Part shown: positions 1 through 64,000 of the stretch, piece by piece | Layout: every line of letters begins with the position of its first letter | Position numbering within the stretch: position 1 is the stretch's first letter | IMG/VR virus record: IMGVR_UViG_3300031576_001126 | Location: 62,001-126,000 of that record | Length of the DNA: 64,000 bases | Direction: 5' to 3' (one strand) | Source of the DNA: a virus | Notes under the pieces: model-generated | The model's database searches: none | What the model saw: only the letters and a program-made list of their open reading frames with translations | What the model was told of the DNA's origin: nothing | Program-made: the position numbers and the translations under genes

Positions 1-1
1 T

Positions 2-553
2 GGATATAATAATACAGTAACAAATATTGACTTGCCATCTGAGTTTGTTGATGCCGGATATCAATATGGATTTGGTTATGAGTCAGGACCATTCTTCAAG
101 GCTGACGGAGAAGACACCATAACAGTCAGAGCAACTGTTTTTGAAAACAATATAAGACAACCGAATATAAGAGTTGTTTTTAAAGCATCTCCGTTTGTTA
201 CTTTGTCCCCGCATTCAACTACCACGGATGCTTTTGGAGAAGCCTTTTGTAATGTGAGTTTCAATTCCGATGTAAGCCAAAACACTTTAAGACAACCTGG
301 AAATACAGTTTTATCAAATGTTAGCTTCAATGGATTTCTTTCGATATTTTGTGAGATTGATAAAAACCCAGAAGAAGAAGAGGGAATATTCTTAATACAA
401 ACAAGCTCTGTGCAAGTAACGAACACATCCTTAAATATATTGGATATAGGAACATATGGGTTCGGAAAAAGGACATATGGGTATGGCTATAATTACGGAT
501 ACGGTTATACTCCAAATAATTTTGATATAAATGATCTGTTTTTCATATCGTGA
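2..553 (+). CDS. C-terminal part of an Ig-like virion surface protein (5' end outside window)
   Basis: The frame is open from the first codon of the window, so only the C-terminal 183 or so residues are present and the true start lies upstream. A segment reading like a bacterial Ig-like (Big_1/invasin) fold is visible: DTITVRATVFENN, then a VVFKASPFVTLSP strand region and a TTTDAFGEAFCNVSF strand with the typical DxxGxA turn. The last 35 residues are Tyr-Gly rich (TYGYGYNYGYGY, then FDINDLFF). This resembles the YG module found in the two larger proteins downstream. An 84-base gap separates it from the next giant gene. It is inferred to be a tail or surface appendage protein from its fold and neighbours; there is no enzymatic signature. 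Confidence 0.7.
   Translation, partial: GYNNTVTNIDLPSEFVDAGYQYGFGYESGPFFKADGEDTITVRATVFENNIRQPNIRVVFKASPFVTLSPHSTTTDAFGEAFCNVSFNSDVSQNTLRQPGNTVLSNVSFNGFLSIFCEIDKNPEEEEGIFLIQTSSVQVTNTSLNILDIGTYGFGKRTYGYGYNYGYGYTPNNFDINDLFFIS
449..546 (+). repeat. YG-rich module, C-terminal variant (copy 1 of 6)
   Basis: Encodes TYGFGKRTYGYGYNYGYGY followed by a degenerate FDINDLFF in place of the FFDVFG core seen downstream. It ends a protein, whereas the other five copies are internal. The DNA consists of imperfect TATGGN/TACGGN hexamers. Confidence 0.55.
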
Positions 554-637
554 GGTTAATTAAAAATGTCATCATTACTTTTTATGGGGAAAATATAAAG
601 GATAAAAGATAAAAATATCTTAAAGAGGTATTTTCAA
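554..637 (+). promoter_or_regulatory. Leader with 6-bp hairpin and Shine-Dalgarno upstream of the 2195-residue gene
   Basis: The 84-base gap is strongly AT-rich. AAGATA (606-611), loop AAAA, TATCTT (616-621) form a perfect six-pair hairpin just before the ribosome-binding site AGAGG (624-628), which lies nine bases from the ATG at 638. No convincing -35/-10 pair is visible. The hairpin could affect translation or mRNA stability, but AT-only stems are common in DNA of this composition. Confidence 0.3.
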
Positions 638-3600
638 ATGATATCTAATTACAGTTCCATTTTATATTACAGCCCGAAGTCAAGGATTCCAACCATTATT
701 CGTCCAATAAACAATAAATTTTGGACAACTGATAGAACCAATGTGTTGTTTGCCTGGATACACAATTCTTTTGATTTACAGTTGGAATATCAAATACAAG
801 TTTATTCTTTCAATGTGAAACAACAAGCTATCCCCGATGAATGGGAACAATTAATCGAAGAAGGCAATGACGATGTTTCACCATTTGTTGGTTCGCCTGT
901 TGTTGATATCTCGGAAATAACCACTGCTCAATTCAAATATATAGATTTTTCAAGCATAGCTCCATTCAATGACGTGGATGGGCAGTATCTTTTTCGCCTG
1001 AAAACAAGAGGGAATGTCGCTTCTGAGTGGTCTGATTGGAATACCGACGGAAGGTTGAATCTTGATGCCGTTAACCCAAAAATCAGGAATGTCTGTATTG
1101 AAAGTCCAAGCTCGTTTGACGAGAACAACAAACCCAATATGGCTTCTTTTATATCGGATTTGTCTATGCCCTTTATATCTTCCGAAAGAATAGTTGGTCT
1201 TGGAACAGTAGAGGATAGACACATAGATAGACAGGAAACAGATGGTCTATTTGTTTATTATGACTATAGAGATAATGCTATTGTTCTAAGGGCACAAAAA
1301 GGAGGGGCAACTACAAATCCAAGATTTTATGGAATGATATCTTTTCATGGAACTGAAAATAACATTGTTCCAGATTTTAGTATTCAATCAGCCATTAAAT
1401 CTTCATATCTTTACAAAATAAACAAGGGGCATCTTGAAGGACCCTTTGAACAAACCAGATTTGAAGATGAAAGCAATGGATTCTTTGTTGGAGATACTAT
1501 AGAAAAAATAATATATAAAGATGATTTTGGATCTACGGTAAACGATTTTATTCCAAAGGGGTTCCCAAAATTTTGGCAGGGTGGAATTTATGGTGGAGCT
1601 TCTGATCATGAAAAATATCCAGCAGGGATGGATAGAAACATTTCTTTCTTTTCTGTTTTTCCATTTAGCACGAAAGTCGTAACTAGAACACTAACCTTCC
1701 CACTAGCTGGGCCAACAGGATTTGACCAAACACAGACTTTTACAGATGCCATAGAACTAACATATCCTGTTCCGTATAACGATTTGTTTATTTTATTTGA
1801 TGGAGCCATGTCTAATATATTAGCTTATGGTCAATATAGAGATACAGATTTATCAGCAACAAAAGATAGTGGCGGAAGTTTTGTTCTTCTTCGAGGCTTG
1901 GATGTCGAAAGCTGGAGAGCCTCTGGACAATCCTTACCGAATCCAAAAGATGAACCAAAACATCAATTTTTCAATGTTACTGGAACAGTTTCCAATCCGC
2001 CAACATTAGGCGAGCTAAGAAGAGACCCCGTTCTTAGAGGAGCTTTCCCACAATTTTCAACTGATCAAATTGATAACGGTCAAATTAGATCTCATTATTT
2101 ATTCTATAATTTAACAGCGGATGATGATAATGATAATGCGTTCAAAATCTATCTAAGACCAAAAGCATTAACATTTAGTGAAAATGGAGCAATTGACAAA
2201 ATAGACGAACAAGATTCGGTTCTTTCTTCACAAATCTCATTTATAGATTTTCAAATGTCTCCGGAAACAGATTGTGTTTTTGCTGGAACATCTCCAACTG
2301 GGAATCCAATAAATATTTCCAAAGTATTTATCGGAAAAGGAAAAATTTCTCCAAAAGCCTTGTCATATGCCGAGAGAAATCCACAAGACAAACAATTTTT
2401 GACAAATCCAAAAATAGCCCCAATTCCATTTAAAAACGAGGGGAATTTAACACAGGCAAATAATAGTTTGTGGACCATGGCAAACCGATGGGGAGTTGAA
2501 CAAGATGATGAAAACTTTAGTCATAATCCAGATTCGTACAATGCTTCTTTTAGAATAAAAATCCCATTATATAAATATGTTCCATATTATCATCCTGGAA
2601 GTGTAAATTATTCAAATACTCCAACCAATCCACAACCCCCGGTTCCATACATTTTTGATGCAAATCCTGATCAAGATGTAAATTATGTTATCGGTTGGGA
2701 TACCATAACCATGGAAACCAAAGACGATTCATCGTTTGTAAACGAGGCTTTGCCGCAATCTGATGTTATTTATCGTGGAGATTTTATTAGATTCATGGGC
2801 ACAACCAGAGCCATGGGACAAATCAATCCATTTTTATACAATTTCGAAAAATGGTCGGAGCCTGGAATTGCTCAAGGAACAATTTTAAGAGTAAGAGACG
2901 ATGGAGTATTTCAACCATTTATGTTAAAACCAGAGGATTATTTTTTCTTTGGGAAAACAATGTTTGAAGATGGATGGTTTTATGATGGCACTCATTTTAA
3001 TGGGGTAGACAAGGGATTATATTCAATTGGAGATTTGTTAAGAAATAAAACCTCAACAAACTCTGATATATATATTATAAATTTTTCATCGTATTTGTTT
3101 CGAAGATCCATCGAGGCCGCAAATAAAAGTGTTTTCTTAAGCGCCGATGAATATACAGATGATCTATTCGCTATAGATGATAATATACCAAATCCAAATT
3201 CAACACTGTTGGACGAGACTGTTCTTGAGGCAGCTTCTTCAACAAATGGCCCATCTTTTATTTACAGAATAACAATAGACAATGATTTTCAAAACGCACT
3301 AATTACAGGAGATGACTTGTCTGCTCAGGGACATTATGGAAGAACAGGATCTATTGATGATAGATGGCTGGAAGACGAATCAAACTCATATGGCGGATAT
3401 TATTTGATAGAAAGAATAAGTGATTTCGATACGGCAAATCAAATAAAAAGAATTATCACAATTGGCGGCAGTGACTTTAATTACACCACGATGAGCCCAG
3501 TGGATAGATTCGATATTGATATTACTCCGGTTTCTGGAAAATCAACAAGAATAACTGGAGACAATTTTTCAATGGGCAATATATTTGGCAACATAATACC

Positions 3601-6600
3601 AAACGAAGACAACAAGGTGAAGTTGTTTTTTGATTTTAAAGAAATAAACGCCGGAATAGAAAATATCAAGATATTTCAAGTTGATCTGGAAACAGCGCCC
3701 ATAAATTTTGGGGATACCAACCTCAACGTTATTGATTCGGCCCAATATATAGGGCCTTTAAACACGGGAAACGATGATACAAAAATCGGCATATTGATGC
3801 AGAAGATAAACAATAGACAATTTGATTTGAACATACCATCAACCGTGACAAATGCCTTGGCAATCATTAAAACATCAAGAAGTCCGCTATCTTTGATGGA
3901 ATATTATTTTGATAATAATATAACTTTATGGGAATCAGCCGAAACATCAGAAAGAACAATAATAGACGCAAGCTCAGGAACCCCAACAGAAAAAACGATA
4001 GAATATACTTCAGATCAGGCTGGATATTTTCATGAAATAACAGTCGTTGGAACTGGACTCAAATTGCTGTTTATTCAAGCACAAGATAGAAGCGGAAATA
4101 TTTCCGACATTTATAGCGTTCCAGTTTTTATTCCTGCGGCTTCAACAATACAACAAACGAACAGCATTAAGAGCGCTGTAACTTCCGCCGATGACGGACA
4201 AGTCATAAGAACAACAACAACGGCAACAATTTACGGAAATGATTTTAATTTTGTTGAACACCTTCTTACTGTAGATGTCGATAAATCAAGATCTATAATG
4301 ATAAAAAAATTAATTATAGAAGATTTGGAAGATCCTGGCAATTATAGAGCCGTAGAAAACGTAAACGATCTCCTTGCTGGATTTAGTGATAATTATGGAT
4401 TAAGTTACAATCTATATTCTCCTTTGTCTTCAATTACATCCTGGAGATTCACAAGGCCATTTTCCATAAGAATAAAATCTCTAGACGAAAATTTAAGAAA
4501 GAAAGAACCTATGTGGTATTTCGATCCCAACCACGTAAGACATTATAAGACCGATACTGATGCTGATTTTATCTTATTAAGTCAAAATGATAAAATTCAA
4601 TCAAATAATTCCGTGTCCAACGTTACTCTTTTTGGGTTTCAACTTTCATCATCGGGAAGTGTTAACGACACAAATCCGGTGGCTGACATATTGTATAAAT
4701 TTAAAGAAGAGTTTATTGGGAAAACAATAAAACTTGGAAATATAATGGACAGGTCTTTCACTATTCTGAATATATTTAAAAAATCTTTGAATTCTGTTCT
4801 TAAAACAGCAGAACCAAATTCTCAAGCGGTTCATTCGAGTGGAACAAAAACAATAGATGGATCAACTGAAAAAGTTTGGGTTGTAATAGAAGATCCAGAT
4901 GCCCTCGGAGCTATGATAGCCAGTCGTAAAATGCAATATGCCAGAAGCAACAGCAACCAAGCTAATTTTGATAGGTTTAAAAAACACACATTCAAAAACA
5001 ATAGCACGGACTTTTCGGGCTCTGTATATACCCAAGTTTTTGGATACGAACCAGTTGAAGCCAATATAGATGATGCTATAAATGAACTTGTAAATGATGC
5101 TTTAAAAATGAATGGGAACGTTATAGCCACGAATGGGAATCCAAATACCTCACCAATAATAAATACGCCCGGTAATGCTGGTGATTTTTCAGAGGGTGAA
5201 CTTAGCATTTTCTTTATTCCAAATTCGGCTCTTAATGCTTCTAGCGGAGTGCCGACGGACGAAGGCTGGACAACACAATTGTTTCAGGCATTTAATGTTA
5301 ATGAAAATGATGAAATAATAGAATCGTCTGGATTAACAATTCTGAATAACTTGACCCAAAGGCAATTAATTGGACTAAAAGTATATAATAGATTTGTTTT
5401 TGGGGAAAGACTTTCTCTAAAGGCCGACATTGATTCTACAAGTATTTTTTCAGTGCCTCTTGGTGGGAGTTTGTTGCTTCTTGATGGAGATCCATTTGAC
5501 GAAACAATGGTTTCCATGGCTTATAAAATAAGAAATAAAACCATAGATGTATTTTTGGAAATAAACAATCCTCAAATAAAAAGGGTAGAAATTGAAGGAC
5601 AAAGTGTCGTTGTCGAAGATGATATTATAGGTTTGATGAATTTTTCTCTCTATGAATATGAATTCATTGTTGAAATAGATCCATTGGACTCTATAGATCC
5701 GGCTTCTGAGGAAAACTTGATTGATGGTTGGTGGCCATCAATCGAGGGTTTGGTTGTTCCTCCCCTGGGAAACAGACTTGGAACAGTTGGATTGTCGAAC
5801 ACTTCGGCAAGAGAAAATGTTGATTTTGCTGTAGTTTCTAATGGGTCTTTTTATGTTCCAGAAAATGGACATTATACTTTCAAATTGGAAATTGACAGTA
5901 GTCTTGGAACTTACGCTGATTTGAACATAGATTTTTTAAGAAATTCATTTGGAGAAGAGATAACAACTACAGTAAAAGATATAATAGATTTTGGCGGGGT
6001 TTTTGTTGAAGAAGATGTTGGAGGATTTTTTAGCACAAATTTAGCAAATCCAGAAAAAACATATTATTTAACCAAGGGATGGCATATAGGAAGATTTAGA
6101 TATGTTGCAAAAGATCAATCAAATACAAATTCAGCAAGTATTTTATATAGCAAAGCAAGCTGGGATGATTCGTCTCTGAAAGCCCCAATGGTGGGAGATA
6201 ATTCTTCAAAATACAGTTTCTTATCAAGAAGTTATAGATCAATATTTTGCAAAATAAGAAATCAACAATTTGAACAAATTTATCCGGATTTATCGGCATC
6301 ATCTATTTCTGCAAGTCAATTTTGTAGAACTGTTCTTGGATTCATCAGAGAGTTAACGGATGTAAGTTCTTCAAATACAGTTAATCAAGTAGCTTTAATT
6401 GAGAGAAATCCACTAGAACCTGATTTTGGAGAAAGAATTTCGACAACTCTCCCCGAAGCTTCTCCAACCTTCGGAGGACAAAAGTTTGAAGAGGTATATG
6501 CGATATATATCTCGAATATCTTTGATACTGGTCTCGATTTTCGTTTTTATCGCACAATTTCTTGGACTCCTCTTCCAACAAGTCTCCCTGCGGGGACAAG

Positions 6601-7225
6601 TGTTGAATTTGAAATCCGCACAGGCTCGACAGAAGATGAATTATTAAGCAGAGAATTCAATACCATAATAGCAAATGACGAGACAATAACTTTTGAGCCA
6701 TTCACTTCACCCGGTGCTGATATTATAAGATTCTCCCACACTGGAGCAGGCGATGACCCAGATGATATTAAATTGAATAGATTTATTCAATTTAAAATGA
6801 CATTAAGATCAAGAATAAGAGATGTCACTCCTCAAGTTGATGATGTTACAATAGCATACTCAAAAAGTAATTCTGTTAATTTTTTCACGACCAGTTTTAA
6901 TTTACAAAGCAGACTTTTAAGGGGTATTTTGACGTATAATGGAGAAAAACCTGTTGATCCTAGTGGAATTGCTCTGACCGACATTCAGTTTGGGATTTCG
7001 ACTGAAGAAGTATCAGATGGAATAGTCTCTACAAATTTCTCGGATTACAAAATAATAAATCCAAATGAGGTTTTTTCACTATCTCAAATTGGAGTTCCCG
7101 AAGGTAAAAACTTTAGGGTTGGAATCAGACTAATAAGCAGTTCGGAAAAAGTGCCTGTTGTAGATGAATTCGCAATTATGTTTTCCACTGATGGAAATTC
7201 TGAGCAACTTAATAAGGTTGCATAA
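638..7225 (+). CDS. Giant tail/surface structural protein, 2195 residues
   Basis: The ATG at 638 has AGAGG nine bases upstream. The N-terminal 150 residues look like a fibronectin type III fold: YQIQVYSFNV strands, then GQYLFRLKTRG and SEWSDW. Residues of about 1725-1840 resemble a PA14 or lectin-like jelly roll (NGSFYVPENGHYTFKLEID, then GWHIGRFRYVAKD). The C-terminal 200 residues have a beta-sandwich pattern (SWTPLPTSLPAGTSVEFEIR, then NRFIQFKMTLRSR and a DVTIAYS strand) typical of ligand-binding sandwiches in large phage and cell-surface proteins. There is no signal peptide or membrane segment. Many beta domains, the size and the position among other giants suggest a tail fibre, baseplate or surface decoration protein. 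No enzymatic motif was recognised. The family is uncertain. Confidence 0.75.
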   Translation: MISNYSSILYYSPKSRIPTIIRPINNKFWTTDRTNVLFAWIHNSFDLQLEYQIQVYSFNVKQQAIPDEWEQLIEEGNDDVSPFVGSPVVDISEITTAQFKYIDFSSIAPFNDVDGQYLFRLKTRGNVASEWSDWNTDGRLNLDAVNPKIRNVCIESPSSFDENNKPNMASFISDLSMPFISSERIVGLGTVEDRHIDRQETDGLFVYYDYRDNAIVLRAQKGGATTNPRFYGMISFHGTENNIVPDFSIQSAIKSSYLYKINKGHLEGPFEQTRFEDESNGFFVGDTIEKIIYKDDFGSTVNDFIPKGFPKFWQGGIYGGASDHEKYPAGMDRNISFFSVFPFSTKVVTRTLTFPLAGPTGFDQTQTFTDAIELTYPVPYNDLFILFDGAMSNILAYGQYRDTDLSATKDSGGSFVLLRGLDVESWRASGQSLPNPKDEPKHQFFNVTGTVSNPPTLGELRRDPVLRGAFPQFSTDQIDNGQIRSHYLFYNLTADDDNDNAFKIYLRPKALTFSENGAIDKIDEQDSVLSSQISFIDFQMSPETDCVFAGTSPTGNPINISKVFIGKGKISPKALSYAERNPQDKQFLTNPKIAPIPFKNEGNLTQANNSLWTMANRWGVEQDDENFSHNPDSYNASFRIKIPLYKYVPYYHPGSVNYSNTPTNPQPPVPYIFDANPDQDVNYVIGWDTITMETKDDSSFVNEALPQSDVIYRGDFIRFMGTTRAMGQINPFLYNFEKWSEPGIAQGTILRVRDDGVFQPFMLKPEDYFFFGKTMFEDGWFYDGTHFNGVDKGLYSIGDLLRNKTSTNSDIYIINFSSYLFRRSIEAANKSVFLSADEYTDDLFAIDDNIPNPNSTLLDETVLEAASSTNGPSFIYRITIDNDFQNALITGDDLSAQGHYGRTGSIDDRWLEDESNSYGGYYLIERISDFDTANQIKRIITIGGSDFNYTTMSPVDRFDIDITPVSGKSTRITGDNFSMGNIFGNIIPNEDNKVKLFFDFKEINAGIENIKIFQVDLETAPINFGDTNLNVIDSAQYIGPLNTGNDDTKIGILMQKINNRQFDLNIPSTVTNALAIIKTSRSPLSLMEYYFDNNITLWESAETSERTIIDASSGTPTEKTIEYTSDQAGYFHEITVVGTGLKLLFIQAQDRSGNISDIYSVPVFIPAASTIQQTNSIKSAVTSADDGQVIRTTTTATIYGNDFNFVEHLLTVDVDKSRSIMIKKLIIEDLEDPGNYRAVENVNDLLAGFSDNYGLSYNLYSPLSSITSWRFTRPFSIRIKSLDENLRKKEPMWYFDPNHVRHYKTDTDADFILLSQNDKIQSNNSVSNVTLFGFQLSSSGSVNDTNPVADILYKFKEEFIGKTIKLGNIMDRSFTILNIFKKSLNSVLKTAEPNSQAVHSSGTKTIDGSTEKVWVVIEDPDALGAMIASRKMQYARSNSNQANFDRFKKHTFKNNSTDFSGSVYTQVFGYEPVEANIDDAINELVNDALKMNGNVIATNGNPNTSPIINTPGNAGDFSEGELSIFFIPNSALNASSGVPTDEGWTTQLFQAFNVNENDEIIESSGLTILNNLTQRQLIGLKVYNRFVFGERLSLKADIDSTSIFSVPLGGSLLLLDGDPFDETMVSMAYKIRNKTIDVFLEINNPQIKRVEIEGQSVVVEDDIIGLMNFSLYEYEFIVEIDPLDSIDPASEENLIDGWWPSIEGLVVPPLGNRLGTVGLSNTSARENVDFAVVSNGSFYVPENGHYTFKLEIDSSLGTYADLNIDFLRNSFGEEITTTVKDIIDFGGVFVEEDVGGFFSTNLANPEKTYYLTKGWHIGRFRYVAKDQSNTNSASILYSKASWDDSSLKAPMVGDNSSKYSFLSRSYRSIFCKIRNQQFEQIYPDLSASSISASQFCRTVLGFIRELTDVSSSNTVNQVALIERNPLEPDFGERISTTLPEASPTFGGQKFEEVYAIYISNIFDTGLDFRFYRTISWTPLPTSLPAGTSVEFEIRTGSTEDELLSREFNTIIANDETITFEPFTSPGADIIRFSHTGAGDDPDDIKLNRFIQFKMTLRSRIRDVTPQVDDVTIAYSKSNSVNFFTTSFNLQSRLLRGILTYNGEKPVDPSGIALTDIQFGISTEEVSDGIVSTNFSDYKIINPNEVFSLSQIGVPEGKNFRVGIRLISSSEKVPVVDEFAIMFSTDGNSEQLNKVA

Positions 7226-7229
7226 ATAC

Positions 7230-7973
7230 ATGAAAAGAACTGGAATAATTTACAAAGCAACAAATAAAATTAACGGCAAATCTTATGTCGGACAAACAAT
7301 AAAAGGTTTTTCAGAAAGAGTTTCTACCCATAAATATGATCAAAAAAATAAAAATTTCCCATTTCAAATGGCTCTTAGAAAATATGGATTTGACAATTTT
7401 GAATGGTCTATAATAAAAGAAAACATTAATATTGAAAAACTAGATGATGAAGAAAAAGAACAAATTATAGTTAACAATACTATGTCTCCCTTTGGATATA
7501 ATGTGACTTGTGGAGGAAATTCAAAGAAAGTGTTTTCAGAAGAATCAAGAAAAAAAATGTCGGAATATGCAAAAAATAGAACACAAGAACACAAAAACAA
7601 ACTAATAGTATCGAGAAACGGATATGTGCATTCAGAAACGACTAGGATGAAAATATCCCAAAAAAATAAGGGGAAGATTGTTTCAAAAGAAATTATAGAT
7701 AGAATTTCAAAAAAAAATACCGGCAAAAAACGTTCGGAAGAAATGAAAAAAAAATTTTCTTTGCGTAATGCAAAAAAAGGAATTAACAAAAATAATACTT
7801 CTGGCTTCAAGGGAGTTAAAAAAACAGGAGATGGGTGGCAAGCTATTTTTAAAGGAAAAAGAGTTGGATTTTTTGCAACGCCCCAAGAAGCTGCAATGGC
7901 ATATGATAACAAAATTATAGAAAACTATGGTATTGATAATTGTGTAACAAATAAAATTCTGGGATTAATATAA
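7230..7973 (+). CDS. GIY-YIG homing endonuclease with NUMOD3 and AP2 DNA-binding regions
   Basis: This is a 247-residue free-standing homing endonuclease. The ATG at 7230 is chosen because the GIY motif (GIIYKATN, residues 5-12) follows directly; YVGQT lies at 19-23 and the presumed catalytic Glu is in DEEKEQII. GYNVTCGG ends the nuclease domain. NUMOD3-type repeats (SEESRKKMSEYAK, SETTRMKISQKNKGK, GKKRSEEMKKKFS) occupy about residues 103-180. An AP2-like domain (SGFKGVKK, DGWQAIF, ATPQEAAMAYD) ends the protein. It makes site-specific breaks that drive its own spread. It sits four bases after the 2195-residue gene and one base before the 6287-residue gene, in the same direction. Its Shine-Dalgarno is poor (AAGG about 12 bases upstream), as often seen for such elements. 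The next gene's ribosome-binding site would lie inside its 3' end. Confidence 0.93.
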   Translation: MKRTGIIYKATNKINGKSYVGQTIKGFSERVSTHKYDQKNKNFPFQMALRKYGFDNFEWSIIKENINIEKLDDEEKEQIIVNNTMSPFGYNVTCGGNSKKVFSEESRKKMSEYAKNRTQEHKNKLIVSRNGYVHSETTRMKISQKNKGKIVSKEIIDRISKKNTGKKRSEEMKKKFSLRNAKKGINKNNTSGFKGVKKTGDGWQAIFKGKRVGFFATPQEAAMAYDNKIIENYGIDNCVTNKILGLI

Positions 7974-7974
7974 C

Positions 7975-10900
7975 ATGGCAAATAGACGCACTAGTAAATA
8001 TTTGCTTCAATATTTTGAAGATGGCGATGTATATTCGGCGAAAGCTGATATGCAACGTTTCCAAACAGTAGAGAATCAACTTGATTTGGCATTAAAATTA
8101 AGCGGGGGAGGCGTACTGAGTGGATGGGGATTGTTACAGACTTCAGATCAATCTGGAACCACGGCGATAACTATAAATCCCGGTTTTGGAATTGTTCCAT
8201 TTACCCTCACCAAAATAGATCAAATTACTGGTGTTGCAACAAAAGAACAACATTTTATTGGTGTTAGAACTAATGCCCCCATAATTATCCCAAATTTGGG
8301 ATTAAATAGAATAAGTGTAATTTATATCGAAATAAACAATCAACTTATACAAAATTTACAAAATAATCCAGAAGCTATTATCGATCTTTCCGAAGAAGCA
8401 ATATTAATAATTGTAAGACCCTCTATAAACTCTCCAGCAGGATCCGGACCCTATAGAACAACGACATCGACAAACGAAGCCGGTCTTGAAAAAGATATCT
8501 CAACAGGACAGTCGTTTGATGAATATCCTATTTATTTTAAAAAAATAGATGGATTAACATTTATTCCAGATAACAATAAAGCCGTAGTTTTTATAAATGA
8601 TAAAAAGCTTTTTAGGAGATATTTTACAACCGGGTCCCAGGGAAATGTTATAGGTTTTAACGATCCTCTTCATCAAGAAGATAATGTTATTGTTCGTGTC
8701 GATCCATTAAACAGCTTAGTTATTGGTGAAGTTCGCACAGACAATACTAAAGTAATAGATATAAACAATGAAGCAAAAGAATTTGCAAGAGAAAAATCGG
8801 CAGATTCTTTGGTTGGTCCCGCAACACAATCTCATGTTCATGATGGTCAAGAAGGCAATCCGTCTAAAATTCTATTGACTACAAAAACTGATTTTATATC
8901 TCCATCATCTACGTCGGAAGACAGAATTTTTACTTTTAACAAACCCGACGAATCTGTTTATGGACATAATTTTGCTAATGGAACTTATGAAACTTTTGTT
9001 TATATAAATGGATTTTTTAGTTTTAATAGCGCATCTGTTTTGGATAATGGGAGCACCATAACTGTCACATTTCAACAAAGCTTAGAGCCAATAGATGTTG
9101 TTCAGATTGTTTTAGTTTTGAACAATGATCAAACACAAATAAAAAGCACATTAAATCTTTCAGGAAACAATCCATCTGAAGAAAAAGTCGATATAAACAT
9201 ATCTGGAGATAGTATAAAATTAGATCAGATAGATCCTATTTTAATTCCTGCTATAAGTCATATCGGAAGACACAAAGAGGCAATGCGTCCCGGAAATGAT
9301 CCCTTTTCGTCCAGAGAATATGTCCATCGTTCTGAAAATTTCGATTATCAAGAATTTTATCCAGTTCACAAGAATAAATTTAACGCAAGAAATGCAAAGC
9401 ATATCTTTTTTGATGAAAAAAATTCATCTTTAAAATTAATACATGCTTGTGCTTCTAATGATTTTTTGTATATGGAAACAGACAAATTGATGTTTCAATT
9501 GCCTGAAAATTTTATTGGTGGATGGTCAAGTATAACTTTAAACAAAGATATAAATGAATATGATTCTCCATTTATTATAATCCCAGTAAAAAATCCAATA
9601 AATATCACATCTGATAATTGGGATAGATTGTTTTACGTCGGAAATAGATTTATAAATCAAAACGACTGGCAAGATTTGAACAATCCTGATTTGGACGAAA
9701 TAGTAAATCTTTCATTTGATTTAAATACCACGCCCAATACAGCTAACAGAACCAATATCAATGGCATCAGAATACAAGACGCATGTGGTGGGGAAAGTCC
9801 ACTTTTGATGGATAAAACCGCTTTTATGTTATTGGATAATAGAGTTTATGTTTATGATTATATTTCTAATTTGAGCAAATATTTCTGGCTTGATATAACC
9901 TCGACTCCTCTATGGAATGAGGCTGTAAGTTTGAGTTGCATTGAGGTTGAAGAAAATACAATTCTTTTTGTTGGCACTTCTGATGGGAAAATTTATTGCA
10001 ATATATTGGCAAGCTCTGAAATAAACAATAGAATAGATTCTGGAGCTAATTTTGTTCCTAATGGAAATATTGATTTTAAACCATTCAATATATGGGAAAA
10101 TAATTCTTATAGTTATGGATATGGGTATAGCCAAGCTATTGATTTTTTTGATGTGTTTGGGGTTAGAGGAAATGTTTTTGGATACGGAACATCGGGATAT
10201 GGTTTCGGGAATGAAGAAAAACTTCCAATAAAAGTCGACAATAATTTATTATTTGTAACAGCCAATGTTTCAGAAAAAAATACTGTTGCTACTGTATCAG
10301 ACACCAGCCTATCTCTTGTTAATAATTTATTAAATACTTTTGTTGGGAAAACAAGCGGACTTCCAAACAGCTTTGTTTTATTAGATTGGTTTGAAATAGC
10401 AAATGGACTATCGGGAGAGATTAGAAAAGTAATATTTTCAAACGACAGGCTTGTTGTCACGTCCGATAGCGATGTTTATTATAGTGATGAGGTTGGAGAT
10501 AAAACAAATTTATATTTTAAAGAAGACTATACATGGACGAATGCCTTTGCTCCATCAGATACACACAATGATATTAATTCAACAAGTAATGACATTTTAA
10601 TATTGGCATCAGATAATAGCATTTACCGTGGTGTTTGGAATGGTTTGTTTTATTCATGGTCAGTTTCTGAGAATACAATATATGGAATATCTATAAATAA
10701 TATATTACATCCGTCTTCAACCATTATTGTTGATGAGAATGATATTTATTCTTGTGGGAAATATGGAATTTTCAAAAGTGTTGACGAAGGATTATCTTGG
10801 AGATCAACAACTCAAATAATCGGTCTTCCTGAAGATAGAAATTCTGTTTTTACCACAGAAAAGATAGAACTTAGAGTTTTAGATACCGATCCATCCCTTG

Positions 10901-13900
10901 GGCGAATTATTGTTTCAAAATCGGAATTTCCATATGGCTATGGATACGGCTACGGTTATGGAGAAGGATTGGATTTCTTCGATGTATTTGGTATCGAATC
11001 GACAACATATGGTTATGGTGTTGGAGATTTTGAATCAACCTATTCCAATCAATATGGCTATGGATATGGTTTGGAGATATCGGATATACTTGGTTTTATA
11101 AATGATAACGATTGGATATTCTTTGGAGATAATTCCGGTAGTATATATAGGAATATACCACTAAGAGTTCTTGGACATGGTGTTGATGTATCTGGGCTTT
11201 TTTATCTTGATGTCGAATTGGCTGACGCATCAAAGGCCGATTTTTCAGAAATAATTGAAAATCAAATATTTTCCATATTTAGAAAAAAAGAACCATTAGC
11301 TATAATAAATGGAATACCTCAAGACAGAAGATATGATTCCACTGATATCGAAGAATATGAGGCCGATTATTTTAGACAATCTGTTGTTTTTGATAACGAA
11401 ATAAATCCAGATGATGAGATAACTATAGCGTCCGAATACAAAGCCTATGAGCCTATATTTAAATCAATAATAGGATTGTCTATAGACGATATTCGAGTAA
11501 ATGGATTAACTGTTGCAGTTTTGCCAAGAGATATTGATGCTGATAATTTTATTGTGATTTCGGATTCAGCAAACATAGATGACATAGTAAGAATAACAAT
11601 AAAAAACCTATACATAACAGATGTTGGAAGTTTTTCTCATGAAGAAATAGAAGACAAATTGTCTATTGAAGAACTTGGATTGCCATATAAACTTGAGGGA
11701 ATAAGAACATCTAATCTTCTTATTTCTATTATGGCTATGCAACATATGTTCCCGAATACAACGGATTTGGATTCCGATACAGAAATCAATGGAACTGCAA
11801 CTTCTACCGCAAGAGATTATATCGATGATTCATCGAAAACTTTTGCTCCTGGTTCGCTCATTGGCAGAAGAATAATCTTGGATTCAGAAGATAAAGAGTT
11901 TGACTATACGATAGAAAACAACACAGCAAGTAGAATTTGGATTCTCAGAAAAAGAACATATGATAATTTTTCTGAAAATGCTAACGGCACAGAATCTTCA
12001 TTCTTACTTAGAACGCCAGCCATATTAAATGATTTCAGAGCCTATCTTGACGGGGAAGAACAGGCGTTGACTGCCGATTACACGTTAGAAAGCACACTAG
12101 AAGGCATTACGACAATTGTTTTTACAATGCCCCCTGTTACTGGATCTCATGTTATTGTTGCCTATGTAGCTGTTGAAGACGATTTAGATTTCAGAGATTT
12201 TATAAATGTTGGTGAATTGTATGAAATTCTTCCAATAAAAACCTCTCCTTTTTCAGACTTAATAAACACTTTTGTGACAATGTATGAAGATGAAAGTTCT
12301 ATTGACGTTGAATTTAGCTTTATAGAAAACATTATATTAATTTCAAACGATGATATTGGAAAGAAAACAGACCTGACAAGTTATATTTATTTTAATCCAG
12401 TGGATGAATTCATTTATGCGGGAACCAACAAGGGGATATGGAAAAGAGAAAAAGATGTTTCTGTTTTTTGTAAAACAAGCGAACTTCTTCCAACAATAGA
12501 TGCCACTGGTTCTTTTAATCCACCGGATACTTTAAATGGATTATATGTCCAATATAACAAAACGACAAACGAATGGACGTTGACATGGGGATTGGGAACA
12601 AATCAAAGGGACATAAACGATAATCTCGATGATATAAATATAACTGCCATAGCTCATAATCCCGCTGATACAGATATGATTTTGGCAGGATCCCAGGATT
12701 GTTTATATAGAACGATTGATGGCGGATTGAACTGGAATATTGTTTGGGATTTTAGAACGGACGACAGAATAAAAGAATTCCCTGTGCCAAGGCAAATTGT
12801 TTTCGATGATAAAAATCCCTGGATTGTCAATGTCGTAAATCAATCTGGATTGTTTAGAAGTTTTGATTATGGCAATAATTTTGAAACAATATCCACATAT
12901 GACATTGCAACAAGGAAGCTTGATGCCTCTAGATCTTTTTCTTATCAGGTCGATGACTCAGACATTCGTGGTCTGTATTATTATGGCGAGAATAAGTTAA
13001 AGATAAAAAACTATAAATCAATAAGTTCTTTTGGGGCCGATAATTCTACGGTTATCGAGACGGGAGACAAAAATATACTGGGAATAAGTTTAGCGGATTT
13101 GGTTATAAGGAAGATAGAAAATAATACAAGTAATGTTAATGAGGTTTTCTTGGCTTCTGAGGGATATGGGGTTTTGAAGTCCACTGTAATGGGCAACGAT
13201 CCTCAAGTTTCAAGATATGATTTTAAAAAACAATATTTTAATTTCACAGATGAATTAATAGATCAATTTAACAATCCCAATAATTTAAATTTTATAAATA
13301 ATACTGGGGCGTGGCATTTTCTTCCGGACCCCGATAGACCGGGAGAAACAGTTGGAAGATATGTCATTTTTATAGATAATATTCGTGGAAGAACCTATAT
13401 CTTAACAAAAATAGAAAATGGCAGAAGAGTTCCTACTCATGGGGAATTTATAGGAAAATTCATAACTCTCGAAGCCAATACTGGATTTTATACTTTTAAA
13501 GTAATTGGTCACTATAACAGAGGTTTGTTGCCAAGTAGAACTAATGCAATTTATCCAAATGGCAAAGAAATTTCAAGTCAAATTGTGGAATTTGTTTTAG
13601 ACGGAAGATATCCGTTCCTTTACAATTCTAATTTATTGCCCCTCATAGAGGATCCTCCCGGAAGTGGAAACTTTAGAAGAAAAAGAGAGGGCGATTTTAA
13701 ATATTATTGGTACGGACTTGATGCTCCGTTTAGTACTCATCCAGCTTTATTTCCTGTTATTGTTCAATTTGGATCTCAAGTCCCATTATTTGCCCCAAGC
13801 AATGGGTCGATTAATAGGGCGCTTGTTTCTAATGGAAATTTGTTTGAAAAAAATTTCTCAGGGTTGATAACTTTTGCAAGCTATAGAAGATCTGAAACAT

Positions 13901-16900
13901 TAAGCCCAACTAGTTCTTCTGGAAATATATCATACACATTTATAAAACCATCTGTGGATTTGTTTGAATATTCATATTTATTCGTTAATGGAACTTACAG
14001 GGCCGAAGTTGTTGTTAATGGAAAGTCTACTTCAAACCCGAATACAATAACCGACACTGGCTCGACTATAATAGTCGATTTTGATGTGGCATTGTCTTCC
14101 GGAGATACGGTGGGCTTGGTATTGTTTGTTATAAATGCTAATACTCAAAATGAAGAGATAATGATTGAAATACATTATCCAACATTTGGAGGTTTTGGTG
14201 ATGCCCCTCCATCTTATTTCCTTGTAGTTGATGGGTTAAAGGATTTCTACTTTGGAGATATCCAGGCCGAAGAAAAATATAAAATAATATCATCAAGAAT
14301 AAAAACGCTAACACCAGAAGAAATCCCACTTTTTTATGCAAAAATTTATTTAAAATTGGATCCAGAAAGTTTTCGAGATGACGATCTTGATGATTTGGTC
14401 AGGCTTTGGAATATTGACGCCCAAAATACCCCGCCAACTCCAAGCGGAAGAATATCTCATGCAGCAATATTTCATAGCATGATTATTTCGTCATTTGTTT
14501 CCAACGCCATAACATTCAACCAGGGCAATCTGCCAACGATATTGTCTGATGGATATGATTTAAGAGGATATGTTTTATATCCAAGACTTGATTCTTCCGC
14601 ATTTTTCAAGATTTTATCGAATACGGAAGATACAATTGTTTTAGATTCTAATAATATATTGGAAATAGCGAGAATAGGAGATCAATCAAGAGTTGGTATG
14701 GATATCCAATCTGGAAGAGTTTTGGATATAACCATAGATCGTAATAATCCTAAAATTATATATGCTTCAGCAAAAGACAATCCCTATATATCGCTTGACA
14801 GTGGAAGAACATGGAGACTAATCAATGATGGACTTCCTATAAATTCTTCAATAAATGAAAGTTTTGTAAAGTTTGAAAAAATAAAAATACATAATTCATA
14901 TTTATATGGTTGTGCTTTAAACTTTGCCGAAAACTTAGGTGGAGGGATCTATAGATTCGATGGAAATTCATGGGAACAAATTGGCGGTATTGATGGCGAT
15001 GATTTGATTCCAAAATCCGTTAATGACTTTGCTATTTTCGATGATTTAGGAGACACTATAATTTATGCAGGAACATTACAAGATGGAATTTATAAGGGAA
15101 ATGACACTCTTGGAAGTTTCGTTTGGGAAAAACAAAAATTACCAGACCACATCATAAATTCCATGGATCTTGTTAAAAAAGATAATGGAGATCTTGAAAG
15201 AGTTTGGATTGGAACAGCGGGTAAAGGTTTATTTAGAAAAGACGGACTCAGTGATAAAACTTGGGAAATAGAATATGACAACATATTGAAAAATTCAGAA
15301 ATAAAATCCGTACTTTGGAGACCATGGAACATCTTTGAAAAAAATAGCGATATTTTTGTTGATTCTTTGTTTTCAACAATAACCACAATAAACACAGGAT
15401 TCAATTTAATAGAGACTAAAAAATATGTCCAAGTCAATTATGGCCCCGCAGAAAGTCTTGGATTGGAAAACGATCCAGATTTATTTGATTGGGAAAAAAT
15501 AGGAGAAAAAAAAGACGACAAAGAAATTCCTCATGTATTCTCTATAGATCAATCTAATGCTTCCCACATAACAGAATCAATAGACAGAACCATCACTGAT
15601 CACGATCTGCCGGACAATAGAAGACTAACTGCATTTGTTTCGGGAATAAAAGGATCTGGCGCTTTATCAGAAAATTTTGGAAACGGAGCATTATTGGCGG
15701 GAATAGGAGTTCCTTCCAATTCTCTTGGAATTGAAAGAGTAAATATAGATTCCAACCAACCAACAATTTACGAAGAACCATTTAGTCATTTGCCAGACAG
15801 ACAATCTATAACCACAATAGAAGAATCGGATTCTGGAAGAATTTTTTTTGGAACAGATAGAAGCGGGGTATGGAGAACTAAATCTTCGAACGGAAGAAAA
15901 TATTTATTACCGTTTGTCGAAAATCCATCGGATTCTTTTGATCTTTCAAATTATGGATATGATTACATTGTCGGCAGGTTAGAGAGATTTTTAGCGACAT
16001 CAGTTTCTGATTTTCCAAATCAAAATACATTCAACAGAATAACAGGGATCGATCCAACTGGAGAAATAGGCTTCATAGACACATCGTCATTATTTGATGG
16101 AATTGGATATTCGGAAAGATTTTTTAGAGCCGAAAACATATATACATATACTGTAAAATCTTCAGAATCTCCTGATCTTTTTTCTGACATAACTTTACAT
16201 GGGTCTGATATTATTGGTGGATACTTTGTTCTATCAGAAATAACAAACGAAGCTCGTGGAGTTGTTGGGAGCAACAGGATTATTCTTGAGATAATTAATT
16301 TAAAATCCGAATCCGGGGATTATAAATTGTTTTTATCTGCCGGACAAAGACAGGCGATTTTGCCTCCACAAGTTATCTCGGATGCTATTTGGATCGCAAT
16401 AGATAAAGAAATTGAAAGTCCATCAGGAAATTATAATAAAATAGTTATTATGGATTTTGAAAAATATGAAGATATAAGTGGCAATCTTCCAAAAACAGAT
16501 ATTAAAAATTCTCTTGGTGTAAAAGAATCGGCGGTTTTCATAAGAGATATGAAAGTTATTGGATCTGAGGCTGTTATTGGATGTGGAATTGGAGGACTAT
16601 TTGTATCTAAAGATATAAATAATTTAAACACATCTGACATAGAATGGTTCAATATACTTGTTCCTTCTGAAATAAAAGACATTACTTCTATAGTTTGCAT
16701 TCCCAAAACACCGACTAGTGGTTATGGGTATGGATATGGCGAGGGACTGGACTATTTTGATGTGTTTGGGCTGGATGGCAGTTTATATGGATATGGGTTG
16801 GGTTTATTTGAATATGATTATTCATATGGATATGGGTATGGGGTCGGAATCGAATATGAAAGCTTGGATATTTATGTGGGAACTTGGGGAAATGGTGTTT

Positions 16901-19900
16901 GGGCACATAAAGGTGGACATTGGATTGGAGACATTTTTACCGGAGGAACATGGGAAGAAGTTGATGAATTAAATTTAAAACATAAAAATATATGGAAACT
17001 ATTCTTGTCTTCCAATGGTTTGCTATATGCGGGAACAGAACATGGTGGAATTTATGTTATTGATCCAAATGGAGGTTCGTGGATAAGGGAAATAGACAAT
17101 ATAACAAGATCTAAATTATTTATATGGAAAACCGAAGGATATTCTACTAAAAATGAATCTGTTTCTGTTTTCACAAACAAAGATAATATTCTTACATATT
17201 CCTTTGGCGGTGGAGTAATGAGAAGCCTAGACGAGGGAAATAGCTGGGAACAAGCCATCAATGGTCTTTCAAATATTTATGTTCAAGATTTAACAATTTG
17301 TCCAAATTCAACTTCTGATACGGCCTATGTGGCTACGGCCGGAGGAGGAGTTTACAAAACAACAAATGCATTCACTGGGAATTGTTCGTGGATAAAATTA
17401 CCAACAAATGGATTGCCAGAAAATCTAAATATAGACGAAATAGAAGTTGGTAATGATCCAAATATAGTTTATATAAAAACAAGAATAAATGATTTATCAT
17501 TCAAAAGTCTTCCGTTATCTATAAAAAATGTAGCTTCCGTTTCCGATCCTCCAATCTTTGAATTTGGAGATTGGACCGGATCTCTTAATACTTCTCTTTT
17601 CAATGGCACAAGATTCACGCCTCTTCAGCCATATACAAAGGGAGATAGGAAAGCAATAATATTTAGAAGCACGGATGGCGGAAATACTTGGGAATCAGTA
17701 TATGACAAAGATCCAAAATTTACGGATAGGGATTATAGATTTTCAAGTTCTGTCTTTGGATTGACATTAAGACCTGGACAAAATGATATTGTTCATTTCT
17801 TGTACAAATCGACTTTGACATCCAACAATCCCTCTGTCGGAAATATTGACTCATTTTTCTTTGTAACGATGAATGGAGACCAAATTATCTCAGAAACGAT
17901 ATTCCCATTGGATAGCTATCAAAACCTTAAAATATTAAATCAAAGAACAGACGCATACATATCTGTTAATCCAATGAATTTTGATGAAATATACATTTCT
18001 CTCCATGGAAATGTTGGTTCGACCTTTCAATTGCCTCCAATATACAAATCGACAGATGGTGGAAAAACGTGGTTTTATTCCAACGGACATTTTACATCAA
18101 GCGAAAGTTTTAATACAAAACTACAAATATCAAACAAAATCCCACCATCTGTTTCGGCTGTTGTGTCGGATGTGTCTTCAAGTATAAGTTTAATTGGCAA
18201 TACAGAAAATATAGATAAAAATACAGCTATTTTTGAGAATACAAAAATATTTTTTTCATCCAATTTTAATAGAATAATTACATCTAGTTTTACGCAAACA
18301 ACCACAGAAGATCCGTTTACAGATAGTTTGTTCTTTACATATCGAGACGAACCAGTTGTTGGCGAAATTAATTCTTATCCGAGATCATTTTATCTTACTG
18401 GAGCCACAATTCAGCCTAATATAAATCAGCCAACAATAATTGCGATTCAAAACGGTGGACATGGAGATTTTCTTCCAAAACTTACAAAGGGGGTGGGGAA
18501 CTCCAATAATCCACAATTTGTCACCGTGGTTCTTGATCAAACTTTTTCTGGAGCTATTCTTGATCCTATAAGCAACAAATGTAAAATAGGCAATTTGACA
18601 TCAATAAAAATTGACTATTCCTCTCTTCCCACCGAATCTATATTTAGAAAAGAAAACTCATTGATAGGTTTGGATATTAGTATCGGAGGGATTGCAACAA
18701 AAATAGCTATACATAGAGCTTTATATCCGGTAGTATCTTCGACAATTCCAAATAAAATAGAATTAATTGTTATTGGAGATTTTGGATCATCTATCGCCAT
18801 TGGAACCGTTATGTCCGTAACCTTAAAACAACCCATATATTCTAATTATGATAACGATTTAATGTTATCTGTGAATTCCGGTGTATCTTGGAAAAAAATA
18901 GGGAAAGAATCTTTTTCTTTGGCTTTGGACAATATAAAGGGGATAGCTAACAATACCGTATTGCCAACAACTGTTCCGTTAACGGTCAGGTCTACATACT
19001 TATTGCAAGATGAAGGAGAAAATAGCGTTGTCTACAGAGGAGACGCAAGAGACGAAAGATATGAGAATCAATCCATTGAAAGATTAATATGGACAAAAAT
19101 AGTCATAGATTCGACATTTAAGTCGAATAAAACCTTGTTTAATGGTCTGGCTTTTAGTGAATCTAGAAGCGCAATATATATATCCGAATCAAATAAAATT
19201 TCAAAAATATCAATATCTCCATCTATTTCTGTAACAACACTGTTTGATAACTTGAACATATCACATCCCCTGGTTGTTTCCGAGGCAAACAGTAACGATA
19301 TGTTATTTGTTGCCAATAGTTCAGTATATTCATCAAAAGATGGATTTGAAACTTTCCAAGTTTTTACATTGCCTCAAGCAATAACCCCGGCCTCAATAAA
19401 AAGAATTGTTTTGAGTAGAAATCCAGATATTCCAGATGAGGTTTTCCTTTGTGTCGATGCTGGACAGTCTTTTGAACAATCAACGTTTAATTCTTCAGGA
19501 GTTATTTCAGAGGGAACAACAAACATTATAAGATTTGCTTTATCTGTTGGACAAAAAAATCCTTTTGAAAACTTTATAAAAAGATATATTTCTTTCGAAG
19601 TTAATGGATCAAATTCTATATTCAATACGAGAATAGAGAGGATAACCTCGTCCGAAATATATACGCTCTCAACAATTGTTGGTTCTGTTATTTCTTTTTC
19701 TTATGATACAATAACCAACAAAACTTCACTAACCGGCAACGGTTCTCCACTGGATGCAGGCGCATATGCGGGGAACATTGTCACAATTCAAACAAGCTTA
19801 AATGTCGATGCTTTAACAATATTTACAAGCAGAGTAGAAGATGTGGAAAATATAACAGAATCAACTTTTGATATAATAGTCAACGGGGATTTAAGACAAA

Positions 19901-22900
19901 CATTCGAAGATAACGACATTGATTTCAATACTAAATTTCCTTCTTTAAGAATAGGAAAACTCGGAGATTTTTTAACTGTAGATTATAGTGGAAAAATAAC
20001 GGCAAGCAGATCGACAAATCAAACATTACAAAATGGATTATGGTATTCAAATACGTTCGGAGAAGGCTTTGTTAAAATAGATGGATTGGAAATCGGAGGG
20101 ATAGATGACAGACCAGGATGTTTGGATGCTTATCTTTTTGACAATGGGAGAGTTTCCGCAATATTAAATAATGACGATACAATAAGAATATTAACTAACA
20201 ATAATAGATTGCCGTCTGGAAATATTAATAAAGTTTTTACAACGCCAGACGGAAATATTTTTGCCCTAACCTCTAACGGTCTTTGCGTAATAGAAGGAGA
20301 TGAAGAACTTGAATTCTCTTCTTTTTTCTATAATAATTTCACAAATATAATGGATCTCGGTGCGGATCAAAGATATATTTTTGATGCGGAAAACAAAACC
20401 TTTATATTGAGTGGAATTCCTAATGAATTTTATGGAGACGAAACTCCAACGTTAGCTAGTTTTAACTTTAATAATGTCGTAGCCACGTTAAAAGACTCAA
20501 AAGAAACAATTTGGGTTGGAACAGAAGGGTTTGGTTTGTATGCTGTTTTTGGGAATAATATATACAACTTCAATGCTGATAATAGCAACATAGGAAGCAA
20601 TACAATAAGATCCGTAATAGAAGATAATAGAGGAAATATCTGGGTAGCAAGTGGAAATGGTGGGGTTTCCACCAGCTTTTACGGAGACAATATAAACGAG
20701 ATACCGGCAATAGTTTGGACAAACTTTCCAACTGGAATAGGGTTTACTGAAAATACAGGATTAACTGGGGCCGTAAATTCAATTAATGTAAGAAACACAA
20801 TGTCCATAATAGCCGACGGAACAGTAGATGTTCCTCAAGTAAATATAGATTGGACAAATATATCTTCTGTATTCCCAAAATCTATTATTTTACGAAGCAA
20901 TTCAACTATTACTCCGTCCGTCGTAAATGGGACAGATATAACTTTTGTTCCAATAAGAGACATAGTTTTAACCATCGAAGAAGAAACCAATAACGGGAAT
21001 CTTGTGTGGAGAATAACTGGCTCGACAGCAATCGATTATGGAACAAACAATCTTATTGGCAAGCACATTGTTCCAGACACAAGATCGAACACCAATGGTT
21101 TTGAAATAATTTTTAATTCTTTTAATTCGTTTGACATTCAAAGAGTTGAAGATGAAAATCCTCCGTCAATTGGTAATTTTATGATAGTCGAAAAGATCGA
21201 TTCCGCTTTTGTTGTCTATGCTGGTGACGGCACAGACATTGGTTTTAATTTTTCAGATGTCGATTTGCCAAACAACAATCAATATACATATTTCTTATTT
21301 TTTTATAATGATGTAAATTTCATATATAAATTAACAGACAGAAAGACTGTGGAGTTATCTGATTCTGAAATAGATTCTCAAAACGAACTCGATATGATTT
21401 GTGGTGGAAGTGGAGGATTGTTTAAATTTACTCCAAGCGAAGATACACAATTTACTTTTATTGCTTCGTTTGGAGAAGGAAATGATATCACAAATATATT
21501 CTTTGACACATCAAATATTGGTTGGCTTGCCGCAACAAGCAAGTTGGTTGAATTTAATTCTCCAAATATTATAACAGAATTCGGAATAAACGATTTATTT
21601 TCTGGTAAAACCGACAGTATCCCATCGTCCATGATTGTCAGAAATGCAGCCGAAAGATCAAACGGAGATATTGTCATAGCTACAGATGTGGGGCTATCCA
21701 TAAGGGATATTGCTGAATTTACTTCTATAATAGAGAATGATCCAGACATATCATTCAGAGATGATTCTGGAAATCTAACACTTAACGATTGGAGACCATC
21801 AACACTATTAAGTGCTGGGTCTGATCAGTTCAGTTTTATTGATGTTGGAGAAAACAACGCTCTTTTAGCCGTGAGAAAAAATATTTTTTCCACATCAAGT
21901 GGTGGTAATAATTGGTCAATAACAAACAACAACGATGACAACGTTATTTTCGATACTATAAAATTTGCTCACAAAATAGAAAAAGATAATGAAATAATAG
22001 ATATATTATTTTTCACAGACAGATCAATATATAGCTCTGGATCTGATAATATAGATATTTTAGAAACAGAAAATCTTCCATCAAGATCCGGCATTCTTGA
22101 ATCTTATTCAATAGGAGATATGTGGTTATCAGAAGGACCATCTTCATCAAGACTGATCATCGGGATGTATAATAACAATATTGTTGAAGAAGAAAGAGAA
22201 CTTGCTATTATTGATTTTTCATCACCTGATGAATTTACCACGCCTGTAACATTTATAAGTGGAAAAGATGGATTATCCATTCAATCTGCATATTCCTTCG
22301 CTGAAATAAATGACGGATTAGACATAATAATATGCTCAGGGTGTAAGGATTCGATAATATTTAAAAAGAATAGCGATTCTTGGAAACCCTTTATAACCGG
22401 AGAAATCGAACCGGAAACATTTGTTTATACCTCATTGTCCGCCAGAGTAGATGAAGAATCAATAGAACATGGAAAAACATTATATGCCACAAGAACTCCT
22501 ATCTATGGTGTTGATTTTGCACCTCAAGTATTATCATTCAGAATAGACGCCCCGTTGGTTGATAATAAAGTATTTAAATACGATGTAAACGGTTCGTTGG
22601 CTGGAAGAGTGCGAGATGGATTTCGGATTTATCCATCTCCGATAATCAAAGTGGACCGTCCAGCGATTGGCGAGTACAATCCCCAATGGTTCCAAAAAAA
22701 CATATATCGTGGGCATATTGGGGCAGTTAAATTTATAGAGTCAAGCAGATCTCTTGTTTTGGGAGGGTTTGCAAACACTTTAATGGTTATTCCCTTTACG
22801 GCGGAAAGATCGGATGATTTTAGGAAATTGGCATGTGGTGTTTATTCTGGTCTTAGAGGACATAGAAATTTCATTCCCAATCAAGCTGCTTATTCATCAA

Positions 22901-25900
22901 CAGAATATGTGGGATTTTATTTGCCATATGAAATCAATGAAGATTCAATATTCGCATCAGGTGTTTTCTCATTCTCTTCTGGCCTTAACAATAAAACAGA
23001 ATCGAACTTCTTGACAAAAAACAAAAATGCATGGTCTGTGAAATTTAACGAAGAAGATGGTTTCGCTTCATATTTACATTTTGGACAAAATAATTTTAAT
23101 GATAACAAGAAATTTAAATTTAATTCTACGGATAACATTAGTTATTTAATGAAGACAAGAGATGGCGGACAAATATGGTATTCCTCGATAAACAATGTCA
23201 CCGGAGAAAGCGAATTCCCGGTTGCCTCTGTCGGCGATTGGATTTTCAATAAATTAGATCAAGATAATATTATAATTTCAACAGTTAACGGTTTATATGA
23301 GTCTGGAGAATATAATTCTGGAATATTTGTTACGTTTGATGGAGGACATGGTTGGAGCAACGTTACTGATGTTCTTCCAAAGGTTCCGGCAAAATCCATA
23401 GAATTAATAGAAGATAAAGTTTATGCCGGTATGCTTGGGTACGGCGTTTTTAATACAAGCTTGGCTTCAATAAATTCTCTTGTTCCTGATTGGGAACAGT
23501 TTGAGTCAAGATACACAACTCTCAATGGAATTAATATAGGTCTATGGAATGTCACTTCTATAGAGGAGGACAGAATTAATCCCGAAAGATTATTGATTGG
23601 GACAACTAATCAAGGGGTTGTTCAATCTCTCAATTCTGGAGAAAGTTGGTCTTTCGATGATAATGGAATTCCTTCTGGAAATATAACCGTCATAAAAATG
23701 TTAGCCGTGAATCCCTTTGTCACTCTTGTTGGAATAAAAAACGATGGGCTTTACATAAAAAATAATGACATACAAAAATATGAAAAGAAAACAAATGGAC
23801 TTCCAACAAATTCAAATATAAGAGATATAAAAATAGACATAACATTCTCTGATATATATCTTGAATTTAATTATTCTAATTCTCTGAATGATTTTATATT
23901 AATAATAAGGGCTGATTTCTTGCCTCCTTCAAGGACTCCTGAAAACGGGGTATTATATCAAGTTGGAGGAGAAATAGAAAATGCTAACGTTGTATATTTT
24001 GGAAATGAAGATTTCTCTCTAAATAAATTTGTGGATAGGAACGGAAAGATAAGAGATGGTATTCCATATTATTATAGATTTTTTACATTGAATTTAGATG
24101 GGACATATACCGAAAGAGATATTATTCTTGGAAAATCAACCCTTGTGGAATCATTAAAAATAACAGACACTAGTAGCGCTCGTCTGGCCGATCCATTCCC
24201 AACGTCTGGGAATGGATTAAAACACAGAATCGTCAAACCATCCACATTAACAACACAATCCAAGCCAATGGAGATAGTTTCAAATACAGGAACAGAATTG
24301 TTCTTGAGAGCAGATCCTTTTGAAATATTAAATAGAGGGGGGGATGCTACTTTTGGAAACAGTATATTAAGGAATCAGCAATATCGCATAGATTCAACCC
24401 TTATCGTTATTCCAATAAAGATAAATCCCATTTATATTATAGCTGAAGATATTTCAAATGGAATTTCTAAAGTTTACTATTCTAACAACAACGGCGAATC
24501 CTGGTTTGAAAGAAATTCAGGAATAACATCTACGGACATTAGAACGTTAACTTTGGAAATATTAAATATCGAATCAAGACTTCTTTTAGAACAGGCTGCA
24601 ATATACATATCTACTGCCGATGGAGTTTTTAAAAGCGAAGACAATGGATTGAGTTGGAACGAAATAAGTTCTTCTTCCGGAACAAATATCCTTCCAAACT
24701 CCATTCCATATAGAAAAGTTGTAGTGGATCTTGAAGACTGCAATATAGTTTATGCTTTAAATGATAACGGAGAAACTTTTAGAAGCTTGAATGAGGGAGA
24801 TTCTTGGGAACTTATGAATTCTTTTGATGGAGAGTTTAATGTGGCGGATATTGTTTCTTTCTTTACAAACCATATATATGTTGGGACAAATGGAGATGGA
24901 ATAATAAGGTTAGAAAATTCAGTAAGAGATAGAATTGATCTAAACGTTATAGCTGATGGGAATATCTCGTTTTTCGATATAGATTTCATAGAAATAGGTG
25001 ATTTTGCATCGACAGATACAAACTCAATAACAGCAAGCACTCTTGTTAAAAATGATTCCATATCGAACAACAGAGAACAAATAAGATTTAAAACAAAAGA
25101 ATATGCAAACAATATTCAAATACTTATTAAAAATAATGATATTCCATTTAATGTTGAGGATGTATTCATCGGTGATCAGCTTGCTAATCCTCCTAGTAAT
25201 CCGTTTATCTTAAGAATCCCCGAAACAGAAGACGATCCTACAATAGTTAATCAAATTATATCTCTTTCTGATAATAATTTGTATGCCGCAACAAACAGGG
25301 GGGCCTTTTTTACGAGTGATTTTGGATTAAAATGGAATAAAATAAACAATCCGGAATTGCCAGATGAAATTCTGGATATCGCCGATATAAGAAATAATGA
25401 ATTGGCATTAGCGACAGCAAGCGGACTATGGACCAGCACTAACGATAGAAAAGATTTTGGAATAATAGAATCTTCAGGAAAAAGAATAAATACTATTTTT
25501 GAATCTTCAGATAGAATAGTGAGAAATTTGATTAGGGGAGGAGAAAATGGTCTTAGAATTACAATAGAAAATTCAAAAAGTATAATAGCCTTTTCTGGAA
25601 AAAACAGACAAATAAAATTAAGCTGGGGCGATATCTTTAACAGAGTGGACGGAGGATGGTCTGAAAACACTCAAATAATATTGGCTGATCCAATTTTCAG
25701 ACCAATAAAACCCGATGATAATTCTTTGACAAGTTTTGATGGATGGGATCATGCCCTTATTGTTAGGAAAGGACCGTTTACTACTTTTGAAAAAGCTTTG
25801 GCTGCTGGAATAAACAACAATATATTTGCTCCCCAAACACAAGTTGTTTATCCAACTAATACTTTGGTTAGCGTTTATAACACCCCAATATCAATTGCTC

Positions 25901-26838
25901 AATTTTTTGCATCTTCTAATTCTATAAAAGAAAGCCTAGAAGAAATAAGAGATGTTAATTTGAAAGGTAAAAATTTGGTTGGTGTTCCGTTCAGTCCTCA
26001 AAGATTTATGACTGATGGATCCATTATTGTGGGTGTTCTTCCCAATAGGAAGAGAAGTGTTGCCGGATATCCAGATGAGTTTGATTTCGGTCCAAGTCCA
26101 GAATATCCAATAATCGATTCGGTACAACCAATTACTCAAGACAGAACATTACCAAATAATATTGCCGATTTGGACGCAGGAGTCGTAGCTCCAATTATAA
26201 AAGACGATATGTTTTATCTTTATAGAATTTATCCTTATGTTCTTGTTCCAGAACCGTTTGCCATAACTCCTGATGAAGAATTTCCGAAACTTCCAAACTA
26301 TAGACCGTCAACGGGGGATCTCCCAGATTCGTATAGCTATAATCTTGATCCAGATGACTTTCAGGGAGGAATTTCTACGGTCTTTAGCGGAATTACAATA
26401 GATGGGAATAACTGGATAATTGGAACAGATAACGGAATTTTTTATTCGACACAAGCTGGTAGAGATCCGGTTCCAACCGATAGTCAAGGAATAGCTGGAT
26501 CTGGATTTAAAATTCCAGCTTTAATCCAAACTTCAACTAACATTGTTCTTGCGGCAATAGTTTCGAATCAGGCGGTTTATCTTGCCAAGAGTGTGGAAAT
26601 TCCTTTAGGCAAAAACTGGGAAATAATAACTCCAACTATAAATAAATTTTCTGCGGCAGATGTTAAACGTATTTTTAATATCACAGAGGATGCTAATGGA
26701 TTCATTTATGTCACTACTAACGCTGGCATCTTTAAAGGTGATGCTAATGGAGATAATTGGGTTCTTTCTGGCAGTGTTGGAGATTTGGAAGCATTAAGTG
26801 GGAATCGAGTAATTGGACAGGAATTTCTGGTTATATAA
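7975..26838 (+). CDS. Giant Asp-box (BNR) beta-propeller surface protein, 6287 residues
   Basis: One uninterrupted frame of 18.9 kb, roughly 690 kDa at 110 Da per residue. The N-terminus (RRTSKYLLQYFEDGDVYSA, then MQRFQTVENQLDLALKL) looks like an attachment region. From about residue 930 onward at least 15 Asp-box motifs of the S-x-D-x-G-x-x-W type occur, for example SVDEGLSW (about 935), TIDGGLNW (1581), SLDSGRTW (2273), STDGGNTW (3232), STDGGKTW (3359), TRDGGQIW (5061), SEDNGLSW (5554) and SLNEGDSW (5603). Many are followed by NGLPxxxNI linkers, as in sortilin- or sialidase-type propeller blades. Residues of about 4080-4240 also contain two-component-regulator-type propeller repeats (ETIWVGTEGFGLYAV, GNIWVASGNGG). 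No sialidase catalytic set was recognised, so a glycan- or protein-binding adhesin is the best reading. Three YG modules interrupt the propeller regions. Confidence 0.85.
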   Translation: MANRRTSKYLLQYFEDGDVYSAKADMQRFQTVENQLDLALKLSGGGVLSGWGLLQTSDQSGTTAITINPGFGIVPFTLTKIDQITGVATKEQHFIGVRTNAPIIIPNLGLNRISVIYIEINNQLIQNLQNNPEAIIDLSEEAILIIVRPSINSPAGSGPYRTTTSTNEAGLEKDISTGQSFDEYPIYFKKIDGLTFIPDNNKAVVFINDKKLFRRYFTTGSQGNVIGFNDPLHQEDNVIVRVDPLNSLVIGEVRTDNTKVIDINNEAKEFAREKSADSLVGPATQSHVHDGQEGNPSKILLTTKTDFISPSSTSEDRIFTFNKPDESVYGHNFANGTYETFVYINGFFSFNSASVLDNGSTITVTFQQSLEPIDVVQIVLVLNNDQTQIKSTLNLSGNNPSEEKVDINISGDSIKLDQIDPILIPAISHIGRHKEAMRPGNDPFSSREYVHRSENFDYQEFYPVHKNKFNARNAKHIFFDEKNSSLKLIHACASNDFLYMETDKLMFQLPENFIGGWSSITLNKDINEYDSPFIIIPVKNPINITSDNWDRLFYVGNRFINQNDWQDLNNPDLDEIVNLSFDLNTTPNTANRTNINGIRIQDACGGESPLLMDKTAFMLLDNRVYVYDYISNLSKYFWLDITSTPLWNEAVSLSCIEVEENTILFVGTSDGKIYCNILASSEINNRIDSGANFVPNGNIDFKPFNIWENNSYSYGYGYSQAIDFFDVFGVRGNVFGYGTSGYGFGNEEKLPIKVDNNLLFVTANVSEKNTVATVSDTSLSLVNNLLNTFVGKTSGLPNSFVLLDWFEIANGLSGEIRKVIFSNDRLVVTSDSDVYYSDEVGDKTNLYFKEDYTWTNAFAPSDTHNDINSTSNDILILASDNSIYRGVWNGLFYSWSVSENTIYGISINNILHPSSTIIVDENDIYSCGKYGIFKSVDEGLSWRSTTQIIGLPEDRNSVFTTEKIELRVLDTDPSLGRIIVSKSEFPYGYGYGYGYGEGLDFFDVFGIESTTYGYGVGDFESTYSNQYGYGYGLEISDILGFINDNDWIFFGDNSGSIYRNIPLRVLGHGVDVSGLFYLDVELADASKADFSEIIENQIFSIFRKKEPLAIINGIPQDRRYDSTDIEEYEADYFRQSVVFDNEINPDDEITIASEYKAYEPIFKSIIGLSIDDIRVNGLTVAVLPRDIDADNFIVISDSANIDDIVRITIKNLYITDVGSFSHEEIEDKLSIEELGLPYKLEGIRTSNLLISIMAMQHMFPNTTDLDSDTEINGTATSTARDYIDDSSKTFAPGSLIGRRIILDSEDKEFDYTIENNTASRIWILRKRTYDNFSENANGTESSFLLRTPAILNDFRAYLDGEEQALTADYTLESTLEGITTIVFTMPPVTGSHVIVAYVAVEDDLDFRDFINVGELYEILPIKTSPFSDLINTFVTMYEDESSIDVEFSFIENIILISNDDIGKKTDLTSYIYFNPVDEFIYAGTNKGIWKREKDVSVFCKTSELLPTIDATGSFNPPDTLNGLYVQYNKTTNEWTLTWGLGTNQRDINDNLDDINITAIAHNPADTDMILAGSQDCLYRTIDGGLNWNIVWDFRTDDRIKEFPVPRQIVFDDKNPWIVNVVNQSGLFRSFDYGNNFETISTYDIATRKLDASRSFSYQVDDSDIRGLYYYGENKLKIKNYKSISSFGADNSTVIETGDKNILGISLADLVIRKIENNTSNVNEVFLASEGYGVLKSTVMGNDPQVSRYDFKKQYFNFTDELIDQFNNPNNLNFINNTGAWHFLPDPDRPGETVGRYVIFIDNIRGRTYILTKIENGRRVPTHGEFIGKFITLEANTGFYTFKVIGHYNRGLLPSRTNAIYPNGKEISSQIVEFVLDGRYPFLYNSNLLPLIEDPPGSGNFRRKREGDFKYYWYGLDAPFSTHPALFPVIVQFGSQVPLFAPSNGSINRALVSNGNLFEKNFSGLITFASYRRSETLSPTSSSGNISYTFIKPSVDLFEYSYLFVNGTYRAEVVVNGKSTSNPNTITDTGSTIIVDFDVALSSGDTVGLVLFVINANTQNEEIMIEIHYPTFGGFGDAPPSYFLVVDGLKDFYFGDIQAEEKYKIISSRIKTLTPEEIPLFYAKIYLKLDPESFRDDDLDDLVRLWNIDAQNTPPTPSGRISHAAIFHSMIISSFVSNAITFNQGNLPTILSDGYDLRGYVLYPRLDSSAFFKILSNTEDTIVLDSNNILEIARIGDQSRVGMDIQSGRVLDITIDRNNPKIIYASAKDNPYISLDSGRTWRLINDGLPINSSINESFVKFEKIKIHNSYLYGCALNFAENLGGGIYRFDGNSWEQIGGIDGDDLIPKSVNDFAIFDDLGDTIIYAGTLQDGIYKGNDTLGSFVWEKQKLPDHIINSMDLVKKDNGDLERVWIGTAGKGLFRKDGLSDKTWEIEYDNILKNSEIKSVLWRPWNIFEKNSDIFVDSLFSTITTINTGFNLIETKKYVQVNYGPAESLGLENDPDLFDWEKIGEKKDDKEIPHVFSIDQSNASHITESIDRTITDHDLPDNRRLTAFVSGIKGSGALSENFGNGALLAGIGVPSNSLGIERVNIDSNQPTIYEEPFSHLPDRQSITTIEESDSGRIFFGTDRSGVWRTKSSNGRKYLLPFVENPSDSFDLSNYGYDYIVGRLERFLATSVSDFPNQNTFNRITGIDPTGEIGFIDTSSLFDGIGYSERFFRAENIYTYTVKSSESPDLFSDITLHGSDIIGGYFVLSEITNEARGVVGSNRIILEIINLKSESGDYKLFLSAGQRQAILPPQVISDAIWIAIDKEIESPSGNYNKIVIMDFEKYEDISGNLPKTDIKNSLGVKESAVFIRDMKVIGSEAVIGCGIGGLFVSKDINNLNTSDIEWFNILVPSEIKDITSIVCIPKTPTSGYGYGYGEGLDYFDVFGLDGSLYGYGLGLFEYDYSYGYGYGVGIEYESLDIYVGTWGNGVWAHKGGHWIGDIFTGGTWEEVDELNLKHKNIWKLFLSSNGLLYAGTEHGGIYVIDPNGGSWIREIDNITRSKLFIWKTEGYSTKNESVSVFTNKDNILTYSFGGGVMRSLDEGNSWEQAINGLSNIYVQDLTICPNSTSDTAYVATAGGGVYKTTNAFTGNCSWIKLPTNGLPENLNIDEIEVGNDPNIVYIKTRINDLSFKSLPLSIKNVASVSDPPIFEFGDWTGSLNTSLFNGTRFTPLQPYTKGDRKAIIFRSTDGGNTWESVYDKDPKFTDRDYRFSSSVFGLTLRPGQNDIVHFLYKSTLTSNNPSVGNIDSFFFVTMNGDQIISETIFPLDSYQNLKILNQRTDAYISVNPMNFDEIYISLHGNVGSTFQLPPIYKSTDGGKTWFYSNGHFTSSESFNTKLQISNKIPPSVSAVVSDVSSSISLIGNTENIDKNTAIFENTKIFFSSNFNRIITSSFTQTTTEDPFTDSLFFTYRDEPVVGEINSYPRSFYLTGATIQPNINQPTIIAIQNGGHGDFLPKLTKGVGNSNNPQFVTVVLDQTFSGAILDPISNKCKIGNLTSIKIDYSSLPTESIFRKENSLIGLDISIGGIATKIAIHRALYPVVSSTIPNKIELIVIGDFGSSIAIGTVMSVTLKQPIYSNYDNDLMLSVNSGVSWKKIGKESFSLALDNIKGIANNTVLPTTVPLTVRSTYLLQDEGENSVVYRGDARDERYENQSIERLIWTKIVIDSTFKSNKTLFNGLAFSESRSAIYISESNKISKISISPSISVTTLFDNLNISHPLVVSEANSNDMLFVANSSVYSSKDGFETFQVFTLPQAITPASIKRIVLSRNPDIPDEVFLCVDAGQSFEQSTFNSSGVISEGTTNIIRFALSVGQKNPFENFIKRYISFEVNGSNSIFNTRIERITSSEIYTLSTIVGSVISFSYDTITNKTSLTGNGSPLDAGAYAGNIVTIQTSLNVDALTIFTSRVEDVENITESTFDIIVNGDLRQTFEDNDIDFNTKFPSLRIGKLGDFLTVDYSGKITASRSTNQTLQNGLWYSNTFGEGFVKIDGLEIGGIDDRPGCLDAYLFDNGRVSAILNNDDTIRILTNNNRLPSGNINKVFTTPDGNIFALTSNGLCVIEGDEELEFSSFFYNNFTNIMDLGADQRYIFDAENKTFILSGIPNEFYGDETPTLASFNFNNVVATLKDSKETIWVGTEGFGLYAVFGNNIYNFNADNSNIGSNTIRSVIEDNRGNIWVASGNGGVSTSFYGDNINEIPAIVWTNFPTGIGFTENTGLTGAVNSINVRNTMSIIADGTVDVPQVNIDWTNISSVFPKSIILRSNSTITPSVVNGTDITFVPIRDIVLTIEEETNNGNLVWRITGSTAIDYGTNNLIGKHIVPDTRSNTNGFEIIFNSFNSFDIQRVEDENPPSIGNFMIVEKIDSAFVVYAGDGTDIGFNFSDVDLPNNNQYTYFLFFYNDVNFIYKLTDRKTVELSDSEIDSQNELDMICGGSGGLFKFTPSEDTQFTFIASFGEGNDITNIFFDTSNIGWLAATSKLVEFNSPNIITEFGINDLFSGKTDSIPSSMIVRNAAERSNGDIVIATDVGLSIRDIAEFTSIIENDPDISFRDDSGNLTLNDWRPSTLLSAGSDQFSFIDVGENNALLAVRKNIFSTSSGGNNWSITNNNDDNVIFDTIKFAHKIEKDNEIIDILFFTDRSIYSSGSDNIDILETENLPSRSGILESYSIGDMWLSEGPSSSRLIIGMYNNNIVEEERELAIIDFSSPDEFTTPVTFISGKDGLSIQSAYSFAEINDGLDIIICSGCKDSIIFKKNSDSWKPFITGEIEPETFVYTSLSARVDEESIEHGKTLYATRTPIYGVDFAPQVLSFRIDAPLVDNKVFKYDVNGSLAGRVRDGFRIYPSPIIKVDRPAIGEYNPQWFQKNIYRGHIGAVKFIESSRSLVLGGFANTLMVIPFTAERSDDFRKLACGVYSGLRGHRNFIPNQAAYSSTEYVGFYLPYEINEDSIFASGVFSFSSGLNNKTESNFLTKNKNAWSVKFNEEDGFASYLHFGQNNFNDNKKFKFNSTDNISYLMKTRDGGQIWYSSINNVTGESEFPVASVGDWIFNKLDQDNIIISTVNGLYESGEYNSGIFVTFDGGHGWSNVTDVLPKVPAKSIELIEDKVYAGMLGYGVFNTSLASINSLVPDWEQFESRYTTLNGINIGLWNVTSIEEDRINPERLLIGTTNQGVVQSLNSGESWSFDDNGIPSGNITVIKMLAVNPFVTLVGIKNDGLYIKNNDIQKYEKKTNGLPTNSNIRDIKIDITFSDIYLEFNYSNSLNDFILIIRADFLPPSRTPENGVLYQVGGEIENANVVYFGNEDFSLNKFVDRNGKIRDGIPYYYRFFTLNLDGTYTERDIILGKSTLVESLKITDTSSARLADPFPTSGNGLKHRIVKPSTLTTQSKPMEIVSNTGTELFLRADPFEILNRGGDATFGNSILRNQQYRIDSTLIVIPIKINPIYIIAEDISNGISKVYYSNNNGESWFERNSGITSTDIRTLTLEILNIESRLLLEQAAIYISTADGVFKSEDNGLSWNEISSSSGTNILPNSIPYRKVVVDLEDCNIVYALNDNGETFRSLNEGDSWELMNSFDGEFNVADIVSFFTNHIYVGTNGDGIIRLENSVRDRIDLNVIADGNISFFDIDFIEIGDFASTDTNSITASTLVKNDSISNNREQIRFKTKEYANNIQILIKNNDIPFNVEDVFIGDQLANPPSNPFILRIPETEDDPTIVNQIISLSDNNLYAATNRGAFFTSDFGLKWNKINNPELPDEILDIADIRNNELALATASGLWTSTNDRKDFGIIESSGKRINTIFESSDRIVRNLIRGGENGLRITIENSKSIIAFSGKNRQIKLSWGDIFNRVDGGWSENTQIILADPIFRPIKPDDNSLTSFDGWDHALIVRKGPFTTFEKALAAGINNNIFAPQTQVVYPTNTLVSVYNTPISIAQFFASSNSIKESLEEIRDVNLKGKNLVGVPFSPQRFMTDGSIIVGVLPNRKRSVAGYPDEFDFGPSPEYPIIDSVQPITQDRTLPNNIADLDAGVVAPIIKDDMFYLYRIYPYVLVPEPFAITPDEEFPKLPNYRPSTGDLPDSYSYNLDPDDFQGGISTVFSGITIDGNNWIIGTDNGIFYSTQAGRDPVPTDSQGIAGSGFKIPALIQTSTNIVLAAIVSNQAVYLAKSVEIPLGKNWEIITPTINKFSAADVKRIFNITEDANGFIYVTTNAGIFKGDANGDNWVLSGSVGDLEALSGNRVIGQEFLVI
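10108..10209 (+). repeat. YG/FFDVFG module (copy 2 of 6)
   Basis: Encodes YSYGYGYSQAIDFFDVFG, a short linker, then FGYGTSGYGFG at about residues 712-745 of the 6287-residue protein. The flanking sequence (IDFKPFNIWEN before, NNLLFVTANVSE after) looks like ordinary beta structure, so the module appears to be a loop insertion. Confidence 0.75.
10933..11094 (+). repeat. YG/FFDVFG module (copy 3 of 6)
   Basis: The clearest copy, at about residues 987-1040. It encodes YGYGYGYGYGEGLDFFDVFG, then TTYGYGVGDF, and ends with QYGYGYGLEISDILG. At DNA level it begins with five in-frame TAYGGN hexamers. Flanks IIVSKSEF and WIFFGDNSGSIYRN are propeller-blade strands that would join naturally if the module were removed. 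Confidence 0.8.
16720..16848 (+). repeat. YG/FFDVFG module (copy 4 of 6)
   Basis: Encodes GYGYGYGEGLDYFDVFGLDG, then LYGYGLGLFEYDYSYGYGYG at about residues 2916-2958. It interrupts a blade between SIVCIPKTPT and SLDIYVGTWGNGVW. Confidence 0.8.
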
Positions 26839-26849
26839 TGGAGAAAAAC

Positions 26850-27074
26850 ATGAACGATGAAGAAAGGCTGAAGTTGGTCAACTACTTTGGAATAGATTAT
26901 GATGATTTTTTTAAAGAGTGTTATCAAGTTAATATTTATCAGGATATGCCGGATATTCCCATGGATGAGTATTTAGAAAAAATAAAAGAAGAAGACGAAC
27001 GTCTGCTTGATTTTTTAAAAGATATTGTGGATCTTGATAAAGATGTCAATATATTTAAAGATATAGGACTATAA
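26850..27074 (+). CDS. Small acidic protein of unknown function
   Basis: A 74-residue protein starting MNDEERLKLVNYFGIDYDD. I chose ATG 26850 because GGAG (26840-26843) lies six bases upstream. An in-frame ATG at 26838 overlaps the preceding stop codon and would add MEKN. The protein is rich in Asp, Glu and Lys, likely helical (YLEKIKEEDERLLDFLKDI), and has no Cys pairs or membrane segment. It lies between two giant structural genes with gaps of 11 and 3 bases. It could be a chaperone or assembly factor for one of them, as small genes beside phage fibre genes sometimes are, but the sequence gives no direct evidence. Confidence 0.75.
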   Translation: MNDEERLKLVNYFGIDYDDFFKECYQVNIYQDMPDIPMDEYLEKIKEEDERLLDFLKDIVDLDKDVNIFKDIGL

Positions 27075-27077
27075 AGA

Positions 27078-30000
27078 ATGTCTGTAACCGTAAATAATAT
27101 CGGTTTATATTTATCTAGCAGGGTTGGCAACAGAACTGATTATAAGCTAGTTTTGTCTGTCTATGTTGCAGATCATGCCAATGGAGGTGTTCCCGATGGA
27201 AATTTGCCGCTAATTACTATCGAAAGAACTGTTGACGATATAGATTACTCAGGGTGGTTTGTTTTCAATTTTCCATATCCTGTTGTTTTAATTCCAGACT
27301 ATTATTGTATAACGCTTTATCAAAAACCCGACAATGTTGATTTCCCTGTGGACTTTAGCGTAAATTTCGTTCAGTGGTTTTATACTTCTTGTGAAGATCA
27401 CTCTAACAAGGGCGTGAGTTCTTTCTCTTCTGATCTTCAATTCACTTCGGATGTCTATGGATATGGATACGGGGGAGGCGGCTATGGGAGCACGTATGCC
27501 ACTTCGCCAATTTATGGATATGGATATGGATATGGCGATCCGGCGGATGCTTTAGATTTTTTTAATATATTTGAAGCTGGCGAAAATGATTATGGTTATG
27601 CGATAGGTCAACCGTCTTTTTTTTATAGTTATGGTTATGGTTTTGAATATGTCGATTTTGTTACAGATGATGTTATACAGAGAAATTTTAAAGTTTATGA
27701 AGATTTCAATCATATCGAATTTGAAGGTGAAAATAATGCCTGCATAAACATACCTGCGGCAGAAGAAATAACGCTAATCTTAAATAATAGACAAGAATTT
27801 TTAATGGCAGAACAAGATGGAACGGCCATTGTTAATGATTTTATAACTCTCGATGGCTTTGGAGAAAGATTAATTTCAACAAATGTTTCTCCGTTAACAT
27901 CGGATTGCATTTCCAACAAAAATGTGGATTGGTTTCCGGCAAATTTCGCTTTATCAAGCAATGATTTGAATTATGTAGATACAGTGAATTCGCTGGGAAA
28001 TACAAATCCATTTAATGTTAATATGGCATCTTCGCCATATTATGGTGGGATATATATAAGTGTTGATGGAGGCTCTTCATGGGATGCTAAAAATGATGGA
28101 CTAACACTAGTCGACAATAGCATTAGAAATATAAGTTGTGTAAAGTTTGGACCAGATGGATCTTTTATTTTAGCTTTTGATAATACAAGTTTATCAGAAA
28201 GAGGAAAGGTTTTTAAAAGCATTAATCTCGGAGAATCTTGGACGGAATTAATTTTGGCAAGTGCGACATTATCTGGAATAATTGTTAATGATGGATTTGT
28301 AATTAGTTCTTCTGAGATATGGATAGGAACCGACAATGGGGTTTACAGATCTCTTGATGCAGGAACCACATGGTTCCCTGAAAACAATGGTTTACCATCA
28401 TTAACTAATGTTAATCAAATTCTTGTAGATTTAGATATTCTCGGAAACTATGGATATGGTTATGGTGGAGGAGAAGGAATAAGTTATTTTGATGTTTTTG
28501 GATCAGATGGTTCTTTATTCGGTTACGGATTCGGATCTTTTGAAATGAGTTTTTCAGAGAATTTTGGTTATGAATATGGATATGAGTATGGTTTTTCCGG
28601 AGGATCTTCGAGGATAGTTGCCATAGCTACGGAATTCGGAGCTTATTGGCTTGTTAACGGTGTTTGGGAAAGAATATATCCAGATATTGGCCAACCAGAA
28701 GAAAATACTAATACAATTCTATTTAGTAACAATAATATATTTATAGGCAAAGACGATGGATTAATAAGATCAGAAATAGTTGGACCTGACGAAGAATTCG
28801 ACAGAATTCGCTTCAGAGGGCATAAAACTTCAGAAGCGATAAATGGAGATTTTTATGTAATCGGTTTGTCTAGAAGAAAAACAACAAAAGTTAGATTGAA
28901 TAGAAATAAAGAATCTGAAATTTTTGTGGCACAACACGGAGGAGTGTTCTTTTCTGAAAATGATGGTGGAAACTTTGTAAATCTAACAAAAAGTATATCG
29001 GAAAGATCATTAAAAATAAAAGATATAATAACCAATCCAATAGATAGCGAAATTATATATGCATCCGTAGAAACCACAAAATTTGCAAATGCTGGGGTTA
29101 CAATCTTGGTGGATTGCTCTGGAAGCATGGTAGCAAACGATCCTGAAGAAAAGCGCATAGATATGGCCCTAAACATTGTTGATAACATTGTTTCTGTGGC
29201 GGTCAATACTCCATATTTCCAAATAATAAGATTCGGAGTTTCAGAAAATATTTTATTAAGAAATCAATCAATTTACAATTCATTAAGGACTCAAGGTGAA
29301 GATTTCGATATAATTGGAGCCTTTAATTTAACAAAAAATATAAAAGGAAGAATAGTTGATGCTGGATATTCAAGCAATGTGACTTTAGTAAGAAAGGCAC
29401 TAGATGTTTCTTGTCGAGAGCCTTCTAGTGCAAGAGAACATGCGAGAACGTTGTTCTTTGATGCCCTAACGGCAACATCTACTGGTTTGGCTAATTTTGG
29501 ATCAAGATGGGAATACAAAGAGAATGTATCTAAGTATATTTTCGATGATATTTCTTCTAATTTTTATAACAACTTAGATAAATCTTTGATAATAATAACT
29601 GATGGAAACGATACTGTTGACGGGAAAACTCTACAACAATTAATAGATAGCTCATCAAATTATAACAATATTCCGTCAAAGACATACATCGTTGGGGTTG
29701 GGCATAATATAAACTTTGAAAATTTAAAAGCGCTTAGAGAGAGCAATAAAAATTCAAAACTTTATCTGGCTCCATTCGATGAAAACATATATTCAACATT
29801 ATCAGATGATGTTTCTGATGTAATTCTTGATCGTGAAAAATTCAGGAACAGATCTGGAATTTGGAGAAAATTAATAGATCTCGAAGAACCAAAAATAACA
29901 AAAAATGTAATTTTAAAGGCCAATGTTCCGTCTTCAACAACACTAACCTATAGACTAAGAACTACAAACAATAAAAAAGACTTCACGGATTTCACTGTAG

Positions 30001-33000
30001 ATTTTCTTCCAAATACTATAAACACTGTGAATTTATCTGGAAGATATATTTCTATTGCTATCAATTTTGAAAGCGAATCAACTTCTTTTGCGCCGGAAGT
30101 TTCTGAAATAAGATTTACGATTTTAGAGCCAAGTAGAAGCTATGTCAATTTTCCGATAAAAAACACAAGCAATTCCGACAGAATATCCGAAATAGAACTT
30201 TCTTCATTAGATGATTTATCTTTGGGAAATGTTTCGTCCGATGTTGTTAAAATGAATTTCGGTTTAATTCAGTCGGAAAGCACAAACTTTAAATTTTCAA
30301 ACAAAGTTCACAGAGATTTAAGATCCGTCATGCTTAAAAGGGATTTTGAAGATTTAACCAGCGAAGATGGGTTCTTTTTTAAAGCAAAAAATGGCCCTTG
30401 GCCTGGAGATACTGTTGTTAGGGTTGTTGATTTTTTAGAATTTAACGCAAATCCAAACGAAGGCGTTATAGACGGAAGCCTTTATTTTGCCATACCAAGC
30501 GAGGGGCTTATTATATTTTTTGACAAAGTAAACTCCGATAAAAAAATAAAACTCGATCTTGATTTTATATCTCAGTACAGAATTGGAACAGAAATTATAA
30601 ATCTTAGCGATGCTATCGATTGTTTTAATCTTCATGATATTGCTTGGGTTTACTATACCGATTCTAATAGTGTTTTACCAAGATCAGCTTTGCCAAAAGT
30701 CCCATCTCAATTAGCTGGATTGGAAACATTTGGGATTCTTTCCGATGGAAATCATGAGACGGGCTTTGGGTTAGCAACGACATATCTTGTGCAGTATATA
30801 TTAAATGATGTTTTCAACAATGGCATAATATCTATAACAAATGGACAAAGAATAAATTTAAAAACAACTGGAAATTCAGATATACTTAGATTCTATAATC
30901 AGAATGCGTTTTTGCCTCCAACTCAAATAGAAAATGCCCTGGACGATGGATTTCTGAGAGTTTTAAACACTCAAGGAATTGATTTTGGAATAGTAACAAT
31001 TCAACAAACTACGACTTCTCCATTGCACTATCAAATCAACGTTAAAACAAGTAGTCAAATAACTGTTGGAGAATCTGTTGTGTTTTCGATTGGAGATAGA
31101 AGCCAAGGCAGCAGGGGAATTTCCACAGAAACATTTCAAGAGAATCTATTATTTAAAAGTAACGAAGAAACAGTTTGCGAGTTTCAAACTAATTTTTATA
31201 TTGGCCAGAAATCTGGAACTCAAACTCCAAGTGTTCAAAACGGAGACTTTGATAAAATAATAACTCCAAACTTGAACCTCATAGGTCAAAATGCAACTTC
31301 TATAATTGTTTTGTGTCCAACTACCGTTTCTCCGGGATCTTTCTTCAATGTAAAATTCATAGCCGTTGATGATTTAGGAATCGTAGACAAAGAATTTACT
31401 GGAACAATACAATTTGATATAGAAAACCCAACCATGGGGACTTTTGTTGATGGGTTTTCAAAACAATTTTCCCTATCCAATTCCGGTGTTTTGGATATGG
31501 CAGTTTTGGCATCATCATCCTTATCTGGATCAACAAGAATAAGATGTGGAATAATTGTAAATCAAGAACAATCTTCATCAACTTCTTTTGATCCAACTTT
31601 ATTTGATAATATTTTCTTTAGCAATACATTTCTGATAGATTCTTCGTTCTCTGTAAAATGGGGGGATCTAAATATATCCACTATATTTGGTGACGGAAGA
31701 CAAGATATAGATTTTGTAGCGAATTATGCTGAAAAAACTTCCGCATTGAATTTTATTGGAATAACAGATGATATCGATATTCTTGACGATCAAGAATGGG
31801 CATATACTTTATTCAGAACGGATGCTCTGACTAACAACAACTTGGTCATATACCCCGGATTTAGACATAGAGCAAGCGATTTTTATGGAGAAAGAATGGT
31901 TGTTTTTGGCGGAACAGATGCCACGACAACACCACAAACACTTGCGTCTTCTTTGAAACCAATAAATTTTTCAAATCCTCAAGAGCAACTTACAAATCTT
32001 GTTAATGGATTGACAAATAAAGACTATATAACAATACCAATTCACACTCCATATCAGACAGATCAAACGGATTTCTTCTTTAGAGGAAGGGGATTCCTTT
32101 TGGATAGATATAGAAATATTGTTGACATATCTGCTTCGATGGAATCTTTTATCACAAACATAGAGTCTTCTTTCGAAATATATTCCGAACATGGTAATGC
32201 CGAAACTCCAGATTTTTATCAAAGCGAAAATTTCATAGGGAGTGAAAGCAATCTATTTGAAACTACGGCTTATGTTCAAAGAGCACTGTTTATCGGGAAA
32301 AGATTAGGATTTGTTGCTGGATCCGGTGGTTATCATAGCCGTTCTGGTTATTATAAAGGAGATAGTTCTCCAAGAACTCAATTAATAGTGGGTTCCGTTG
32401 CCTCAAACAGGGGATTGACTGCCGTCTTAACTGAAAATGTAGATAGAACTGAAATATTCAACAAAATTAAACAAAGAAAAACATATGCGACAACAGGAGC
32501 AAGGATGTTTTTGCATTTTGAAGCAACAACCCAAAGTCAAACTAAAGGAATGGGAGAGGTTTTCTCGAATTTAGATTTTGACACTTTTGGAGATCCAATC
32601 GACACAATAACATTTAAAATTAGAGCTACTTCTGATAATTCTACAATAACAAGAATCCAGATAATAAAAATAAAAATTGACGAAAATATAACGACAGTTC
32701 TAGATAGCAGAATAAGTGGGGTTCCTCCGTTTAATGTTGTTGATTTTGGCAATGACACCGGGCTTCTTGCTTTTGTGGAAGATATAAGTGATAATGCTGA
32801 AAATCAAGAATATTGTTATTATGTAAGAATTTCCCAAGACGATGGACATTTTGCTTGGTCGAGTCCTATTTGGTTTAACTTTGGAAGAGAAGAAGGAATT
32901 AGAATCACAAGCGATGTCAATTTTAGAACTGTCTCTCAACCAAGTTTGAGTTCTGATCAAGGCGATATTCCGGAAATACCATATTCTTTGTCCAAAAATC

Positions 33001-34400
33001 CCCCGGATGGTGTAAGTCTCCCAATAGAGCATACCAATGATTTTTTTGGAAATGATAGCAATGAAAGAAAAACATACCTAGACAAATCTTTATTTGTTAG
33101 TGAGAAAAATATTAACTTGTCTGGAATAAGACTTATTGAAACCGGAAATATAAATGTAATATATGGAACTCATTTCTTAAAATTTATAGGAAGTCGAGAT
33201 GGAAACGATTTTACGATAGAAGCAAAAAGTCCTCTTACGGGGATTAATGGAACCGGGCAAAATGATACGGCTTATAAATTTTTAAACGATGGCATTGATG
33301 ACAAATTGCCAAACAGACCGAATTTTGTGAAAAGACATAGGTCTTATTGGTTCGGTTATATGTGGCAATATGTTTCCGAAGGAGAAGATTTCAGAACTCC
33401 TGAAACATTTTCGTTTGAAGGAAACGAAAATAATAATACAATTCACAAAACGTCTTCTCTTGAAAAAACCAAAGTTATAATGAAACCTTCAATGTTGTTT
33501 GAGGGAAACCGATTCTATTTGTTTTATTCTTCCTCTATTTCTCCGTATCCAGAAAGACCAGAGGCCGGTTTTGGCGGCGAAGCTGGAACGGAACTTTACA
33601 GAGATGAATCGAATAATACTAATCCAACAAGAATTCTTTCAGAAGAAGTAGTTGGTTTTAACATCCTGCCCAATCTTAACGACTGGGGACAAAATATGGG
33701 AATACATTTTGCTTCGGCTTTTAGTTCTGAAAGCAGAGAAGATTTCTTATTTAATTCAAGTAATATCCTTCCGAATTCTATTGATGGAAACCCAATTTTA
33801 TTTTCTCATTCCCCGTGCATATTTAAAGTGGATGGAGATGCCGAGCCATTTAAAGTTTATTATCTCGGATGGTTCGGAAATCCATTGAGGTTGAGTATTT
33901 TTCGTTATAGTTTTTCCGACATAAATAATCCAACTGCAGGAACTACAATTATTTGCTATCAATTTGGAACAGGAGATAGTTCTTATGACAAACATAATTT
34001 TGTTCCATACAATTCAAATGATGGATTTGATGATCTTGCTTGGCCTGATGATCCATTTTATGCCATTTCAACCAATTGGTTGAGCGTGATAAAATTTGAT
34101 GATGGAAATTATTATGCATTCTTTAACTTTGAAAATGTAGGTCCAAAAAACGAAAATAATGTTCAACAGCCAGGAACTGGCATCCTTTTCTCGTTCGATG
34201 GTCAAACTTTCTTTGAAAAAAATCCAAGCAATACGTCCCAATTTATAAATCCATTGGGAGTTCAATATGTCCATGTTTTCAAAAAAACGATAAATACTCA
34301 AACAAATTGGTATATTGTTCATCAAAACAATTCGGGCCAAGCGGCCTATGCCAAGCTGAATTGGGTTTCTTCTTTTGAAACCGATCTTGATGACACATAG
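27078..34400 (+). CDS. Giant multidomain surface protein: Asp-box blades, vWA, degenerate DUF3604/PHP, GH43-like propeller
   Basis: 2440 residues. YG modules lie at about 127-191 and 458-505. Asp-box blades follow (SVDGGSSWDAKNDGL, SLDAGTTWFPENNGLP). A von Willebrand A domain spans about 670-920: ILVDCSGSM is a complete DxSxS MIDAS motif and IIITDGND supplies the distal Asp. Residues of about 1527-1810 match the DUF3604 layout: an entry motif WGDLNIST, LNFIGITDD, and the characteristic exit QRKTYATTGARMFLHFEA then KGMGEVF. The family's usual HxH and TDH metal ligands read NxS and TDD, so this domain is probably inactive. The last 350 or so residues resemble a five-bladed GH43/32-type propeller (VIMKPSMLFEGNRFYLFYSS). 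Metal-dependent adhesion by vWA plus glycan binding by the propellers is the likely role, on the virion surface. Confidence 0.82.
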   Translation: MSVTVNNIGLYLSSRVGNRTDYKLVLSVYVADHANGGVPDGNLPLITIERTVDDIDYSGWFVFNFPYPVVLIPDYYCITLYQKPDNVDFPVDFSVNFVQWFYTSCEDHSNKGVSSFSSDLQFTSDVYGYGYGGGGYGSTYATSPIYGYGYGYGDPADALDFFNIFEAGENDYGYAIGQPSFFYSYGYGFEYVDFVTDDVIQRNFKVYEDFNHIEFEGENNACINIPAAEEITLILNNRQEFLMAEQDGTAIVNDFITLDGFGERLISTNVSPLTSDCISNKNVDWFPANFALSSNDLNYVDTVNSLGNTNPFNVNMASSPYYGGIYISVDGGSSWDAKNDGLTLVDNSIRNISCVKFGPDGSFILAFDNTSLSERGKVFKSINLGESWTELILASATLSGIIVNDGFVISSSEIWIGTDNGVYRSLDAGTTWFPENNGLPSLTNVNQILVDLDILGNYGYGYGGGEGISYFDVFGSDGSLFGYGFGSFEMSFSENFGYEYGYEYGFSGGSSRIVAIATEFGAYWLVNGVWERIYPDIGQPEENTNTILFSNNNIFIGKDDGLIRSEIVGPDEEFDRIRFRGHKTSEAINGDFYVIGLSRRKTTKVRLNRNKESEIFVAQHGGVFFSENDGGNFVNLTKSISERSLKIKDIITNPIDSEIIYASVETTKFANAGVTILVDCSGSMVANDPEEKRIDMALNIVDNIVSVAVNTPYFQIIRFGVSENILLRNQSIYNSLRTQGEDFDIIGAFNLTKNIKGRIVDAGYSSNVTLVRKALDVSCREPSSAREHARTLFFDALTATSTGLANFGSRWEYKENVSKYIFDDISSNFYNNLDKSLIIITDGNDTVDGKTLQQLIDSSSNYNNIPSKTYIVGVGHNINFENLKALRESNKNSKLYLAPFDENIYSTLSDDVSDVILDREKFRNRSGIWRKLIDLEEPKITKNVILKANVPSSTTLTYRLRTTNNKKDFTDFTVDFLPNTINTVNLSGRYISIAINFESESTSFAPEVSEIRFTILEPSRSYVNFPIKNTSNSDRISEIELSSLDDLSLGNVSSDVVKMNFGLIQSESTNFKFSNKVHRDLRSVMLKRDFEDLTSEDGFFFKAKNGPWPGDTVVRVVDFLEFNANPNEGVIDGSLYFAIPSEGLIIFFDKVNSDKKIKLDLDFISQYRIGTEIINLSDAIDCFNLHDIAWVYYTDSNSVLPRSALPKVPSQLAGLETFGILSDGNHETGFGLATTYLVQYILNDVFNNGIISITNGQRINLKTTGNSDILRFYNQNAFLPPTQIENALDDGFLRVLNTQGIDFGIVTIQQTTTSPLHYQINVKTSSQITVGESVVFSIGDRSQGSRGISTETFQENLLFKSNEETVCEFQTNFYIGQKSGTQTPSVQNGDFDKIITPNLNLIGQNATSIIVLCPTTVSPGSFFNVKFIAVDDLGIVDKEFTGTIQFDIENPTMGTFVDGFSKQFSLSNSGVLDMAVLASSSLSGSTRIRCGIIVNQEQSSSTSFDPTLFDNIFFSNTFLIDSSFSVKWGDLNISTIFGDGRQDIDFVANYAEKTSALNFIGITDDIDILDDQEWAYTLFRTDALTNNNLVIYPGFRHRASDFYGERMVVFGGTDATTTPQTLASSLKPINFSNPQEQLTNLVNGLTNKDYITIPIHTPYQTDQTDFFFRGRGFLLDRYRNIVDISASMESFITNIESSFEIYSEHGNAETPDFYQSENFIGSESNLFETTAYVQRALFIGKRLGFVAGSGGYHSRSGYYKGDSSPRTQLIVGSVASNRGLTAVLTENVDRTEIFNKIKQRKTYATTGARMFLHFEATTQSQTKGMGEVFSNLDFDTFGDPIDTITFKIRATSDNSTITRIQIIKIKIDENITTVLDSRISGVPPFNVVDFGNDTGLLAFVEDISDNAENQEYCYYVRISQDDGHFAWSSPIWFNFGREEGIRITSDVNFRTVSQPSLSSDQGDIPEIPYSLSKNPPDGVSLPIEHTNDFFGNDSNERKTYLDKSLFVSEKNINLSGIRLIETGNINVIYGTHFLKFIGSRDGNDFTIEAKSPLTGINGTGQNDTAYKFLNDGIDDKLPNRPNFVKRHRSYWFGYMWQYVSEGEDFRTPETFSFEGNENNNTIHKTSSLEKTKVIMKPSMLFEGNRFYLFYSSSISPYPERPEAGFGGEAGTELYRDESNNTNPTRILSEEVVGFNILPNLNDWGQNMGIHFASAFSSESREDFLFNSSNILPNSIDGNPILFSHSPCIFKVDGDAEPFKVYYLGWFGNPLRLSIFRYSFSDINNPTAGTTIICYQFGTGDSSYDKHNFVPYNSNDGFDDLAWPDDPFYAISTNWLSVIKFDDGNYYAFFNFENVGPKNENNVQQPGTGILFSFDGQTFFEKNPSNTSQFINPLGVQYVHVFKKTINTQTNWYIVHQNNSGQAAYAKLNWVSSFETDLDDT
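27456..27650 (+). repeat. YG/FFDVFG module (copy 5 of 6)
   Basis: The longest and most divergent copy, residues of about 127-191 of the 2440-residue protein. Two YG tracts (YGYGYGGGGYGS and YGYGYGYGDP) precede ALDFFNIFEAG, followed by DYGYAIGQ and YSYGYGFEY. Confidence 0.72.
28449..28592 (+). repeat. YG/FFDVFG module (copy 6 of 6)
   Basis: Encodes YGYGYGGGEGISYFDVFG, then SLFGYGFGSFEMSF and FGYEYGYEYG at about residues 458-505. It interrupts a propeller strand pair (VNQILVDLDILG before, SSRIVAIATEFGAYW after). Confidence 0.77.
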
Positions 34401-34447
34401 TTCCATTTCTCAATCTCGTATAATTTACAAACGGAGAGATGCTACAA
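34401..34447 (+). promoter_or_regulatory. Possible promoter -10 and Shine-Dalgarno ahead of the glycan island
   Basis: This 47-base gap separates the virion block from the sugar genes. It holds a perfect TATAAT (34419-34424) within CGTATAATTT, and GGAGAG (34433-34438) nine bases before ATG 34448. No -35 box lies at the usual 17-base spacing. The same ten bases occur at 57141-57150 before the DnaC-like gene. Evidence for a promoter is weak; the ribosome-binding site is good. Confidence 0.35.
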
Positions 34448-35692
34448 ATGGCAATCAAAGAAAAAAACATGATTATTTGGAGTTCGACATTCTGGGATGC
34501 TGGTGGTTATGCCGGGATGTCTAGAAATTATGTGAAAGGACTTTTAAACAGGGGATGGGATGTTAAAATAGAAGCAATTAATAGTCCTCATGAAATAAAT
34601 GAAGAAGAAATTGAGTTTTTTACAAAACTGGGAAGAGGACCATTTGCAAATTGGCCTCAAGTAGATCCCGTCACTTTAGAAAGAAACCCAAAAGCCAAAG
34701 TTCCCTCTCCTCCTGATGCCATTCGTGTTATGTCTCATCTTCCAATTGCCAGAGTGCCAAAACCTCTAAATGGGAAAAGAGTAATTTACAGTATGATGGA
34801 AAGTGAAAAGGTAAATAATAATTTTATACATGCAAGATGTAATCGATACTATGAAGAAATGTGGACCCCAACTTATTTTAACAAGAAAGTCTTTGAAGAA
34901 GCTGGACTTTCTATCCCTTGCAAGGTTTTGCCAATTGCCATAGATGATATTTATTCCAAAGAGAATGCTTTTCCATTAAATTTGAATTTTAAAGTTTTTG
35001 GGGATAAAGCTTCAGAACAACCTGAAGGGTTTAAATTTTTATCGGTATTTAGATGGAGTTATAGAAAAGGATTTGATGTTTTAATAAAATCATTTTTAAA
35101 AGAATTTAAAAAATCTGATAATGTTTCTTTAATAATAATTTCCAGACACGCCGGAATGCGTCACGAACCAAAATTTAGAGAAGCTGTAGAATTCGGAATA
35201 GGTTCTCTTTATAATGAATTTGCTACGGCTGATTCTCCGCCGATTTATTGGTGCGGAGATATTATCCCGGAAGAATTAATGCCAAGTATGTATTCTCTTG
35301 GAGATTGTTTTGTCTCTACATCCAGAGGGGAAGGGCTATGTATTCCCATTCTTGAAGCGAGTAAAATAGGATTGCCAACAATAGGGCCATATCACACTGG
35401 TTTTACCGATTATCTGACTGAAGAAAATTCAAATATATTTCATGTTGACGAGTGGGTTGTTTGCAATACCGTTCCAGAATGGGGGAATTGGATAACGGCA
35501 GAATTCCAAAACATGAGATTCCCTCTATTTGGAGATAAGACGATAGAAGAAGTAAGATTCTTGATGAGAAAAGTTAAAGAAAATCCAGGAATAGCCATAG
35601 GAAAAAATAAATTATTACAAAAAACAATAGAAGAAAGATATGGTTATAATAAATGTTTAGATCTTGTTGAAAAATATTTATCAAAATTATGA
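34448..35692 (+). CDS. GT4-family glycosyltransferase
   Basis: A 414-residue GT-B fold enzyme expected to transfer a sugar from a nucleotide donor to a glycan or protein acceptor in the cytoplasm. The N-terminal half has the acceptor-side loop WDAGGYAGMSRNYVKGLL. The C-terminal half shows the donor-binding pattern: FKFLSVFRWSYRKGFDVLI, then IPEELMPSMYSLGDCFVSTS, REGEGLC-like STSRGEGLCIPILEAS and GLPTIGPYHTGFTDYL. This carries the E-x7-E type donor signature of GT4. I chose ATG 34448 over an in-frame ATG at 34439 because GGAGAG abuts the latter. The stop overlaps the next start (ATGA), indicating translational coupling. Acceptor and sugar cannot be read from sequence. Confidence 0.9.
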   Translation: MAIKEKNMIIWSSTFWDAGGYAGMSRNYVKGLLNRGWDVKIEAINSPHEINEEEIEFFTKLGRGPFANWPQVDPVTLERNPKAKVPSPPDAIRVMSHLPIARVPKPLNGKRVIYSMMESEKVNNNFIHARCNRYYEEMWTPTYFNKKVFEEAGLSIPCKVLPIAIDDIYSKENAFPLNLNFKVFGDKASEQPEGFKFLSVFRWSYRKGFDVLIKSFLKEFKKSDNVSLIIISRHAGMRHEPKFREAVEFGIGSLYNEFATADSPPIYWCGDIIPEELMPSMYSLGDCFVSTSRGEGLCIPILEASKIGLPTIGPYHTGFTDYLTEENSNIFHVDEWVVCNTVPEWGNWITAEFQNMRFPLFGDKTIEEVRFLMRKVKENPGIAIGKNKLLQKTIEERYGYNKCLDLVEKYLSKL

Positions 35693-38658
35693 AAATTCAT
35701 GCTCTATATCTATATAATGGTGAAAAAGATCACATAATTAAAAGCCTCGAATACACATCTAAAATATGTGATACAATTCATATATTCGGGATAAAAAACA
35801 AAACAGAAGAACTAAATATAGAAAGTAATAATATATTTAAGCATGAAATATTTTGGGACTATGATTTTTCTAAAATAAGAAACAAAGCTATAGATATTCT
35901 TTGCTCTCAAATTTCACTTGATGATTGGATTTTGAGTTTAGATAGTGACGAATGCCTTGATCCAAAAACTTTCTGGAAAATAAATTCAATATTAGATTTA
36001 TGTTCTGGAGATTCAACTGTTTGTGGTCTTAGTTTTACCATTATAAACAATAACGACTATTGGTTATCCGAACATATTTATGATAAACCTACAAGAAATC
36101 TTAAAAAAAGAGACATAAGATTATTTAGAGCCAATCCTCTTTTAAGATACAAGGGAAGAATTGAAGAAAGTCTTGATATTAATCCATTCCTCGTCCACGA
36201 TATTGATATAAAAATTTATCATCATTCTCAAAGATATACCGATGAAGAGAATTCTTTTTTAAAAGAAAGACAAGCAATACTTGAAAAATGGAATATAACA
36301 TCGGAATCTGATAAGAAATCGTTTATGAAGGAAGAAGAAAAATTTTATTCTGTCTTTGATAAGAATTTAAAATCAATAATGTCTGAAAACAAAAAACCAA
36401 AAATAGGATTTTTTACTTTGCATTATGACCCTCCGATTGGGGGTGCGGAAAGATCAATGCATAATTATTTCTCAATTCTTTCTGATTTTTATGATATCGA
36501 AGTCTTTTGTTTCTTAAACGAAGACGGGGGTAAGTTTGATAAGGAAATAAATATATTAAGAGATAATATAAAAATAACAAAATCAAATTTGCCAATAGCT
36601 ACTTGTGTCAATAATTTTATAAGAAATGAAAATCCAAGCGCAATAATAACCCAACTATTACAATCTGAAATAATTATTGATTTAGCCCATAGGAATGGAA
36701 TTCCTTGCATATATTTTGTCCATGGTTTTTTTGAAGATATTTGTCAACATTACTTGCTTAATTCTTGTAAAGAAACAAATTTAGAAACCTGTTGTTTTGG
36801 AGCACATTGTCCCAATGCGCAGAGACAGGATATTCATTCTCAAAAATATAATAGATGCAAATCCATAATATGCAATTCCCATTACACGGAGAAAATATTT
36901 AGCAGATTTTTTCCAACAGCATCAGAAAAAGTTGTTGTAGTTCCTCCAAATTTTAATTATGAGTCATTTAATTTTTTAGAAAAAACAAATTTTAACACAG
37001 TTTTGGCCATAAACACGTCTCAATCAAAGGGAAGAAATGTTGTAATAAATCTTGCTTTCATGAATCCTGATTTAAAGTTTATATATGTTGATAGCAAAAA
37101 AAAAGACTTGCAAAATATTCCTATTCCTCCAAATATGGAGTTCAAACCAAGATTATCGAGAGAAGAAATGGTAAAATTATATAACGAAGTCTCGGTTGTT
37201 GTATATCCCACCCTTATGGATGAAACTTTTGGAGGAGTCCCTTGTGAAGCCGTTCTTTCTGGAACACCAATTGTTTGCCCAAATAAAGGGAATTTATCAA
37301 ATATAGTTATGGATGGTAAAAATGGAAAAATTGTAAACAACAGTTATAAAAAAGAAGACTGGAACAAGGCTCTTCATGAAGCTATAAAAATATGTCCACC
37401 AAGAGATTTGGCAAGAAAACTTCTTTCCAGTTTAAACACAAAAGTCAACTCAGAAAAAATAAAAAAAGAAATAGAAAAATGTATATCTTTGGTTAATAAA
37501 AATATAGTATGCAAAGTAGAAGACTATTCTAAAGATAAAATTGTTGTGAAAAACTCAAATAAAAAAAAGATATTGTTTCTAGCCAGGTTCCTACTGCCTC
37601 CACTAGGAGGAGGAGAATGGTTCCATTTTACAGTTTTAAAACATCTTCAGAAAATAGGATATGATTGCAAAGGAGCTTGTTATTTTGATGGGAAAAGCAA
37701 TATTCCGTTTTCTGAAGAAAGAGAAACAAATTGGGGGCCAATTCCTGTCCGACAAGCTGTTGTTAGAAGTTTTCATGATTTGGATGCGATTGTGGAGAAA
37801 GAAAAACCAGATTTAGTTTTAACCATGTCTTATGATGCTTTATCGATAATTAAGGCTGCCCATAAAAATAAAGCCAAGGCTATATTTGGAACTCATTTTT
37901 GGAGAAATATTTGTGAGGTTCCAGAAGTTTTTGAAAATATGTTAAAAAGACCATTAAGCAGTGTTAAGCTTTTAACCCAATTCCATCCAGCTTTTCATTT
38001 GGCTGATGAATATTATGTAAATTCTAAATTTATGCAATTGGGTGTTGAAAAATATGTAGGGAAAAAAATAGAAAGAATAATTCATCCTATGGCCGATTTG
38101 GATAGAATAGTTGCGGATAAAATTGATAAAAAATATATAACATTTGTTAATCCAGAATATTATAAAGGTGGAGAAAACTTTATAAATATAGCAAAAAAAC
38201 TTTCGAGATATAATTTCTTATGTATTGGACAAGCTCCTTTCCCAGATAAAATAGAAAGCAGCAAAAGAATAAACACAAACTTGGCCAACATGCACAATAT
38301 AAAAGTGATTGAAAGCTGTGAAAATATGTCTGAAATTTACAAACAAACAGCTATTTTGCTTGTTCCCGCTATTGTGGATGAAACATTTTCCATGGTGACT
38401 TTGGAAGCAATGTGGAATGGAATTCCTGTAATTGTTTCTCCAAATGGGAATTTGCCATTTTTAGTTGGTGATTCTAGTATAATTCTAGAATTGTCGGATT
38501 TGACTACCTGGACAAACATCATAGAGCAAATAATGGGTGATGAAGATTATTACAACATATTATCGGAATCTTGTAAAAAAAGATCCAGAGAGTTTTCTCC
38601 AGACAAAGAACTTGAAAAGTTTGAAAAAATGGTGAAGCTGACGATTGGAGATCCCTGA
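35689..38658 (+). CDS. Three-domain glycosyltransferase (GT2-GT4-GT4 fusion)
   Basis: 989 residues containing three catalytic units. Residues 1 to about 215 are a GT2-like GT-A domain related to SPBc2/LPS core-type enzymes, with WILSLDSDECLD as its DxD metal site. A GT4 domain starts near 237 (KIGFFTLHYDPPIGGAERS) and has VVVYPTLMDETFGGVPCEAV near 505. A second GT4 domain starts near 626 (KKILFLARFLLPPLGGGEW) and has ILLVPAIVDETFSMVTLEAM near 905. The ATG overlaps the preceding stop (ATGA). The fused domains would add consecutive sugars to one growing chain, so the enzyme could assemble a defined oligosaccharide. There is no membrane segment. Domain calls are firm; donors and linkages are unknown. 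Confidence 0.88.
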   Translation: MKIHALYLYNGEKDHIIKSLEYTSKICDTIHIFGIKNKTEELNIESNNIFKHEIFWDYDFSKIRNKAIDILCSQISLDDWILSLDSDECLDPKTFWKINSILDLCSGDSTVCGLSFTIINNNDYWLSEHIYDKPTRNLKKRDIRLFRANPLLRYKGRIEESLDINPFLVHDIDIKIYHHSQRYTDEENSFLKERQAILEKWNITSESDKKSFMKEEEKFYSVFDKNLKSIMSENKKPKIGFFTLHYDPPIGGAERSMHNYFSILSDFYDIEVFCFLNEDGGKFDKEINILRDNIKITKSNLPIATCVNNFIRNENPSAIITQLLQSEIIIDLAHRNGIPCIYFVHGFFEDICQHYLLNSCKETNLETCCFGAHCPNAQRQDIHSQKYNRCKSIICNSHYTEKIFSRFFPTASEKVVVVPPNFNYESFNFLEKTNFNTVLAINTSQSKGRNVVINLAFMNPDLKFIYVDSKKKDLQNIPIPPNMEFKPRLSREEMVKLYNEVSVVVYPTLMDETFGGVPCEAVLSGTPIVCPNKGNLSNIVMDGKNGKIVNNSYKKEDWNKALHEAIKICPPRDLARKLLSSLNTKVNSEKIKKEIEKCISLVNKNIVCKVEDYSKDKIVVKNSNKKKILFLARFLLPPLGGGEWFHFTVLKHLQKIGYDCKGACYFDGKSNIPFSEERETNWGPIPVRQAVVRSFHDLDAIVEKEKPDLVLTMSYDALSIIKAAHKNKAKAIFGTHFWRNICEVPEVFENMLKRPLSSVKLLTQFHPAFHLADEYYVNSKFMQLGVEKYVGKKIERIIHPMADLDRIVADKIDKKYITFVNPEYYKGGENFINIAKKLSRYNFLCIGQAPFPDKIESSKRINTNLANMHNIKVIESCENMSEIYKQTAILLVPAIVDETFSMVTLEAMWNGIPVIVSPNGNLPFLVGDSSIILELSDLTTWTNIIEQIMGDEDYYNILSESCKKRSREFSPDKELEKFEKMVKLTIGDP

Positions 38659-38660
38659 AA

Positions 38661-39668
38661 ATGAGTAAAAAATTTCTATTGATAACACGGGACTATTGGC
38701 CGGGTGTTGTTAATTGTTTAAAAAACATAGAGTTTGCAATTCGTGATATTGATCCATTGTTTAATGTTGAAAGCATATTAATAGGCAAAGGTGGAGTCGG
38801 CATTGATATAATGAAGAAAATAAAGCAGAATCCACCTGATTTTATAATTTTTGGTGGATGGGATAATGCCATTAAAATGCTGGTGCATAACACGCCTAAA
38901 GAATCCAAAGTAATGGTAAAATGGTGTTCTCCAATAACTCAAATTGAATTGGGTGGAGAAATGGCTCAGTTTATTGATGTTTTGCATTTAAGCCAAACCG
39001 ACAAAATACATTATATTGGAATGGGTTTAGAAAGTGACGTAAATTGTTTAAATAAAATCAACAAAAAAGTTATATTGATGCCTGTTTTTTTAGACACAAA
39101 AGAGCTTGATAGAATAGAATCGAAAACAGACATAAAAAGAGATGGCATAAATTGTGATCTTTTTTGTGCCGCCAACCCAAGAAAGAATATATTAGCTCAG
39201 TTATTCGCTTTGTCTAGGTTTGACGAACAGATTGCCGTTCATGTGAATTATGGGAACAATGCTAATCAAATGTATCCCGTTGTGGCGAGTTTTACAATAA
39301 AAAACTTGATAAACCACGGATGGATTGGAGATAGAAAACAATATTTATCGATTATAAAAGCTATGGATTTTGCAATGGCAGTGACTCTTTCAGAAAGCTT
39401 CAATTATACGGCTGCTGAACATATGGCTTTCGGAATTCCAATTATTTGTTCTGAAGTCGCACCATTTGTTCAGGGAGTTAAAAACATAGAAAAGATTGTT
39501 ATTCAAAGACCTGAGGATTTAAGAGAAATAGAGAAAGCGATTAAGCTTTTGGTCTCTGATGCCTCGTTTAGGAGAGACATGGGGCATGCTTGCAAGGAAG
39601 CGTTTGAGCTCTACAATAATGCCGCAAAAGACATTTTAAAGGGGAATCTCACGGAGATTGCTTTATGA
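38661..39668 (+). CDS. GT4-like glycosyltransferase
   Basis: 335 residues. The N-terminus (KKFLLITRDYWPGVVNCLKN) is a GT-B Rossmann start. The C-terminal half carries FCAANPRKNILAQLFALS, WIGDRKQYLSIIKAMDFAM, then SESFNYTAAEHMAFGIPIIC, which fits the donor-binding E-x7-E region of GT4/GT1 enzymes. GGAG about ten bases upstream supports the ATG at 38661, two bases after the preceding stop. The N-terminal domain is shorter than usual, so acceptor recognition may be unusual. It is part of the coupled glycan operon. Confidence 0.8.
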   Translation: MSKKFLLITRDYWPGVVNCLKNIEFAIRDIDPLFNVESILIGKGGVGIDIMKKIKQNPPDFIIFGGWDNAIKMLVHNTPKESKVMVKWCSPITQIELGGEMAQFIDVLHLSQTDKIHYIGMGLESDVNCLNKINKKVILMPVFLDTKELDRIESKTDIKRDGINCDLFCAANPRKNILAQLFALSRFDEQIAVHVNYGNNANQMYPVVASFTIKNLINHGWIGDRKQYLSIIKAMDFAMAVTLSESFNYTAAEHMAFGIPIICSEVAPFVQGVKNIEKIVIQRPEDLREIEKAIKLLVSDASFRRDMGHACKEAFELYNNAAKDILKGNLTEIAL

Positions 39669-40666
39669 AGATAGCATTAATAGGAGCTTTCAATTTGGCT
39701 GATGGTTATCTTGGAGCAGCAAAAGCTCTCCAAAGATTAGGACATGAAGTTGTTTTTGTCCCGGCTTATTTATATAATAATGAACATGGATTATCAAAAC
39801 ATCATTTAGTTATAGTTGATCATTTATTGAAAGAAAAACCAGATGTTTGTTTATGGTGGAGAGCAGAAACTCTTAATTCCATTCAATTTGGCAAAATAAG
39901 AAAAACAGTTCCCGGAAAATTCATCATGTATTCTTGGGATGATCCTTTGCAATGGGAAAAACATCCAGAAATGCCATTAAAATGTAAATGTCTGGATGCT
40001 GCTTTTTCTTGTTGTATGGATTCGGTTAAAATGTATAAAGCACATGGATGTCCAGAAGCATATTGGTGTCCACCGGGTTTTGATCCAGAGGTGCATTATC
40101 CCGAAGAAGACGAGGCTTATAAATGTGATATTAGTATAGTTTGCACAAATCTTTATAATGAAAAATCCGTAACACAATATCCCCATATATCTAGAAAATA
40201 CTTGCTTGATAAAATAATAGAAGAATATCCAAATGTTGATTTGAGAATATATGGATCAGAGGCATTTAAAGATATTTATCCGAACCATTACAAGGGTTGG
40301 ATTCCATTTAATGAGTCAAGAAAAGTTTTTCATAACAGTAAAATAAATTTAGATACGCATATTCGTCCTGATGGGAACATGTATATAAATGAAAGAGTTT
40401 GTCAAATTTTAGGCTCCGGTGGGCTTCTCATGGTTGATGCCGTGAAAGGATTGGAAAAGGTTTTAACAGATGTAACATATCTGTCTATTGACTCATCAAA
40501 AGATATTTCTTCGCAAAATCTTATGCTTGAGGCTACTCTAAATGAGATAAGTAATGATACTGACGGTAAATATAAAAATTTCATTGAAAAAACACGAGAA
40601 TTTGCTATGAAAAATCTAACATGGGATTGTTGGGCCAAAATAATAAATGAAAAAATGAAGATATAA
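39665..40666 (+). CDS. CgeB/YkvP-like glycosyltransferase
   Basis: 333 residues. The layout matches the CgeB family (GT-B fold, often encoded by phages): MKIALIGAFNLADGYLGAAK at the start, KPDVCLWWRAETLN, and FIMYSWDDP, an acidic DDP motif typical of the family. It continues with YWCPPGFDPEVHYP, then the C-terminal block YINERVCQILGSGGLLMVDA that binds the donor. The start overlaps the preceding stop by four bases (ATGA), with GGAG upstream. The likely role is transfer of a sugar in the same glycan pathway; the substrate is unknown. Confidence 0.85.
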   Translation: MKIALIGAFNLADGYLGAAKALQRLGHEVVFVPAYLYNNEHGLSKHHLVIVDHLLKEKPDVCLWWRAETLNSIQFGKIRKTVPGKFIMYSWDDPLQWEKHPEMPLKCKCLDAAFSCCMDSVKMYKAHGCPEAYWCPPGFDPEVHYPEEDEAYKCDISIVCTNLYNEKSVTQYPHISRKYLLDKIIEEYPNVDLRIYGSEAFKDIYPNHYKGWIPFNESRKVFHNSKINLDTHIRPDGNMYINERVCQILGSGGLLMVDAVKGLEKVLTDVTYLSIDSSKDISSQNLMLEATLNEISNDTDGKYKNFIEKTREFAMKNLTWDCWAKIINEKMKI

Positions 40667-40667
40667 A

Positions 40668-41288
40668 ATGAATGAATTTATAATGCGTGAATTTTCAAAT
40701 AAGTGTAAGGAGTTAATAAATTCAGAAAACGTATCGATACTTCTTAGTGACTCTGAGGTTGATTTTTTGGCCAACGATCTTGTCTCTGTCGAGAAAAAGA
40801 AATATTTAGAGATAGGAAGTTACGAGGGTGGATCGGCATTTATTGTTGGCCTTAGTATGAAAAAATTGGGCAAAGAAACAAATATGGAAGAAAGCGAATT
40901 TGAAATAATGTGTATAGACACATTCAAGTCGTCAAGTGAAGAATTTTCCGATAGGGGTAAAAGCACTTTTGAAAAATTTCAAAATGGAATATCAAAATTA
41001 AATCTTGGAGATATAATAAGATATAGGGTTGGAAGAAGCGAAGATATATGTAATGAAATACAAGATGGTTATTATGACATAATTTTTATAGATGGCGATC
41101 ACACCTATGAGGGCGTTAAGCAAGATTACGAAAATTACGTCAAGAAACTTAAGCCCGGAGGCCAATTAATGTTTCATGATTATAAGATGGCTCCCGGCGT
41201 TAGTGATTTTTGCAATGAAATGAATTCAAGTGTGGGCGGCGATAAGCTTGTCGATTTCAAACATACAATTTTTGGTTTTATATTATAA
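40668..41288 (+). CDS. Class I SAM-dependent methyltransferase (Methyltransf_24 type)
   Basis: 206 residues. Motif I is YLEIGSYEGGSAF, the acidic motif II is IMCIDTFKSS, and IIFIDGDHTYEGVKQDYENY is the hallmark IDGxHxYexvxxD segment of the Methyltransf_24/cephalosporin-hydroxylase-like group. It ends with LKPGGQLMFHDY. Family members often O-methylate sugars. Its place among glycosyltransferases suggests glycan methylation, possibly capping. The ATG at 40668 is one base after the previous stop; a second in-frame ATG (40683) is possible. Confidence 0.87.
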   Translation: MNEFIMREFSNKCKELINSENVSILLSDSEVDFLANDLVSVEKKKYLEIGSYEGGSAFIVGLSMKKLGKETNMEESEFEIMCIDTFKSSSEEFSDRGKSTFEKFQNGISKLNLGDIIRYRVGRSEDICNEIQDGYYDIIFIDGDHTYEGVKQDYENYVKKLKPGGQLMFHDYKMAPGVSDFCNEMNSSVGGDKLVDFKHTIFGFIL

Positions 41289-41300
41289 TTGGAGAATTAA

Positions 41301-41951
41301 ATGATACAAGAAATTGGATATAATTTTACACCCGAATGGGAAAAGAAATGGAAAGATTTGGAAGACCATATAATATATGAGATTCCAAATCTTGAAAAAT
41401 ATGGTTGGGTTGGTTCAAATTCCAATGTTGTTGAAATTGGAAGTGGATCGAACCCAAATCCAAGATCGAATGTTTTGGTTGAGCTTGAAGATGATGGATA
41501 TCACAGAGATTTCGAGAAGCTAAAAATAATGTCACACCAAAGAATAGTTTGGGGAGATATTTGTAAAGGCATTCCGGAGTTTATTGACAAACAATTTGAT
41601 TTTTCATATTGTGTCCATGTCCTCGAACATGTCCAATATCCAGAAGCGGCTTGCAAGGAACTTATGAGAATAAGCAAGAGCGGATATCTTGAAACTCCCG
41701 GACCATTTCTTGAAAAAGTTTGGAACTTCAAATTTCACAAATGGTATGTTGATGTTATCGATGGGGTTTTAACTTTTACTGATAAAAGTTTAATTCACAA
41801 GCCAATAAATATAGAGTTGAATCAATATGAGGATTTTATTTGTGGGCCTCCCAATATGAAGAACGGAACATTTGCTCATTTGAGTAGATTTCATAAATGT
41901 TTTACAAGAGTCAGATGGGTTGATAGTTTTGAGGTTAAGATTATAAGGTAA
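41301..41951 (+). CDS. Class I SAM-dependent methyltransferase (type 11-like)
   Basis: 216 residues. The SAM-binding loop is VVEIGSGSNPNPRSNVLVE, followed by WGDICKGIPEF and DFSYCVHVLEHVQYPEAAC (the HVLEH motif of type 11 enzymes), then CKELMRISKSGYLETPGP. GGAG lies six bases before ATG 41301. The C-terminal third is specific and probably binds the acceptor. It likely methylates a sugar or peptide within the same glycan pathway; the acceptor is unknown. Confidence 0.85.
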   Translation: MIQEIGYNFTPEWEKKWKDLEDHIIYEIPNLEKYGWVGSNSNVVEIGSGSNPNPRSNVLVELEDDGYHRDFEKLKIMSHQRIVWGDICKGIPEFIDKQFDFSYCVHVLEHVQYPEAACKELMRISKSGYLETPGPFLEKVWNFKFHKWYVDVIDGVLTFTDKSLIHKPINIELNQYEDFICGPPNMKNGTFAHLSRFHKCFTRVRWVDSFEVKIIR

Positions 41952-41957
41952 TTCATA

Positions 41958-43757
41958 ATGAAATTATTATTCTCAATGCCACATATAAGATGTAATGATA
42001 AGTTCGAAAGATGTCTTAGATCATTAAAAGAAAGAACTGCAAATCATGATATATTTCTATACATATGTAACTCTTTTGGCAATGATAGAACTAAAAGCGA
42101 AATAGAAAACATATTATCAACAATTGGATTCAATAATTATAAAATAGACGTAAGTAAAAATAATTTTGGATGTTCTGTGGCATGGAATGTTGGTATAAAA
42201 TATGGAATTGATAATAATTTTGATTATATAATTATTGCAAATGATGATATGTTATATTCAAAAGATTGGTTTGAAAATTGCTTAAAGTGGTTTGAAAAAT
42301 ATCCGAAATTGGATTGTGTTCATCCAATGATAGTCGGCGACATAGAGCTTGATGAGATTGGTTTTGACAATCTTTGTGAAAATACATTGCTTCCCAAACA
42401 TGAAGATAACTTTAATACCGGAATTGCATTCGGAGCTATGGTTTGTAAAAAATCTCTATTTGAAAAGATAGGTTTGCTTGACGAAAATTATTATCCGGCA
42501 TTTTATGAAGATATTGATTATGCCTTCAGAATGTTCTTGAATGACGATTGTTATTTTATAACTTGTGGAGATTCTTTTATATATCATTTTAAACATAGCA
42601 CAACTGGAAAAATATATATTAATTCTGAAAATTGCAAGAAATACTATTACAAGAAGTGGGAGGGTAAAAGCGGAGAGGATGCGAGCAGCAATGCAACATT
42701 AAGAGTTGTCTCATATATTAATGATGTGAAATCATATGAATCAAATAAAAGAGTTGATAAAAATTTCAAATGTGCAGATTCATCAATAATAGAAAGCCCA
42801 ATAATTATTGAAGAAATAAATTCTAAGAAAAAGCTTGTTTATATCTCTTATCTTAGGAGTGACTTTCTTGACGATGTTGTTTTTAGTGGATTGCGATATT
42901 TCTCTGACAAATACGATCTTTACTACATCATACCAGACGGAGCCGACTACATAACAAGAAAGAATAGATGCCATTTCAAGACAAGAACGGATTGGGCGAG
43001 AACAGCTTCGGTTATGAAGCCATTTGATTACAATACTGATTATGACATATGCATTGTGGGCCAACTTTGGCAAGAAAGTCAAGCCTGTTACAATTCATTC
43101 AAGGGAAAAGTAAAGTTTACATGCTGCATAGACGGAATGGACAATCCAACGACGCCACAGGTTGATCACGATCTTTTAATTAGGAGAGAGACCGCAGATA
43201 CAAAAATATTTGTGCCGTTTGCGTGTCCGTACGATATAGTCTATAAAGAAAATACAAAAATACCAAAATATTTTGTAAATTTCCAAATGAGCGATACTTA
43301 TAAGACTAGACGTGATTTTTTCAATAAAATTGTTCAAATAAATCCTGAAAATTCAATCATAACCTTCCAACCTTGGGGAAAAGAAATTCTCGGAAATGCT
43401 CCATTTACACCACAAGAAGATTGGTGGAACGTTTTGGAGGAAAGCAAAGCAATAATGAATGATCGAGGGGCCGGAGGGGATGCTTTTAGATTTTGGGAGG
43501 GAATGGCAACCGGAAATTTTGTTGTTTCCTCAAGAAGGCAAATATTTAACGATCTGCCATCTCCGCCAAATGTTATTTGGTTTGATGATTTGAACGAATT
43601 GGATTCAATAATTTGTGATTTGAGAAAAGTCAGTGATGACGAACTTATGGTCGTGAGAAAAAAGTCGAAAGAGTTCGTGAAACAACATCACATGCCAAGA
43701 AACAGAACCGAAAAAGTATTGTTGAGGATAGAGGAAAAAATAAATGAAAGACATTAA
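41958..43757 (+). CDS. Bifunctional glycosyltransferase: GT2 plus C-terminal GT-B/CgeB-like domain
   Basis: 599 residues. Residues of about 1-230 form a GT2 domain: NFGCSVAWNVGIKYGID, YIIIANDDMLYSKDWF with its NDD metal site, and GLLDENYYPAFYEDIDYAFR, the ExxDxxxR acceptor-side motif of rhamnosyl-type GT2 enzymes. Residues of about 275-599 look like a GT-B or CgeB-type domain (KLVYISYLRSDFLDDVVFSG, then AIMNDRGAGGDAFRFWEGMA and GNFVVSSRRQIFNDLPSPPN). It is the second GT fusion in the island. The C-terminal 14 bases overlap the next gene, implying coupling. Confidence 0.83.
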   Translation: MKLLFSMPHIRCNDKFERCLRSLKERTANHDIFLYICNSFGNDRTKSEIENILSTIGFNNYKIDVSKNNFGCSVAWNVGIKYGIDNNFDYIIIANDDMLYSKDWFENCLKWFEKYPKLDCVHPMIVGDIELDEIGFDNLCENTLLPKHEDNFNTGIAFGAMVCKKSLFEKIGLLDENYYPAFYEDIDYAFRMFLNDDCYFITCGDSFIYHFKHSTTGKIYINSENCKKYYYKKWEGKSGEDASSNATLRVVSYINDVKSYESNKRVDKNFKCADSSIIESPIIIEEINSKKKLVYISYLRSDFLDDVVFSGLRYFSDKYDLYYIIPDGADYITRKNRCHFKTRTDWARTASVMKPFDYNTDYDICIVGQLWQESQACYNSFKGKVKFTCCIDGMDNPTTPQVDHDLLIRRETADTKIFVPFACPYDIVYKENTKIPKYFVNFQMSDTYKTRRDFFNKIVQINPENSIITFQPWGKEILGNAPFTPQEDWWNVLEESKAIMNDRGAGGDAFRFWEGMATGNFVVSSRRQIFNDLPSPPNVIWFDDLNELDSIICDLRKVSDDELMVVRKKSKEFVKQHHMPRNRTEKVLLRIEEKINERH

Positions 43758-44505
43758 AGATAGAATAAAAGTTGGCATAGTATCCATGTGCAATCATGGT
43801 CTTACCGACAAATGCATTAAAAGCTGTATAAAGAGTGGAATAAATGATGTTTATGTTTTTTGCAATTCATCAACAATAAATTTCGATAATTCCGTAAGAC
43901 ACGATATAGCTGGAAGAAATATCGGGGTGTCATATGGCTGGAATATGCTGGTCAAAGATTTTTTGAAAAGTGACAAAGATTATCTTTTTATATGCAATGA
44001 TGATATAATATTTATGAATAATTGGCATATTTGTGCCAAACATTTGGATGATGAGAGAATTGGTATTGTTAGCCCATTGCTTTTAGAGAGGAAGTTTTAT
44101 GACGATATTTCTGGAAGTTCCAATATATTCCTGAATGACTGGCAAAATGTATGTTTGTTTGGATGTTTTGGGATTAACAGAAAGACTATAGAGAAAATTG
44201 GCATGTTCGATGAAGAGTTTGAATGTTGTGGCGAAGATAGCGATTATAAGGCCAGAATCTTCAAATATGCCCTATCCTCGGAAAATCCAATTTTGATGAT
44301 GACTGACAATAGCTGTTATGTTTTTCATTATGGTGGTCAATCTCTAAAATCTTCATTTAACGAAACCAGAGAAAAATCAAAGATGGCCAATATACTTTTT
44401 GATAGAAAACACCCGGAATGGCCGACATTGACAAGGGCCAATTATGACAGGGTTTCCATAGAATATGGCAAGAAATTGGAATGCGTTAAAAATGGAATCG
44501 AATAA
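43744..44505 (+). CDS. GT2-family glycosyltransferase
   Basis: 253 residues, a single GT-A domain. AGRNIGVSYGWNMLVKDFL, then YLFICNDDIIFMNNWH with an NDD metal-binding motif, and IGMFDEEFECCGEDSDYKAR with the ED-x-D-Y acceptor motif. These match the N-terminal domain of the preceding gene, so the two may be paralogues. The start lies inside the end of the preceding gene. It likely acts in the same glycan assembly pathway. Confidence 0.85.
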   Translation: MKDIKDRIKVGIVSMCNHGLTDKCIKSCIKSGINDVYVFCNSSTINFDNSVRHDIAGRNIGVSYGWNMLVKDFLKSDKDYLFICNDDIIFMNNWHICAKHLDDERIGIVSPLLLERKFYDDISGSSNIFLNDWQNVCLFGCFGINRKTIEKIGMFDEEFECCGEDSDYKARIFKYALSSENPILMMTDNSCYVFHYGGQSLKSSFNETREKSKMANILFDRKHPEWPTLTRANYDRVSIEYGKKLECVKNGIE

Positions 44506-45253
44506 TAAAGTTTCAATATGCATAAGTCATTTTAATAGACCGCTCGCACTTAAGCAGGCAATTTTGGGAATAAACAAGTTTATAAGACCAAACTATTGCA
44601 ATATTGAAGTTCTAGTTTCTGACGATGGGTCGAGCAAGGAGAATGTTGATGATATTTCAAAAATAGATGGTATAGATAAACTTCTATTTAATGAACATAT
44701 TGGCGGAGGTTCAAACAACAATAAACTTATATGTAATTGTTCTGGAGATTATATTATATGGCATCAAGACGATTTTGAGTGCCTTGGATATGACAATTTC
44801 ATAGAAGATTGTATAATTCTATCGGAGGTTGAGAATTGTGGAATAATAAGACTTTCGGGATTCAATGGAAAATTCGAAAAAACACCATTCAGAATAGATA
44901 GAATGCCAGAAGACACAAAGCCGGGTTTTAGATATGAATTAAAGGAACATGTGGGAATTCCTTATGCTGAGGCGATACGAGAAAGTGATGAATTAGTTAA
45001 GGTTCGGGGAGATCTTAGATGTCTTTATAGCGATCATCCACATTTCAAAACAAGGAAATTCATCGAAAAAATAGGTTTGTACAAAGAAGGTGCGAGCATC
45101 TGGAGATCGGAAGGGGATTTTGTCGAAAGATATTGGAATGATGGATTTAAGACTATTTTTTGGGGAAATTTGATAGTAAGTAGCAATTTTAAGACAACCA
45201 AAACTATTTTGAGTGATAAAGAACAGGAATTGATAAATAGAAATATTCTATAG
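44492..45253 (+). CDS. GT2-family glycosyltransferase
   Basis: 253 residues from ATG 44492; an in-frame ATG at 44465 would add nine residues. I prefer 44492 because the GT-A strand KVSICISHFNRPLALKQ follows at once. EVLVSDDGSSKENVD is the nucleotide-binding DDGS motif, and GDYIIWHQDDFECLG holds the DD-containing metal site. The start overlaps the previous gene by 14 bases. It is less similar to the previous gene than that one is to its upstream neighbour. Confidence 0.83.
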   Translation: MESNNKVSICISHFNRPLALKQAILGINKFIRPNYCNIEVLVSDDGSSKENVDDISKIDGIDKLLFNEHIGGGSNNNKLICNCSGDYIIWHQDDFECLGYDNFIEDCIILSEVENCGIIRLSGFNGKFEKTPFRIDRMPEDTKPGFRYELKEHVGIPYAEAIRESDELVKVRGDLRCLYSDHPHFKTRKFIEKIGLYKEGASIWRSEGDFVERYWNDGFKTIFWGNLIVSSNFKTTKTILSDKEQELINRNIL

Positions 45254-45263
45254 GAGAATAAAA

Positions 45264-45827
45264 ATGAAAGCCAAAGGGAATGTTGTTGATGATTATAACG
45301 GTATAATTTGTTCTGTTATAAATGCATGTGAGTTTAAGAACTATCTTGAATTGGGATTGGCAGGCGGACATCAGTTTGATAAAGTCTCCAAAAATTGTCC
45401 AAACCTAGAAACTATGGTTGCGGTTGATATTAGAACTTCCGATTGGACTATATTTAATCCACTACCAACAAACCCAAGAATGAAAATATATAATGGTACG
45501 AAAACTGATGATTTCTTTGCAAATAACGTGAAGGATCATAAATTTGATGTTGCTTTTATAGACGCCTGTCACAACTATGATCAAGTTATGAGAGATTTTA
45601 ACAATGTCTTGAATGTAATTGAAGAAGATGGAATAATTTTCATGCACGATACCTATCCTCCCAATCAATCTCATACCACAGAAGGAGCATGTTCCGACGC
45701 ATATAAAGCGTATATGGATATATGCGATAATTATCGCAAAGTTTGTGAATGTGTCAATGTTCCAATATTTTGTGGTCTAAATATTGTGAGGAAGATAAAT
45801 AGAAGTAGGAGAATATTAACGATATGA
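45264..45827 (+). CDS. Class I SAM-dependent methyltransferase (Methyltransf_24 type)
   Basis: 187 residues. YLELGLAGGHQFDKV is motif I, MVAVDIRTSDW motif II, and FDVAFIDACHNYDQVMRDFN is the IDxxHxYxxVxxD signature, with GIIFMHDTYPP after it. AGGAG stands about six bases before ATG 45264, one of the better ribosome-binding sites in the island. It is a shorter relative of the enzyme at 40668. A sugar O-methyltransferase role is inferred from its neighbours only. Confidence 0.83.
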   Translation: MKAKGNVVDDYNGIICSVINACEFKNYLELGLAGGHQFDKVSKNCPNLETMVAVDIRTSDWTIFNPLPTNPRMKIYNGTKTDDFFANNVKDHKFDVAFIDACHNYDQVMRDFNNVLNVIEEDGIIFMHDTYPPNQSHTTEGACSDAYKAYMDICDNYRKVCECVNVPIFCGLNIVRKINRSRRILTI

Positions 45828-46801
45828 TAGCCAACTCAAATATATTGATAACCGGAGGCACTGGCAGTTTTGGAAACAGAGTTGCCCAAAAAATAATTGC
45901 CATGAATCCAAAGTCGGTTTCAATATTGTCGAGAGACGAGAAAAAGCAATATGAGATGAAAAAGCTTTTCCCTGATTTCAGATATCTTATAGGCGATGTT
46001 AGGGATGCAAACAGGGTGGATTTTTGTTGCAAAAATATGGATTATATCTTCCATGCGGCTGCCTTAAAACAAGTTCCAAATTGCGAAGATTTCCCGCACG
46101 AGGCACTTCAAACCAACTCAATCGGATCATTCAATGTATGCAATTCTGCCATAAGAAACAGCGTAAAAAAGGTCGTATTTTTATCAACCGATAAAGCCGT
46201 AAAGCCAATAAACGCTATGGGTATCTCCAAAGCGATGATGGAAAAGATTGTTGTCTCCCAAAATAACAAAAACATAAACGACTGTGCCACAATATTCTGC
46301 TGCGTTAGATACGGAAACGTTATGGCGAGCAGGGGAAGTGTAATTCCATTTTTTAGGAAGTGTATAGAAAATGGATCTGATATACCAATAACTGTTCCAG
46401 AAATGACACGTTTTATGTTGACATTGGACGATGCCTGCGAGCTTATTTTCTATGCTTTTGAAAATTCGAAAGGCGGGGAAATCTTTGTCAAAAAATCTCC
46501 AGCCTGCACTGTTGATTTTCTTGTAGATTTCATGTTAAAATACCACGGTGGGTCTAGCCAAAAGAAAATAATAGGCCCAAGACCGGGAGAAAAATATCAC
46601 GAGACCCTGATAAGTGAGTATGAATCCCTAAGAGCAAGCGACATGGGAAATTTCTTTGTTGTCCATTCGGAATATTCAAGTTATTTTAACAGTCATGTGG
46701 AATTTGGAATAGAATACACTTCTGAAAATACAAATAGAATAACAAACTATGATGATTTTTTAGATCTATACGAAAGGGCTAACTTTTTTGATTTGGAGTA
46801 G
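45824..46801 (+). CDS. UDP-GlcNAc 4,6-dehydratase-like enzyme (CapE/FnlA/PseB group)
   Basis: 325 residues, an extended short-chain dehydrogenase. ILITGGTGSFGNRVAQKII is the NAD(P)-binding loop; AALKQVPNCED, VVFLSTDKAVKPINAMGISK and PRPGEKYHETLIS are diagnostic of nucleotide-sugar 4,6-dehydratases acting on UDP-GlcNAc. The usual catalytic Tyr of YxxxK is Met here (MGISK); I recall Met-containing relatives in the CapE/WbjB branch, so this need not mean inactivity. It would make a 4-keto-6-deoxy sugar for the downstream reductase. The start overlaps the previous stop (ATGA). Confidence 0.88.
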   Translation: MIANSNILITGGTGSFGNRVAQKIIAMNPKSVSILSRDEKKQYEMKKLFPDFRYLIGDVRDANRVDFCCKNMDYIFHAAALKQVPNCEDFPHEALQTNSIGSFNVCNSAIRNSVKKVVFLSTDKAVKPINAMGISKAMMEKIVVSQNNKNINDCATIFCCVRYGNVMASRGSVIPFFRKCIENGSDIPITVPEMTRFMLTLDDACELIFYAFENSKGGEIFVKKSPACTVDFLVDFMLKYHGGSSQKKIIGPRPGEKYHETLISEYESLRASDMGNFFVVHSEYSSYFNSHVEFGIEYTSENTNRITNYDDFLDLYERANFFDLE

Positions 46802-46806
46802 TTTGA

Positions 46807-47691
46807 ATGATACTGGTTGCAGGAGGTTCTGGTGGTCTTGGTCGCACATTTGTTGATCGAGACCATCTTGGAACCCACTTCTCTAAGAAATATAAAAACA
46901 CTGAATTCGCCGATTTTTCAAAATCAGAAAATGAAACTTGGAAGAAGCTTGACGAACTTTGTCGTGGCAAAGATATTGATTGTGTTGTTTCGACCATTTC
47001 TTATACCGATGTTGATGGTTCTGAAAGAGATTTCGAAAAAAGCAAAAAAATAACAAGAGACTCAAATATACAAATATGTGATTGGTGTAATAAAAACAAA
47101 TTACCATTTATATTTATATCGTCCAATGATATTTTTGATGGAGAAAGGGGACTGTATCTCGAAAATGATAAACCCCTTCCAGTGAACAATTACTGCCTTC
47201 ATAAAATTGAGGCAGAAGAGCATATATTAAAATGCGAGGGAGACAATCTTATTATTAGATGCAGTCTTCTTGAAGATTATAGCTCATTCAAAAAAATACC
47301 ACTTATAGTAAAGATTTATAATTCAATTATAGAAAAAATCGACGTAAGTTTATTTCGTGATTCATATAATAGTCCCGTAAGTATCGAGTTTGTTTGCGAT
47401 TTTATTGAAAGTTTTTTGAAATCGAATTTCAAAAAATGGAACGGGATAAGACATCTGCACAGCGAAAGGGTTTCAAAATATGAAATCGGGGAGATAATGT
47501 GCGATATTCTTGGATACAACTATAATAATATAAAAGAGTCATCAATATCCGATTGCAATTTCTTGGCAAAGAGGCCAAAAGACGTTTCTTTGCTTTCGCT
47601 TTATGATAATTGTAATCTTGGAAGTATTCATAAAAACATATCCAATATAATTTACAGCATAGGACAAAAGGACAAGACACTCAATGGATAG
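46807..47691 (+). CDS. RmlD-like nucleotide-sugar 4-ketoreductase
   Basis: 294 residues. ILVAGGSGGLGRTFVDRD is the Rossmann loop. DCVVSTISYTDVDGSERDF matches the RmlD segment where dTDP-4-dehydrorhamnose reductases read AA/YTxVDxAE. FIFISSNDIFDGERG is the STDYVFDG-like motif, and NNYCLHKIEAEEHIL contains the catalytic YxxxK. It lies five bases after the dehydratase, so it probably reduces that enzyme's 4-keto product. It lacks the C-terminal cupin domain of CapF. The sugar made (for example a 6-deoxy-HexNAc) is inference. Confidence 0.82.
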   Translation: MILVAGGSGGLGRTFVDRDHLGTHFSKKYKNTEFADFSKSENETWKKLDELCRGKDIDCVVSTISYTDVDGSERDFEKSKKITRDSNIQICDWCNKNKLPFIFISSNDIFDGERGLYLENDKPLPVNNYCLHKIEAEEHILKCEGDNLIIRCSLLEDYSSFKKIPLIVKIYNSIIEKIDVSLFRDSYNSPVSIEFVCDFIESFLKSNFKKWNGIRHLHSERVSKYEIGEIMCDILGYNYNNIKESSISDCNFLAKRPKDVSLLSLYDNCNLGSIHKNISNIIYSIGQKDKTLNG

Positions 47692-48021
47692 AAAAACGAC
47701 TTTGATATTTGGGATTTCAGGACAGGAAAAATAAAAACGAATGTCTGGTCAGAATATAGTATAGATAGGTATGATTAGGAGAAAACCCATGCCTAGAAAA
47801 AGTTTACCTGAAAAAAATGAAAAATTTATGAGAGCCGAAGAATTAAAGTATTTAAGAGGAGATAGCTCAAGAACAAAAAAATTCTTGGATGGGAGCCCAA
47901 ATACACATTCGAATCCACGATAAACGAAACTGTAGATTACTGGCTAGAACGATTACGAAAAGAAAACAATATTGATAACAAACATGATGTTTTATTAAAC
48001 AACTCTATGGTTCAACTATGA
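47684..48021 (+). pseudogene. Collapsed GDP-mannose 4,6-dehydratase gene (internal deletion plus -1 frame change)
   Basis: The ATG at 47684 overlaps the preceding stop and opens MDRKTTLIFGISGQEK then TAA (47732-47734); this is the N-terminal Rossmann start of a GDP-mannose dehydratase (usual form TALIxGxxGQDG). After about 85 bases with no recognisable homology, EKFMRAEELKYLRGDSSRTKK matches the enzyme's C-terminal RPxExxxLxGDxxKAK segment. The frame then ends early at 47921, but from 47881 the -1 frame continues as ILGWEPKYTFESTINETVDY, the expected LGWxPKYTFEELV end, to TGA 48019-48021. The switch point is a seven-A run (47875-47881) in A-AAA-AAA phase. About 270-300 codons of a normal enzyme are missing, including the catalytic core. 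AGGAG (47777-47781) sits seven bases before ATG 47789, so a 44-residue or frameshifted 77-residue peptide could still be made. Confidence 0.8.
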
Positions 48022-48242
48022 TTGTAAAAAAAATAACATCGGAAAAAAACAAAAATTATGTGGAATACATATTCTCAAACAAAGAGGAAGCCGAACTTTT
48101 TTGGAAAACTGGAGTTCCACAAATAGGGTCTCTATTCGATATCCTAGAAGATGGACATTTAAAAAAAATATTAGCGGCCTACCATCTCTTATATTCTTCT
48201 TACGAGCCAAAAGAATACAAAATATCCATAAAATACGAGTGA
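48018..48242 (+). CDS. Small protein of unknown function
   Basis: 74 residues (MIVKKITSEKNKNYVEYIFS...), charged, with alternating hydrophobic residues consistent with a small alpha/beta fold, no Cys pairs and no membrane segment. Its ATG overlaps the stop of the -1 frame of the gmd relic as ATGA, the same coupling used between intact genes nearby. That suggests it was once the next gene in the sugar operon. Function not recognised. Confidence 0.65.
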   Translation: MIVKKITSEKNKNYVEYIFSNKEEAELFWKTGVPQIGSLFDILEDGHLKKILAAYHLLYSSYEPKEYKISIKYE

Positions 48243-48395
48243 AAACATATTTTCTATCAACAAAGCTGTTGCGGATTTTTCCTTGATATTAAAAAAGCGT
48301 ATATTAGACTAGGGGATGTTTAAGTTTTTCCTCAAAAACACACAGAGACAGAGTTTTGTATGTTTTTCTAATACGAAATAATGGAGACAATTGTT
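48243..48395 (+). promoter_or_regulatory. Intergenic region between glycan island and replication block
   Basis: About 150 bases, the longest clearly non-coding gap. It holds an AT-only hairpin, GTTTTT (48324-48329), loop CCTC, AAAAAC (48334-48339), without a T-tract after it, and TTGATA (48283-48288) with TATATT (48300-48305) only 11 bases downstream, too close for a standard promoter. GGAG (48383-48386) serves the next gene. The boundary makes a promoter or terminator plausible, but I cannot define one. Confidence 0.3.
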
Positions 48396-48992
48396 ATGCA
48401 CAAAAAAGGATTCTTGCTTACAATCGAAGGGATTGACGGAGCGGGCAAAACCACTTTGGCAAAATCTCTTCATGATAAACTCCAATCTATGCAGATTCCT
48501 GTCATTTTAAGCAAGGAACCCACCGATGGTCCCTATGGAAAAAAAATAAGGGAATCCGCAAAAACAAAAAGACTTCCTCTTGAAAGAGAGTTGTTTCTTT
48601 TCATACAAGATAGAAAAGAACATGTGGAAAAGATTATAAAGCCAGCATTAAAAAATGGAAAAGTTGTTATTCTTGATCGTTATATGTATTCAACAATAGC
48701 ATACCAAGGAGCAAGAGGAGCTTCTGTTGCGGAAATTTACCAAGAGCATTGTGATTTTGCTATAGAACCTGATCTTTTAGTAATTTTAGACTTGCCAATT
48801 GACGAGGCTCTTGCTAGAATAAAAAAGACACGAGGATCAACCGACGAGTTTGAAGTGAAATCATATTTAAAACAAGTGGCTTCAAATTATTTAAAAGTTA
48901 AAGCTCCAGTTATTCTTTATCTCGAAGCAACAAAATCAACAGAAGATTTGGCAGAAGATGTATTGGAAAATTTCTTTAATTCAGAATATTAA
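48396..48992 (+). CDS. tmk: Thymidylate kinase
   Basis: 198 residues from ATG 48396; an in-frame ATG at 48381 is possible, but GGAG at 48383-48386 fits 48396. It phosphorylates dTMP to dTDP. LTIEGIDGAGKTTLAKSL is the P-loop, SKEPTDGPYGKKIRESAK the dTMP-binding EPT segment, and ILDRYMYSTIAYQGARG the DRY motif region. DLLVILDLPIDEALARI leads to the lid RGSTDEFE. Length is normal for the family. It opens the replication/nucleotide block and would raise dTTP supply for an AT-rich genome. Confidence 0.95.
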   Translation: MHKKGFLLTIEGIDGAGKTTLAKSLHDKLQSMQIPVILSKEPTDGPYGKKIRESAKTKRLPLERELFLFIQDRKEHVEKIIKPALKNGKVVILDRYMYSTIAYQGARGASVAEIYQEHCDFAIEPDLLVILDLPIDEALARIKKTRGSTDEFEVKSYLKQVASNYLKVKAPVILYLEATKSTEDLAEDVLENFFNSEY

Positions 48993-49012
48993 AAACATAA
49001 AAGGAGAAAGTT

Positions 49013-50386
49013 ATGTCAAACATAGAAAACATCAGTGCTGGCAAAAAATGGACAGATAAAGAAAGAATTAAACTTTATAAGTTAGTTTCCATAAAAGGGA
49101 AGGTTTGGTCTTCTTTGGCCAAAGAATTTGACGTTTCTCCAGATTCCTGTGCAAAAAAATATAAAAGCACCAATTGGCCGCTTATTTTTTCCAGAAACAA
49201 TACAACAGAGACCAAAGTTGTAAAAGAAGCCATTGACAATTATAAAAAGAAAAATGTTGTAAAAGAAGAAACACAAAACATTCTTGCTTTAACTAAACAA
49301 AAATTACTACAACAAAGCACAGAAAGAGTTCAAAGAGAATTAGTGGAAAGAGCGGCCATTACAGAACTTATTTTAGAAAAAATAGAAAGCTCAATAAGCA
49401 AAGTCGAACCCATCTCTTTTGAAGAAATAAAATATCCTAAAACAATTGCCAACCGCACTCCCGAAGAAGCTTGTTTGATTTTATCAGATCTTCATGTTGG
49501 TTTGGCTTGTATCCCAGAAGAAGTTGGTGGGCTTGGAAATTATAACAAAGATGTGTTTTTAAAAAGATTAAATAATCTTGTAAATTCTATTTATAAAATC
49601 ACAGATATTCATAGATCTGTTTATAGAGTTGACACATTAAATATTTTTGGATTGGGTGATTTTGTTCACGGCTCTAATGATGCCGGTAAATGGGGATTTC
49701 TTCACACCGAACAAAATATAATGGATCAGATTTTTGTTTTAGTAAATGAAATAACTAAGGCGCTTCTTATTCTAAATAAAAAATTTAACAAAATCAAATT
49801 CCATGGCGTGGTTGGAAATCACGGAAGATGCTCTAAAAGAGGGATTGAAAAACACTATGTAAACTGGGACTATATAGTTTATAAAATGATTGAATCTTCT
49901 CTTTCAAATCAAAGAGGTATGGAGTTCTTTGTACCCAGATCTCTATTCCAAGTTGCCGAAGTTCTTGGATATAAATTTTTATTAATTCACGGAGATCAAA
50001 TAAAGGCATGGAATTCTTTGCCTATTTATGGATTAACAAGAGCAGATGGAAGATATAGGAATATGTTAACCGGAAATAAAAATTTAGAGGGGTTGATTGA
50101 GGAAATAGAGAACAAAAAAACAGATGTAAGCAAACCAGAATTGTTGATGAAGGCTTCGTTAATTTATGCCAAACCATTTGATTTTTTGATCGCAGGCCAT
50201 CATCATCAATCGGCAGAAATAGAATCGGCGGGAGGAGGAAAGATAATTTTAAATTCGAGTTTTCTCGGCGGTGATGATTATACTATTAATCAGCTACTGA
50301 CAACAGGGACAGCTTCGCAAAAGTTTTTCGGGATGCATCCAGAAGGCCGAACTTGGCAGTATGACATTGATTTGAACCGAACTTAA
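49013..50386 (+). CDS. Calcineurin-type metallophosphoesterase with N-terminal SANT/Myb-like domain
   Basis: 457 residues. Residues of about 10-60 read as a Myb/SANT-like DNA-binding helical domain (KKWTDKERIKLYKLVSIKG, VWSSLAKEFDVSPDSCAKKY). After a charged helical linker, residues of about 155-430 hold the full metallophosphoesterase set: LILSDLHVG, FGLGDFVHG, GVVGNHGR, LLIHGDQI and IAGHHHQS. These coordinate two metals. A DNA-directed nuclease or phosphatase is likely given the N-terminal domain and the replication neighbourhood; SbcD/Mre11 are distant fold relatives. AGGAG precedes the ATG by about eight bases. Confidence 0.85.
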   Translation: MSNIENISAGKKWTDKERIKLYKLVSIKGKVWSSLAKEFDVSPDSCAKKYKSTNWPLIFSRNNTTETKVVKEAIDNYKKKNVVKEETQNILALTKQKLLQQSTERVQRELVERAAITELILEKIESSISKVEPISFEEIKYPKTIANRTPEEACLILSDLHVGLACIPEEVGGLGNYNKDVFLKRLNNLVNSIYKITDIHRSVYRVDTLNIFGLGDFVHGSNDAGKWGFLHTEQNIMDQIFVLVNEITKALLILNKKFNKIKFHGVVGNHGRCSKRGIEKHYVNWDYIVYKMIESSLSNQRGMEFFVPRSLFQVAEVLGYKFLLIHGDQIKAWNSLPIYGLTRADGRYRNMLTGNKNLEGLIEEIENKKTDVSKPELLMKASLIYAKPFDFLIAGHHHQSAEIESAGGGKIILNSSFLGGDDYTINQLLTTGTASQKFFGMHPEGRTWQYDIDLNRT

Positions 50387-50411
50387 ATAATATAACGGGA
50401 ACGATCATGAG

Positions 50412-50720
50412 ATGATAAATCAGATAATGGAACCAGGATTCGTAAAATGGATCGCAAAACACAAATGTCTTAATTGTAAAGAAGATATTTCCTTCAAAAA
50501 TTACTTATTTATTGGATTTTCTCTTGGTGAAAAAGATAATGGAATTCTTTGTGTAGATTTTATTTGTGGCAATTGTGAAAAAAAAGGAACAATAAAATTC
50601 AAAGGTGAAAAATTCTCTTTTGAAAGACTATGTTCTTTGGTTATATTGCATTCGGATATTATGTCTGAAACAGAAAAAAAAGAATGGAATAAAAAATATT
50701 TAAATAAAAAGGCAAAATAA
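50412..50720 (+). CDS. Small zinc-ribbon protein
   Basis: 102 residues with two CxxC pairs (KCLNC near residue 19, CGNC near 55) separated by beta strands, as in a zinc ribbon. The C-terminal third is Lys-rich and helical. It lies between the phosphoesterase and a second Cys-rich small gene, in the replication block. A role in DNA binding or as a protein adaptor is inference. An ATG at 50427 (MEPGFVKW) is an alternative start. Confidence 0.7.
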   Translation: MINQIMEPGFVKWIAKHKCLNCKEDISFKNYLFIGFSLGEKDNGILCVDFICGNCEKKGTIKFKGEKFSFERLCSLVILHSDIMSETEKKEWNKKYLNKKAK

Positions 50721-50724
50721 AACG

Positions 50725-50904
50725 ATGTTTATAAAAAGAGCCATAACAAAAAATGCTATACTTGGAGTTATTGACACCAAGCGTGAAAACAGTGATAATT
50801 TGAGCGTATGTTGTTCGGTATGCGGAAAATGCTTTAAAAACACTTCCGAAGCCCAGAGTTGCAAGCGAGAAGATTGTCCTTTTTCATGTCGAAGCCAAAA
50901 ATAA
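50725..50904 (+). CDS. Small Cys-rich protein, overlaps helicase start
   Basis: 59 residues. The C-terminal half contains VCCSVCGKCFK, then SCKREDCPFSC: eight Cys in 29 residues, consistent with one or two zinc sites. It begins four bases after the preceding stop and its last 19 bases overlap the helicase gene in another frame, as expected for a translated gene in this compact operon. There is no strong Shine-Dalgarno. Function unknown; a zinc-finger partner of the helicase is a guess from position. Confidence 0.55.
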   Translation: MFIKRAITKNAILGVIDTKRENSDNLSVCCSVCGKCFKNTSEAQSCKREDCPFSCRSQK

Positions 50905-52457
50905 AAATCAATAATATTTGGTCAACTATAGAAGATATATCTGAAGAAGCCATTGTTTTTTTATATAATGAGCTTGCTTTTGATATCCCTGGCGCATATT
51001 TCGCAAAACAAAAGAATCCATACCTTAAAAATTGGGATGGGAAAAAAAGACTTTCCAAAAAAATAAAAGAAAGAAACGGATTAGTATTTTTAACTGGTCT
51101 TGTAGCCAGAGTGATTACTCTTTTACACGAACGATTTAATTTGATTTGCGATTTAGAAGACGAAAGAAAAAAACCAGATAAAACTTTATTTTATGACTGG
51201 AATGAATTGGATTTTGAATTAAGAAAATATCAAATAGACGTTGTAAAAGAATCTCTTAAAAAGAGTCGTGGGACCTTGGAAATGGCAACTGGATCTGGCA
51301 AGACGGTCGTTGCTTCAAAAATTATTCAAGAATTAGGTGTTTCACCTTTTATTTTTTACGTTACAACTCACGAATTACTTTATCAAGCAAAAGAAAGATT
51401 GGAAGCCAGTATAAAAAATTTAGAAGTCGGCATAATAGGAAATGGTTTGTGTGAAATAAAAGATATTAATGTTATGACGATTCAAACAGCAACAACAGTA
51501 TATGGTAAAAACATTTTAAAAGATCTTAAAAAATTCAAACCAGAAGATTTTGATTCAGACATAATCTCTTCTTGGAAAAAAGAAGATTTATCTCATATAA
51601 AAAAATTAGACAAGGCTCATAAAATAAAAGAATTAATAGAGAATTGCAAAGGAATGTATGCCGACGAAGCGCATCACGTTCCCTCTCAAACAGCGCATGA
51701 TATTATTACAAAATCAACAAATTGCTATCATATTTTTGGGGGATCGGCAACACCATATAGAACTGATAATGCTGACCTCATAATAGAAGGTTTGTTTGGG
51801 AGGAAAATTTGCAAAATAACAGCTTCGGCCCTAATTAAAATGGGATATTTAATGAAGCCTGAAATATACTTTATAAAACTTAAAAACAAACATAAAAGTT
51901 GTATAAACTATCAAGAGGATGTTAAATATAATATTATAGAAAATGAAGAAAGAAACAATCACATAAAACAGATATCTGAATTTTTAAGATCTCAGGATTT
52001 GTCTGTTTTGATATTAGTAAGATTAATTGAACATGGAAAAACTTTAAATAAAATGATTTACGGTTCTGAATTTATACATGGCAGTATAAGTAAAAACAAA
52101 AGATCACAAGAAATAAAAGATCTTAATTCTGGCAAAAATAGCATATTAATTGGTTCCGTGCTTGCAGACGAAGGGCTTGACATTCCTACTCTTAATTGTG
52201 TTATCCTTGCTGGAGGGGGAGAAAGTCCAATAAAATGCAAACAAAGAGTAGGGAGAGCTATTAGAAAATCAAAAGGTAAATCAAAAAGTATAATTTTTGA
52301 TTTCATGGATGTTGGCAAATACACAAAAAAACATTCTAAAGCTAGAATAAATATATTAAAGGACGAAGAAGAGTTTGTTGTTAGAGAAATAGATTCTTAT
52401 CCTTATAAAGGCGATTTTGAATTAAAGAGAGATTTTTCTGCAAACGAATTGTTTTAG
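50886..52457 (+). CDS. UvsW-like superfamily 2 DNA helicase
   Basis: 523 residues from ATG 50886; a TTG nine codons upstream is in frame but the ATG gives the natural start MSKPKIKINN. An N-terminal accessory domain (NPYLKNWDGKKRLSKKI) like that of T4 UvsW precedes the core. FELRKYQIDVV is the Q-like motif, MATGSGKTV motif I (about 133), ADEAHHV motif II (about 259), GGSATPYR motif III, SVLADEGLDIP motif V and QRVGRAIRKSKG motif VI. The family unwinds branched DNA and R-loops and supports the switch to recombination-dependent replication. Domain set and length agree with UvsW-type enzymes. Confidence 0.92.
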   Translation: MSKPKIKINNIWSTIEDISEEAIVFLYNELAFDIPGAYFAKQKNPYLKNWDGKKRLSKKIKERNGLVFLTGLVARVITLLHERFNLICDLEDERKKPDKTLFYDWNELDFELRKYQIDVVKESLKKSRGTLEMATGSGKTVVASKIIQELGVSPFIFYVTTHELLYQAKERLEASIKNLEVGIIGNGLCEIKDINVMTIQTATTVYGKNILKDLKKFKPEDFDSDIISSWKKEDLSHIKKLDKAHKIKELIENCKGMYADEAHHVPSQTAHDIITKSTNCYHIFGGSATPYRTDNADLIIEGLFGRKICKITASALIKMGYLMKPEIYFIKLKNKHKSCINYQEDVKYNIIENEERNNHIKQISEFLRSQDLSVLILVRLIEHGKTLNKMIYGSEFIHGSISKNKRSQEIKDLNSGKNSILIGSVLADEGLDIPTLNCVILAGGGESPIKCKQRVGRAIRKSKGKSKSIIFDFMDVGKYTKKHSKARINILKDEEEFVVREIDSYPYKGDFELKRDFSANELF

Positions 52458-52469
52458 AAAAATTTAAAT

Positions 52470-53588
52470 ATGTCTAAAAAAAATACAAAAAATTATTATA
52501 ATATACTGGGTGTTTCTAAAGACGCATCTTTAGATGACATAAAAAAAGCCTTCAAAAACTTGGCTAAAAAATATCATCCAGATAAAACCGGAGAAGACAA
52601 AGACTCTGAAGAAAAATTTAAAGAAATAAGCGAAGCATATGAAAATCTTGCCGATCCTCAAAAAAGATCAAGATATGATTCAATTAGGTCTCCTAGAAAA
52701 TTTCCTCATTTTAAAGGGGGTTTCGATCCATTTGCTGGTGATTTTGATCCTTTTGATGATTTGAGAAAATTTAGTGGGTTTGGAAGACAAAAAAACGCTA
52801 AAGAAGAATTAACAGCTTATGTAAATATAGAAATAGATTTAGAAAAAATATGTTCCGGCACAGAAGAAAACATATTTTACGACAGGTGGTTTTGTTGTGA
52901 TGAATGTAATGGTAAAAAAACATTAAACAAAAACTCTATAATTATGTGTCGTGAATGTAATGGTCGTGGACAAATTTTAATGATGAATGGTCCGTTGACT
53001 ATTTTTTCAACCTGTCCAAGGTGTTATGGAAAATGCGAAATTATATCAGATCCATGCAAAAAATGCAATGGAAAAGGTTTTTTTGTTAAAAAACAAGAGT
53101 TAAAAAATATAAAAATACCAAAAGGGATAAGCGAAAATAATGTAATTAAAATAGACAAAATGGGACATTATAACGAAAATGGTTTGTGTGGGGATTTGAT
53201 TATTCAAATTTCTTATAAAGATCATCCTGTTTTTAAAAAATCTTTAGGCAAAATGGTAGCGAGAGATTGTGATGTTTTCTTTGAATGTTTTGTTCCTTTA
53301 CATGTGGCCATTTTAGGAGGAAAAATAAAAATTCCAACATTACAAGGTCCTTGTGATTTAGAAATTCAATCCGGATTAAAACATGGTTCCATTTTTATAC
53401 TTAAAAACAAAGGACTATATAAAATTAACAGGGGTGTTTCTGATTCTTTTGGAGATCAAATAAATATATTAAATATTGAAAATCCAAAAAACATAAGTGA
53501 CAAATTAAAAGAGGCTTTATTAGATATAAAAGAAGAAGAATATATAAACTATACAGAAAAAGTTAATAAAAAAGCAAACAAAATATGA
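52470..53588 (+). CDS. dnaJ: DnaJ/Hsp40 co-chaperone (type I)
   Basis: 372 residues. The J domain spans about 8-70, with HPD at 36-38 and YYNILGVSKDASLDDIKKAF at the start. A short Gly/Phe region (GGFDPFAGDFDPFDDL) follows. Four zinc-finger repeats are present: CDECNGKK, CRECNGRG, CPRCYGKC and CKKCNGKG. The C-terminal substrate domain includes GDLIIQISYKDHPVFKK and PLHVAILGGKIKIPTL. It would stimulate host DnaK ATPase. Its TGA overlaps the ATG of the putative replication initiator (ATGA), so the two are translationally coupled. That suggests chaperoning of initiator or primosome, as host DnaJ does for P1 RepA and lambda O/P. Confidence 0.95.
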   Translation: MSKKNTKNYYNILGVSKDASLDDIKKAFKNLAKKYHPDKTGEDKDSEEKFKEISEAYENLADPQKRSRYDSIRSPRKFPHFKGGFDPFAGDFDPFDDLRKFSGFGRQKNAKEELTAYVNIEIDLEKICSGTEENIFYDRWFCCDECNGKKTLNKNSIIMCRECNGRGQILMMNGPLTIFSTCPRCYGKCEIISDPCKKCNGKGFFVKKQELKNIKIPKGISENNVIKIDKMGHYNENGLCGDLIIQISYKDHPVFKKSLGKMVARDCDVFFECFVPLHVAILGGKIKIPTLQGPCDLEIQSGLKHGSIFILKNKGLYKINRGVSDSFGDQINILNIENPKNISDKLKEALLDIKEEEYINYTEKVNKKANKI

Positions 53589-55357
53589 AAACCACAGATA
53601 TTTTATTAGAACTAATACTAAACGAAGTTTTTAAACACAAAAATTTAAAAATAGGAGATGTTGAACTCGATATTTCTGTTGCAGATCTTTATATTCTTGC
53701 CGATAGAAAAAAAACAAAAAGATCAATTAATTTAGCTTTAAAAAAACTAGCCGACGTTGGTATGTTACAATATAATCCAGAAGAAAAAAAGAAAACAAAA
53801 AATTTAATACTTAAAAATGTAATATGTTTTTCTAAAAAAATAAAAGATGATGTGTTTTTTGACTTTGATAATACTTTTTATGATTACTTTTCAAATTTTG
53901 ATGAAACAAATATCTTGGATAGTATAAAGTGTCAAAATAATAAAAACACAATATTAAAAAAATATATAAATTTTATTTATGAAATATCTCTCGAATTTTC
54001 AAACAAGAGGAGATGTTTTAAAAACGCAGGGTTGTTTTCAGACTTCATTGTGATAGATTTTCCTACTAAAGTTAACATTCAAACTGCGAAAGATTTTGCC
54101 AATTCAACAAAATGTTTCACCAAAAGTTTCGCAGATTTGCATATAAGATCTGAAAATTTTATATCATTCAAACTGCGAAAGATTTTGCCAATTCAACCAA
54201 AAGTTTCGCAGATCTGCGAAAGATTTGCCAAAATTTGCGAAAACTGGAAGACAATGTACGTACATAAGAATATACTATTATCTGAAAATAGAAACAATGT
54301 ACAAATTCCTTGTACGTACATTGTCTCCGAAATTTCGCAGATTGATTCAAAAGTTTCTCAGATTAAGAGGAAGCAAAAAATGGAGAAAGAAAACTTTATT
54401 GGAAAATTTAAACCTAATTATAAAAAAAATTCAAAAGATTCAAAAGTTTTATTTGTTTCAAAATCACAATCTATAAATATAGAAGACATATTAGATGACA
54501 AGGAAGTTGTCAGAGGAATAGAAAATATGCCTTTGTCGGCTTATAAAGCTAGACAATGGATGGATTTAATATATAAACTTCATAAAAAAATAAGAGGATA
54601 TAATTATAACTCAGGTATCCTCGTAGATAGTCAAGCCCTAACGGGGAAGATTTATCCGCTTGTTTTTGAAAAATTTGAATTTAGTGCTATTGATTTTAAA
54701 GAATATATAGAAGAACTAATAGAACAGAAAGATTATTCTGGAAAGTTTGTTAAATTTATTGTGGGTTTTATAGGATCTAATGATTCAAGGATAAATGATA
54801 TTGAACGATTTATAGGGCACAAGAAGAGGCTTCGTGAAGAAGATATTTTCGAGGATAAAATCTACCTACCTCATTGGCCCTTGACAGCAGATAACGATGA
54901 CTTGTATACTGTTATTAATAGGATGCCGAAAAGGCCATTGGCTATCCTTTATAATTATGGTATAGTTTTGTATTATAGATTTTTGCAAGCAAAAAACGCT
55001 TTTTCTATGGAAGAAGCCATTGATGAAATTAGTCGAATTTTCATCAAAGAATTTATCGAATTAAAAATGATAGACTCACATCCAGATGTCGTTGAAAAAA
55101 TTCTTGCGGGAATTGCGAAGAATACTCTACTATGGGAGCCATACCCTGAAAACGAAGCAGGGAAATCGACATATTTAAAACATATTGACTGGAGAAAATC
55201 ATTTTATAAGATTTTTTCGGATAAAAAATTCAAAATAACATCTTCCCTTTGGTGGAAAGATCATCAAAACAACAATTTAAACAAAATTCCAGCAGTTGAC
55301 CTGATGTTTAAAAAAAGAAACAAAAATGCATTACATATCGAAAATCTCGTAGTTTAA
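53585..55357 (+). CDS. Putative replication initiator with internal DNA repeats
   Basis: 590 residues, no family recognised with confidence. The N-terminus contains a winged-helix-like stretch (VADLYILADRKKTKRSINLA, then LKKLADVGMLQYNPEEKK). Residues of about 165-260 are encoded by a dense repeat cluster and look like low-constraint linker. The C-terminal 270 residues form a separate alpha-helical region (VDSQALTGKIYPLVFEKFEF, HWPLTADNDDLYTVINRMPK). The initiator role is inferred from three things: coupling to dnaJ upstream, Ycf46-like, DnaC and DnaB genes downstream, and iteron-like repeats inside the gene, as in lambda O. There are no Walker or nuclease motifs. An alternative is a regulatory DNA-binding protein. 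Confidence 0.6.
   Translation: MKTTDILLELILNEVFKHKNLKIGDVELDISVADLYILADRKKTKRSINLALKKLADVGMLQYNPEEKKKTKNLILKNVICFSKKIKDDVFFDFDNTFYDYFSNFDETNILDSIKCQNNKNTILKKYINFIYEISLEFSNKRRCFKNAGLFSDFIVIDFPTKVNIQTAKDFANSTKCFTKSFADLHIRSENFISFKLRKILPIQPKVSQICERFAKICENWKTMYVHKNILLSENRNNVQIPCTYIVSEISQIDSKVSQIKRKQKMEKENFIGKFKPNYKKNSKDSKVLFVSKSQSINIEDILDDKEVVRGIENMPLSAYKARQWMDLIYKLHKKIRGYNYNSGILVDSQALTGKIYPLVFEKFEFSAIDFKEYIEELIEQKDYSGKFVKFIVGFIGSNDSRINDIERFIGHKKRLREEDIFEDKIYLPHWPLTADNDDLYTVINRMPKRPLAILYNYGIVLYYRFLQAKNAFSMEEAIDEISRIFIKEFIELKMIDSHPDVVEKILAGIAKNTLLWEPYPENEAGKSTYLKHIDWRKSFYKIFSDKKFKITSSLWWKDHQNNNLNKIPAVDLMFKKRNKNALHIENLVV
54076..54108 (+). repeat. 33-base direct repeat, copy 1
   Basis: Identical to 54165-54197 with an offset of 89 bases. 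Because 89 is not a multiple of three, copy 1 is read as IQTAKDFANS and copy 2 as FKLRKILPIQ, so identity is kept at DNA level. Confidence 0.9.
54165..54197 (+). repeat. 33-base direct repeat, copy 2
   Basis: Exact copy of 54076-54108, translated in a different frame. A further 17 bases, CCAAAAGTTTCGCAGAT, are also duplicated (54120-54136 and 54197-54213), with a changed spacing. Confidence 0.9.
54250..54325 (+). repeat. 15-base inverted repeat containing TGTACGTACA palindromes
   Basis: GACAATGTACGTACA (54250-54264) and its exact reverse complement TGTACGTACATTGTC (54311-54325) are separated by 46 bases. Each arm holds the palindrome TGTACGTACA. A half copy, ACAATGTACA, lies at 54294. It could be an operator for a dimeric protein or part of the origin. 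Confidence 0.85.
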
Positions 55358-55380
55358 AACACAAAAACAGGAGAAATGAA

Positions 55381-57147
55381 ATGGCAGCAAAAAAAGAAAG
55401 TCAATCTGTTCCGCAAAATGAAAAAAAACTTGTAGGTAAATTTTTAACAGCCGCTCAAGAACTTACGGATTTAATAAGAAGTGTCAAGCCAGTTATTTAT
55501 CTGGAAAGCAACGAGTCGGAAAAAACAATTATAAATATAATTGGTAAAATTTGTGAGGATGGGACTCATGGAGATAAGTATAAAAGACAACTTTATATTT
55601 GGGATTCTGTTAAAGGTCTCTATTCAAGAGAAATAATAAACGGGTATCCAGAGACAACGGTTCATAACGATCAAGCTAAAGATCCGGGAGCCATATTGGA
55701 TGTTATTATATCAGAGCAACCAAAAAGCGGAGATTCTTGTTATATTTTGTGTGAATTTCATCATTATTTAGAAAATTCAAATATTCAAAGAAGATTGCGT
55801 AATTTTGTGGAAGAGGTTGCCTCAAGAAAGAGAAAAAACATTATTTTACTTTGTCCAAAAAATGCTGGTATGTCTAGAGATGGAAAAAAAATTCCCATGG
55901 AACTCGAAAATATTGTTCATATTTTTGAGTGGCCCATTCCAGATAGCGAGGTTTTAAGGGATAGTGTTTGCGGCAGTTTGATTCCTTCTTTTAATCTTGC
56001 TTTTAAAAATAGGAATCCTCCTCTTCCAGAGTTGAAATTTGATGAAGATGCGATTGATGAATTGGTCAATTCTTTTAAGGGATTAACTTTGGCGGAAGTT
56101 GAATCAGCCGCTTGCTCTTCGGTTGTTAAAACACAAACTCTTGTCCCAGAAATAATTATCAAAGCAAAAAAACAAATAATTAAGAAGAGTGGTCTCGTGG
56201 AATATATAGAACCAAGGGGAGATAAATTAGATGATGTCGGTGGAGTTGAGAATTTAAAAAAATGGCTCAATGAAAGAAAACCAATTCTTTCCGAGAATGC
56301 TTTTGAGTTTGGATGTGATATGCCGAATGGAATGATGTTAATCGGTCCATGGGGAACCGGAAAATCTACCGTTGCAAAAGCTGTTATCAATGAATGGGGT
56401 CTTCCGGGATTGAGAATTGATGCTGCAAAAATCATGGACAGTTTTGTTGGGTCGTCGGAGCGCAACGCCGCCGCCGCATTAAAAGTTGCTGATTCAGTTG
56501 CACCCTGCATTTTATGGTGGGACGAAATCGATGACCTTTTTAGCGGTGCGGCATCCTCGGCGGTTAGCGATGGCGGAACAACATCCCGTGTTATTGGAAC
56601 TATTTCAACATGGATGAACGAACATGAGGGATTGGTTTTTAATATATTCACTGCGAATGACGTAAGTAATAGACCACCCAAACTATTTAGAAAAGGTCGT
56701 ATTGATGAAATTTTCATTGTTGATCTTCCGACAGAAGAAGAACGAAAAGAAATTTTTAATATCCATATTGAAAAACGTCGTCAAAAAGGCTATGTAAAAG
56801 AAAGACGAATTGATATCGACAAGTTTGCTAAAATGTCAAAAATGTTTTCTGGAGCGGAAATTCGAGAGGCGGTAAATACCGGCTTTATAAGGGCATATAA
56901 CGATGGAAAACGTGACATCAAAACTGCCGATATTTTTGATGCCATTAAAAATACTATCCCACTTTCATGTACAATGAAAGAAAATCTCATTCAAATACGA
57001 AAATGGCAACAAGGTCGTGCGGTTAGAGCTTCAATTTTCTCTCCTGAAGAAATAATTGATTTTAAAGAATATAGTCAAGGCATTTTAAATTCAAATTATA
57101 GTGTGTCTGGAGAATCCCCAGGCGCTGCTGGTTTGATTGACGTATAA
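55381..57147 (+). CDS. Ycf46-like AAA ATPase
   Basis: 588 residues. The N-terminal half (ELTDLIRSVKPVIYLESNES, then YIWDSVKGLYS) matches the degenerate first domain of Ycf46-type proteins, which reads like LIRARxPLIYxET and LFxWDxxxGL. The C-terminal AAA domain has Walker A GPWGTGKST (about 322), LRIDAAKIMDSFVGSSERNA, Walker B ILWWDEIDDLF (about 377), and LFRKGRIDEIFIVDLPTEEE (second region of homology with the arginine finger). It is a ring-forming remodelling ATPase; cyanobacterial Ycf46 is linked to photosynthesis control, but phage versions have no known job. Between the initiator and the DnaC-like loader, a replication-remodelling role is plausible. GGAG lies about eight bases before the ATG. 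Confidence 0.88.
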   Translation: MAAKKESQSVPQNEKKLVGKFLTAAQELTDLIRSVKPVIYLESNESEKTIINIIGKICEDGTHGDKYKRQLYIWDSVKGLYSREIINGYPETTVHNDQAKDPGAILDVIISEQPKSGDSCYILCEFHHYLENSNIQRRLRNFVEEVASRKRKNIILLCPKNAGMSRDGKKIPMELENIVHIFEWPIPDSEVLRDSVCGSLIPSFNLAFKNRNPPLPELKFDEDAIDELVNSFKGLTLAEVESAACSSVVKTQTLVPEIIIKAKKQIIKKSGLVEYIEPRGDKLDDVGGVENLKKWLNERKPILSENAFEFGCDMPNGMMLIGPWGTGKSTVAKAVINEWGLPGLRIDAAKIMDSFVGSSERNAAAALKVADSVAPCILWWDEIDDLFSGAASSAVSDGGTTSRVIGTISTWMNEHEGLVFNIFTANDVSNRPPKLFRKGRIDEIFIVDLPTEEERKEIFNIHIEKRRQKGYVKERRIDIDKFAKMSKMFSGAEIREAVNTGFIRAYNDGKRDIKTADIFDAIKNTIPLSCTMKENLIQIRKWQQGRAVRASIFSPEEIIDFKEYSQGILNSNYSVSGESPGAAGLIDV

Positions 57148-57225
57148 TTTTAACATAGAAGAAAGAGTCTTTCTAGTTTAGAATAGAAGGGCTTCATCTA
57201 TTAACCTTTTTGTTTGGAATAAAAC
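57148..57225 (+). promoter_or_regulatory. Gap with hairpins and T-run before the DnaC-like gene
   Basis: CGTATAATTT spans the preceding stop (57141-57150). AGAAAG (57160-57165), loop AGT, CTTTCT (57169-57174) is a perfect six-pair hairpin. A second weak stem, ATAGA (57183-57187) with TCTAT (57197-57201), precedes TTAACCTTTTT. The second could be a weak intrinsic terminator, or the gap could hold a promoter with TAGAAT (57179-57184) as -10. Neither can be settled by eye. Confidence 0.3.
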
Positions 57226-58056
57226 ATGGAAAGCATGCAAAAGACATTTTCCTTGAGTAAAGCAATGGAAAATGACGAAAAAAAGTTTTATAGAAAAAAT
57301 TCCGACATTCCTAAAGAATATTGGGCATATCGGTGGGTCAAGGTTTCCGATGGAGATAAATTTTATGATCCAGAATTCTCAACTCAAAACAAGATAATTT
57401 CTGAAAAAACAATTTTCAATAGAACTAAAGCCAGAGATTTCGCTATAGATTATGTTAAAAATTTAGATCAAAATATTTCTTCCGGAAAGTCTATAGTATT
57501 TATGGGTGGAAAAGATTCAGGAAAAACTGTTCTTGCAACATTAATTTTAAGAGAGATTATCAACAAAACACTTGGAGACGTTTTGTTTGTGCCGTTTAGT
57601 CAACTTATCGTTGAATCAAATGTATATCTTCAAGACGATATAAAGAATTTTACAGAGAAATATACATCTCCGTTGGCTTTGTGTATTGACGATATTGATG
57701 TAAGGAACACCTCCGAGAAGCTTAAAGAATACTTAGATCATATTTTAACTTTTAGAAGATTAAATCTTCTGCCAACAATCATTACCTCGGTGGGAGACTT
57801 TAAGGACATTAGAAAGACATGCGGAGATCCCGTATATAGATTATTATCCGATAACAAAATATATAAAATATTTAGCATAGCGTCTTTTGATGAACAAAAT
57901 TATGGTATAGATTATTTTCACACAGGACACAAGGTCGATATAGATTTGTTAATCTCGGAACTTAGAAAGATAAAGATTTCCAAAGGAAAAGAAAACAAAA
58001 TAAGTATGGAAGAGCTTCAATCCGTTCTTTGTAGAGCTATTCATGGACAGAGTTGA
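57226..58056 (+). CDS. DnaC-like helicase loader ATPase
   Basis: 276 residues. The N-terminal 80 residues include IPKEYWAYRWVKV, a segment common in DnaC/DnaI-type loaders just before the ATPase core. IVFMGGKDSGKTVLATLILR is Walker A, LALCIDDIDVRN Walker B, and LLPTIITSVGDFKDIRKTCG the sensor 1 region. It would load the DnaB-type helicase encoded by the next gene, with which it overlaps by 14 bases. A second ATG at 57235 is possible. The usual N-terminal zinc site of DnaI is not visible. Confidence 0.88.
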   Translation: MESMQKTFSLSKAMENDEKKFYRKNSDIPKEYWAYRWVKVSDGDKFYDPEFSTQNKIISEKTIFNRTKARDFAIDYVKNLDQNISSGKSIVFMGGKDSGKTVLATLILREIINKTLGDVLFVPFSQLIVESNVYLQDDIKNFTEKYTSPLALCIDDIDVRNTSEKLKEYLDHILTFRRLNLLPTIITSVGDFKDIRKTCGDPVYRLLSDNKIYKIFSIASFDEQNYGIDYFHTGHKVDIDLLISELRKIKISKGKENKISMEELQSVLCRAIHGQS

Positions 58057-59671
58057 ATTAGAAAATCAAATTATATATTTTATATTGTCTGATCCAAAAC
58101 TTCTTGAATCTTCAATTTTGGAAAAGGGAATAGATGTATCTTCTTTTTCCGACGAGGGCAATAGATTAGTTTCGTCCATGGCGTTTGACTATTTTGAAAG
58201 ATTTGGAAAATGCGTTCCAAAAGAAGAGTTTGATATTTTAATAAACGATAAGCTAAATAAGAAAAAAATAACCCAGGCACAACATCATTCCTCAATAAAA
58301 GCTTTTAAAAGAGCGTTGAATTTGGATGGAGAAATTACTCCTGTGCAATTTGACCGAATTGCTTATGATTTGGTGTCTGTCGTTAAAAACACATCAGCAA
58401 GAGAAATAATTTTAAAACATAGCGGTCTTTTAAATAGTTTCAAAACGCTGGATTATATAGATAAAATAACCGGAGAATTAGACAAATTAAGAATAAACAA
58501 CGGGGAACTGGACGATATAGAGGTTCTTGATGTTTATAAAGATATAGAACTTCAAATTGAGGATTTGAAGAAAAGAAGAAACGATGAAAATGCCAGAGGA
58601 ATTCCAACAGGAATAAGAACTTTAGATGAAAGATTTGTTGGCTTTGAAAAGAGATTTTTGACAATAGTTGCGGCTGTTATTAATACAGGAAAATCTACAT
58701 TCGTATTAAATGTGTCAAGAAATGCCGCTGAATTTTTTGGAAAAAAAGTTTTAATCATGTCCCTCGAAATGCCAACTAAGCAATGGGCAAGAAAATATAA
58801 TGCGTTGGATTGTTGGGTTCCATATAGCTACTTGCAAAGAGGAAACAAAACGCTTTTGCCAGATGATGAGTTTGAAAACTTTTGTAAGCGGCTGGAAGAA
58901 AGACGAGACAAAGGAAGGTCGGGAGAATATAGGATTATTTCTGCCCCGGCTAGTAAATATTCATTTAAAGAACTAATGAATCTTAAAGATAAAAAACTAC
59001 CAACATATAAGCCAGATATTATTTTTATAGACCAACTATCTTTAATTAAACTTCCTGGCAAAAGAGAAAAAAAAGATGAATTGGGAGATTTGACAAAAGA
59101 AATAATAGCCTATGGATATATAAAAGATATCGCAATGGTCGCCGTGGCCCAAGCGAACAGGGCGTCAATTAGAAGAAATGGAGCTAAAAGGGAAATAGAT
59201 ATCAATATAGAAAACTTGGAAGACTCAAATAAAATAGGCGCAGATGCTCATAATGTTTTAGCGCTTATGTCTCCTCCGTCTTCCGGTGGCCATAGAATGT
59301 TGCTTAAAATAGTGAAACAACGAGATGGAGAAACAGGAACTTTTGAAATAGCATCAAGATTGGATTATTGTGCTATAATTGATATCGAAACAGAAGAAAT
59401 TGGAAATTCATCGCTTGAAGATGGAGATCTCGTTTTTGGAGAAGAAGAAATTGATGATACGGGTCTTGATGCGATATCAGGCGAGCCAGTTAAAGCGAAC
59501 CTTCCTGAAAATCTTTCAAAAGCCATAGCGATAGATTCTCGACCAAACAATGAAGATTCAATACTGAACAAAAGCGCAGAAGAGTTAAAGAAACAAAAGA
59601 ATCCATTTGCCGCAGATGACGATTACGATATTATAAGAACAAATGAGATGGAAGATATTTTTAATGAGTAA
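58043..59671 (+). CDS. dnaB: DnaB-like replicative DNA helicase
   Basis: 542 residues. The N-terminal helical domain (ELENQIIYFILSDPKLLESS) is followed by GIPTGIRTLDERFVGFEKRF, the DnaB entry to the RecA-like core. Walker A reads AAVINTGKST, with Ala where the first Gly normally stands. VLIMSLEMPTKQWARKYNAL is motif 1a with the catalytic Glu, DIIFIDQLSLIKLP Walker B, and AMVAVAQANRAS motif 3. KIVKQRDGETGTFEIASRLD carries the arginine-finger region. It unwinds the fork in the 5'-3' direction and works with the loader gene upstream. The acidic C-terminal tail is longer than usual. Confidence 0.95.
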   Translation: MDRVELENQIIYFILSDPKLLESSILEKGIDVSSFSDEGNRLVSSMAFDYFERFGKCVPKEEFDILINDKLNKKKITQAQHHSSIKAFKRALNLDGEITPVQFDRIAYDLVSVVKNTSAREIILKHSGLLNSFKTLDYIDKITGELDKLRINNGELDDIEVLDVYKDIELQIEDLKKRRNDENARGIPTGIRTLDERFVGFEKRFLTIVAAVINTGKSTFVLNVSRNAAEFFGKKVLIMSLEMPTKQWARKYNALDCWVPYSYLQRGNKTLLPDDEFENFCKRLEERRDKGRSGEYRIISAPASKYSFKELMNLKDKKLPTYKPDIIFIDQLSLIKLPGKREKKDELGDLTKEIIAYGYIKDIAMVAVAQANRASIRRNGAKREIDINIENLEDSNKIGADAHNVLALMSPPSSGGHRMLLKIVKQRDGETGTFEIASRLDYCAIIDIETEEIGNSSLEDGDLVFGEEEIDDTGLDAISGEPVKANLPENLSKAIAIDSRPNNEDSILNKSAEELKKQKNPFAADDDYDIIRTNEMEDIFNE

Positions 59672-60827
59672 AGAAGATAATAGTGTCTTTTATCTTAATA
59701 TTTTTGATGAAATAAGATCAACTGTCTCTCTAGTTAAAGAGATGGAGAGCCATGGAATAAAATTTGTGTCAGGGGGGAGAGGGAGGCTCAAATGTTGTTG
59801 TCCTTTTCCAGATCACAAAGACGGAACACCATCATGTTTTGTCTGGACAAACAATGATCCTGAGTCATTTTATTGTTTTGGATGTAAAAAAAGTGGCAGT
59901 GTTATTGATTTTACAATGTATTATGGAGAAAACGGGCAAGATCAACTAACCTTACGTAGCTCTATAGAATATCTTATAAAAAAACATGATATAAAGTCAG
60001 ACAGATTTGATATAGAAAAAATAAAAAATATTCCAGACAAGTATAAAAAAAATGAGCCTCCGTTTTTTTCAAAAACATTACTAATTTCAGAAGACATTAG
60101 AGATTTTATTTCACAATCTATAGATCTCGATAGAGATTTTAAGGAAATTTCCCATTATACAAGAAATATAGATTTGTCTCTGTTTAATAGAGATTATCAG
60201 TCAATTGGGGTATATGAAGAAATAATAAGCAAAGCCCTTAAAAGTGTGAGAAAAAAAGATTTGATATTTGGTCTTAAAAAAGAATGTTTAAATTGTCATC
60301 TTTGTGATTTGAGGTTGGGTTGTAAGAAGCCAATTTTTGGAAATGGAAACTATTCGGCAAAAATTTTAATACTTTGGGATTCTCCTCATGAATTTGAAAA
60401 CAAACAAGATAAATTAATCGACTATGGGATAGGTAAAATTTTACAAGATAAAATTGTCAAAAATAAAATAGATATCTCTCTTTTTTGGTTTGCAACATGC
60501 ATTTGTTGCTCATCAAAAAGAAATCCCAAGACAGAAGAAGTAAATATGTGTATAAAATCTTATTTATCAAAAGTGTTGAATTGTATTGATATAAAAAGTA
60601 TAATAATTATTGGAGAAAAAACAAAAGATTTTTTATTGCCCAATATGATTGAGGAAGAATACAATTCTATGTGTTGGTCAAAAAGGTCCGTGACTTTGTT
60701 TGGGAAAAGTTATTCTGTGGCTTTTTTGCCTGAGACTTCTCGTATTTTTAACAAAAGTCAGGCTCAAAATTTGTTGGAGCCGAAATTTGTTGCGCTTTTG
60801 AACGAAGCCGTGATATCTTTGTCTTGA
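59664..60827 (+). CDS. DnaG-type CHC2 zinc finger fused to family-4 UDG-like Fe-S domain
   Basis: 387 residues from ATG 59664, which overlaps the dnaB stop by eight bases. Residues 46-74 are a CHC2 primase zinc finger: CPFPDH (C46, H51) and FYCFGC (C71, C74), with TPSCFVW between. After a linker with no TOPRIM motif, residues of about 208-380 resemble family-4 uracil-DNA glycosylase: CLNCHLCDLRLGCKKPIFGN, KILILWDSPHEF, then ATCICCSSKRNPKTEEVNMC. That last block is laid out like NVVKCRPPxNRxPxxxEIxxC and keeps Cys for an iron-sulphur cluster. The usual GExPGxxE catalytic loop is WDSPHEFE, so activity is doubtful. Role at the fork, perhaps priming-site recognition or uracil sensing, is inference. 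Confidence 0.82.
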   Translation: MSKEDNSVFYLNIFDEIRSTVSLVKEMESHGIKFVSGGRGRLKCCCPFPDHKDGTPSCFVWTNNDPESFYCFGCKKSGSVIDFTMYYGENGQDQLTLRSSIEYLIKKHDIKSDRFDIEKIKNIPDKYKKNEPPFFSKTLLISEDIRDFISQSIDLDRDFKEISHYTRNIDLSLFNRDYQSIGVYEEIISKALKSVRKKDLIFGLKKECLNCHLCDLRLGCKKPIFGNGNYSAKILILWDSPHEFENKQDKLIDYGIGKILQDKIVKNKIDISLFWFATCICCSSKRNPKTEEVNMCIKSYLSKVLNCIDIKSIIIIGEKTKDFLLPNMIEEEYNSMCWSKRSVTLFGKSYSVAFLPETSRIFNKSQAQNLLEPKFVALLNEAVISLS

Positions 60828-60878
60828 CCTTACGCATATTTTTGTGCGAACATACAGCCATATGAGGAGTCCAAAAAC
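60828..60878 (+). promoter_or_regulatory. Short gap with strong Shine-Dalgarno
   Basis: GAGGAG (60864-60869) stands nine bases before ATG 60879. CGCA (60833-60836) and TGCG (60845-60848) can pair around a T-rich loop. TTGACC (60824-60829) lacks a matching -10 at standard spacing. Confidence 0.35.
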
Positions 60879-62042
60879 ATGAAGAATGAAACAAAAACGA
60901 TTGAGCATAATGATGAAAATTTAGCAGAAAAGGATACAGTAAGAGAAATTTCTCTTGAAAATGTCATAGATGATGTTAGTAAAACCAATAACATTCCTAA
61001 AGACAAATTAAAGAGAAATGTTGAAGAGTGGATTGTTGCCCTTATGAACAAGGGTGTTGTTGTCTCTTTGGAAATTAAAAGATGGAGAGCCAATTCAAAG
61101 GTTTCACCGGATGAGGTTGGTATTGATGATTCGAAACCAGAATATTCCGAGTATAAAGAAAAATACCTGACCCTGGGAAACAAAAAACTTTTACCTAAAA
61201 GGGTATTAAAGGAAATAGCCTCAATAGAAAATCGTGCAAGAAAAAACCTTGAAGACCATTCGATTGAGACTGTATGGGGAAGATTTATTCCACACACATC
61301 GTTCAAGGAATGGAAAGATAACAATGATGGAATTAGGGCCGAATTTTTCAACAAGGCTAATGAGATTGCCACGAATTGGTTGCCTCTTGGCGAGGAAGTT
61401 ATTAATGATTATGAAAATTTTATATCTTCTAATTACGAAGATAAAACAAAACATAAAGAAGAGATAGAAGAAACAAAAAGAGGTCTTGTTGAAGATTTGA
61501 AAAGAGAAATGATTACACCAGAACATTTTGTTTTCACATTTGATTATGAAGTTTTTTTCACCTATATTCCTTTACCATCTGTAATTCAAAAAGATTTACT
61601 AGAACAAGAAAAACTGCGGCTGGAACAAGAACAATTGACTAGCGAAGCTGAAATGAATGAAAGAGTTCGAGAAGAAATTCTTAAAAAGAAATCCGAGCAT
61701 ATTGACGAATTTCTACAAGCTACAGCAGGAGCTATTGGCGAATCCACTAAGAGAATTTTGGATGAGGTTCGCATAGCAATTGGTGAAAACGGAGAGAAAG
61801 AAGTAAGTCCAAGCATTAAGAAAAAATTATTGAAATTGATTAAAACAGTAAGAAGTTTGGATTTTTTTCAAGAAGACAACACAGTTAACGCATTAAACAA
61901 ACTTGAAGTCGATTTAAATTCAACAAAAGAAGAGAAAAAAACATTCAACAGCATAAAGGAAAGTGTTGATGCTTTTGAAAAATCAGCCAAATCTATGTTT
62001 AATGAATGGATTTATGGCAGGATCAATATGATTGAGATATAA
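60879..62042 (+). CDS. DUF3150-like phage protein
   Basis: 387 residues, largely alpha-helical. The segment GVVVSLEIKRWRANSKVSPD, then YLTLGNKKLLPKRVLKEIAS and TVWGRFIPHTSFKEW, follows the order I know for DUF3150 proteins: a Trp-containing start, LGxKKLxxP, then a Gly-x-Phe segment and helices. Residues of about 245-285 are a coiled coil (LLEQEKLRLEQEQLTSEAEM). Such proteins are found beside AAA/CbbQ-type ATPases in phages, with unclear function. A strong GAGGAG precedes the ATG. The assignment rests on pattern memory only. Confidence 0.55.
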   Translation: MKNETKTIEHNDENLAEKDTVREISLENVIDDVSKTNNIPKDKLKRNVEEWIVALMNKGVVVSLEIKRWRANSKVSPDEVGIDDSKPEYSEYKEKYLTLGNKKLLPKRVLKEIASIENRARKNLEDHSIETVWGRFIPHTSFKEWKDNNDGIRAEFFNKANEIATNWLPLGEEVINDYENFISSNYEDKTKHKEEIEETKRGLVEDLKREMITPEHFVFTFDYEVFFTYIPLPSVIQKDLLEQEKLRLEQEQLTSEAEMNERVREEILKKKSEHIDEFLQATAGAIGESTKRILDEVRIAIGENGEKEVSPSIKKKLLKLIKTVRSLDFFQEDNTVNALNKLEVDLNSTKEEKKTFNSIKESVDAFEKSAKSMFNEWIYGRINMIEI

Positions 62043-62056
62043 CCGAGGCTGGACTT

Positions 62057-63220
62057 ATGCGGGCTCGCATTAAAACCGAAGGTGTAGATTCCAGTGTTTC
62101 TATTGATATTATCTCTCCAATATCCCTAGATCCTTCTCGTGGTTTTGTTAAAAGATTAATTGGTCACAACAACGGAGAATATTGCGCCTTTCTTTTAAAG
62201 AATATAGAAAATTTTATGGGGGAATTGAGTCCTTCTAAATCTTCTGAAATCTATCATTCTTCTCCTGTGTTTAGAGGCAGGGTAACAAAATATCATTCTG
62301 AAGAAATGTTGGGATATGTTTTTTATCCCGCCAATGTTCCAATAAAATTACATTTCTTGGGGGATATTTTTCAATACGATATCCATTGGTTGGAATTAAG
62401 CGAAATTAATAATTTTATGAGAGCTAATTTTAATTGTGAGATTCCCTCCTCCTCGAAAAAAAGTCGTACTTTACGATTTGCTTCTTCTCCTTCGGTAACT
62501 ACCGATGTAACCATACAGCCTCAAGAATATGTTGAAACAAAATCAAACTATACAAAATATATATGTTCAATGAAGCATATAAAAGAACAACCCAGACAAT
62601 TTAAAAAACCGGAAGGTTGGGATCTTGTTCCTGAATCGTCTTCAAAAACAAAATATAAACTAGGCGGAGAAGAGAGAATCTTCTGCTTAGGTTGCGCAAT
62701 GCAAAAAAAAACCAACTCAAGATACTTGATGACGGCAATTGATGCTTTTTCCCACAGTATTATAATTTCTGATTTGGATTTGGATTTTGTTCAAGGAATA
62801 AAAAAAGAATTTTACAAACACAAAGACAACTATGATACCATAGATCAGTGGTTATATGATTCAGATTTTATTTTATCTTCTTCAGGCAAAGGTTTTAATA
62901 AGAAAATAAAAATCGAACATAGTCCATCTATTTATTCAAATCTTAGTGGAGAACTTATTATTCCGAATAAAGAGTATATAGCAATTAGAGCCATGGAGGA
63001 AGATGTTTGCAGGAATCAACTTTATAACGGAAATTTTTTTAACAAAAAAATAGATAAAGAGAACATTTCGGAAGGCGATTTATGTGTTTTTGAAATTGAA
63101 AATAGAAAACTAGAATTTCGTTGCATGACAACTAACAAGCCGTACAAAACAATAATTTTAAAAGATAATCAGTTTAAGTCATATCCGGAAAATTCTATTA
63201 TAAATATGCTGGAAATATAG
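62057..63220 (+). CDS. Protein of unknown function
   Basis: 387 residues starting MRARIKTEGVDSSVSIDIIS. No family recognised. The N-terminal 130 residues look mixed alpha/beta (GYVFYPANVPIKLHFLGDIF). A Ser-rich linker (SSSKKSRTLRFASSPSVTTD) follows, then a C-terminal domain with a possible zinc pair, CLGCAMQKK. It is probably in the same operon as the DUF3150-like gene, 14 bases upstream. Gene status is supported by length, codon pattern and tight spacing. Confidence 0.7.
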   Translation: MRARIKTEGVDSSVSIDIISPISLDPSRGFVKRLIGHNNGEYCAFLLKNIENFMGELSPSKSSEIYHSSPVFRGRVTKYHSEEMLGYVFYPANVPIKLHFLGDIFQYDIHWLELSEINNFMRANFNCEIPSSSKKSRTLRFASSPSVTTDVTIQPQEYVETKSNYTKYICSMKHIKEQPRQFKKPEGWDLVPESSSKTKYKLGGEERIFCLGCAMQKKTNSRYLMTAIDAFSHSIIISDLDLDFVQGIKKEFYKHKDNYDTIDQWLYDSDFILSSSGKGFNKKIKIEHSPSIYSNLSGELIIPNKEYIAIRAMEEDVCRNQLYNGNFFNKKIDKENISEGDLCVFEIENRKLEFRCMTTNKPYKTIILKDNQFKSYPENSIINMLEI

Positions 63221-63237
63221 GTTGTGAGGAACTTGTT

Positions 63238-63762
63238 ATGGATGTAAACAAAATAGAAAATATAAATGGTGTGTTAAATTTAGTTTCAGTATCTTCAAAT
63301 TTTAGCGAAGATTATTTGCCTATAAAGTTTGTTAATATTTACGATGGAAAAAATAATTCTATTTCAGAACCAGGAGCTATTATTCAGGCAATTGGTCTTT
63401 CTGAAAAGTCATATTTAAATGTGATTTTGTCGCAATCTTGTTTTTGTGATATTTTTGCTATAATAAACGAAACTTCGACTAACAAAGCCCCGGTTAGTTG
63501 TCACAGATCTTTTATGAACATTGCAAATTTTGCAGGAATAGAATACATTATGGGATGTGGGGAGAAATATGATGTTAACAATTTGTTTTTATGGTCCTCT
63601 TTGATTATAAGACATGGTAATAATTTTTTTTCGACAGAAATACCTTTCGGCGATCTTCTTTGTTTGGGAATGATGAACAGTTTGACCGTTTGTGTTAGAA
63701 AGGATATATTCAATAAACACGGCAAGGAATTTGAAGAAATGGAAATCTCCGTGAAAAAATGA
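63238..63762 (+). CDS. Protein of unknown function
   Basis: 174 residues (MDVNKIENINGVLNLVSVSS...). The middle contains several Cys (SQSCFCDIFAI, APVSCHRSFMN, IMGCGEKYD) and hydrophobic strands. No family recognised. The stop overlaps the start of the ClpP-like gene as ATGA, implying coupling to it. Confidence 0.65.
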   Translation: MDVNKIENINGVLNLVSVSSNFSEDYLPIKFVNIYDGKNNSISEPGAIIQAIGLSEKSYLNVILSQSCFCDIFAIINETSTNKAPVSCHRSFMNIANFAGIEYIMGCGEKYDVNNLFLWSSLIIRHGNNFFSTEIPFGDLLCLGMMNSLTVCVRKDIFNKHGKEFEEMEISVKK

Positions 63763-64000
63763 AAAGATTTAAAAACACACAAAAAAAAATTCAAAAAAAT
63801 GATCAAGGGAATGATCAAGGAAATGAAAAAGAAATCGAAATAGACGAGTCTACTTTTTTTGATTTTATAAACACATTTTCTTCGGCAGAGACTAGGGCAG
63901 TTTACTTGGTTGGTGATATTGATGAAATAAACATATTCTCATTGATAAGGCAAATTCATGCTCTTGAGAAAAAAACACCAAAATTAGATATCACAATCTA
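63759..64000 (+). CDS. ClpP-like serine protease, N-terminal part (cut by window end)
   Basis: 80 codons are visible. After a polar leader with a short tandem repeat (NDQGNDQGNEKE), TRAVYLVGDIDEINIFSLIR, then QIHALEKKTPKLDITI matches the ClpP N-terminal pattern RxIYLxGxIDxxxxxxxxxxLxxL, followed by xxPxxDIxLYINSPGG. The catalytic Ser, His and Asp would lie beyond the window. The ATG overlaps the preceding TGA (ATGA). Phage ClpP-like proteases serve in head maturation or host protein turnover; here the neighbours do not decide. Confidence 0.75.
   Translation, partial: MKRFKNTQKKIQKNDQGNDQGNEKEIEIDESTFFDFINTFSSAETRAVYLVGDIDEINIFSLIRQIHALEKKTPKLDITI

Follow-up and report, generated by a model that had tools for sequence, protein, structure and literature searches.

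A 2440-aa open reading frame (P0001, 27078-34400, plus strand) carries a stretch that reads like a DUF3604/PHP metallo-hydrolase with altered metal-binding motifs. It lies in the window, by which we mean the whole 64,000-base stretch of DNA analysed here (bases 62001-126000 of a virus record 140,188 bases long). This locus raises the question of whether a phage has taken a hydrolase fold into a long protein without its catalytic site, and what such a domain may do there.

Family membership and extent of the domain

The curated profile PF12228 (DUF3604) matched P0001 by hmmscan at 25.2 bits with the whole protein, at 28.7 bits with the excised region and at 28.2 bits in a further run, and a PF12228 search of the genome gave P0001 at 29.4 bits, all above the gathering cut-off of 20.4 bits. 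The aligned span covered aa 1772-1869, corresponding only to profile positions 372-480 of 591, but a profile of the relatives and the alignments extended the homology across the sandwich and the two halves of the barrel as far as the C-terminal end. A profile built from 28 relatives, all from outside the phage and without the phage row, detected P0001 alone, at 59.5 bits, when run on the record's 257 stop-to-stop frames, with the runner-up at 1.5, and scored the region at 65.0 bits where none of 200 shuffles exceeded 3.6, although these two tests are partly circular because the 80 source loci had been picked for likeness to the phage row. The PF12228 match is independent of that circularity. 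The assignment to DUF3604 made in the earlier note is therefore supported by both profiles.

The motifs W1528-GDLNIST (31659), ITDD (31761) and TYATTGAR (32481) were found where that note had placed them. Its span of 31656-32530 contained the DUF3604 match but was too short at both ends, since the homology runs from about aa 1339 to 1932 (31092-32873). What had been taken for a domain piece of 290 residues is instead a whole embedded DUF3604 protein, in which the alignments distinguish an N-terminal sandwich, the PHP barrel and a C-terminal AWSSPIW end (Table 1). The N-terminal motif GDRSQGSRGISTETFQE aligns with GDRRQGGxGTRVQTFVE of the relatives, and the C-terminal stretch ends in YYVRISQDDGHFAWSSPIW, whose counterpart in the relatives is YYLRVTQENGQLAWSSPIW. 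The loop from IPIH to EIYSEHG is longer in the phage copy than in the relatives.

Table 1. Features of P0001 in window coordinates
Feature	Position	Strand	Evidence
Asp-box (BNR-like) repeats, aa 328-432	28059..28373	+	Three regex matches; NCBIfam F510_1955 24.0 bits, below cut-off
vWA-like region, DCSGS aa 679, TDG aa 841	29100..29810	+	PF13519 E 0.005, below cut-off; motifs
N-terminal module part, GDRSQG...ETFQE (aa 1339 on), with Ig/filamin-like beta-sandwich (~aa 1405-1519)	31092..31650	+	Alignment; model residues 30-144 against Ig/macroglobulin/filamin-like domains, Z ~10
PHP barrel, aa 1528 to ~1815, degenerate metal site	31659..32523	+	PF12228; 2anu_D Z 11.9, 186 residues, model residues 149-433
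N1532-I-S1534 replacing H-x-H (ligands 1, 2)	31671..31679	+	Alignments
D1539 (FGDG), ligand-like residue kept at canonical position 3	31692..31694	+	Alignment to FSDG in L121/L104; nine-residue consensus of PMC3666897
D1564-D1565 against canonical TDH (ligand 4 His to Asp); position variable in family	31767..31772	+	Alignment
R1596 replacing near-invariant Glu (PGxEW, ligand 5)	31863..31865	+	E in 133/134 relatives
E1605-R1606 replacing H of GHRNV (ligand 6, variable in family)	31890..31895	+	Alignment
I1655-H1656 at invariant IP-His (ligand 7); equivalent residue alignment-dependent	32040..32045	+	115-sequence alignment: I; 134-ORF alignment: H
EIYSEHG, non-ligand motif kept	32175..32195	+	Glu E in 134/134 relatives
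G1750, Y1752, H1753 replacing D-x-H (ligands 8, 9)	32325..32336	+	D in 133/134, H in 129/134 relatives
Exit motif RKTYATTGARM	32475..32507	+	Motif match
AWSSPIW, aa 1926-1932, C-terminal module end	32853..32873	+	Alignment, motif

Predicted fold

The model of aa 1376-1935 was of moderate quality (mean pLDDT 56, pTM 0.63), and pLDDT in the second half of the barrel was mostly below 60. Its best VIA-align match was the PHP phosphoesterase 2anu_D (Z 11.9, rmsd 3.5, 186 residues), and the other 49 rows listed, with Z of at most 10.5, were mostly complement, macroglobulin, filamin, Ig-like and GH2 chains on the N-terminal sandwich. A Foldseek search with the same model gave beta-sandwich and other non-PHP rows, with no PHP structure among the best 50. 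As a control, an Actinomycete relative (L006) was folded with 27 relatives and the phage row left out. This model (pLDDT 82.8, pTM 0.84) matched 2anu at Z 20.0, 3e38 at 19.9 and EndoQ 7k30 at 15.1, and the metal-poor Pol III alpha PHP domain 2hnh at Z 11.5, which indicates that these DUF3604 proteins have a PHP barrel with an N-terminal sandwich. The best fold matches, TM0559 (2anu) and BVU_3505 (3e38), are titled predicted metal-dependent phosphoesterases and gave no sequence match among the rows listed.

The phage domain is thus predicted to have the same PHP fold as its relatives, and the match of its own model to 2anu agreed with the metallo-hydrolase fold that had been proposed from the motifs. 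Nothing significant turned up when the PDB was searched by sequence, and one of these searches found no match up to E 10; the best rows in one search were Pol X PHP domains at E 0.2, with agreement in motif order only. When the L006 model was searched against BFVD, the recognisable PHP rows belonged to a Pol III alpha and to a PHP protein that stands alone; none came from a structural protein with a PHP barrel.

Loss of the metal site

The nine-residue metal consensus of PHP domains is H, H, D/H, H, E, H, C/H, D/N, H, according to PMC3666897. Ligand positions were assigned by motif order and the Pol III table, without a solved DUF3604 structure behind them, and the phage residues in consensus order are N1532, S1534, D1539, D1565, R1596, E1605/R1606, I1655 or H1656, G1750 and Y1752. 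P0001 keeps one or two of the nine positions of the catalytic site: D1539 and, in one of the alignments, H1656. Nor was a complete site found in a shifted place, as the barrel region contains only five His and no Cys and no more than two of the canonical positions survive.

Comparison with 115 and 134 relatives supported the ligand loss claimed in the earlier note. All 134 relatives have H at the first His, 133 have E at the Glu, 133 have D at the Asp and 129 have H at the last His, and the phage has N, R, G and Y at the same four positions. The change of DLHxHT to DLNIST, on which that note relied, includes this first His. The second ligand His is H in 106/134 relatives, and ligand positions 2, 4 and 6 are variable among them. 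The change of TDH to TDD is present as described, but it is weak evidence because this His varies across the DUF3604 family, with TAND, TPH and TDQ in relatives. The real losses are those at the DLHxH His, PGxE and SDxH.

In the 115-sequence alignment, the relatives keep five to seven of eight tested positions with a one-residue tolerance, except L131, which keeps two of eight; the columns of ligands 4 and 6 are off by one residue in some rows, so counts are quoted for the other positions only. We then compared columns conserved at 85% or more, with L131 left out. With 24 sequences below 60% identity, 26 of 31 non-ligand columns but none of the 5 ligand columns are retained in the phage (p=6.7e-4, one-sided Fisher test). 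The values were 39/65 against 0/7 for 65 sequences below 90% identity (p=0.003) and 19/25 against 0/5 for 13 sequences below 45% (p=0.003). Repeating the comparison on the 134-ORF alignment, where the IP-His falls on H1656 and is scored as kept, gave 12/14 against 0/4 (38 sequences, p=0.005) and 11/14 against 0/4 (24 sequences, p=0.011). All these p-values are indicative, because alignment columns are not independent. The phage side of the comparison is a single sequence. The plain reading of these data is that the metal site was lost, not shifted, while the fold was kept.

The phage is not alone in having lost ligands: among the Latescibacteria phylum sequences, one DUF3604-like ORF (L131 3-983), which was kept in the 115- and 134-sequence comparisons, is itself degenerate at most PHP ligand positions. 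This ORF sits at a contig start, and it may represent metal loss in cells too, or a remnant.

Cellular relatives

Patterns and tblastn searches, the latter with the phage row as first query, served to select the 80 loci from bacterial genomes, and one of the patterns allowed E or R at ligand 5; for these reasons the sample is not random. The counts called cellular include one IMG/VR sequence (L005) in the 115-, 24/65/13- and 134-sequence sets and MT835824 (L132) in the 134 set, and alignment A2 was made without L026, L029 and L015, which were judged from low identity to be the wrong ORF. PF12228 matched in 50 of 64 genomes of the phylum of a Latescibacteria MAG, and plasmids of Rhizobium and Azospirillum gave 22 weak matches. 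The best single relatives by phmmer were L117, L111, L110 and L096, all from the Latescibacteria phylum search; the ranking says little on origin because the sampling is uneven.

These four and the Azospirillum/Rhizobium plasmid proteins P0002 and P0003 share the domain order of the phage module, with the sandwich in the longer forms, and the layout of WGDLH/WGELH, IPHH, EI(F/Y)SEHG, a YATTG-type exit and the AWSSPIW end. Identity between the phage row and the four other rows of alignment A4 is 25-30%. Unlike the phage copy, the cellular proteins keep the first His, Glu, IP-His and DxH ligands and occupy shorter frames. Among the matches listed (27/299, 20/198 and 40/198 genomes; Latescibacteria-phylum matches not included), DUF3604 frames measure 55-1501 aa and none is longer than 1501 aa, so the embedding in a 2440-aa chain appears unusual among these matches.

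P0002 also gave a weak match to the CehA/McbA family metallohydrolase model NF038032 (29.6 bits against a cut-off of 80), which had no match in P0001 in the NCBIfam search up to E 1. A DUF3604-type gene of Rhizobium etli (L004 1489-6093) adjoins ABC transporter genes and an SfnB family sulfur acquisition oxidoreductase. These neighbours give a hint that some DUF3604 members may act on sulfur compounds or sulfate esters.

Search for phage relatives

The earlier note had suggested looking for active versions in related phages, and the scans made found no other phage with the domain. No match was obtained by tblastn of the domain and of whole P0001 against 50,697 phage records. Two cellular relatives searched against the same records hit one, MT835824.1, a 17-kb sequence in which the translations show LacI-type regulators, transporters, sulfatase-like and nagA-like genes; it was rejected as a phage carrier and treated as a bacterial fragment because it has no recognisable phage gene. 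In this record, deposited as 'Bacteriophage sp.', the DUF3604 gene stands between TctA-like transporter and sulfatase-like genes.

Scans of viral contigs for the domain returned only L005, a 10.9-kb contig with a stand-alone DUF3604 gene. The exit-motif pattern hit five stretches in viral contigs, all in unrelated proteins. A distant replication relative (L143, DnaB 35% identity) is a 70.5-kb fragment with neither a DUF3604 nor a P0001 match. The viral scans are insensitive, and absence of the domain from phages is therefore weak evidence.

Genomic setting

P0001 is the last gene of a run of giant same-strand ORFs, which covers 638-34400 of the window, extends upstream on the record from about base 19196 and takes up about 75 kb of 140 kb. 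Further upstream, the record encodes a minor tail protein (phrog_290, E 1.3e-9), and a 1230-aa ORF there weakly matches a tape-measure family (phrog_934, E 4.8e-4). They are followed by ORFs of 1749, 1079, 1373, 1899, 4146, 2251, 443, 2195 and 6287 aa and then by P0001, the lengths 1230, 1899 and 2251 aa being arithmetic across piece ends. Most of the giant ORFs scanned had no Pfam or PHROG match; the 6287-aa neighbour matched Sortilin-Vps10 and Reg_prop propeller models. In P0001 itself, the Pfam matches to vWA, mCpol and BNR are all below their own cut-offs. From gene order and synteny, which are what place P0001 in the virion, we infer that it is a tail-side host-contact protein.

Two homing endonuclease genes (window 7164-7973 and L087:11621-12187; PHROGs homing/HNH/GIY-YIG) lie amid the giant ORFs. 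Immediately downstream of the giant ORFs comes a gene cluster (window 34439-47691) for glycosyltransferases, methyltransferases and sugar-nucleotide enzymes, possibly serving to decorate virion or host polymers.

Discussion

Our results suggest, with a probability of about 0.6, that a whole cellular DUF3604 protein was captured by the phage and is now a pseudoenzyme, a module that probably serves a long tail protein for recognition or as a spacer, without hydrolysis. The phage ORF would have taken in the complete cellular protein, with its beta-sandwich, PHP barrel and C-terminal strand region, as an internal module. The catalytic-metal residues would then have been replaced while the barrel and the conserved non-ligand residues were kept. 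In this way the module may have come to stand beside propeller-like Asp-box and vWA-like regions in one host-contacting tail chain. Loss of activity is suggested by the loss of the ligands, and a recognition role by the retained EIYSEHG motif together with the neighbouring domains. Because the metal-binding residues are almost all gone, the domain probably binds or supports rather than cuts, and two- or three-metal hydrolysis is very unlikely since at most two canonical ligands remain. We therefore favour a non-hydrolysing module that would act in surface-ligand recognition or as a rigid spacer, two roles between which the data discriminate poorly. D1539 and H1656, and also D1564/D1565, could still bind a single metal.

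A rival reading is a purely structural spacer, in which the barrel is kept for the stability of a long protein, as in E. coli Pol III alpha, and has no ligand of its own. For Pol III, PMC3666897 describes a degenerate PHP domain that supports overall protein stability, and the L006 control model resembles 2hnh. A spacer would, however, need no EIYSEHG, a motif outside the nine ligands whose Glu is invariant in the relatives, even if this motif may be structural itself; we regard the purely structural role as unlikely, though worth keeping in view. Equally tentative is a lectin-like receptor-binding module, in which the substrate pocket was kept and the metals dropped, so that the particle would hold the ester-decorated surface polymer that the ancestor would cut.

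It is very improbable that the domain is still catalytic, whether through a reduced or remodelled site (for example one metal via D1539, D1564/D1565, H1656 and H1753) or by a metal-free mechanism. The retention of D1539, the positions of H1656 and H1753 within one residue of canonical ones and the tolerance of the DUF3604 family for variation at ligands 2, 4 and 6 would fit such a site, but the phage has substitutions at the four positions where at least 129 of 134 relatives carry H, E, D and H, and the barrel is poor in His and lacks Cys. P0001 could also be a secreted or cell-surface protein made in the infected host and absent from the virion, or the record might not be a phage. PHROGs has no family for P0001 and the tape-measure match is weak, yet P0001 stands in line with tail-side genes on a 140-kb virus record that has PHROGs helicase, primase and exonuclease matches, and we consider this explanation improbable.

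A PHP domain that keeps its fold, loses metal ligands and has a non-enzymatic role is established for E. coli DNA polymerase III alpha, whose variant domain is described in PMC3666897. It differs from the phage domain in belonging to a polymerase subunit and in keeping more of the nine ligands (H12, D19, H83 and D201 in the table of that paper). The earlier note took the recruitment of such a fold to be undescribed; the loss of metal ligands is thus known, whereas its occurrence inside an adhesin-like phage protein appears to be new. In the open-access literature we found no giant phage protein described as carrying a DUF3604 or PHP module, no paper on a virion PHP domain and no described DUF3604 function; the single paper found under the name DUF3604 concerns Chlamydia mutants. 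After Pol III alpha, P0001 would be a second setting where the PHP barrel outlasts its metals. A natural variant without metals, set in a protein that probably contacts the host, opens a route to the DUF3604 ligand by binding, not by guessing the reaction.

Two further features of P0001 may be added. Several GYG-rich stretches (GYGYGYG) occur in its first 500 aa (window 27459-28523), and the vWA-like region, which precedes the metal-dead PHP domain, may be a MIDAS adhesion domain that is still intact.

Follow-up and report, generated by a model that had tools for sequence, protein, structure and literature searches.

Bacterial and phage primases of the T4 gp61/DnaG type combine a CHC2 finger with a catalytic core of DNAG_N and TOPRIM domains. 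The finger and catalytic domains of T4 gp61 were found to bind the helicase at separate sites, with the DNA passing between them (PMC10359460), and primase subunits are able to prime in trans (Corn et al. 2005, as cited in PMC10359460). Thus, a primase that consists of two proteins is mechanically plausible. The family-4 UDGs, which include TthUDG (PDB 1ui0) and the UDG of S. tokodaii (4zbx), are enzymes with four Fe-S cysteines. In UdgX, which belongs to the same structural group, N91 and H178 hold the uracil and R184 contacts the DNA backbone (PMC10359453).

UDG folds also occur on phage replication proteins. We found N-terminal UDG domains on the PolA proteins of SPO1 (gp31), LysYB1, PMBT14, ctfzr933 and L030, and the PolA of PaBG has also been described with such a domain (PMC7412058). 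The PolIII alpha of Pseudomonas phage Nican01 carries a UDG domain at its C-terminus, as probably does the PolIII alpha of phrog_4335. Vaccinia D4, a UDG, has a catalysis-independent role in replication (PMC1936997), and a structural role in the replisome has been described for the UNG of gamma-herpesviruses (PMC5934625).

Here we describe a phage locus in which the UDG fold is carried by the probable zinc-finger subunit of a primase. The stretch analysed (the window, 64,000 nucleotides) comprises bases 62001-126000 of a linear virus record of 140,188 bp. A first-pass annotation of the window had noted, directly after dnaB, a gene with an intact CHC2 finger, no TOPRIM core and a UDG-like domain with an altered catalytic loop, WDSPHEFE. 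This observation was confirmed (Table 1). The ATG of the gene and the stop codon of dnaB share an 8-nt overlap, and none of the TOPRIM profile models matched the protein, residues 90-200 included. Its two halves have similar GC contents (30.5 vs 29.8%) and similar codon usage, and the frame is open across the finger/UDG junction; therefore, an assembly chimera at this junction is unlikely.

Table 1. Features of the finger-UDG locus, numbered in the window unless a contig position is given.
Feature	Position	Strand	Basis or remark
DnaC-like helicase loader	57226..58056	+	phrog_50 E 4.9e-17
DnaB-like replicative helicase	58043..59671	+	phrog_19 E 1.2e-48; overlaps finger-UDG gene by 8 nt
Primase zinc-finger subunit fused to UDG fold	59664..60827	+	ORF, 387 aa, ATG start
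CHC2 (Zn_ribbon_DnaG) domain, residues 13-112	59700..59999	+	PF01807 E 5.6e-12, over cut-off; PDB 2au3 DnaG E 5.9e-4
Zinc ligands C46, H51, C71, C74	59799..59885	+	C-x4-H spacing
Probably helical linker, residues 113-195	60000..60248	+	alignable in finger-only proteins of G001 and G002
Degenerate family-4 UDG fold, residues 204-387	60273..60824	+	NF040953; AF2; Foldseek
Fe-S cysteines C211, C214	60294..60305	+	invariant in 57 rows
Altered motif A, WDSPHEFE, residues 238-245	60375..60398	+	family GE[AG]PGxxE
T278 at uracil-binding Asn position	60495..60497	+	57-row alignment
Fe-S cysteine C282	60507..60509	+	57-row alignment
Fe-S cysteine C296	60549..60551	+	57-row alignment
Altered motif B, LPETSRI, L355-I361	60726..60746	+	family HPxxxLR
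TOPRIM primase core, 249 aa	contig 135523-136272, beyond window		PF08275, PF13662, PF13155 over cut-off

The C-x4-H spacing of the zinc ligands is rare. It was seen in 3 of the 105 distinct finger motifs collected, including that of the finger-UDG gene, and 101 of the 105 have C-x2-H. The same C-x4-H spacing occurs in an 810-aa protein (L002:5140-7569), which combines a central CHC2 finger with a DUF5906 domain; its finger is among the closest by score to that of the finger-UDG protein, and no TOPRIM was found in the 810-aa protein. The linker that follows the finger in the finger-UDG protein is a candidate for the part that contacts the helicase. Its helices appear solely in a low-confidence single-sequence model; the single-sequence AlphaFold2 model of the whole 387-aa protein had a pLDDT of 32 and was useless.

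A search of the rest of the record for a stand-alone TOPRIM revealed a single gene, 12.7 kb downstream of the finger-UDG gene and between those for RecA and a Cas4-like nuclease. Its product contains DNAG_N and TOPRIM domains, and the 140,188-bp record holds one CHC2 locus and one TOPRIM locus. The two proteins cover complementary parts of the same primase profiles: in the DnaG profile TIGR01391, the finger-UDG protein covers positions 5-104 and the TOPRIM protein 194-360, and in the primase phrog_6444, they cover 36-104 and 117-367, respectively. This complementary coverage, together with the two-gene arrangement of a syntenic relative described below, supports the proposal that the finger-UDG gene is half of a split primase. 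Judged from these sequence comparisons, the phage encodes the two halves of a DnaG-type primase in separate genes, the finger in one and TOPRIM in the other, and we infer that the two products work together. A further primase may be encoded beyond the ends of the linear record. Like T4 gp61/DnaG, the phage primase has a CHC2 finger, a DNAG_N and TOPRIM core and an adjacent dnaB. Unlike them, it is divided between two distant genes, its finger half is fused to a UDG fold, and the helicase-binding C-terminal domain was not recognised in it.

The syntenic relative (IMGVR_UViG_3300040801_004519, 133 kb; here G001) shares its gene order with the finger-UDG phage: a UvsW-like helicase, dnaB, a 209-aa finger-only gene, PolIII alpha in two genes, RecA, a TOPRIM gene of 275 aa and a Cas4-like nuclease. 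Its finger protein aligns to approximately residue 200 of the finger-UDG protein and then stops where the UDG would start, and no UDG was found in the G001 record. A second relative (G002, 167 kb) has a finger-only gene of 206 aa after dnaB, and no TOPRIM was found in these 167 kb. Recoding was ruled out as the cause of the finger-only gene in G002, since alternative codes place the end of the gene at nearly the same position. A search for further relatives based on UvsW returned G001 as the sole close match. From these gene arrangements, the split appears to be older than the UDG fusion. Alternatively, the relatives have lost the UDG part; given so few relatives, its gain is the simpler, though tentative, interpretation.

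We next consider the identity of the C-terminal part. It matched two family-4 UDG profiles, NF040953 (NCBIfam; E 8.8e-13, residues 204-337) and TIGR00758 (E 3.1e-9), with scores far below their curated cut-offs (48 bits vs 250 and 37 vs 125, respectively), and a sequence comparison with the PDB gave TthUDG (1ui0; E 9.4e-8). PF03167, the Pfam model for UDGs in general, did not pick up the C-terminal part, a sign of its divergence. An AlphaFold2 model of the UDG part, for which 56 viral UDG rows served as the alignment, had a pLDDT of 87.6 and a pTM of 0.85. In a Foldseek search of the PDB with this model, the best match was 1ui0 (E 3.3e-12), and 4zbx was matched with a TM score of 0.79-0.81; each of the 37 best matches was a UDG, and almost all belonged to family 4 or were UdgX. 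Because the alignment behind the model consisted of UDGs, the predicted fold is partly tied to the profile result and serves as support, not as independent proof; the independent evidence for the fold is the sequence-only matches. Together, these results support the assignment of the C-terminal part to the UDG alpha/beta/alpha fold, family-4 type. The description of this part as a degenerate family-4 UDG-like domain was borne out by the profiles, the fold and the residue-level alignment, and no other fold was found in residues 200-387. In a tree of UDG domains, the finger-UDG branch was very long (4.1) and its placement unsupported; the nearest row by path was the PolA of LysYB1. When viral contigs were scanned with the UDG half, the TOPRIM half and the UDG domain of LysYB1, no close relatives came back, and the analysis as a whole yielded no close homologue for the fused UDG part.

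The residue-level alignment of the finger-UDG protein with the 56 viral UDG rows (57 rows in all) showed that all four family-4 Fe-S cysteines are kept, and that the loop after C282 retains an RNP stretch (CSSKRNP). The catalytic residues are not kept. WDSPHEFE, the loop that had been reported as altered, sits at the motif A position, and the Glu of this motif is replaced by D239. All 56 other rows have the uracil-binding Asn, and 55 of them have the motif B His; in the finger-UDG protein, these positions are taken by T278 and L355, and the DNA-binding Arg of motif B is replaced by I361. Since the Glu, Asn and His positions are changed and the Arg is lost, uracil excision by the finger-UDG protein is unlikely, and this activity has probably been lost. 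Some DNA-binding residues are among those lost; therefore, DNA binding by the UDG part may be gone, and its contact may be with a protein instead. The first-pass annotation had also offered a uracil- or single-strand-sensing factor at the fork; the loss of the uracil-binding residues and of the Arg counts against the sensing of uracil, and a more general binding of DNA by the protein is conceivable.

Thus, the protein resembles the family-4 UDGs in its fold and its four Fe-S cysteines, and differs from them in its catalytic positions and in that its UDG domain lies within a larger replication protein. Although TIGR03914 matches it weakly, it is unlike UdgX in that no His of a KRRIH loop is evident, motif A reads WDSPH and not GEQPG, and motif B is altered. 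It shares with the UDG-PolA proteins (SPO1 gp31, LysYB1, PMBT14, PaBG) the placement of a UDG fold on a replication protein, and motif A is also degenerate (DNP, DKP) in several of the polymerase-fused domains; that of ctfzr933 PolA looks intact. In the UDG-PolA proteins, however, the carrier is a DNA polymerase and not a CHC2 primase finger. Several of them keep the motif B His, and the SPO1 UDG has lost the cysteines. The Nican01 PolIII alpha, and probably phrog_4335, is likewise a catalytic replisome protein with a UDG fold, but there the fold sits on a C-family polymerase. Vaccinia D4 and gamma-herpesvirus UNG may be functionally alike as UDG folds that are structural parts of a replisome; we claim no common membership, and unlike the fold described here, they are UNG-type, separate subunits and catalytically active.

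A second CHC2-UDG fusion was not found among 93 frames with a finger from viral loci (some of these loci overlap), in 73 genome loci, among the 80 UDG loci listed from viral contigs, or by whole-protein tblastn of 50,697 phage records. Likewise, neither a CHC2-UDG fusion nor a two-gene DnaG primase was described in the literature searched, which covered few subscription journals. The parts themselves are known; as far as these sequence searches reach, what would be new is the fusion of finger and UDG together with the split of the primase. Unfused neighbours were seen elsewhere. In Bacillus phage KLEB27-3 (L131:1119-3049), a UDG gene lies 2 nt downstream of a primase gene. In a 51.9-kb record (L276), a stand-alone TOPRIM core gene (1901-2668) is closely followed by an intact UDG gene that also stands alone (3001-3552), and no CHC2 finger was found in this record.

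We lean towards a two-gene DnaG-type primase in which the UDG fold of the finger subunit is a non-catalytic tether in the primosome. The CHC2 finger would locate start sites on single-stranded DNA as it emerges from DnaB, and primer synthesis would be carried out in trans by the TOPRIM protein. The UDG fold, no longer excising uracil, would be an Fe-S-stabilised module through which the finger subunit is held on DNA or on another protein of the fork, and this tether would make up for the lack of a covalent connection between the finger and the catalytic half. The fold is the obvious candidate for holding the finger subunit at the fork, and by analogy with poxvirus D4, which serves its polymerase in this way, tethering is its most likely role. 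A primase naturally divided into a template-reading and a catalytic protein would be useful for testing priming in trans. It would also place a primase beside the phage polymerases as a carrier of the UDG fold, which suggests that phages have repeatedly reused this fold as a replisome part, an idea that is testable through deletion of one domain.

Within a split primase, the UDG part could instead read the template, recognizing uracil, a modified base or an abasic site and slowing or licensing priming there. The fold is one that recognizes uracil, its Fe-S ligands and RNP stretch are kept, and thymidylate synthase or hydroxymethylase genes lie near UDG-PolA in several phages. However, motif A has been remodelled, other residues stand in place of the uracil-binding Asn and His, motif B lacks its Arg, and the genes scanned in the finger-UDG record include a thymidylate kinase but no thymidylate synthase; we consider such a reader unlikely. 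It is very unlikely that the fold scans the template for a phage-specific or damaged pyrimidine, placing or blocking priming there; if it did, the choice of primer sites would depend on base chemistry besides the sequence preference of the finger. Least probable is a UDG part that remains an active glycosylase, removing uracil or another base with its altered active site and thereby linking repair to the primosome. Such activity would be compatible with the family-4 fold, the Fe-S ligands and the acidic D239 at the Glu position, and it would have parallels in the intact UDG on the ctfzr933 PolA and in the stand-alone UDG genes beside primase genes in KLEB27-3 and L276, but the Glu, Asn and His positions have all changed, and the other rows of the alignment keep Asn without exception and His with only one.

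Also quite unlikely is a functionless UDG part that was captured by a split primase and has drifted passively since the fusion. Its absence from the finger protein of G001 and its very long branch in the tree would fit such drift, but the intact frame, the four retained cysteines, the confidently predicted fold and the neighbour-like codon use argue against it. Finally, the finger-UDG protein might be an unrelated regulator with a borrowed CHC2 finger, the TOPRIM protein priming alone. Finger-only proteins do occur in records where TOPRIM was not found (G002 and several others), and the distance between the finger and TOPRIM genes points in the same direction. We regard this explanation as highly improbable, since both genes and their order are conserved in G001, the two proteins are complementary in DnaG profiles, and the finger-UDG gene overlaps dnaB.

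The phage has several other features. Its PolIII alpha is also split, into genes of 454 aa (L013:1444-2808) and 715 aa (L013:4141-6288), as it is in G001. The N-terminal half of the G001 protein (L003:12582-15173) contains an apparent intein (PF14890 and LAGLIDADG_3) inside its PHP domain, and the finger-UDG phage has no intein at the corresponding place. An actin-like protein of the Volactin family (E 3.8e-56) is encoded at L009:10947-12059, and glycosyltransferase, methyltransferase and NDP-sugar epimerase-like genes are clustered at 38661-47691 of the window. A single open frame of 6287 codons extends from 7975 to 26838 of the window, and further giant frames have 4146 (L011:4010-16450), 2440 and 2195 codons.
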